Positions 1-30,548 of a DNA stretch of 30,548 nt are shown here, in pieces; the first letter of the stretch is position 1; each line of letters opens with the position of its first letter. A program made the translations under genes and the position numbers. Under the pieces are notes generated by a model, which saw only the letters and a program-made list of their open reading frames with translations, did not search any database and had not been told where the DNA came from. Source of the stretch: a virus; IMG/VR virus record IMGVR_UViG_3300010151_003197, positions 1 to 30,548 of that record; one strand, given 5' to 3'.

Positions 1-1524
1 AATATGGATTACGAAAGTTATGGAGTACCTAGAGATCTTAAAGTAATAGATAATTACGTATCTTATCAGCCCGAACGGACCGCATATGATGATGGTGGTG
101 GAAATGAGGATAGGATTAACTATGTTGGGCTTAATCTATGGTATTGCGATAGCTATACTGTTTCGAATAATACACTAAACGGTAACGAAACTACGGGGAT
201 TTATACATTAGGTGGACAAGCTCTGATTACAAACAATACACTTATCCAAACAGCTAATGAGTTTAATCATATAGAAGGGGTATCTACTGGTTGTATTATA
301 TACTTTAATCAATGTGAGAGAACTAAGGGTTCTGTGAAAATCACAGGTAATACTATACAAGGGTGTCAGCCTGATGCTGGTAGATATGCAATCTATGTCT
401 CGGCTGGTGCTGAAGAGGGTGGTAGTAAGGGAGTCTCTATTAGTGGTGGGGTGTTGGTTTCTGGTAACTCAATTAACCATAACAAAGCTATAGGTGGTGG
501 GGGTATCTACTGTAGAGGAGTTGGAGCGAATACAATAAACGGTTGTATTATAGAAGCTAATAATATTAGGAAGACTCATAATGGTATTTATATGACCGGT
601 ACTTACGAAGGTATCATTTCTAATAATAGGGTTTTGTGTAATCTTAGTCCTACTGATGATGGTATTGATTTTCCTACATCAGAAAGGAATGGCGTTCGTA
701 TTCATGACTGTAGGAACACAAATGTTACTAACAATAATATTACTATGAACAAACCCGCTTCACCAAGTTATGGATTCAATAACGGTATATTAGTTTCGGA
801 CTCAGCCGGGAGTACTCCTACTAAGAACATTCTCGTTTCGGGTAATATGGTTAAAGGAGACCATCACACATCACTAGAGGGCGTATTGGATACAGGTATT
901 AAACTCCAAGCTTACAAGGGCGTCTTTGTAACTGGAAACAGTGTGTATAATATTCAACGAGGTTTTTATAGTGAGACTGGTGCTTTAATGAAGCAGCTGA
1001 GAACTTCGAACAATTTCTATTACCCCGGAGATGACACCACAGAGGACGCTGGAGAACCTTGGGGCAAGGAGATGGACACTGGGTTTACTCCTCAGGTTGA
1101 ATCTAGAACTGGGGCTAGTAACCTCGTGCGAGAGAGGCCTGCGAATTGCAGGTTTACATCGTTTGTTTTTACCCGTTCCTTAGACGAGCTATTGATTTCT
1201 GCCAAGCATAATCTCATGTTTTACGAAGGTATACGAGCAGCTTTAGGATTAGAAGCTGATGATACAATATTAAGTCTTTCCTATACCATGGTTATTGATG
1301 ATCCAGACGCCCCGGGGGGATTGGCGTGGGGAAGAATAAAACATTCACTATTGCGGGGGTATAACCTATACAATCGGTCAATAGATGATACACTATCTTG
1401 GACCTTAACTCACATACACGAAGAGAACCTGAGTTCCGAAACTGCTTTGATCAATGCGGAATTACAAATTAGTATTCTAGCTTTAGTAGCCGATTCCGTT
1501 GATACAGATGGAGCAACCTACTGA
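1..1524 (+). CDS. Tail spike/fibre protein, right-handed beta-helix (5' end cut by window)
   Basis: The frame is open to the window edge. The first ATG is at 4, with no upstream sequence to show a ribosome site, so the true N-terminus probably lies outside. About the first 330 residues carry regularly spaced short strands ending in Asn-rich turns (SNNTLNGN, ITNNTL, ITGNTI, VSGNSI, VTNNNIT, VSGNMV, VTGNSV). This is the pattern of parallel beta-helix proteins of the pectate-lyase/NosD type used by phage tail spikes to bind or cut surface polysaccharide. Residues from about 350 to 506 lack the pattern and probably form a distinct C-terminal domain, perhaps for trimerisation or folding. No catalytic residues can be assigned. 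The stop overlaps the next start (TGATG), so the gene is translationally coupled to the small terminase, as tail-fibre and terminase genes are adjacent in T7 (gp17-gp18-gp19). Confidence 0.82.
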   Translation, partial: NMDYESYGVPRDLKVIDNYVSYQPERTAYDDGGGNEDRINYVGLNLWYCDSYTVSNNTLNGNETTGIYTLGGQALITNNTLIQTANEFNHIEGVSTGCIIYFNQCERTKGSVKITGNTIQGCQPDAGRYAIYVSAGAEEGGSKGVSISGGVLVSGNSINHNKAIGGGGIYCRGVGANTINGCIIEANNIRKTHNGIYMTGTYEGIISNNRVLCNLSPTDDGIDFPTSERNGVRIHDCRNTNVTNNNITMNKPASPSYGFNNGILVSDSAGSTPTKNILVSGNMVKGDHHTSLEGVLDTGIKLQAYKGVFVTGNSVYNIQRGFYSETGALMKQLRTSNNFYYPGDDTTEDAGEPWGKEMDTGFTPQVESRTGASNLVRERPANCRFTSFVFTRSLDELLISAKHNLMFYEGIRAALGLEADDTILSLSYTMVIDDPDAPGGLAWGRIKHSLLRGYNLYNRSIDDTLSWTLTHIHEENLSSETALINAELQISILALVADSVDTDGATY

Positions 1525-1736
1525 TGTCTGATAAAATTAATGTACTTAATGACCGTCTGGCTGATAGCCTGCTGGCTGACCTTGATGATGAGAGTAAATG
1601 TACACCCGGACTTTATCAGATTATCCGTGGGTATATCAATGATAACCGTGAGGCTTTGGATGGCATCCCTTCGGACTCTCTTGACTTCCTTGAGAAGAAG
1701 ATGACAGATGCTATACCGTTTAGGAAGGAGGCCTAG
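1524..1736 (+). CDS. Small terminase subunit (T7 gp18/DNA maturase A-like)
   Basis: This 70-residue acidic helical protein overlaps the spike stop by one base and ends 4 nt before the large terminase start. The stretch LADSLLADLDDESKCTPGLYQ resembles T7 gp18 (MLADLSDHERRSPQLYN, from memory): a short helix, a DL-D-E turn, then P-x-LY and another helix. Family knowledge: gp18 binds the concatemer and hands DNA to the large terminase during packaging. It is slightly shorter than T7 gp18 (89 aa). The position directly before a gp19-like gene is the strongest support. A larger ORF on the opposite strand covering this gene and the start of terL is a shadow. Confidence 0.8.
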   Translation: MSDKINVLNDRLADSLLADLDDESKCTPGLYQIIRGYINDNREALDGIPSDSLDFLEKKMTDAIPFRKEA

Positions 1737-1740
1737 ACTG

Positions 1741-3420
1741 ATGAACATACCCCAAGAAATGCTCGAAGATTTCCGGAACCATCTTTGGGCTTGCTTTAAA
1801 CACCTAGGTTTGGGGGAACCTACACCTGTCCAGTATGCTATGGCTGAGAGGCTCCAGAGCTTCGCTAAGGACATGCAACTCCAAGCTGGGCGGGGGTTCG
1901 GAAAGTCTGTCATAACGGCTTGTCTGGCCTCGTGGTTCCTCCTACGGGACGCTAATGCTACCATCATGGTGGTGTCCGCTACAGGTAACAAAGCAGCAGA
2001 GTTTATTAGTATGACAAGAAAGATCTTGGATCTTGTTCCTTACTGTGAACACCTGAGACCGGGTGATCATACTACAGATAATGCCTTTGCTTTTAACGTA
2101 GAGGCTAGGACTAAGATTGGTCAGGATAAATCTTGCTTTGCTCGGGGTATTGGATCACAGATAACCGGATCTCATGCTGACTTTGTAATTGCAGATGATG
2201 TAGAAATAGAAGGTAACTGTGAAACTGCTAATGCTAGAGAGAAGTTACTTAATAAGGTAGCAGAGTTTGAACAGATTCGTAACGTGGGTGGACGAGTTAT
2301 CTTCTTGGGTACTCCACAGATTAAAGACTCTATCTATACGCACCTAAAGATGGGGTATAAGGTAACAAAATTCCCGGCAGTCATGCCCGATAAGAGTAGT
2401 ATTGCAGAAACTGAGGATGTTGATGAATGGGTCTTAGGTTTAAATATAGAACAAAACAAACCAACGCAACCAGAAAGATTTCCAGAGGAGGTGTTGCTTG
2501 ATAGAATGGCAAAGATCGGCCCTAAGTTATTTGCTCTTCACTATAAACTCGATACAACTCTCGCTGACTTCGAGAAGTATCCTCTTCGCTTATCTGATCT
2601 TATTGTAATTGATGTAAATCCTGACATATGCCCCGAGAAAATAATCTGGGCTAAGTCTAATCCAATGAAAGGTATACCTGCTTTTGGATTATCGGGAGAT
2701 ATAATCTATGAACCTATGTGGGTTTCTGATGTATATACTCCTTACATACAACGAGTTATGTATGTAGACCCAAGTGGTAGAGGTGAGGATGAGACGGCTG
2801 TGTGTGTGGCCTCGTTCGCCAATGGGTATATCTACATCCATGAGCTTATCGGATATCCGGGTGGTTACGAGAAACCAATCCTAAAGAAGATAGCAAAGAT
2901 GGCTTACGAATACAACGTAAACCTAATACGAGTCGAGAGTAACTTTGGTGATGCTATGTACTGTCAGTTATTAGCTCCTATAGTTACAGAAGTGTGTGGA
3001 AGAATAGCTATCGAAGACTTCAGAGTCTCTGGTCGCAAAGAAGCACGCATCATAGATTCTTTAGAACCTGTTATGGCATCCCATCGTTTAGTCTTTGATA
3101 GAAGAGCTATATGCCAAGAGGAAAACCAGAAACAGCTTACAAGAATCTTTGATAAGAGAGGTGCTCTACCAAAGGATGACCGAGTTGATGTCTTAGCAGC
3201 AGCTGTATCTCACTGGGAGGGCTTGCTTTCTAAGGATGTAGATGTTATAATAGAAAAGAATCGACAGGCTGAAAGAAATAATGTAGTCAAGACATGGCTC
3301 AATGATGATCGTCGTATGGGTCTCTGGAAAAACCAAGTATCTAGGTCTACCCTAAATAAAGATATGCCAAGAGATATATACACTGCAAATAAGTGGCGAG
3401 TAAACCGCCGTAGCTGGTAA
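1741..3420 (+). CDS. Large terminase subunit, T7 gp19-like ATPase/nuclease
   Basis: The protein is 559 aa, counted from the ATG at 1741. An in-frame ATG exists at 1708, but the ribosome site AGGAAGGAGG (1722-1731) sits at the right distance only for 1741. Visible motifs: Walker A AGRGFGKS at residues 49-56, Walker B FVIADDVE at 148-155, and nuclease residues in VDPSGRG (Asp343), ESNFGDAM (Asp404) and DDRVDVLA (Asp483). Much of the chain can be aligned by eye with T7 gp19, including LGTPQ and the AREKL and EKYPLRL stretches. It is the motor that translocates DNA into the prohead and cuts the concatemer. Length is close to T7 gp19 (about 586 aa). A gp14-like gene follows after 12 nt. Confidence 0.96.
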   Translation: MNIPQEMLEDFRNHLWACFKHLGLGEPTPVQYAMAERLQSFAKDMQLQAGRGFGKSVITACLASWFLLRDANATIMVVSATGNKAAEFISMTRKILDLVPYCEHLRPGDHTTDNAFAFNVEARTKIGQDKSCFARGIGSQITGSHADFVIADDVEIEGNCETANAREKLLNKVAEFEQIRNVGGRVIFLGTPQIKDSIYTHLKMGYKVTKFPAVMPDKSSIAETEDVDEWVLGLNIEQNKPTQPERFPEEVLLDRMAKIGPKLFALHYKLDTTLADFEKYPLRLSDLIVIDVNPDICPEKIIWAKSNPMKGIPAFGLSGDIIYEPMWVSDVYTPYIQRVMYVDPSGRGEDETAVCVASFANGYIYIHELIGYPGGYEKPILKKIAKMAYEYNVNLIRVESNFGDAMYCQLLAPIVTEVCGRIAIEDFRVSGRKEARIIDSLEPVMASHRLVFDRRAICQEENQKQLTRIFDKRGALPKDDRVDVLAAAVSHWEGLLSKDVDVIIEKNRQAERNNVVKTWLNDDRRMGLWKNQVSRSTLNKDMPRDIYTANKWRVNRRSW

Positions 3421-3432
3421 AGGAGATTATTT

Positions 3433-4179
3433 ATGTTTATGGCCGCAGCGATGGGCGCAATGTCCCTTATGGGGGCACTGTCGCAAGGTGAGCAGCAGAA
3501 ACAACAGAACGCTATGCAGAGGGCACAGCATGCAGAGAAGGAATACAATAGACAGCTTAATAACCAAATAAAGAATAGAAATATTGCGAAGGCTAATGCT
3601 GCTAAGTGGATGCAGAATATTAAGATTGGTGAAGCTGCTAGCAGGGCTAGAGGAGAGCAAGAGTTTTGGCTTAAGTATAACTTTGATAATGCTTCAGGAC
3701 AATTCTCTCGTCAGTATCAAAAAGTAAACTCCAGTATTCAGACTTCTTTACGCCAAAGGAATATTAATCCCAATAGCGGGACAGCTCAATCTATTCTTAG
3801 GCAGACATTAAATACTGCCAAAACAGGAATGACATCTAGAGGAGTACAATTCTCTAATTCTCTAGTTAGTGCCGAAAGACAACAGCAACAGATGTTAGCA
3901 AAGAGAGATTTCGGATATCAAGGACAAGAGAAATTTATTCCGGGTCAGCTATTCCAGCAATCGGATTCATCTATCATGCAGACTGCTTTAGTATCTGGTG
4001 TTATATCTGGTGTCTCCACTGGTATGGCCCAAGCAGCAACACAGTCATTCCAAGGTGAACAAATGCAGGCAGCTGAAACGCAGGCTAATTTATTGGGGCA
4101 ACAGAATGAAATAATGATGGGAGCTTTGAATGTTGCCCAAGGATACGCCCGTAGCGGTATGGGACCACAGAGACCGTAA
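3433..4179 (+). CDS. Internal virion protein, T7 gp14-like
   Basis: The protein is 248 aa. AAAGGAGA ends 8 nt upstream of the start. The N-terminus (MFMAAAMGAMSLMGALSQGEQ) is a small-residue hydrophobic helix followed by a long Gln/Arg/Ala-rich helical region, and a second Ala/Gly/Ser hydrophobic stretch lies near residues 183-205 (ALVSGVISGVSTGMAQA). This layout matches T7 gp14 and its relatives, which are ejected first and form a pore in the outer membrane. No enzyme motif is seen. The assignment rests on composition, layout and neighbourhood rather than a firm motif. The gene ends 10 nt before the next start, with GGAGG in the gap. Confidence 0.7.
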   Translation: MFMAAAMGAMSLMGALSQGEQQKQQNAMQRAQHAEKEYNRQLNNQIKNRNIAKANAAKWMQNIKIGEAASRARGEQEFWLKYNFDNASGQFSRQYQKVNSSIQTSLRQRNINPNSGTAQSILRQTLNTAKTGMTSRGVQFSNSLVSAERQQQQMLAKRDFGYQGQEKFIPGQLFQQSDSSIMQTALVSGVISGVSTGMAQAATQSFQGEQMQAAETQANLLGQQNEIMMGALNVAQGYARSGMGPQRP

Positions 4180-4189
4180 GGAGGATTAA

Positions 4190-5209
4190 ATGGCAAGTTA
4201 TGAAACACTTAGAAAGATGGCGGGATTAATTCCTACTACCAATCCTTCTCAACAAGCAGATAAACTATACTCAGACTCGTTTTCTAAAAAGTCTAAGGAG
4301 TGGGAAGTAACTCACTCAAAGTTACCAGCCCAAGAAAAGTTTACTTTGTGGGAACTTAATATAGGAACCAAAGAGTTTGCTGCTTCCAATCCAAAAGAGT
4401 ATCATGAAACTAGGGAAAGATTACACCCCCTAGGTAAAGAAGCTGCAAGGAAAGAGTATAGAGATGTTCTTGACCTAGAGTTAGTGGGTTTAGATTCCGC
4501 TTCCCAAGAGACTATAATTAAGAATAGAGCAAGAGAACTTCCTGTTTATGCCCTTGATTATCTGGATAGAGTTCCTTCCTTGCAGCAGGTTCTTGATGGT
4601 AAGTATGTTAACAGAGCTTTACGAAACAATGTTGAAGTTCATTCTCAGATATTCGCAGGATTAGATTTTACAGAACTGGATACTGATGGTACAAAGAACT
4701 CTCATCTTGATGACCTAATGAAGACTGTTGATATGGGTCGAGCAAACGATGTAGTTATACATAATGGTCGTGTTTCTCTTCCAGATCCAGAGCACCCAGA
4801 TGGCTATTCCCCAGTATTTTCTTACCCGTTCTTATCCGATCTAAGTTTGGAGCAACTCAAAATGAATAGAGTTTATGTCCGACCAGTTGCTGAGAAGAGT
4901 ATAATGAATGGGTATGAGGAATCTCTTATTAAGAGAGAAACCCAAGAGAAAGAGACTTTAAACTTAGAGTATAATAAAACAACTGATCCTAATACCCCAA
5001 GAGAGTTTATTGCTAATGCTTTAATAGACCGAGACTCTACCCGAGATGGTGGTGGACTTCTAACAGTAGGTACCATTACGGATATCATGTTCAAGAAAGC
5101 ACCTAAGTATTCTTCGTATGATGAGATGTTAGTTGATTACAAGGATTTATTAACAGATGTCTTTAACAAAACCTATAGGAGGCTAACTGATGGCTCAGAT
5201 GGAAAATGA
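4190..5209 (+). CDS. Unknown virion-module protein, 339 aa
   Basis: I do not recognise this protein. It starts 7 nt after AAGGAGG (about 4178-4184) and overlaps the next gene by 20 nt, so it belongs to the same co-translated block. The sequence is charged, rich in Lys/Glu/Asp and probably mostly helical, with no signal peptide, transmembrane segment or catalytic motif. A central part (about residues 170-215, DDVVIHNGRVSLPDPEHPDGYSP region) looks less helical. Its place between a gp14-like protein and the two large proteins suggests an internal-core or ejected component, but that is inference from position only. Confidence 0.75.
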   Translation: MASYETLRKMAGLIPTTNPSQQADKLYSDSFSKKSKEWEVTHSKLPAQEKFTLWELNIGTKEFAASNPKEYHETRERLHPLGKEAARKEYRDVLDLELVGLDSASQETIIKNRARELPVYALDYLDRVPSLQQVLDGKYVNRALRNNVEVHSQIFAGLDFTELDTDGTKNSHLDDLMKTVDMGRANDVVIHNGRVSLPDPEHPDGYSPVFSYPFLSDLSLEQLKMNRVYVRPVAEKSIMNGYEESLIKRETQEKETLNLEYNKTTDPNTPREFIANALIDRDSTRDGGGLLTVGTITDIMFKKAPKYSSYDEMLVDYKDLLTDVFNKTYRRLTDGSDGK

Positions 5210-5921
5210 AATAATCACTATTAATGCTCCTATGGCACCGGTCATTGATGTAATTATGCCACCCTTAAGAGAGGGGGGTGTGAGTATGGTAGCTCCTGAG
5301 TACGACAACTCAATGGCTAATTATTACAAATCTTTAAGGGAAACTGTTCGTTCAACAACTGCCGCCTTTAAATCTATTATAGATACGGGTAATGAAAAGG
5401 CAAAGTGGGATATTAAAAATAAGCTAACTAGAGAGAAGGCGATTCGAAGTTTCATGCTTAATGAAGCCACCGAACTGGGACTAATACCCGAGTCTTTTAA
5501 ATCTCCTACAGCTAAGCAGTTTGTGGATGCTGTAACTAAAAACACAGCTAAGGACGATAATCTGGTACTAAGGAAGGCGGCCGATAATCTGGTACTAAAG
5601 GATAAGGACGATAATCTGGTACTAAAGAAGGTAGAAGAAGGATGGGATGCTAACGGTAATGGTATTCCAGATTATTTGGAAAGAATGCCGGATGCTGATG
5701 GTAATGGTATTCCAGATTATTTGGAAAGATCGCCTATGGGACCACCGGCACCAGCTAAAGTTCCGACATATGTGGTTCGGAAAAGAGCCGCTTCTCTCGC
5801 TGACGCTATGGGACCACCGGCACTCATCGGCGATTTGATTACACCTCCAGCAAATCCTTGGATATTACAAGCAAGTCCCTTTAGAGAAGTTGGGGAATAT
5901 ATTAGAGGAGCAGTACACTGA
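5190..5921 (+). CDS. Repeat-bearing virion-module protein with calcium-loop-like repeats
   Basis: The protein is 243 aa. Its start at 5190 is chosen for AGGAGGC a few bases upstream (5178-5184), although this lies inside the previous gene. The N-terminal ~115 residues are helical and unrecognised. Residues 122-148 hold three 9-residue repeats around DNLVLxK. Residues 153-182 hold two 15-residue repeats, DANGNGIPDYLERMP and DADGNGIPDYLERSP. These place Asp/Asn at loop positions 1, 3, 5 and 9 and Glu at 12, as in thrombospondin-type-3 and EF-hand-like calcium loops. Two copies of a Met-Gly-Pro-Pro-Ala phrase follow in a Pro-rich tail. Calcium binding is inferred from the motif. The stop overlaps the next start (TGATG). 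The role is unknown; the protein may be a minor virion or linker component. Confidence 0.78.
   Translation: MAQMENEIITINAPMAPVIDVIMPPLREGGVSMVAPEYDNSMANYYKSLRETVRSTTAAFKSIIDTGNEKAKWDIKNKLTREKAIRSFMLNEATELGLIPESFKSPTAKQFVDAVTKNTAKDDNLVLRKAADNLVLKDKDDNLVLKKVEEGWDANGNGIPDYLERMPDADGNGIPDYLERSPMGPPAPAKVPTYVVRKRAASLADAMGPPALIGDLITPPANPWILQASPFREVGEYIRGAVH
5556..5634 (+). repeat. Three 27-nt tandem repeats coding DNLVLxK
   Basis: The 16-nt core GATAATCTGGTACTAA occurs at 5556, 5583 and 5610, exactly 27 nt apart, with diverged spacers between cores. The reading frame is kept (9 residues per unit). Identical cores at the DNA level point to recent duplication rather than protein-level convergence. Confidence 0.93.
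5646..5735 (+). repeat. Two 45-nt tandem repeats coding a calcium-loop motif
   Basis: A 30-nt block is identical at 5655-5684 and 5700-5729, giving a 45-nt (15-residue) period. Each unit encodes D-x-(N/D)-G-N-G-I-P-D-Y-L-E-R-x-P. Confidence 0.93.
5734..5823 (+). repeat. Dispersed 18-nt repeat pair
   Basis: CTATGGGACCACCGGCAC occurs at 5734-5751 and again at 5806-5823. Both copies encode Met-Gly-Pro-Pro-Ala in the Pro-rich tail of the 243-aa protein, 72 nt apart and in frame. Confidence 0.9.
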
Positions 5922-8900
5922 TGTCTATATCTAACTTAGATTATTTTCTTGATAACTATAACTCTCTCTCTGATCCAGAGAGTTTATCTTCGCGGGCTGG
6001 TAAATCTGTACAGGAAGCTTTCCTTGCAGCTATGACCTCGTTCAACCCCCATGGAGGCCCCCACGATCCCCAACTTATGTTTCAGGGAGATAATGAGCTG
6101 ATAGAAGGGTTGAATCCGTGGGCACAGCCCACTAACATTGACCGAGATACTTATAATCCGTGGGCACAGCCCACTAACATTGACCGAGATACTTATGAAG
6201 CTGAGGTTTTTAAGAGTAACTTATTCCGAGCTACCCAAGCAACCTCAAGAGAAACATTACTAGGTAATATCAATGAGCATAATAACTATAGTGCTAAAGC
6301 TACACCCTTTGATCAAGACAAATTAGTTGAGTCTCCTCTTGAAGGTATGAGTGAGTTTTATAATAGTATAGCTAGCTTCTATACAAAACAAGCTCCTGAA
6401 TTTGCCTTGGATATAGGTGGACAAATTCCAAGTCACTCTCTCTTTATTGGTGGAAACTACCTAGATGTTAATGAAGGTGGCGAACTTATAAATATAGATC
6501 ATAAGATGTTTGGTCCTCCAGAAGATATGGTGGATATGTCTTTTGAGGCTGGAGAGAGTTTACACTTTTTATCTTCCTTAGAAGATACATTTTTTCCAAT
6601 GACAGCTTGGAAAATATTGGAGGTAGATGATCTTATTCCTCTTAATAGATTGAATCCAGATGAGGTAAGAACAGAAGTTGAAAAGCTTCTCAAGATGTCC
6701 TTACCAAGGGAGCATACAATAGTTACGGATGAGCTATTTGATGAAATTCTTTGGGGTACTGAGTATGGTAATGATACTCTGCTAAAACAAGTTTATAAGG
6801 ACCCCGGAATTTTGGATAAGTTAGGTGGTGCCTTCGATAAACTAATCCGAGGGTTTACAGAAGATATTCCGAATGCCTTAGGAGAGTTTTTTACAAGAGC
6901 ACCGGGTGCTATAGGTGAAGGATTACAGAGGGCGACAATGGAAGGTCTTCCTGCTATGGCCTCTGCATTAACTAATATGTCTACTGCTCTCGAAGAGGGA
7001 GTAGAAGAAACCACGGGATCTAAAGTTACCTTAGCTGATAAGGCTACTGGTATTAACAGGATGGCATATCTTATAGCTAAAGTTTCGCAGGACTTCGGTG
7101 ACTGGTGGGATCAGTCAGCTATAGGAAAGATTGTAAATAAGGTTGCTTCTGTACCTAGAAAGTTAGATGAGGGTTTTGAACGTTTCAATAGAGAGCACGC
7201 TTCGAGATCTGGGCATCCGATTCAGGGTTCAGCAATAATAACACATCTTAGTGATAGACCTGTAGTAGATTTCACGATTACGCCTGAGAGTGTTGAGTTT
7301 AGTATGTCTGAAGGTATATCGTCCTACTTCGGCGCAGCTCAGGATTGGTGGCAAGACTTATTAGATTCAACAGAGGGTGCTCAAGAACTTTTTGATATCT
7401 TTAACGAAGGACGCTCTAATGCTAAAGAGGGTCTTGAGTTTATATTTCAAAATGGTATAATTCCCTCAGCTGTAATGGCTATGGGTGATCAGGTTATCGA
7501 GATGATGAATACTGGGGATCAAGAAGATAGTATAACAACATCTTTCAGGAAGGCTGTAACCTCACTTTCAAATGTTTCTACATTATTCTCTGGTATTCAA
7601 TACCCTTGGTTAAGTCCTATGTCGTATGCTAGTACTTCCGTGCAAGACGCTTCGAGTGAACTATATGGCTCTGATTTAGTTGGGGAAAGAGTAGCTGGTC
7701 TCAATGATGCTGCTAACAAGGGAGCTACACTAGACATAGTAGGTTCTGGACGGCATTGGCGGTTCGAGGAAAACATGAGAAGATTTATGAACCATAGTCT
7801 TAAGAATCAGAACTTCAAAACCTATGCAGATGCTAAAACATTTATGTATGATGTTATTAGCAATCCTGATAAACATAGTATAACAGAACAAATAGCTTAC
7901 CTCACTATATGGAATGAAGGTTTTGATGGATTGAAGGGTTTCCTAGATAGCGGTACTAAAGATAATGCTACGCAAACTCACGAGGGTTTAGTGAAAGATC
8001 ACTTCATAGCAATGATGTCAGGACAGCAGATTTTTGCAGGCAAAGCCGGAACTTCTCCCTTTGATTTTATTTGGGACTTGGGTAATAATGCCCAAAACCT
8101 AAAGATATATCAGACCCCGAGCGGTCAAGTGATGTGGGACCAGATGAGAAATTGGATGCAGGGTCTATATGAAGACGAGTATAGATCTCTTACTAATCTC
8201 CCAGATAGTGCCGAAATTCCACCATGGAGAGTATTGCCGTCTGAGCCACATACAGCAGGTCAGGGTTATCAGTATTTATTTGATGATCTTGAAAAGGATA
8301 CTGTACAACAAACCGCTACAATTATGACTCTTGCGAAGCTTGATGCGATGGGAGGATTTGTTGATGATAAGGGCAATCCTGTAAGAAATGCAATTCTTGA
8401 TCGTATAGGATCACAGGTAAAGGCGGGATTAAATGCAATAGATATAACTAACATTGAGGAAAAGGTGCGGAATGATAGAGGAGATGAGCTACTGCCCGCC
8501 TTTACTGCCCTTACTACTATGTATAAGCTTCTTGACCGAAGAGGAACAACAGAGGGATATGAACAACGACTTTCTCTGCTCTCTAACTCTCTTGGTTTTA
8601 CTAGACAAAGTTTAAATGTAATGGAAGTCGCAACAGACTATCTTCAAAACACCCAACCGACATTCAACCCATGGGCTATTGCATTACGTGGTGATGTAGA
8701 TAAGATAGAACACATGGCCGATATGTTAAGGGATGCAGAGAGTGGAACCCGAAATGTATTCGTTGGCTTGTCAAGTATTCTTCATGGAGAAGTAGATCTC
8801 CCAGAAATTTCACCTCGTAATGTACTTGCTATGAATGATATGATGGCCCCTGATTATGCGTTTATTGGTTTAGATGGTCCGGAGCAAGCGGAAGAATACC

Positions 8901-10201
8901 ATAGTAGGATGGATAGTGAGCCAGATGGGGCGAGGGATATTCTTTTCGAGGGTGACCTTATACCGGGAACACGAGCAGCTCAGGCTTTAAGTATGTTCAA
9001 TAAGTACGGGATTGCTATAGCTGCCCCTACTTATCAGGGTGCGGGTTGGTTCTGGGGTGTCACTTCAGCAAAGAAGGAAGTAAAACAAAAAGCACTAGAT
9101 GAGTATAAAATGTTATATGATGCAGGTCTTATTAATGGAGATTACCACGAAGCCTTAAGAACATCTCACGGTCACTTGCCGCATAATATTGAAGAATGGA
9201 CAGTTGAGGATATAGGAGATATATTGGAGTCGGATTATGAGTACATGCTAAACAATACATTGGATGGAGTCCGTAGATTATATAATTCTCCTGAGGGTAG
9301 GAATGCAATTAATGTTATGAAAACGTTAATGGGTGGAAGAGCTGATCTTAAAACCATACTACATGGAAGACGGCTTCTTACCCCAGATCATCTGGGAGGT
9401 GAAAGAGTGATACATGTAGGCAACAATGTCGATCATAAAGTTCCTTATGCGGATGGGCTGAGGGATGCTTTTGAAAGGAATAAACATCTATCATCATTTA
9501 ATAATATGGATACTCCATGGTCTTTAATTCCTAACAAGGTAGATGCTAAGGAAAGAGCTAGAAGGCACGGCGAACTTACTACTGTTATGGAAGTATTAGA
9601 CTATGCAACCCCCGAAGATAGGAAGACTGAAGTAGAAGGAACAATGCGGCTTCTTCAGGGTTCAGATATCATGAGAGACTTAAAACAATCTGGGGTTACT
9701 CCTACTGCTATGAAGAACATTATGGCACAAATTATGAGTGATGTAGTAGTCCTCTCTAAAGAAGATCCAGAAACTTTTGAGGCTATGAGGAAGATGGATA
9801 GAGGTCGCTTATTGATCAACGCAATTCATAGGTTAACTAAGTCAGGAGAATATCCCAAGTTAACGGAAGTACGAGGGTTCCAGTTTAAAACACCAGCAGG
9901 TGCGATGATGTTTACACCTAGTGATAGACTAAAAAAGTATGGTTTGATAGATGTTGTCTATGTGGCTGAACCGCAGTATGTAGAAGTTACCAGTAATAGA
10001 CCAGCTACAGATGCGAGAGTTTTATTTAAGGTAGTAACAAGAAGTACAGGAGGAGAAGGAAGAGATATAGGATTAACTATAGGACACCTGCCTCTTGCGT
10101 GGACTCAGAGGGTAAGGGAGCCTAAACCTGTTAACCCAAAAGAGGATTGGACTGCATTGCAACACGCAGCCAGTCCTAACCTCAAGGGAATGTTTAAGTG
10201 A
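5921..10201 (+). CDS. Large internal virion protein, 1426 aa
   Basis: The start overlaps the previous stop (TGATG) with AGAGGAGC about 9 nt upstream. I cannot assign a domain with confidence. The chain is acidic and mostly helical, with hydrophobic patches such as PALASALTNMS-like stretches near residues 320-360 but no clear transmembrane segment. Near its N-terminus it has a perfect 14-residue tandem duplication (NPWAQPTNIDRDTY twice). By position (after a gp14-like gene, before a giant gene) and size it is the best candidate for the T7 gp15/gp16 role, proteins that are ejected and extend the tail into the cell. The lytic transglycosylase motif of T7 gp16 was not found. Ends 54 nt before the giant gene. 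Confidence 0.8.
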   Translation: MSISNLDYFLDNYNSLSDPESLSSRAGKSVQEAFLAAMTSFNPHGGPHDPQLMFQGDNELIEGLNPWAQPTNIDRDTYNPWAQPTNIDRDTYEAEVFKSNLFRATQATSRETLLGNINEHNNYSAKATPFDQDKLVESPLEGMSEFYNSIASFYTKQAPEFALDIGGQIPSHSLFIGGNYLDVNEGGELINIDHKMFGPPEDMVDMSFEAGESLHFLSSLEDTFFPMTAWKILEVDDLIPLNRLNPDEVRTEVEKLLKMSLPREHTIVTDELFDEILWGTEYGNDTLLKQVYKDPGILDKLGGAFDKLIRGFTEDIPNALGEFFTRAPGAIGEGLQRATMEGLPAMASALTNMSTALEEGVEETTGSKVTLADKATGINRMAYLIAKVSQDFGDWWDQSAIGKIVNKVASVPRKLDEGFERFNREHASRSGHPIQGSAIITHLSDRPVVDFTITPESVEFSMSEGISSYFGAAQDWWQDLLDSTEGAQELFDIFNEGRSNAKEGLEFIFQNGIIPSAVMAMGDQVIEMMNTGDQEDSITTSFRKAVTSLSNVSTLFSGIQYPWLSPMSYASTSVQDASSELYGSDLVGERVAGLNDAANKGATLDIVGSGRHWRFEENMRRFMNHSLKNQNFKTYADAKTFMYDVISNPDKHSITEQIAYLTIWNEGFDGLKGFLDSGTKDNATQTHEGLVKDHFIAMMSGQQIFAGKAGTSPFDFIWDLGNNAQNLKIYQTPSGQVMWDQMRNWMQGLYEDEYRSLTNLPDSAEIPPWRVLPSEPHTAGQGYQYLFDDLEKDTVQQTATIMTLAKLDAMGGFVDDKGNPVRNAILDRIGSQVKAGLNAIDITNIEEKVRNDRGDELLPAFTALTTMYKLLDRRGTTEGYEQRLSLLSNSLGFTRQSLNVMEVATDYLQNTQPTFNPWAIALRGDVDKIEHMADMLRDAESGTRNVFVGLSSILHGEVDLPEISPRNVLAMNDMMAPDYAFIGLDGPEQAEEYHSRMDSEPDGARDILFEGDLIPGTRAAQALSMFNKYGIAIAAPTYQGAGWFWGVTSAKKEVKQKALDEYKMLYDAGLINGDYHEALRTSHGHLPHNIEEWTVEDIGDILESDYEYMLNNTLDGVRRLYNSPEGRNAINVMKTLMGGRADLKTILHGRRLLTPDHLGGERVIHVGNNVDHKVPYADGLRDAFERNKHLSSFNNMDTPWSLIPNKVDAKERARRHGELTTVMEVLDYATPEDRKTEVEGTMRLLQGSDIMRDLKQSGVTPTAMKNIMAQIMSDVVVLSKEDPETFEAMRKMDRGRLLINAIHRLTKSGEYPKLTEVRGFQFKTPAGAMMFTPSDRLKKYGLIDVVYVAEPQYVEVTSNRPATDARVLFKVVTRSTGGEGRDIGLTIGHLPLAWTQRVREPKPVNPKEDWTALQHAASPNLKGMFK
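6113..6196 (+). repeat. Perfect 42-nt tandem duplication
   Basis: Positions 6113-6154 and 6155-6196 are identical, adding 14 residues in frame. Each copy contains a short perfect inverted repeat, GTGGGC-ACA-GCCCAC (6118-6132 and 6160-6174), which could promote slippage. Confidence 0.97.
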
Positions 10202-10255
10202 CAAAGGTACAGATTGCAATAATGATTATTTCTTTCAAAATACAGGAGTTTCTAA

Positions 10256-13200
10256 ATGGCAGTTGATTTTTCAAATACCCAGTTCGATTATACCCCAGAT
10301 CTTTTAGATATTGCGCAGTCAACAGCAGAAGAACGCGCAAGACTAATGGAGACATGGGCGGGATATGATTGGGGAACAGAACATGTTCGTAGTCTTGATG
10401 CTGGGTATTTAACCAATAAAGGAATAGAGAATAAAGCCAAGGATCGTTTTACTGGTTTTCTTAATATTGATAGAGCAATGAGTGAGCAGATGTCTAGAGA
10501 CTATACCGGTGGTATGTTCTCTGATAATATAGCTAATAAGCAAGACATCGGTAACGATCTTTCTTATCTCCTCCAGTTTGATGGTGGTGGGATGCTTGAT
10601 GTGGGATCTGCTGCTCGTAGTAGAATTGAGGAAGCTGGGAACTTCACTAGATGGAATGCCGCCGCACCCTTTGTTTCTGGTGGTAGTGCTTCATCTATAC
10701 CGGTTATGAACTCTTTTGCTGATGGTGTTGAAGATCTTTTAAATACCAAGTATGATGCACCTTGGGATACTAGTAAGGCATTGAAAGAGTTTAAGGAAAA
10801 GGATTTTGATAACTATCAATTCTTTTCTGATAGATTTGGTGGAGAAGCAGCACTAGCTGATATTGTAAAAGAAGCTAGGAATCCTTATGACTTCTTCCAC
10901 AAGATATCAAACACATCACGACAAATGTCTATTACTAAGTCATATGAGGATTGGCATAAGAAATCTACCAATCTTGACGAGTGGGGGATGTTTGTTAAGA
11001 ATCTTACTATCAACGGTATTATAAACGATCCGGACCTCATCGCAAGCATGGCTATATCCTTAGGTCTAACCTTAACCGGTATTGGTGCTACTGCTGGTGC
11101 TGCTTTGACCGCCGCTGTACTTACTGCTAAGACAGCTAAGCAGGCTTTGAGAATGAAAAGAATGATGGCTGCACTTCGTAGAATGGAAATGAGCCGATCT
11201 ATTACGGGCAAGGCTGGTCTTAGTGAACACATGCTCCAAGCTGGTAGATTCTTTAGAGGGTCAGTTAACTGGTTACCAGAACGCATTGGTCCCCACCTTC
11301 TTGCTAAAGGATTAAAGAAAGTTGGGGCACCTGATTGGCGAAAGCAACCTTGGATAATTAGATTTCCCGGTAATAGAGTTGCTGATATGGCAGAAGGCTT
11401 AATCACCGGCTCTCTTGCGGAAATTGGGAACCAGTATAGAAAACAAAACATGGGACTACAAGACAGCTTTGATTGGGGTAGGGTAGGAGCTGAAGGTGTA
11501 CTTGAAGCTTTACTCTCACCTATTATTAACCCTGTTGTTGGTACAGGTATGGGATTAGCTGGTACAACTGTTGCTTTGCCTGCTAAGGCGTGGTATAACA
11601 TTAAGGGAAAAGAAACTAATGGGTGGATCAATAATACCGTTAAGTTCTGGGGCAAGATTGCCGATCCTGATTATATTAAAAACACATTAGACATTACTAG
11701 GAAGCGTGGAAACCTCAATAGAACTATAAACAGAGTTCTAAACCAGTCTCCTATTGATGGCCTCTCGTCCGCTTCACAAGTTAGTTTAGATCTTGATAGG
11801 TCAACTCTCTTAGATAGTGAAGGCGGACACAGTGGGGTAGCTGTTGATCGCCTTAGTCTCGGCCTCTCTTCTGTTAAACATTTGTCTGGTCTCAGCGATA
11901 CAGACTTCTATAGCTTGATGCAGGAATCTGTCAATGAGGTACTGGATATTCATGGGGAGCATTCTTTATCCCCGTCCCAGTTTATGGAAAGTACACTTTC
12001 ATTACTTGAAAGTAACTATGCTACAAAGATGAAGAGTCCTCTAGGCAGTAACGTTAAGAATGTACTTAACAAAATGCGGGGGTGGAATAAACATATTGAT
12101 GATATGCATATTGCTGCTGCCGAAGAGTCTGCTAGAACTGGAACAAATATTACAGCAGCTCAATATGTAGCAAATGCTAAGAGAGATAAGAAGTGGAGTC
12201 GTTTGATTCCACCGGATATCTTAAAAGCTGCTGAAGCATCTCAGAAGATCACCGATGAAAAAGGAATTGAAGTCAAGTGGGAAGACGCTAGCGAAAGACA
12301 GAAGTTTGACGCTGCTCTTCAACACGAATATGACGTTATGACCAAACGAAATGAAAAGGGTGAAAGTAGTAGAAAGGTAGTAGAAGAAGCTCGTCAAGAA
12401 ATTGAGGCTGCTGGTGGGAATACTGGAGAGGCTCTTGGGGACAATGTATCTACCGATGAGAATCTTGCAGCAGTTATTGATAAGCAAGAAGAACTAAGGC
12501 GTCTAGAAGAGCAGTTCAATAAGGAACAGCAAGAAACACAGGACGAGCAAACCGAAACTGTTGTAGAACTAAAAGAAGTCTTAGGCCAGATAACCCAGAT
12601 CAGGCGAACGAAAGGACCGGATGCTGTGTCTGCTAAGCTGCTAGCGGAGAAGAACAGACTCGGGAATGCTCGTAAGATGAAGAGAGAGAAGATCAAAGAT
12701 TATAAGAAAGCAAGGCAGCGGTTTAAGGATTTAATTGAGAAACTAGATATAGAGATCGAGTCTTTTAAAACCACCTTAATACACGACCAAGCTCTTGCCG
12801 CTTTAGCAGATGATTTGATTGCCGTTCGTAAAAGTGTTATTGATTCCTATAATGGTGTACAAGAAGCAGGAGGCGAACTAGCTGATATTCTTGGAAGTTC
12901 AAGGATGATAGGTGTAATCCACGCATTCAAAGCTAATCCCTTCCTTAAAATAGATGAGGAAACCGGGAAACCAGACCACAGTAAAGAGGCTGCGTTTGAT
13001 AAAACAATCGAGTTGAGACAAGCTCAGGAGTGGGAAGCAGGTAATGCTGGTCTAGAGGTATTGCTTGAGACTGTGCTTGAAATACAAAACCACCCAATAC
13101 TTGGAAGTATTATTAATCCAAACACAATAGCTGCGATTATAGCTGAAATTAAAAAGATCCAAGATGGTGATCCAACCCAGAAAATACAAAAGACATTCTT

Positions 13201-16200
13201 TACGGGTCTTGTAAAACAGTTTGATAAGCTGGTTGCTCAAGTAGAGAAAGGTGTTAAGAATACTGAGATCTATGAAACAAATACTGCAAACGTAAAGAAG
13301 TATGAAACTCAACACAGAAACTACAAGAGGGCACTTGCTAAACTTTCTGAGGAGAAGGCTAGGCAATCTGCGGTTGTTTCATTCAATTCGCTAGTAACTC
13401 ATAGAGCTGTCATTGATGCTGGGACGCATGCGACCTACCATCTTGAAATTATTATCAAGGGTGTAGAAACACACCTAAATAATTTAGAAGCTAAGAAGGA
13501 AACTCATATACAGTTAAAGGAATTCCTTAGTATGCTTCCTGATATTTCTAAATATAAACAGGATAGACAGGCAGAGATCAATGCCATGGATCCAGCAGAG
13601 AGAGCTAAAAAGTATAATACTCATATAACACTAGGTAAAGCAAAGTCTGTTCTAGGAATAGAAAAGCAGAAGATCGAAAAGTATCTTAAGAATAATCAAT
13701 TAGGAACTTTGAGAGGGTGGGTTGCTCCAGCAACTATGGCTCAAGCTATTCGAAAGAATATAGGAGAGCTATTAGATACCGATTTAGATAACCTACCACT
13801 TACCAACTGGGATAACCTCCTTAACAATAGTAATCCCGGTGAGGCTTTACAGAAGGTAAAGCGTAGTATTGATAAAGATGCTGAAGCTTGGAGTGAGTGG
13901 GCTGTCCGTCTTAAAGAACTAGGAAGAACATTGGCAGTCGATACCGATGGAACAATCCATGCGGCACGTTTGTATGCTGCTATGCCAGATCACTTCTGGA
14001 AGCTAGGACTGGCACCCTTTGTATTATTCGAGCACGCTCTATCAGATGCGGGCCTTGCTATGGAAATAGGTGAACGTCATACCAATGCTGCTGCACTGCG
14101 ATACAATCTTGAGACAGTATTAGATATTGTAGACCAACATAGAGGTAAAGTCTATAGAGCTTTAGAAGGTTGGAAGGCTGAAACATTAGATCGTGTTATT
14201 GCAGGAATAGATGAGAGTGTTAGGAATGATGCTAAGCCAGACTCTATCTCTAACTTAGAATTAGCTTATGAATTTCTTAGGGGATTAGAAGAGGCTTCTC
14301 GTGACTGGAATAAACAAATGCATACCGAGGTGGGATATGTCCTTCGAGTTGATGAGGAAACTGGCTTCTACAACGAGGGTGATGTAACTCGTGATCGCTC
14401 TGCATATGAACTAGAAGCACAGAAGGCGATGAAGGAAAGGCTTAATCAACACTTGTTCTATAATGAAGAGCCGGGTAGAGAATCAAGAAAGGCTGTGAGA
14501 GAACATCGAGCAAGAAGAATCCATGAGAAGCTTGGTCTTGATTATGTAGCAGCAGAGCCAATCAATGTGGATAAGATCTATCGACACATTATGAACAATC
14601 TCGATCAGCTGGCAGACGAAACAGATTCTGGAGTAGTTACCGTAGCTTCCTTTGGCAATGGTGAGATTGACTGGACACCTGCTACACTTGCAGGTAGAGC
14701 TATTGTAGATTACTTTGCATTCGACAAGATCACAATCCAAGCAGATAAGGCTGTAGCAGAGGATAGTGGTCTCCTCGGTACAGAAGATGATGGAACAGTA
14801 GGTGATAATCCGGAGCATGTTACAGCCCCCGGACGGCTTAACCATGCTGCACCATATGGATCTTGGGATCTTAAGAGACTTACCATGCGTTGGCAAACTG
14901 ACCAACGAATGAAAGAAGTACTCAGCAATATCGAATGGGATAAAGACAACAATAGACCTAAAGTAAACTGGTCCCCGAAGCAGCGAGAAGCTGCCCGTAA
15001 ATGGAGAGAGCAGTTCTTAAAAGAAGGAACGCCAGATCCCTCAGAAGAAGCAACAAGAGTTATGCTATTCCCAAGATGGGTAGGTGGTAAGTTAGAGCAA
15101 GGTCTCCTCAGTAGAGACAAGGCTATTGACTTGGCAATGCACTTTATGATGGATCTTCCAAACCTCGCCAAGATGTTTGTCCAAGACAGTCTAACTGCTG
15201 CCCGAGGTGCTCAGGTAAGATTCAATAGACAATACGCAGACAAACTAAACATTCCATTCATGAGTCCGGGTAGTGAAGTCTTAGTACCCTTTGGCTATGC
15301 TGGTGATATTATCGCCCAAGCCTTTGCCTCTGAGGCTATGGCTGAGTCAGCTGTAGCAATAATAGAACGAACAGCACGAGATACTACTGAGTGGATGACT
15401 AGTAAGTTTGGTCTTACAGTTGACCAGTTAAATGAAATTAGAATCAAAGGTGAAATAACTGTGGATGGTAAGACTACTACCGCAGCTAAGATTAACAAAG
15501 AACTCTTTGATAGAACTAACTACTATGATAGACTGAACAGTGGTATCCACGAAGGGCATCTTAATGCTTTAGCCGCTGCTAAGACTGATGGTAAAGCAAC
15601 ATGGAAAAAAATAAAGGGTACTCCACTCGGTAATACTAAGATTACAATGCTTAATGAAGACGGGACTGAGTACAATACTACTTTGTATGAGTCCCTTACT
15701 AAGCATGGCCTTATACCTACTATTCTTAATTCTAAAGCATCTCCTATTTCTGAGGCAGACTTCTATATCAAAGGAGCTGTAGCCACAGCAGAGGCTATAG
15801 CAGCTAATCCAAATGCTGATGTTGCTCAACGTATCGGTAAGATGAGGGGTGCGTTTGAATTAATGACTCAATACGGAATCGAAGACGGTAGAATGTGGGA
15901 TGATTTACTGGAAGAAAGAGCTGAGCCTATTAATAAAATAACAGGTAAAAAAGTCTCTGAGGAACAGTGGGCTAAGGATGAACCTATTCTCGCTGCTCTT
16001 AGAGCTGTCTTTAAAGTTCCGGTTATGAGAAGAATGTACAAGGGTGGCCCTAAAAACTATAGAAAGGAATTTATCACAGATACTACTGGTAAGGGAGCTC
16101 AGGCTTTAAGAAAACTTCAAACACCAATGGGTATAGAAATTGAAAAAGATAATATTGTTGCCTTAGGTGAGTTGCTTTATAATAGACAAGGGTTTAATAA

Positions 16201-19200
16201 TCAGGTATTGCTTGATCAAGTTATTGCTACTGATGCAACCATGTCAAATCTAATGACGGAATTTGTAGGCATTGACCGAACAAGCGAATTCCAAGCTGAA
16301 GGTATGATAGACTTAGTTAATAAGTACGAACGTCAACAGCAAGTTGCTCGTGAGATCAAACAAGATAAGCCGGGTGTAGAGAGAAAGCTCGCTGATATTG
16401 TTATTACAGATAAAGATGGAGAAGCCACTACTACAGAGTTTGTTGCTCAAGAACCAGCAGCTAAGGAAGAAATAAAAGGTTCCGACAGAACTGTTGATCA
16501 AAGTGTGTACAACTTATCTGACTTAGAAAAAACCATTGAGGATCGCCTTAAGACTATTGCTACTTATGAAAATAAGTCTCTTGAAGAAGTTAAGAAGACA
16601 TATCACAAAAAGCTTGAGAAGGCTAAGAAGTTAATCAAAGAGTGGAATGAAGATGGTAATCTAGATATGAACGACCAGCGGTGGAACGAGCTAGATAAGA
16701 TCTTCTTGCCAGATAGCGACCTCAACCACAAAGAGCTTGCTTACTTCCGTGGTATTAATATGATGACAGCCTCTCACTTTAAGATTAATTTGAAACGAGC
16801 TGAAGCAGTGGCTGAGGTCTTTGGTATTAAAGACTTTAGTGCTGAAGAATTGTCTGGTCTCCAGAACGTCTTCCTCTACGGAAGGATTGGTCCTACCGCA
16901 GATCATCACCGTGGTCTTGCTGTTGGTGGACACATTCCTAACCATACTGCCACATCATTTAGCCGAGTCGCTACACTACCCAGCCCAGTAGGTAAAGGTA
17001 AAAATAAAGCAGAGTACGATAGTTTCTTGCACTTCATGGAGCAGAAGAGAGACCTTATAGAAGGAAACCCTGTAGAATTCTTTGCTGCCTTGGAAGAATA
17101 CTTAAGTACTAAAGATAATGTAGCCAGCCTAGGAATGTTAGATGGCTATGATAATCCTTATCAGAACATGAGCAGAGAAGAAGCAAAGCAGCATCTGTCC
17201 GATCTAATGGATATAAATGAAATGCTCTGGTACTCCCAGTTTGATACTCTGCCCAAGGAAGTCTTCCCTCAATATACAGCTGAAGCTGATAAAAAGCAAA
17301 TGCTTAAAGATATAATGGTAGCTTGGCATGATGCTTCTAAAGAAAGACATCGAACCTTCGCTGATCAGAAGGCTCATGAAGAGATGCTTGCTGACGGGAA
17401 TCACGATACAATGCTAGAGTTCATCGGTAAGAACTTTGGGTTTATCTCTGAAGCAATGGCTAGAAAACATGAGGGAGGATTAAGCAGATTTAACTTAAGA
17501 GAATTTGATAATGCTCTTGATGACGAAGGAAGTATGTTGCCTCTTAGAACAGCAGAACAACAAGGCTTCATGTTTAATCGTCCTCTCCACAAGAAGGTTT
17601 CTTTCTTTAATAAGGGTGTACATCGGATTCACCGCCGTATGATTAAGGATAAGATCGAGAAGAGAATTGGATACCTCGATAACTTTAGACGAGAGAACGC
17701 TACTGAGGATAACCCAATCCTAGGTGGTATCAGAAACGAGCACGAAGCATTTGGATACCATGCTCCTTGGAAACAAGAGACACTGCCTTCAGCAGAAGCT
17801 ACTGCCTCAGATTTCTGGGGTATCTACAGAGATGATCCTAACATGGCGAGAGGTTGGAGAGCTGCGGAGATCCATCAGATTGCTTATAACTATGCTAGGA
17901 ATCATGGACACATGGAACTTCTAGAAGAGAACCCAACTCTTATTCCATACTTCTTTATTGTAGCAGAGGTACAGAAACTACAGAGAGAAGCTATCCTGTT
18001 CTCTCGTGAGGGATGGCGACCTAGGAACATCACAGAAGAAACAGCGAAAGAGAATCCTGACCGCAAACGTGGATGGTACGTCATATCTAGAAACAAGTGG
18101 CTGGCAGAACTTAGTAACCTTACGAGAATATCTCGAAACGTGAGGCATAAAGTTCGGGATAGGTTAACTATCTTTAAAGACGCAAACCAATTAGCTGTGG
18201 CTGGGAAGATTGATGAGGCGATGGCATCTCTTGAAGCTTTAACTAAGATCTATAATCCAGAGACAGGATCTGGTGTTCTATTGATGCCGACAGATATCCA
18301 TAAAGAGCTTACAGTATATGGAGAAATGGGAGCCGCTGCCAAAGAGAACTTAGCTATCAGTGTGAATGGTGAGATCGATGGGACAATAGAATTTTCGGAT
18401 CTCGTTAGAGAATCTGGGATATACCATTCCACAGACTTTATGCGGTTTGTCTTGGGTGAGGTCTACATAGAAACAGTATCGAAATACCTAAAGAACTGGA
18501 ACAGTGGTAACACAGATCTAGATGATGGGTATAAGTTGATGGCTAACAACCCCAACCTTTGGGAACTTGGGATTCTTCCAGCAGATAAGGTTCGTATAAT
18601 GGAAAAAGCCTTAGATGAGATTGTAACTACAGAACAATGGGAAATTGATTTAACACCAGAGAAGATATTATCTCAAGATGAAGATGGTAAGATGCTCCAC
18701 AAGCTTAATACTCTTTTAGGTAATGAAGTAGAAGTAACCTCAGTTGTTGGCGGTAAAAAAGTAACCATGGTTCAACGTAACGCTTTAGCACGAGCACTTG
18801 GTGGTATTCTTGTTCGTACTCCTTCTGAAATTAAAGGTAATCTTAAGATCGCTCTGACGAAGCAATCCGCACTAATGTTGTTTGCTACTATACAAAATAG
18901 TCAAACTCATGTTGATCTTGAGAATGCTTCGAGAACTAATAAGGCTATTAGAACTAAGTGGGATGAGACTACCGGCAAGATGGTTTATGCTGAGCCTCAG
19001 TCTCGAAGAATGAAGAGAGCTCTCGGCTTTAGTATGCAGCCTCAGATTGATAGAGCTATCTTAGATAGTGAAGCATTGATGCTGGTTATCTCAGAAGCTG
19101 AGAATAGAATGCCAGCTGGAAAGCATAAGAGATATCTGGTAAAGGATAAGAAAGAAGTTGCAGGTCAGCCTATGACGCTCCTTGACTTGCACTCCTATGC

Positions 19201-22200
19201 TATGGGAGTCTCTGAGAATGGTGCTTTAGGCTTTGGGTCTGCATGGAAAGAAGCACACTTCTCTCCAATCCTACAGGTTATCCATAGGTTTGATACAGAA
19301 CACCTAAACGATTACCAGACAGATTTAATTACAAAACTAAAGAATCTAGTAGCAGATGCGAGGAAGACTGACGAGGACAGTTATGCAGCAATGGCTAAGG
19401 TTATTGCTCTTAGTTCTAGATTAGTCTATGGACAGAATAGAAAGTATATGTCCTTCGGAGATCACAACTGGCAGCAGTTCTTAGATCCTGATATCTATGG
19501 GATTAATATCGAGGGTCAGTCTATTGATATAGGTGTTGAAGCGGCGAAGAAAAAGATCTCTGCTGATCAACTGAGTCAGCTTGGGTACGAAGCAACTCTG
19601 TTATGGTCTGAGATCAATGGGCATATGTCTGAGCAGAGTTATGTAAGAAACAACCATATGTACTGGGATGCACGATCCTTTGCGTGGGAGTATATTAATG
19701 TAGTTGAAGATGAGATGATAGATACTACCACGGAGGATGCTTCTGCTTCTGAAGCTCCTAATATACATACGGTCATTGATCGTATCCGTGGAAAGCAGGA
19801 AGATTATAAGAGGAGTCCGGGTAAGGTATCTGCGGTGACAAGTTCTATTAGAGAAGATTCGCCTTACGTAATTACAAAACTCGAAAGGCAGCTTGCTGAA
19901 GAAACTGATGAGGGTAAAAAACTAAACCTCGAACAGAGAATCGCAACACTGAAGGCAGAGAGAAAAGCTAATAAAGAAAATCCTTTAATTCAAAATGCAT
20001 TAGAGATCGGAAATAGTATTGATGATGTAGTAAGAGTCTTCTTCTCTCAAGACGAAAGACCAACATGGGATGAGTTTAAGACATCTGACGATAAGCATAT
20101 AATTCAAACTGAAGAAGAGTTTAATAACTTTATGGATCAGCTTGATGACCTGAAGAAGAAGTTTGAGAAATCAAACGAAGAAGTTATTTCTGAGAAGTTG
20201 CTGTTGATGGACGAGGAGATGGGTATTCGGGGCGAGTTTGATATTATGACCCGTAATCGTAAGACGGGCGAAATAGCTATCTATGATGTGAAGACAAAGA
20301 GAGGCGACAGTGAGGTCACTACTGAAAACAAAGACTACTGGACAAAGCAGCTTTCTCTCTATAGTATGCTTCTCTTCAATTCGTTTGGTGTAAAAGCAAC
20401 ACGCCTCGGGGTAATCCCAATCCGTGTAGACTATAGTTCTACCGAAAGTGATATCACTACTCCTCATGCTAAGGTTGATGAAATTATCACAGTAACGGAA
20501 CAAGAGGGGTTTACTATTACTCTAAGAGATGGTAGTGAAACCCAAGCAACTTTCCGAGGAGATAAGTCTGTAAGTGGAGATCGAGCAGCTAGTGTTGAGG
20601 CTGGTTGGGACATGAAGGCTACTGATCCTCAAGCAGCCTTTATATCTTGGCTTAAGAGTAAGGGTTTATGGGATCTCACTAGGATAAAAGATAAGGCTGG
20701 AGACTCTCAGATTGATAATATTAGAAGGCTTAGAGAACAAAGGGGTGAAGACTCTAGCGACGAATCAGTCTTACAGGTACTTGCTACGCAGGCAATAGAG
20801 ACAGCCCTAAGCGATCAATTGAATATTCCAGACTCACGCATAGAACTAGAAACATTAGGTGAGATTAATCCTATGGAAGTTGAGCACAACATAGTCTCGC
20901 TGAAGAATCGAAAGAAGATTCGTGGAGAGAACTACCATCGAAAGCATGAGCGAATGCAGGAGATGGCTAGAGATACTGGCTTTGCTCCTATGTCTCAACT
21001 CAGCGAGAACATTCAAGATATGGTAGACGCTGGCAATCTTGATGAGAGACAGGCCAGACTCATGAGAAAAGCTTTAGTGAATCTCTACTTATTCAATCCT
21101 GCAACTCTAATGAATATAGATCTTAAGTTTATGAAAGAACTACGTGGTGGCTCTATCGAGACTGCTCGTAGTGGTAGAAGAACTATATCTATCGGTGGTC
21201 AGGCATTAAGGGCTGGAGACAAGCTTAATCCAGTACTCGTATTGGCACACGAGTTTAGTCATCAGGGTGCTATGAATTACATTATGACTGATAGAGCAGC
21301 CTATAAAAGATTCGAAGCCTTGATGCACCAGAAGGGTGAGTCTTTAATTCGAAAGCTTACAATTGCTTGGCACGGTGGTATTGAAACAACTGAGACTACA
21401 GCTGAAATTGAATACTACATGGAAAACGTAGATGAGTTTATGGCTGCGTTAGGTTCGTATTTCATTATGTCTGACTTCGATACACTAATGGATACCGATT
21501 TTACTTCTGAAGAACACGAAGTTCTTAAGAGTTCTAGGAATTGGCTTAGCAGAATCTTCTCTTATATGCGAAGAATCTTTGAACAGATTGGATCTATCTG
21601 GAGATCAGAACTACAGAATGACGAAATCAATGCCATGATGAATAGACTGTTTGGCTATGACTTGGCTAACAATGCTCATATCCTGCCACCAAAACAAGCA
21701 GTACAAGCTGATTTTAAGTTAAATCCTAAAGCTCACGAGCGTCATAATACTGTACAACCAGAGGATGCTTTTAAATATCCTGATAAAACCTTCGAGGCTA
21801 TGGTCGAAGAGTACGAGGGCTTTGTAGAAAAGGGTGTGGATAACTTAACAGAAGAAGAAGTACAACGGCACAATAAGCTACACCAGATTATTCAACCAGA
21901 GATTGATCAGGCTATGGTCTTAGAAGGAATCCTTCCCGAGAACCAGACTCTCATGGAGACAGGATTAACTAGATACCAATACTTCTCAGCTAAACGAAAA
22001 CTACTGAAAACATATGGTAGAGAGATTGAGAAGATTGGACCTAAGGGGAAAAAGAAAACAGTCTTGGATATAAAAGCCATGAGGCAAGGAATACGTACTG
22101 GAGCACTGGATCTGAACGTTATAGAACAGCAGGCTGCTATGCAATATCTTATTGAGAAGTTTAAGGATAGTACAGGACAGGGTAGAGGATTTGGTAATCA

Positions 22201-25200
22201 GGTTTCCAGAAAGAGTGCTTCTTGGTTTAACAAAATTCTCTCTAAGGTTTGGGGAAGCGGTCCTCATAATACAGCAAAGAGATTCCTTATTGGTGGACTG
22301 GTGGGTCCGTCCGGAGCAAACGCTACATACAATGCTATGCATATTATTCCTGTATGGTTTACAGCTCTCATGGATGATCAAGTAGTTTCTACCATGTCTA
22401 GCTGGACAAGCCTACAAGGAACAGCGTCCCTTAGTCGTAATATAGAAAAACTCCGAGTTCACCAAAACAGTATTACTGCAAACTCAAAAGACATTGACAA
22501 GATCTTTGGTGGTATCTGGAGTAAGGTTCGTGGTAAGATTAATAGAAGCAAAGGTGAAGCTATGAAGAATCTTCACTTGGCTATTTTAAGAGCAGCAGAG
22601 TTTGACGAGGTAAACCTTCTAGAAGAAATTAAGGGACCATCTAAAGAAGCATTTGAAGCTTTAAGTGAGAAGGATCAAAAGATTGTTCTTGAGAAGATGG
22701 AGAAGATTGCGGCTGATATGAGAGATTTTATGACGCTTTTAATTGAACGTCGGACAGAGATTGGAGACTGGGGACAGGCTGCAACTAATATTATTGGATG
22801 GAAGTTTAGTGAATCTACAGCAGAAGTTATGGCTGATGGTCCTTCCTTAAGAGATGGCTTAGCAGACATGTTCAGAAATATGATGGAAGACAGTGATTAT
22901 ATCGATCCAATTACTATGTTCGCCTTAGAGTTTATTCCAGACTTCGGTAATGCTGAAGCCATGCATGCTGATCTAGCAAAACTAAATCCTGCCTTTAGAA
23001 AAACCCTGCTGAGGTTTATTGCTCATGTGTCCGATGGCGATAATGTGCAGCTGAGATGGCAAGGACTAACACCACCCAAGTCTAAACTTAATAATGCTAA
23101 GGCTGCCGAAGATCGGGCTTTAGACTTTGAGCATAATTTAATGGCTCGTTTAGAACGTAACGATGCTGTCGCTGTAAGAGCAGCCGAAGAAGGTATCCAT
23201 GAGTTCATGTTGCAGATACAAAGAGGAAACATTACTTGGGCAGACTTACAAAAGGCTGGTGTTGATATTACTGCAATGCGTCAATCTCATAATGATCTTA
23301 TTACTGGTGTAAATACTAAGAGCTATGCACCAAGACTTATGAAACTTTACAAACCCGGTAAGTCTGAACGACATGCTAAAGCAATAGGGTGGCTCCCACC
23401 AGAAGGTCGAAGAGCACAGTTTACATTCGAACAGTTTAATAACATGCAGAATCCTATTGATGCTCATGTGCATAACTTAATAAATAGATCCTCGTTACAA
23501 ATGTACTTACCAAACGATGCTTGGTTTGTTCCTAATATGACATTAGCTGCGAGAAGGTATAATGTTATTGCTGAGAACGTGGTGGCACAGCCTGTTACTT
23601 TGATCAATGATTATATGCGTGGTACAGCTGATGAAACCACAGAGATCATGATGATGATTGATAACTATGATATCTATGGAACTATTGGAGATGCACTCAA
23701 TCTCTTTGCGGAAACCCATCAAGAAGCTAGTTGGAAAAATATGGATGGATCAGATGTTGATCTTGAAACCGTGGATAGTATGACATCTTCCATTACTACT
23801 CTACAAGAAAAGTACAGGTATATACGTGGAGTAAGACAGACGGATCATGTTGATGATGCTTGGAAAGACTTCTTTGTAGAAATGGCTCCCGGCTTGACCA
23901 AGATTGCCTTCGGTGGTAACTTGGCTATGGCTACGCTTGCAGTTGAGTATGCAATGAATACTTTAACATCCGTTCTTGGTCCTCAGGGGTGGAGGGGGTT
24001 CTTTAAATCTTTAACGGCATTAGTTCCTGCTGCAATCGGTACTAAAGAGTATCAGGAAGTAGCTCGGGATCTAGTAGATCTTGTGGGTGTGATGACTCAA
24101 GCTCATGTGCCTGAGTATGATCGTCCGCTACTTAATGCTAAGACAGGTAGTAAGACACTTCGTGGAATCAGTGCTGGTGTCAATGGGTGGGGCAATCAGA
24201 TGATGCGTCCTTCACAGTGGATCATGGAATCTATAGCTGTAGCTAGAGCACAGATATTCCGTAAGTCTGTATTCCATCTCCTGCAATCAGAGAAGCTTGA
24301 TAAGCTAGTAGCTGTATTAAACTCAGGAGATAAAGAATATCAACTGACTCGTACGATTAAACGAGAGGGTGAGGTAAACTTCCAGCTAGATGAAGAAGGA
24401 CAGCTTATGGAAGGTAAGTTTAAGCAGTCAGATATTATTGTACCTGATCCGGATGCCTTAGAGAAAATCATAAAGGATGTTGGGATCAACCCTAGGAAGT
24501 ATGGACGAACTATCTTTTACATGCTTAGAGCAGGCTTCTTAGATTTTGAGAATTATCAGGATCTCGTTGGAGTATTAGATATTATTAATACCAAGAAGGA
24601 CAAAGGAACCTATAGTCCTATGAGGATGTACAACGAACTAACTAAGACAGAATCCGCAGGTAATAGAGAAACATATCATACCCGACTTGATGTTATTGGT
24701 GGACTCAAGATTATGGAGAAGGCGTATATCAATGAAATCTTAGTCTCTCCAAACCCATTTGACATTAATACAGATGATGCTAGAGCTGAACGATTGTTTG
24801 AAATCTATCGTCGATATAGCATGCTCTTCAATAGTCAACTCGTTATGAGAAACTCGAACCAGATGGGACTAGCTGCGATTGCTGGAAGAATCACAGCAAT
24901 GTGTGCTCTAGATATGATGTATATGATGCTACTTAGATTAGCAAATGGTGATGACCTAGATGATCTCTTGGATGAGGTTGATGAAAGTCCTTGGACATTC
25001 TTCTTAACCTACGGAGCCAGACTTCCTATATTTGGTAGATACTTCAATATGGTTGGTGAATTCTCAGTAGCGATGCTTGAGGATAATCCTACTCTGAGAA
25101 CTCCCGGCGCGTTCATCTCATTGGCTGGTGCTGTAGCTACCCTCAAACAACTGAGAGAAATGTTTACTAAACTCTACTCAGGAGAGATGACTACTACAGA

Positions 25201-25657
25201 TGTAATTAATGCTACGAGAAATATGCCCTTCTTGGGGGATGCTATTATTCGTCTTACAGCCCACTCCTTTGGCTCCTCTCCATCCAGAGGTGGAAGAGGT
25301 AGAGGTGGTAGAGGAGGTATGGGTGGAGTAATCTCGAATACTGCCATGAAGATCGATTATACCATTGATGATTATATGAGGGCACTGATTGAGGAGATAG
25401 GAATTAGACACCCTCAGTGGAAGCAGCAATTAATGGCATCCCAGAAACTACAGGGATTCGGCAGTCCTATGTCTCCCGACGATGCCTACAATGCCCACAG
25501 AGGCCCAGAGAGCCCCGTACAGCCCGAGGAAGCTCAACAGGTACCTCAGCCTACCCCGGAGCCTGTAGTGTCTGAGACAGCCCCTCAGGACGTTATAGAG
25601 CAAATAGGAAAACAGGCCACATCTTTGAGCCTGCCAGAGAGCGAGCAACTCACATAG
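10256..25657 (+). CDS. Giant (5133 aa) virion-associated protein with predicted nuclease and metalloprotease domains
   Basis: A single uninterrupted frame; CAGGAG lies 7 nt before the ATG. Estimated mass is about 570-580 kDa. Layout: Ala/Gly hydrophobic segment at residues ~261-291; long charged, coiled-coil-like helices at ~735-860 and ~1000-1120; a RecB/Cas4-type PD-(D/E)XK set at ~3260-3370 (GNSIDDVV; R-GEFD with Asp3329; YDVKTK with Asp3344 and Lys3346; then QLSLYSMLL, the Q-x3-Y motif); HEFSH at 3665-3669, with a candidate third zinc ligand in VDEFMAAL (Glu3727). A hydrophobic stretch at ~4882-4970, an Arg-Gly-Gly-rich patch at 5011-5024 and a Pro/Glu/Gln tail follow. Phage 'polyvalent' proteins combine such domains and enter the cell with the DNA; that role here is inferred from domains and from position after gp14-like genes. 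Most of the length is unrecognised. Confidence 0.93.
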   Translation: MAVDFSNTQFDYTPDLLDIAQSTAEERARLMETWAGYDWGTEHVRSLDAGYLTNKGIENKAKDRFTGFLNIDRAMSEQMSRDYTGGMFSDNIANKQDIGNDLSYLLQFDGGGMLDVGSAARSRIEEAGNFTRWNAAAPFVSGGSASSIPVMNSFADGVEDLLNTKYDAPWDTSKALKEFKEKDFDNYQFFSDRFGGEAALADIVKEARNPYDFFHKISNTSRQMSITKSYEDWHKKSTNLDEWGMFVKNLTINGIINDPDLIASMAISLGLTLTGIGATAGAALTAAVLTAKTAKQALRMKRMMAALRRMEMSRSITGKAGLSEHMLQAGRFFRGSVNWLPERIGPHLLAKGLKKVGAPDWRKQPWIIRFPGNRVADMAEGLITGSLAEIGNQYRKQNMGLQDSFDWGRVGAEGVLEALLSPIINPVVGTGMGLAGTTVALPAKAWYNIKGKETNGWINNTVKFWGKIADPDYIKNTLDITRKRGNLNRTINRVLNQSPIDGLSSASQVSLDLDRSTLLDSEGGHSGVAVDRLSLGLSSVKHLSGLSDTDFYSLMQESVNEVLDIHGEHSLSPSQFMESTLSLLESNYATKMKSPLGSNVKNVLNKMRGWNKHIDDMHIAAAEESARTGTNITAAQYVANAKRDKKWSRLIPPDILKAAEASQKITDEKGIEVKWEDASERQKFDAALQHEYDVMTKRNEKGESSRKVVEEARQEIEAAGGNTGEALGDNVSTDENLAAVIDKQEELRRLEEQFNKEQQETQDEQTETVVELKEVLGQITQIRRTKGPDAVSAKLLAEKNRLGNARKMKREKIKDYKKARQRFKDLIEKLDIEIESFKTTLIHDQALAALADDLIAVRKSVIDSYNGVQEAGGELADILGSSRMIGVIHAFKANPFLKIDEETGKPDHSKEAAFDKTIELRQAQEWEAGNAGLEVLLETVLEIQNHPILGSIINPNTIAAIIAEIKKIQDGDPTQKIQKTFFTGLVKQFDKLVAQVEKGVKNTEIYETNTANVKKYETQHRNYKRALAKLSEEKARQSAVVSFNSLVTHRAVIDAGTHATYHLEIIIKGVETHLNNLEAKKETHIQLKEFLSMLPDISKYKQDRQAEINAMDPAERAKKYNTHITLGKAKSVLGIEKQKIEKYLKNNQLGTLRGWVAPATMAQAIRKNIGELLDTDLDNLPLTNWDNLLNNSNPGEALQKVKRSIDKDAEAWSEWAVRLKELGRTLAVDTDGTIHAARLYAAMPDHFWKLGLAPFVLFEHALSDAGLAMEIGERHTNAAALRYNLETVLDIVDQHRGKVYRALEGWKAETLDRVIAGIDESVRNDAKPDSISNLELAYEFLRGLEEASRDWNKQMHTEVGYVLRVDEETGFYNEGDVTRDRSAYELEAQKAMKERLNQHLFYNEEPGRESRKAVREHRARRIHEKLGLDYVAAEPINVDKIYRHIMNNLDQLADETDSGVVTVASFGNGEIDWTPATLAGRAIVDYFAFDKITIQADKAVAEDSGLLGTEDDGTVGDNPEHVTAPGRLNHAAPYGSWDLKRLTMRWQTDQRMKEVLSNIEWDKDNNRPKVNWSPKQREAARKWREQFLKEGTPDPSEEATRVMLFPRWVGGKLEQGLLSRDKAIDLAMHFMMDLPNLAKMFVQDSLTAARGAQVRFNRQYADKLNIPFMSPGSEVLVPFGYAGDIIAQAFASEAMAESAVAIIERTARDTTEWMTSKFGLTVDQLNEIRIKGEITVDGKTTTAAKINKELFDRTNYYDRLNSGIHEGHLNALAAAKTDGKATWKKIKGTPLGNTKITMLNEDGTEYNTTLYESLTKHGLIPTILNSKASPISEADFYIKGAVATAEAIAANPNADVAQRIGKMRGAFELMTQYGIEDGRMWDDLLEERAEPINKITGKKVSEEQWAKDEPILAALRAVFKVPVMRRMYKGGPKNYRKEFITDTTGKGAQALRKLQTPMGIEIEKDNIVALGELLYNRQGFNNQVLLDQVIATDATMSNLMTEFVGIDRTSEFQAEGMIDLVNKYERQQQVAREIKQDKPGVERKLADIVITDKDGEATTTEFVAQEPAAKEEIKGSDRTVDQSVYNLSDLEKTIEDRLKTIATYENKSLEEVKKTYHKKLEKAKKLIKEWNEDGNLDMNDQRWNELDKIFLPDSDLNHKELAYFRGINMMTASHFKINLKRAEAVAEVFGIKDFSAEELSGLQNVFLYGRIGPTADHHRGLAVGGHIPNHTATSFSRVATLPSPVGKGKNKAEYDSFLHFMEQKRDLIEGNPVEFFAALEEYLSTKDNVASLGMLDGYDNPYQNMSREEAKQHLSDLMDINEMLWYSQFDTLPKEVFPQYTAEADKKQMLKDIMVAWHDASKERHRTFADQKAHEEMLADGNHDTMLEFIGKNFGFISEAMARKHEGGLSRFNLREFDNALDDEGSMLPLRTAEQQGFMFNRPLHKKVSFFNKGVHRIHRRMIKDKIEKRIGYLDNFRRENATEDNPILGGIRNEHEAFGYHAPWKQETLPSAEATASDFWGIYRDDPNMARGWRAAEIHQIAYNYARNHGHMELLEENPTLIPYFFIVAEVQKLQREAILFSREGWRPRNITEETAKENPDRKRGWYVISRNKWLAELSNLTRISRNVRHKVRDRLTIFKDANQLAVAGKIDEAMASLEALTKIYNPETGSGVLLMPTDIHKELTVYGEMGAAAKENLAISVNGEIDGTIEFSDLVRESGIYHSTDFMRFVLGEVYIETVSKYLKNWNSGNTDLDDGYKLMANNPNLWELGILPADKVRIMEKALDEIVTTEQWEIDLTPEKILSQDEDGKMLHKLNTLLGNEVEVTSVVGGKKVTMVQRNALARALGGILVRTPSEIKGNLKIALTKQSALMLFATIQNSQTHVDLENASRTNKAIRTKWDETTGKMVYAEPQSRRMKRALGFSMQPQIDRAILDSEALMLVISEAENRMPAGKHKRYLVKDKKEVAGQPMTLLDLHSYAMGVSENGALGFGSAWKEAHFSPILQVIHRFDTEHLNDYQTDLITKLKNLVADARKTDEDSYAAMAKVIALSSRLVYGQNRKYMSFGDHNWQQFLDPDIYGINIEGQSIDIGVEAAKKKISADQLSQLGYEATLLWSEINGHMSEQSYVRNNHMYWDARSFAWEYINVVEDEMIDTTTEDASASEAPNIHTVIDRIRGKQEDYKRSPGKVSAVTSSIREDSPYVITKLERQLAEETDEGKKLNLEQRIATLKAERKANKENPLIQNALEIGNSIDDVVRVFFSQDERPTWDEFKTSDDKHIIQTEEEFNNFMDQLDDLKKKFEKSNEEVISEKLLLMDEEMGIRGEFDIMTRNRKTGEIAIYDVKTKRGDSEVTTENKDYWTKQLSLYSMLLFNSFGVKATRLGVIPIRVDYSSTESDITTPHAKVDEIITVTEQEGFTITLRDGSETQATFRGDKSVSGDRAASVEAGWDMKATDPQAAFISWLKSKGLWDLTRIKDKAGDSQIDNIRRLREQRGEDSSDESVLQVLATQAIETALSDQLNIPDSRIELETLGEINPMEVEHNIVSLKNRKKIRGENYHRKHERMQEMARDTGFAPMSQLSENIQDMVDAGNLDERQARLMRKALVNLYLFNPATLMNIDLKFMKELRGGSIETARSGRRTISIGGQALRAGDKLNPVLVLAHEFSHQGAMNYIMTDRAAYKRFEALMHQKGESLIRKLTIAWHGGIETTETTAEIEYYMENVDEFMAALGSYFIMSDFDTLMDTDFTSEEHEVLKSSRNWLSRIFSYMRRIFEQIGSIWRSELQNDEINAMMNRLFGYDLANNAHILPPKQAVQADFKLNPKAHERHNTVQPEDAFKYPDKTFEAMVEEYEGFVEKGVDNLTEEEVQRHNKLHQIIQPEIDQAMVLEGILPENQTLMETGLTRYQYFSAKRKLLKTYGREIEKIGPKGKKKTVLDIKAMRQGIRTGALDLNVIEQQAAMQYLIEKFKDSTGQGRGFGNQVSRKSASWFNKILSKVWGSGPHNTAKRFLIGGLVGPSGANATYNAMHIIPVWFTALMDDQVVSTMSSWTSLQGTASLSRNIEKLRVHQNSITANSKDIDKIFGGIWSKVRGKINRSKGEAMKNLHLAILRAAEFDEVNLLEEIKGPSKEAFEALSEKDQKIVLEKMEKIAADMRDFMTLLIERRTEIGDWGQAATNIIGWKFSESTAEVMADGPSLRDGLADMFRNMMEDSDYIDPITMFALEFIPDFGNAEAMHADLAKLNPAFRKTLLRFIAHVSDGDNVQLRWQGLTPPKSKLNNAKAAEDRALDFEHNLMARLERNDAVAVRAAEEGIHEFMLQIQRGNITWADLQKAGVDITAMRQSHNDLITGVNTKSYAPRLMKLYKPGKSERHAKAIGWLPPEGRRAQFTFEQFNNMQNPIDAHVHNLINRSSLQMYLPNDAWFVPNMTLAARRYNVIAENVVAQPVTLINDYMRGTADETTEIMMMIDNYDIYGTIGDALNLFAETHQEASWKNMDGSDVDLETVDSMTSSITTLQEKYRYIRGVRQTDHVDDAWKDFFVEMAPGLTKIAFGGNLAMATLAVEYAMNTLTSVLGPQGWRGFFKSLTALVPAAIGTKEYQEVARDLVDLVGVMTQAHVPEYDRPLLNAKTGSKTLRGISAGVNGWGNQMMRPSQWIMESIAVARAQIFRKSVFHLLQSEKLDKLVAVLNSGDKEYQLTRTIKREGEVNFQLDEEGQLMEGKFKQSDIIVPDPDALEKIIKDVGINPRKYGRTIFYMLRAGFLDFENYQDLVGVLDIINTKKDKGTYSPMRMYNELTKTESAGNRETYHTRLDVIGGLKIMEKAYINEILVSPNPFDINTDDARAERLFEIYRRYSMLFNSQLVMRNSNQMGLAAIAGRITAMCALDMMYMMLLRLANGDDLDDLLDEVDESPWTFFLTYGARLPIFGRYFNMVGEFSVAMLEDNPTLRTPGAFISLAGAVATLKQLREMFTKLYSGEMTTTDVINATRNMPFLGDAIIRLTAHSFGSSPSRGGRGRGGRGGMGGVISNTAMKIDYTIDDYMRALIEEIGIRHPQWKQQLMASQKLQGFGSPMSPDDAYNAHRGPESPVQPEEAQQVPQPTPEPVVSETAPQDVIEQIGKQATSLSLPESEQLT
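19826..20400 (+). other. PD-(D/E)XK (RecB/Cas4-type) nuclease domain within the giant protein
   Basis: In order: an N-terminal Ser/Thr-rich lead (SAVTSSI), a helix GNSIDDVVRVFF at the place where RecB-family members have G-x-x-x-H, then GEFDIM (Asp3329), IYDVKTKRG (Asp3344, Lys3346) and QLSLYSML (Gln and Tyr). These are the core motifs of the PDDEXK_1 family in the right order and spacing (15 residues between the two acidic sites). The usual motif-I His seems replaced by Asp. Activity is predicted, not shown. Domain edges are approximate. Confidence 0.8.
21100..21520 (+). other. HEFSH metalloprotease-like domain within the giant protein
   Basis: A hydrophobic strand/helix (NPVLVLAHEFSHQG) presents His3665, Glu3666 and His3669, the HExxH zinc-peptidase signature. 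About 58 residues later ENVDEFMAALGSYF offers Glu3727 as a possible third ligand. The same HExxH ... (D/E)EFxA arrangement is seen in domains of phage and conjugative-element polyvalent proteins. Substrate unknown. Edges are approximate. Confidence 0.6.
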
Positions 25658-25753
25658 GATCGACTAGGGGGTCACGAATTTGTCTGGGGCTTGGTAAGGG
25701 AACACATTGTGTGTTTCCCCCCGTAGCCCATGAAATGGGCAGAAAGGAATAGT
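25658..25753 (+). terminator. Hairpin-rich gap after the giant gene, possible end of the late operon
   Basis: Two stems are visible. The first pairs 25698-25706 with 25710-25719 (9 bp, one bulged T, loop TTG). The second is perfect: GCCCAT (25726-25731), loop GAA, ATGGGC (25735-25740). Neither is followed by a T-run, so termination is uncertain; they could be RNA processing sites. The second stem buries the ATG at 25730. Confidence 0.4.
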
Positions 25754-26071
25754 ATGCTAAGCTATTTCATCATTGGTGCAACCATTATCATACCATTCAT
25801 TGGTCTGATTCTGCTTGCAAGGACACTCGGTACTGACTACAAGTACAGGGATCTTGACGCAGAGGATAAGCCTCTGGTCATCCGTGGTCAGGGTGACTAC
25901 CGCAAGGTGATCCGGCCCAGCGGGGTGGTCACGCCCAAGCGTCGGTGCTGGTGGTGTAGACACAGGGGACTGCTTCTGTACGTTCTTTGGCTTGGGGTAG
26001 TAGTACCTCTACTCACCACTGTGGGTGGGCTCTGCGCTATGTGGCTAGCAGTCCTCTTACTCAGAGAGTAA
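25754..26071 (+). CDS. Small membrane protein with CxxC, holin candidate
   Basis: The protein is 105 aa. The start at 25754 is preferred over the in-frame ATG at 25730 because AAAGGA lies 5 nt before it, while 25730 is inside a hairpin and has no ribosome site. Hydrophobic segments at about residues 2-22 (YFIIGATIIIPFIGLILLA) and 71-102 (LLYVLWLGVVVPLL to MWLAVLLL) flank a charged loop containing CWWCRHRG, a possible disulfide or metal site. The long second segment could be one or two membrane passes. Size, topology and place at the end of the virion genes would fit a holin, but the motif is not specific. Stop is followed after 12 nt by a terminator. Confidence 0.65.
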   Translation: MLSYFIIGATIIIPFIGLILLARTLGTDYKYRDLDAEDKPLVIRGQGDYRKVIRPSGVVTPKRRCWWCRHRGLLLYVLWLGVVVPLLTTVGGLCAMWLAVLLLRE

Positions 26072-26083
26072 GCACAACCCCAA

Positions 26084-26117
26084 CCCTAGCTCCCTTAACG
26101 GGGGGCTAGGGCTTTCG
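26084..26117 (+). terminator. Hairpin terminator T1
   Basis: CCCTAGCTCCC (26084-26094) pairs with the G-rich arm 26101-26111 over 11 bp, including one T-G pair; the loop is TTAACG and the tail is CTTTCG. The short T-run and the + strand G-U pair favour action on rightward transcripts. The loop and tail are shared with the hairpin at 26609. Confidence 0.7.
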
Positions 26118-26468
26118 ATGCATGATCGTAGTGATCGTGCTTTGCTAGAGCAGGCACTAAAGGTTGCTATCGAATCCTGTTTAGTGGTATGTGATAATCG
26201 CGTGCCAGATATGGATTCTTCAAGCGAATGTAGTGTGCTGGAATTCTGGTTGATGATGTCTCAGGAGGATCGAAACCTCCCGATAGATTGCATGTGCGTC
26301 TTGATTAAGACGAAGCGATGCAATTACCATCGATGGTTCTACAGGCTTACGTCAATGCACGAAAGTTTGAAGAACAGCCAGCTGCATGCGAGTGGTGCGG
26401 TGAGTAAACTACTCATCCATAACTATGAAGCGGCAGATGGCGATGTGTCAATCTCTATTGTCCGGTAG
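26118..26468 (+). CDS. Doubtful small ORF, 116 aa, within a structured stretch
   Basis: The ORF opens within the tail of terminator T1 and has no convincing ribosome site. The translation has plausible amphipathic helices (DRALLEQALKVAIESCLVV; VLEFWLMMSQEDR) and several Cys but matches nothing I know. The same DNA holds many short stems: 26120-26127 with 26133-26140, GGAGG/CCTCC at 26264-26280, a two-part hairpin at 26287-26324, and the palindrome ACCATCGATGGT at 26326-26337. It may be a real small early gene, or the segment may work as RNA. Confidence 0.35.
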   Translation: MHDRSDRALLEQALKVAIESCLVVCDNRVPDMDSSSECSVLEFWLMMSQEDRNLPIDCMCVLIKTKRCNYHRWFYRLTSMHESLKNSQLHASGAVSKLLIHNYEAADGDVSISIVR

Positions 26469-26608
26469 AATCAATCTAGCAAGGCATGCCTGACAATCCT
26501 CAATGTCGTGAGACATAGGGCGGATCGGCGTACGAGGCTCATACGTGTCAACAGAAAGAGCCAACTATCCACACTCTAGTGTGGGCTGTCGTGAGCGTCA
26601 CGACAAAA
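26469..26608 (+). other. Non-coding stretch with consecutive short hairpins
   Basis: No convincing gene. Stems: ATGTC-GTGA-GACAT (26503-26516, a GNRA-type tetraloop), CCACAC with GTGTGG (about 26569-26584), and GTCGTGA-GCG-TCACGAC (26588-26604). It also holds the palindrome AGGCATGCCT near 26481. It lies just before a terminator, so it is probably the 3' end of a transcript starting upstream. Confidence 0.45.
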
Positions 26609-26641
26609 CCCCAGCTTCTTTAACGAGATGCTGGGGCTTTC
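26609..26641 (+). terminator. Hairpin terminator T2, paralogous to T1
   Basis: CCCCAGC (26609-26615) pairs with GCTGGGG (26630-26636). After a T-T mismatch four more pairs close the loop TAAC, and the tail CTTTC follows. It shares the TTAACG loop region and the GGGCTTTCG end with the hairpin at 26084-26117. Confidence 0.72.
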
Positions 26642-26842
26642 GGTCTATTCACTATAGACCAGTTCTTGAACTAGATTTACCCCCAGGAAGGGAAAAGAAC
26701 CTAGGAAGAATAACCGTTAGAACTGTAATCAACGGTGTGTTTGCAACTACTTAAATGTACTTGTGAGCAATTTCCTGTGAGTTTAATGTTGGTATGTCCA
26801 ACAACTGCACAGGTATGTGATGCATTATTAGGAGACTCTTCA
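26642..26842 (+). promoter_or_regulatory. Leader of the RNA polymerase gene with several dyads and a promoter-like core
   Basis: A 7-bp inverted repeat, GGTCTAT/ATAGACC (26642-26660), contains TCACTATAG (26649-26657), the core of T7-family promoters; no match to the upstream T7 element is seen. Further dyads: AGTTC/GAACT (26661-26672), ACCGTT/AACGGT (26713-26736) and TGTTGG/CCAACA (26787-26803). No clear sigma-70 promoter could be picked by eye. The dyads may be operators or leader RNA hairpins controlling polymerase synthesis. Confidence 0.4.
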
Positions 26843-28693
26843 ATGAGTGCATCAGATAAATCGGGTGTGTGTCTACCCCCTGAATGGCAATCGCTTATTC
26901 AGAAACACACACGTAGGCACCTGCTGACTCCAATCAGCGGGAAGACGAGGAGCGTCGATATCGATGCTGCGTTTCGTACGGGTGATGTCCGTACGGATAA
27001 TCCCAAGTGTACTGAGTTCTATCAGCAAGGGATTGCTATTGACGCTCTCAAAGAGCGTCCCTCGTTGTACCCGCATCGATTGGAAATTTTGCATGGAGCA
27101 GCGGAATCGGCACTGAGTATGTGGTTGGAAACCCCTAAGGGTAATCCCACGATTCAGTACCACCACCTCAGTCCTCCCACACTGGAAGGACTGTGGACTC
27201 CACGGGTCAGTCGCCGGACTGATCTTAATCCAACACCTCTCGCCTTGGAGGCCGCTCAGACGTTGAGTGAAACTCCCTTCAGGGTGAACACAGAGGTGAA
27301 CAACCTGTTTTGGCAGGTTCGCTCGCAGATCCCATTGGGTGAGACCGAGAACACAAGGTTCTCGGCTCAAGAGAGCTTCTATCCTTACCGCCTTCGGGCA
27401 ATGTCGCTTGCGACAGAGGGTAATGAGTTCTACATTGCGATGTCGATCTTTTGCTGGGCTTTGCGTATGTACGCGAAGTCCGCAGGTACGCTTCATCCGA
27501 TGTACGGCCTTCAGTGTCGTGCGATGATGGAGCTGGCGTATACGGTCCCTATTGACAACCAGAGCTGGGTGTTCTTCCGGTCTTGGTTGAAGAGGCACTT
27601 CGCGAAGAAGGCTTCTATCAAGGACTGGTGCAGTTCAATCCTGTCCGATCCGAAGGCGGCATTGCTCGCTGGAGCAACTGGACAGGGTGGGTGTGATCCC
27701 TACGAGTACCGTGCGGCTGCTGAGTACGCACGACTCGAACGGTTGCCGATGAGGCTCAGGATGTCTCGCTTCTTGATGGAGCTTGATACTGCTGGGTCTG
27801 GTCCGATGTTGATCAAGATGATCCTTGACTTGGTTCAAGAGTTGTCGGAAGTCGATGTCACACATGAGGACTGGGATCATCCTCGCACACAGCTTCTGAA
27901 TCTGATTCGGGAGCTGGGACTGCCGTTCCTTTCTAAACTGCCTAAGGCCATTCTCCTGAAAATCTTGAAGGCTATCTTCAGCCCAAAGACCTATGGAGCG
28001 GGAGCCGGTCCAGTGTTTGACGCATTGGTCGGCCAAGAGGGCCTGCGGAAGGGATTCTCTTCTTTGGAGGATCTGAACGGAATGCCCGCTGCTCTACGAA
28101 ACGCTATGACGCATGGCTGCTCAAGTTACCATCTGGTACACCCACGGGTGAAGACAGCAGCCAAGCAACTCTCAGAAGCTTTCAACAAATGCTTCCCGCA
28201 TCTGAAGGAAGCCAACAAGAGTGCGCTCAAAGAGTGGGAGAACACTCCTTGGGATCAGCGTTTCATCGGTGGGGATCTTCTGATGTCGCCTTTCCGTTTC
28301 TCTGACTCCGATGACTCGGATGTCAAAGGACATGAGGTACCATCTACTGGCAACGGTAAATGGAAGGTCCACAGTACGTATGTCAACCCTGTCACAAAGC
28401 TGGAGACTCCGGTTTCCTGCCAGACTGACTGGCCCACACTGACGACCGCTGGCACAGCATTGCTGGGCCGTCGCTTGCACAGGTGGGATGCTATCCATCG
28501 ATGTCAGACTGTCCTGAACTACAAGGACATGTCTGTACACGGCGGGAACATGTATGGAATCCATGATGCCGGTGGTGCAGCCATCGGTGATGCTCCTACA
28601 TATGTGAGGGCTGATTCTCAAGCTCTCATTGATCTGTTCCCCGACACATGCAAAAGGATCGGGTTCACTGCTGAATCCCGCATCTGCAACTGA
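26843..28693 (+). CDS. Compact, divergent T7-like single-subunit RNA polymerase
   Basis: The protein is 616 aa. The start at 26843 is chosen for AGGAGA 7 nt upstream; the frame opens earlier (26735) without a ribosome site. T7 RNAP landmarks appear in order: SETPFRVN (Asn149; T7 NTAWKIN); CWALRMY (204-210) over T7 DWRGRVY, keeping the second Arg and the Tyr; motif A DTAGSG (Asp315; T7 Asp537); motif B with Lys376 and TyrGly 384-385 at the T7 K631/Y639 spacing; VNP...TPV before motif C; and motif C GIHDAGG (His574, Asp575; T7 H811/D812). T7 RNAP has 883 residues; here the N-terminal part and the thumb region are much shorter. It presumably transcribes phage genes in the cytoplasm. The motif-B Arg is not at its usual place. 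A GC-rich hairpin follows the stop. Confidence 0.85.
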   Translation: MSASDKSGVCLPPEWQSLIQKHTRRHLLTPISGKTRSVDIDAAFRTGDVRTDNPKCTEFYQQGIAIDALKERPSLYPHRLEILHGAAESALSMWLETPKGNPTIQYHHLSPPTLEGLWTPRVSRRTDLNPTPLALEAAQTLSETPFRVNTEVNNLFWQVRSQIPLGETENTRFSAQESFYPYRLRAMSLATEGNEFYIAMSIFCWALRMYAKSAGTLHPMYGLQCRAMMELAYTVPIDNQSWVFFRSWLKRHFAKKASIKDWCSSILSDPKAALLAGATGQGGCDPYEYRAAAEYARLERLPMRLRMSRFLMELDTAGSGPMLIKMILDLVQELSEVDVTHEDWDHPRTQLLNLIRELGLPFLSKLPKAILLKILKAIFSPKTYGAGAGPVFDALVGQEGLRKGFSSLEDLNGMPAALRNAMTHGCSSYHLVHPRVKTAAKQLSEAFNKCFPHLKEANKSALKEWENTPWDQRFIGGDLLMSPFRFSDSDDSDVKGHEVPSTGNGKWKVHSTYVNPVTKLETPVSCQTDWPTLTTAGTALLGRRLHRWDAIHRCQTVLNYKDMSVHGGNMYGIHDAGGAAIGDAPTYVRADSQALIDLFPDTCKRIGFTAESRICN

Positions 28694-28698
28694 AGCAC

Positions 28699-28735
28699 TG
28701 TCGGGGGTGGGGCGTTCCTGCCCCCGACACGCTTC
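28699..28735 (+). terminator. GC-rich hairpin after the RNA polymerase gene
   Basis: TGTCGGGGG (28699-28707) pairs perfectly with CCCCCGACA (28721-28729), 9 bp with a 13-nt loop that can form a second small stem; the tail is CGCTTCTCTA. It could be a terminator or a transcript processing/stability element between the polymerase and the next gene. Confidence 0.6.
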
Positions 28736-28752
28736 TCTACAAGGAGGTCCAA

Positions 28753-29313
28753 ATGGACTTTACTTTTCCAATCGGGAGGGCACGGTACCAGTGCATGCAT
28801 GAGACCCACGGGTCTTGTGTCCTCATCACCAATAACGACCCTGAGTCCAACGGTGTGAGTGTACGGGTATTCCCTCAGAATATGTCAGTGGGTTGGTGGT
28901 ACGCTCCAGCTACTAAGGGATTTGATTCGGAGGCCGCTTTGCAGTGGTTGTCCGAAAACAGTGTAATGGATGTTAATCCCGTACACGGTGATCCCATGCT
29001 GGCTACCCTGCCCGGTGTCTTTACGACACAAGAGTGGACTCAGCTCATCATTCTTAATGATGTGAAACCTTCACCAGAAGGCTTGAATTATTGTTATGAG
29101 ATCACTCTTCGTCATCCTGCAACTGATCAGACTTTCACTAGGAAGTTCACGATCTCAACGCAATGGTGGATGACACTGCTGACTGAACTCTATCCCGGCT
29201 CCAAGATCCACAGAAGCGAGGTGGAATACCTCCAGTGGAAGAAGGACAAGGCGATGAGCGCGGTCGAGAAGCGTCGAAAGACGCTGGCAGAAGCCAAGGC
29301 CCTACGTCCTTGA
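28753..29313 (+). CDS. Unknown early protein, 186 aa
   Basis: The start follows a strong AAGGAGGTCC site (28741-28750). I do not recognise it. The first ~150 residues look like a compact alternating beta/alpha domain rich in Trp and aromatic residues (VGWWYAP, TQWWMTLL). The C-terminal ~30 residues form a basic helix (WKKDKAMSAVEKRRKTLAEAK) that could bind nucleic acid. There is no signal peptide or membrane segment. Its place next to the RNA polymerase and its separate terminators suggest an early host-takeover or transcription-related protein, which is inference from position. Confidence 0.8.
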   Translation: MDFTFPIGRARYQCMHETHGSCVLITNNDPESNGVSVRVFPQNMSVGWWYAPATKGFDSEAALQWLSENSVMDVNPVHGDPMLATLPGVFTTQEWTQLIILNDVKPSPEGLNYCYEITLRHPATDQTFTRKFTISTQWWMTLLTELYPGSKIHRSEVEYLQWKKDKAMSAVEKRRKTLAEAKALRP

Positions 29314-29326
29314 TCTAAATCTAAAC

Positions 29327-29373
29327 GGACCCCTCCGGCGGAAGCTGGGGAGGGTCCAATCCCCTTCCGGGGA
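29327..29373 (+). terminator. Tandem hairpins after the 186-aa gene
   Basis: The first stem pairs GGACCC plus CTCC (29327-29336) with the arm ending GGGTCC at 29357, with one bulge and a T-G pair. The second is TCCCC-TTCC-GGGGA (29360-29373). A weaker A+T-rich dyad, GAGAAT/ATTCTC (29383-29403), follows. The first two probably end the polymerase-region transcript. Confidence 0.6.
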
Positions 29374-29403
29374 GAGATAATAGAGAATAATTTATTCATT
29401 CTC

Positions 29404-29633
29404 ACTACGAACACCACGGAAGAGTGGAGTTAAGTTTAGGTATAGGGGTATATACTGTATAGTGTATCTAAAGGTGTACCGGGTATACCATATATAGTAG
29501 GGCGGTATAGGTGGAGTACATAGTATACCTAGGGTAGAGAGTGTAATATATATAAGGGTTACTTAAGTACACCTTAGTATACCCTAGATCTACTCCCAAT
29601 CTATATTATATATCACTATCTAGAGGGGTATAT
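29404..29633 (+). other. AT-rich, dyad-dense non-coding region: candidate origin or promoter cluster
   Basis: No gene. The stretch is much richer in A+T than its surroundings and repeats TATAC/GTATA phrases. Pairings: CTAAAGGTGTAC (29468-29479) with GTACACCTTAG (29567-29577) with one bulge; CTAGGGTA (29529-29536) with TACCCTAG (29580-29587); palindrome GGTATACC (29482-29489). TAGTATACC is a direct repeat at 29521 and 29575. CACTAT cores lie near both edges (- strand 29458-29464, + strand 29614-29619). In T7 the primary origin is an AT-rich segment with promoters just after the RNA polymerase gene; this region has the comparable place. Function is inferred. Confidence 0.45.
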
Positions 29634-29654
29634 GGCAGCAAAGCTGCCCTTTGG
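29634..29654 (+). terminator. Short perfect hairpin GGCAGC-AAA-GCTGCC
   Basis: A 6-bp GC-rich stem with a 3-nt loop (29634-29648) followed by CTTTGG, a tail like those of the hairpins at 26084 and 26609. It closes the AT-rich region. A weak terminator is the most likely reading. Confidence 0.45.
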
Positions 29655-29767
29655 TCATATGTTAGACCGGAAGTACATATGATTGTGCTGGGAACGACCA
29701 TAGTCTACCCATGTGGGTCCACTTGGACGTACCCTGCTCTTTTCCCTAGTCCGGATGGAGGTGCATT

Positions 29768-29992
29768 ATGGCACTCCCCTATGAGGTGACCGCTGAGCAG
29801 ATCAAACGAGCCAATGACCATGGCATCAACCTGTCTCAGGCCCCTAAGTCGAAAGACTATTCCCAGACGGAGACTCACCAACTCCACAACATCGTCAGCA
29901 TGGCCCGCTCCGCCACCTCGGTAGACGCGGCTCTCGCTGAGCTGGACCGCCGCAAGGCTAAGGCTGAGGCTAAGGCTAAGGCTAAGACCTGA
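29768..29992 (+). CDS. Small lysine/alanine-tailed early protein, 74 aa
   Basis: GGATGGAGGT lies 6 nt before the ATG, a good ribosome site. The protein is helical and soluble. Its end is a low-complexity Lys/Ala/Glu tail (RRKAKAEAKAKAKT) encoded by repeated GCTAAG triplet pairs, reminiscent of nucleic-acid-binding tails of H1-like proteins. The upstream part (EVTAEQIKRANDHGINLSQ) is unrecognised. Size and position suit a host-directed early phage protein. An opposite-strand ORF across its start is a shadow. Confidence 0.75.
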   Translation: MALPYEVTAEQIKRANDHGINLSQAPKSKDYSQTETHQLHNIVSMARSATSVDAALAELDRRKAKAEAKAKAKT

Positions 29993-30045
29993 CCAACCAG
30001 ACCTCGGAACGAGGCGTGGAGTCCGCTACATACAGGACGCACGCC

Positions 30046-30089
30046 CGTCCCTCAGGTACACCCGCCAACATGGGTGTACCTGAGGGACG
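30046..30089 (+). terminator. Perfect 18-bp hairpin
   Basis: CGTCCCTCAGGTACACCC (30046-30063) is exactly complementary to 30072-30089, with an 8-nt loop GCCAACAT. This is the longest perfect stem found by eye in the window. There is no T-run afterwards, so it may be an RNase III site, a stability element or part of a structured RNA as well as a terminator. Confidence 0.55.
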
Positions 30090-30101
30090 TAAGTCCAAGG
30101 C

Positions 30102-30306
30102 ACAGGTACCCTAACCTGTCTAAACAAGGGCATACTACAGGCCCAGCCTAAATGGGGCTCGTGTATCTGCCGAGGTACACGGGAACTCCCAGCCGCTTGC
30201 GGTGAAAGGGCCGACACTAAGGATAGGGTTCCATCGCGTGCGGTGGACCGGTACATCTTGGCACAACGGATGCTAAGGCAAGGCCCCCACATGGTACCGT
30301 GTGGGA
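30102..30306 (+). ncRNA. Series of stems, candidate structured RNA (5' part)
   Basis: There is no credible gene on either strand. Stems in order: ACAGGT/ACCTGT (30102-30119); 30158-30165 with 30176-30183; CCG-CTTG-CGG (30193-30202); GGT and CCATCG (30227-30236, one bulge) with 30241-30249; and 30286-30292 with 30299-30305 around a GGTACC loop. The non-Watson-Crick pairs (for example T159-G182, T234-G243, T292-G299) are G-U only if the + strand is transcribed. Confidence 0.45.
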
Positions 30307-30310
30307 AACA

Positions 30311-30414
30311 AACCTGAATCTGTCCTCCCCCAGTCCTGCTTGTGAGGCTCGATGAATAATCGGGTATGCGATCAAGTAGGACCGTCCATGACGAAGGTGG
30401 GGGAGCGGCAGGTT
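30311..30414 (+). ncRNA. Branched structured RNA candidate with three-way junction
   Basis: Nested pairings: AACCTG (30311-30316) with CAGGTT (30409-30414); CTCCCCCA (30325-30332) with TGGGGGAG (30398-30405); GTCCTGCTTG (30333-30342) with CAAGTAGGAC (30373-30382), 10 bp with one G-U; CTCGAT (30348-30353) with ATCGGG (30359-30364), loop GAATA; and CGTC-CAT-GACG (30383-30393). The long stem and the small hairpin both sit inside the C/G-rich stem, forming a three-way junction. Both G-U pairs fit + strand transcription only. I recognise no known RNA family. Confidence 0.55.
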
Positions 30415-30514
30415 CACCATTTGTACCCAAGGGATATCAGAGGTGTATACGTAGCGGTCGCCCCGTGAGTATGCAGTTGTGACTGAATATACCTTGGATT
30501 GCTAGGAGGTAAAG
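30415..30514 (+). other. Non-coding lead-in to the next gene
   Basis: About 100 nt with no ORF. It ends in a strong AGGAGGT ribosome site (30504-30510). Confidence 0.5.
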
Positions 30515-30548
30515 GTGTTGCAAAGCAACGTGAGCACCCAGCTAGGGC
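30515..30548 (+). CDS. Start of a gene cut by the window end (GTG or TTG start)
   Basis: AGGAGGT at 30504-30510 precedes in-frame GTG (30515) and TTG (30518); TTG has the better spacing. The visible product is only (V)MQSNVSTQLG-like, too short to identify. GTTGC-AAA-GCAAC (30517-30529) folds over the start codons and may limit translation. Confidence 0.45.
   Translation, partial: MLQSNVSTQLG

Follow-up and report, generated by a model that had tools for sequence, protein, structure and literature searches.

A 5,133-residue protein with a single-subunit RNA polymerase-like core in a T7-like marine phage: a candidate N4-like virion RNA polymerase

The window analysed here, that is the whole 30,548-nucleotide stretch of the IMG/VR record IMGVR_UViG_3300010151_003197, is a 30.5-kb viral contig and represents a fragment. 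Half of it is occupied by one gene for a giant protein of 5,133 residues, which we consider, with somewhat better than even confidence, to be a highly diverged N4-like virion RNA polymerase that was enlarged to approximately 5,100 residues in otherwise T7-like marine phages. The polymerase-like core of this protein as well as its nuclease and zincin content had gone unseen in an earlier reading of the window (the sequence-only reading). The genes from the terminase to the 652-aa polymerase and the regions of the giant lie on the plus strand, and positions are those of the window unless stated otherwise.

The giant gene (10256..25657) starts with an ATG at position 10256, is preceded by the ribosome site CAGGAGTTTCTAAATG with a Shine-Dalgarno-like AGGAG, and runs to a stop codon ending at 25657 with no internal stop, so that the single intact 15.4-kb gene claimed by the sequence-only reading is borne out in its start, its stop and its uninterrupted frame. 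At this base composition, 5,133 open codons are expected by chance with a probability of about 10^-155. In comparison with the nearest relative, the giant exhibits 54% amino acid identity over 2,091 codons, an identity by codon position of 62/73/42%, and a dN of 0.37–0.54 versus a dS of 2.5–3.0 or saturated. Due to these codon-position identities and to a dN far below dS, the gene is under purifying selection, in agreement with the strong selection proposed before.

Using the terminase gene of the window, we gathered 45 related loci in viral contigs, and these relatives belong to the same marine phage group as the window phage. The first half of the giant was matched in 19 and the second half in 15 of 26 related records, and the frame stays fused, being one stop-free frame every time. 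Fifteen complete giants including that of the window, and then five more, resulted in a set of 20 that are 4,559–5,825 aa long, mostly 17–35% identical, and located at the same locus of phages with a T7-type terminase. An assembly artefact or chance as the origin of the frame is ruled out by these 20 complete frames.

The usual gene order in the relatives is terminase, three short genes, a gene of approximately 1,300–1,500 aa and then the giant. In the window, the T7-type terminase large subunit (1708..3420; PF22530, 9e-35; phrog_38, 1.5e-93) is followed by genes of 248 aa (3433..4179), 339 aa (4190..5209), 243 aa (5190..5921) and 1,426 aa (5921..10201), all of them candidate ejection partners by synteny, and the giant is situated in this late block directly 3' of them. 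The neighbourhood, including the 1,426-aa gene, is thus as previously described, but the designation of the 248-aa gene as gp14-like is not supported by Pfam and PHROGs; no family match was obtained for the 1,426-aa gene in the same two collections. The assignment to a T7-like phage holds, given the T7 type of the terminase and the protein families across the whole genome of one relative. The genomes of three relatives were taken whole, two of them with overlapping ends, and a 64-kb relative with overlapping ends encodes a T7-type portal connector, capsid, tail tube, DNA polymerase, primase-helicase and RNA polymerase. In this 64-kb relative (G007), matches to a B12-dependent ribonucleotide reductase, a sulfotransferase and DUF932 were also observed (L128–L131), and in another relative (G010) the gene preceding the giant (L133–L134, record positions 35652–43094) encodes 2,481 aa compared with the approximately 1,400 aa found elsewhere. 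The window itself further contains a right-handed beta-helix protein that is open at the contig edge and probably a tail spike (4–1524), a perfect 42-bp tandem duplication in the 1,426-aa gene (6113–6196), and three 27-bp repeats in the 243-aa gene (5551–5631).

The giant resembles the T7 internal core proteins gp14-gp15-gp16 in its genomic role and its neighbourhood in a T7-type phage, and it could be regarded as an enlarged internal core protein, namely a gp15/gp16 descendant with enzymatic insertions. Such a descent is in line with its position after other core-like genes, and a weak resemblance to the T7 gp16 family phrog_342 was seen for one C-terminal homologue (E 0.12). However, the N- and C-terminal profiles of the giant show no similarity to gp14, gp15, gp16 or the 1,201-aa protein of HTVC200P, in what is a weak test with single sequences on the T7 side; moreover, T7 gp16 comprises only 1,318 aa, and a virion polymerase is lacking in T7. 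The scaled-up T7 core protein put forward by the sequence-only reading therefore appears very unlikely.

A region with RNA-polymerase-like motifs spans aa 1440–2955 (14573..19120) of the giant. Its core (15527..16039) comprises a motif A, D1758xxxSG, followed by D1835-x-Y1837 and by a motif B, R1916xxxK1920xP1922xxxxxY1928, and the pattern D-xxx-S-G, D-x-Y and R-xxx-K-xxxxxxx-Y corresponds to motifs A and B of single-subunit RNA polymerases. Residues D1644, Y1837, R1916, K1920 and Y1928 are kept in all of 22 aligned homologues and D1758 in 21 of them. The spacing of the arginine, lysine and tyrosine is the same as in T7 (R627/K631/Y639) and N4 (R666/K670/Y678), with KxP as in N4. Among the RNA polymerase families, N4 vRNAP matched the core best in profile comparison, with E values of 0.002–0.014 in the same register in four set-ups, versus 0.26 for the reversed control; the direct comparisons to N4 span E 0.002–0.018, uncorrected for several tests, and the best of them (E 0.002) covers only about 85 columns. 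With a 74-sequence N4 alignment of loose boundaries the signal was lost, the best match (E 0.16) falling elsewhere, and it came back after trimming to the N4 columns. Partly due to this dependence on alignment trimming, our confidence in the polymerase reading is moderate.

A stronger argument than the direct N4 profile match is, at the level of sequence comparison, a transitive link via L090, a divergent giant encoded on a contig with a terminase that shares 68% identity with that of the window. A family profile constructed without L090 matches L090 at aa 1402–1850, motif B included (E 7e-19, single-target search), and L090 matches the RNA polymerase family phrog_414 across motifs A–B (E 1e-7, 38,880 families searched). 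By way of this intermediate, profile searches show the motif A–B core to be homologous to T7-type single-subunit RNA polymerases. The window giant itself gave no direct RNA polymerase family match in Pfam and PHROGs, and the giant family profile gave no RNA polymerase match among the PDB sequences. A tblastn search with both halves of the giant against 50,697 phage records retrieved the nuclease domain in crAss-like phages only and left N4-like phages unmatched.

Residue D2727 (18434..18436), present as (H)DF and kept in 21 of the 22 aligned homologues, is the candidate aspartate of motif C, and its distance from motif B amounts to about 800 aa compared with 273 in N4 and approximately 173 in T7. 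The stretch aa 2140–2262 (16673..17041; E 0.003–0.045) resembles the T7-type 'AINxxQNTxWxIN ... DxxGRxY' part, with E 0.003 against the family of 650-aa polymerases described below and E 0.03–0.045 against T7. This 'IN...DxxGR'-like segment is located 3' of motif B in the giant, whereas it precedes motif A in T7, and the match is either due to chance or reflects a rearranged polymerase. As a DxxGR motif we also considered D1644, given its spacing of 114 versus 116 in T7. The N4 signature R424/NPQxxKxxR is absent upstream of motif A, the GRxY-like segment sitting downstream. AlphaFold models of aa ~1560–2872 (15 homologues, first row L122; pLDDT 54.7) and of the C-terminal domain (pLDDT 56.4) were too poor for use, and Foldseek returned no significant match for either of these low-pLDDT models.

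Beyond the giant, the window encodes a 652-aa protein (26735..28693) that profiles and hhalign identify as a divergent single-subunit RNA polymerase (mitochondrial RNA polymerase 9e-11 and T7 RNA polymerase 1.5e-6 by profile; T7 family 5e-17 by hhalign). Its homologues occur in most relatives, several of them with a degenerate DxxGR or motif C. Of 22 related records searched, 16 contained a canonical T7-type polymerase of about 815 aa, among them all of those of 53 kb or more. Together with the giant, the ~650-aa and ~815-aa proteins apparently bring the number of single-subunit polymerases or polymerase-like proteins in such phages to three.

Outside the polymerase core, four regions of the giant are recognizable. 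An N-terminal conserved domain (aa 60–460; 10433..11635) carries an NDPD motif at 257–260, followed by a hydrophobic Gly/Ala-rich stretch at aa 261–289 that is possibly a membrane segment, and such a segment is found in many homologues. A PD-(D/E)XK nuclease domain at aa 3246–3394 (19991..20437; D3329, D3344-x-K3346, Q3365xxxY3369) contains all of the GxxD, DxK and QxxxY motifs of Cas4/RecB-type PD-(D/E)XK nucleases, shares 30% identity with a portion of crAss001 gp47 (E of about 1e-8 against the phage collection), and aligns in a minority of the giant homologues only. The HExxH zincin motif at aa 3665–3669 (21248..21262), with a conserved E3727 downstream, belongs to a region similar to the HExxH domain of the N4 vRNAP family (E 1e-4 to 5e-4, hhalign); the second histidine is missing in two of 16 homologues (L089, L093). 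A C-terminal conserved domain (aa 4390–5010; 23423..25285) is common to the giants of two further, related phages, G042 and G043 (E 3e-13 and 6e-9). These giants (L237/L238 and L239/L240), 3,804 and 4,219 aa long and situated at the same locus, also share the N-terminal domain weakly, and neither polymerase nor HExxH is detectable in them. Since they keep the C-terminus without a detectable polymerase, the payload of the giant may vary. A possible, albeit tentative, extension of this finding is a swappable ejection platform, in which conserved N- and C-terminal virion modules would carry a payload differing between sister phages (polymerase, nuclease and protease in the window giant, none of the three detectable in G042 and G043), with reordered polymerase subdomains and with one of three RNA polymerases being injected.

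That the N- and C-terminal domains are the most widely shared parts, the latter even in giants without a polymerase, would also fit an ejection or structural protein with a non-catalytic polymerase-like core, either a relic or a DNA-binding scaffold, the chain acting as a channel, a DNA-entry motor or a platform. Motif C and DxxGR of the giant are indeed unclear, and a third RNA polymerase is not obviously needed next to the ~815-aa T7-type and 650-aa enzymes. On the other hand, the aspartate of motif A and the arginine, lysine and tyrosine of motif B are invariant or nearly so despite an overall identity of mostly only 17–26% among the giants, as catalysis would preserve them, and we therefore regard a non-catalytic core as rather unlikely.

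Nuclease and zincin domains occur in non-structural proteins as well, which would be compatible with a late cytoplasmic protein that is not packaged, such as a host take-over factor or a polyvalent nuclease/protease. This explanation, which we judge to be quite improbable, is at odds with the late-block site by candidate core-protein genes and with the N-terminal membrane-like stretch, and furthermore with an architecture as in N4 gp50 and a domain as in crAss001 gp47, both of which are virion proteins (PMC12633501, PMC10172136). By analogy with the domain order of the former and the domain held in common with the latter, it is plausible that the giant is a virion protein, and its mode of action is probably like that of N4 gp50.

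N4 gp50 is composed of an N-terminal membrane domain with a membrane segment predicted at 224–278, the polymerase, an HExxH-containing C1 domain and a C2 domain that is large and helical, and is ejected via a channel of approximately 35 Å (PMC12633501). Similarly, the giant is a single chain of a short-tailed phage, presumably packaged, in which a possible N-terminal membrane segment, a single-subunit RNA polymerase, an HExxH domain and a large C-terminus follow one another, and it contains D-x-Y and R-xxx-KxP-xxxxx-Y; like N4, the window-type phages also carry T7-type RNA polymerase genes. In contrast to N4 gp50 with its ~3,500 aa, the giants measure 4,559–5,825 aa, that of the window being about half as large again, motifs B and C are 800 aa apart, some giants contain a nuclease domain, and the phage backbone (TerL, portal, capsid, RNA polymerase) is of the T7 type. 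No full-length or full-domain sequence similarity to N4 gp50 was detectable. Given that this full-domain similarity and the upstream R/NPQ signature were tested and found absent, we would not classify the giant as a Schitoviridae vRNAP.

Mass spectrometry detected the cargo protein gp47 of crAss001 in virions (PMC10172136). This protein shares with the giant a PD-(D/E)XK domain (Cas4/RecB type, QxxxY) within a very large protein of a short-tailed phage, whereas the rest of gp47 matches nothing in the giant. The crAss polymerase belongs to another family. A virion protein of approximately 5,000 residues with an RNA polymerase that starts infection has been described for P23-45 (PMC10770324). 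This tail-tape-fused virion RNA polymerase is likened to the giant by description, in its scale of about 5,000 residues with a polymerase; unlike the giant, it is the tape measure of a long-tailed phage, and its RNA polymerase is homologous to cellular RNA polymerases.

Directly 3' of the giant (25658–30548), the GC content rises from 0.42 to 0.52, and an increase of about 3–15 points at this site was observed in the relatives with available 3' sequence. The step is possibly a genome end or the boundary of an early module, and the rise suggests that the leading, early segment of the genome may start there. If the giant indeed is an N4-like virion RNA polymerase, it might be kept in the head as a series of loosely connected domains and, at infection, would thread unfolded through the short tail together with the ~1,400-, 340-, 240- and 250-aa products of the preceding genes. 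Its N-terminal hydrophobic segment would lodge in the membrane, and the central single-subunit polymerase would refold in the cytoplasm and transcribe the first-entering DNA. This DNA would begin with the GC-rich segment 3' of the giant, which contains the 650-aa polymerase, with the ~815-aa T7-type polymerase further on, resulting in a putative cascade from the injected giant via the 650-aa to the 815-aa polymerase. On entry, protein and DNA of the phage or the host could be substrates of the HExxH and nuclease domains.

Injected single-chain virion RNA polymerases are already known from N4-like phages, and a literature search, with subscription papers outside its scope, found such a protein nowhere described in T7-type phages. 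If true, our reading would mean that the start-up strategy of polymerase injection is not confined to one phage family, that shared domains link the ejection biology of N4, T7 and crAss phages, and that a new size mark is set for a protein threaded through a short tail.
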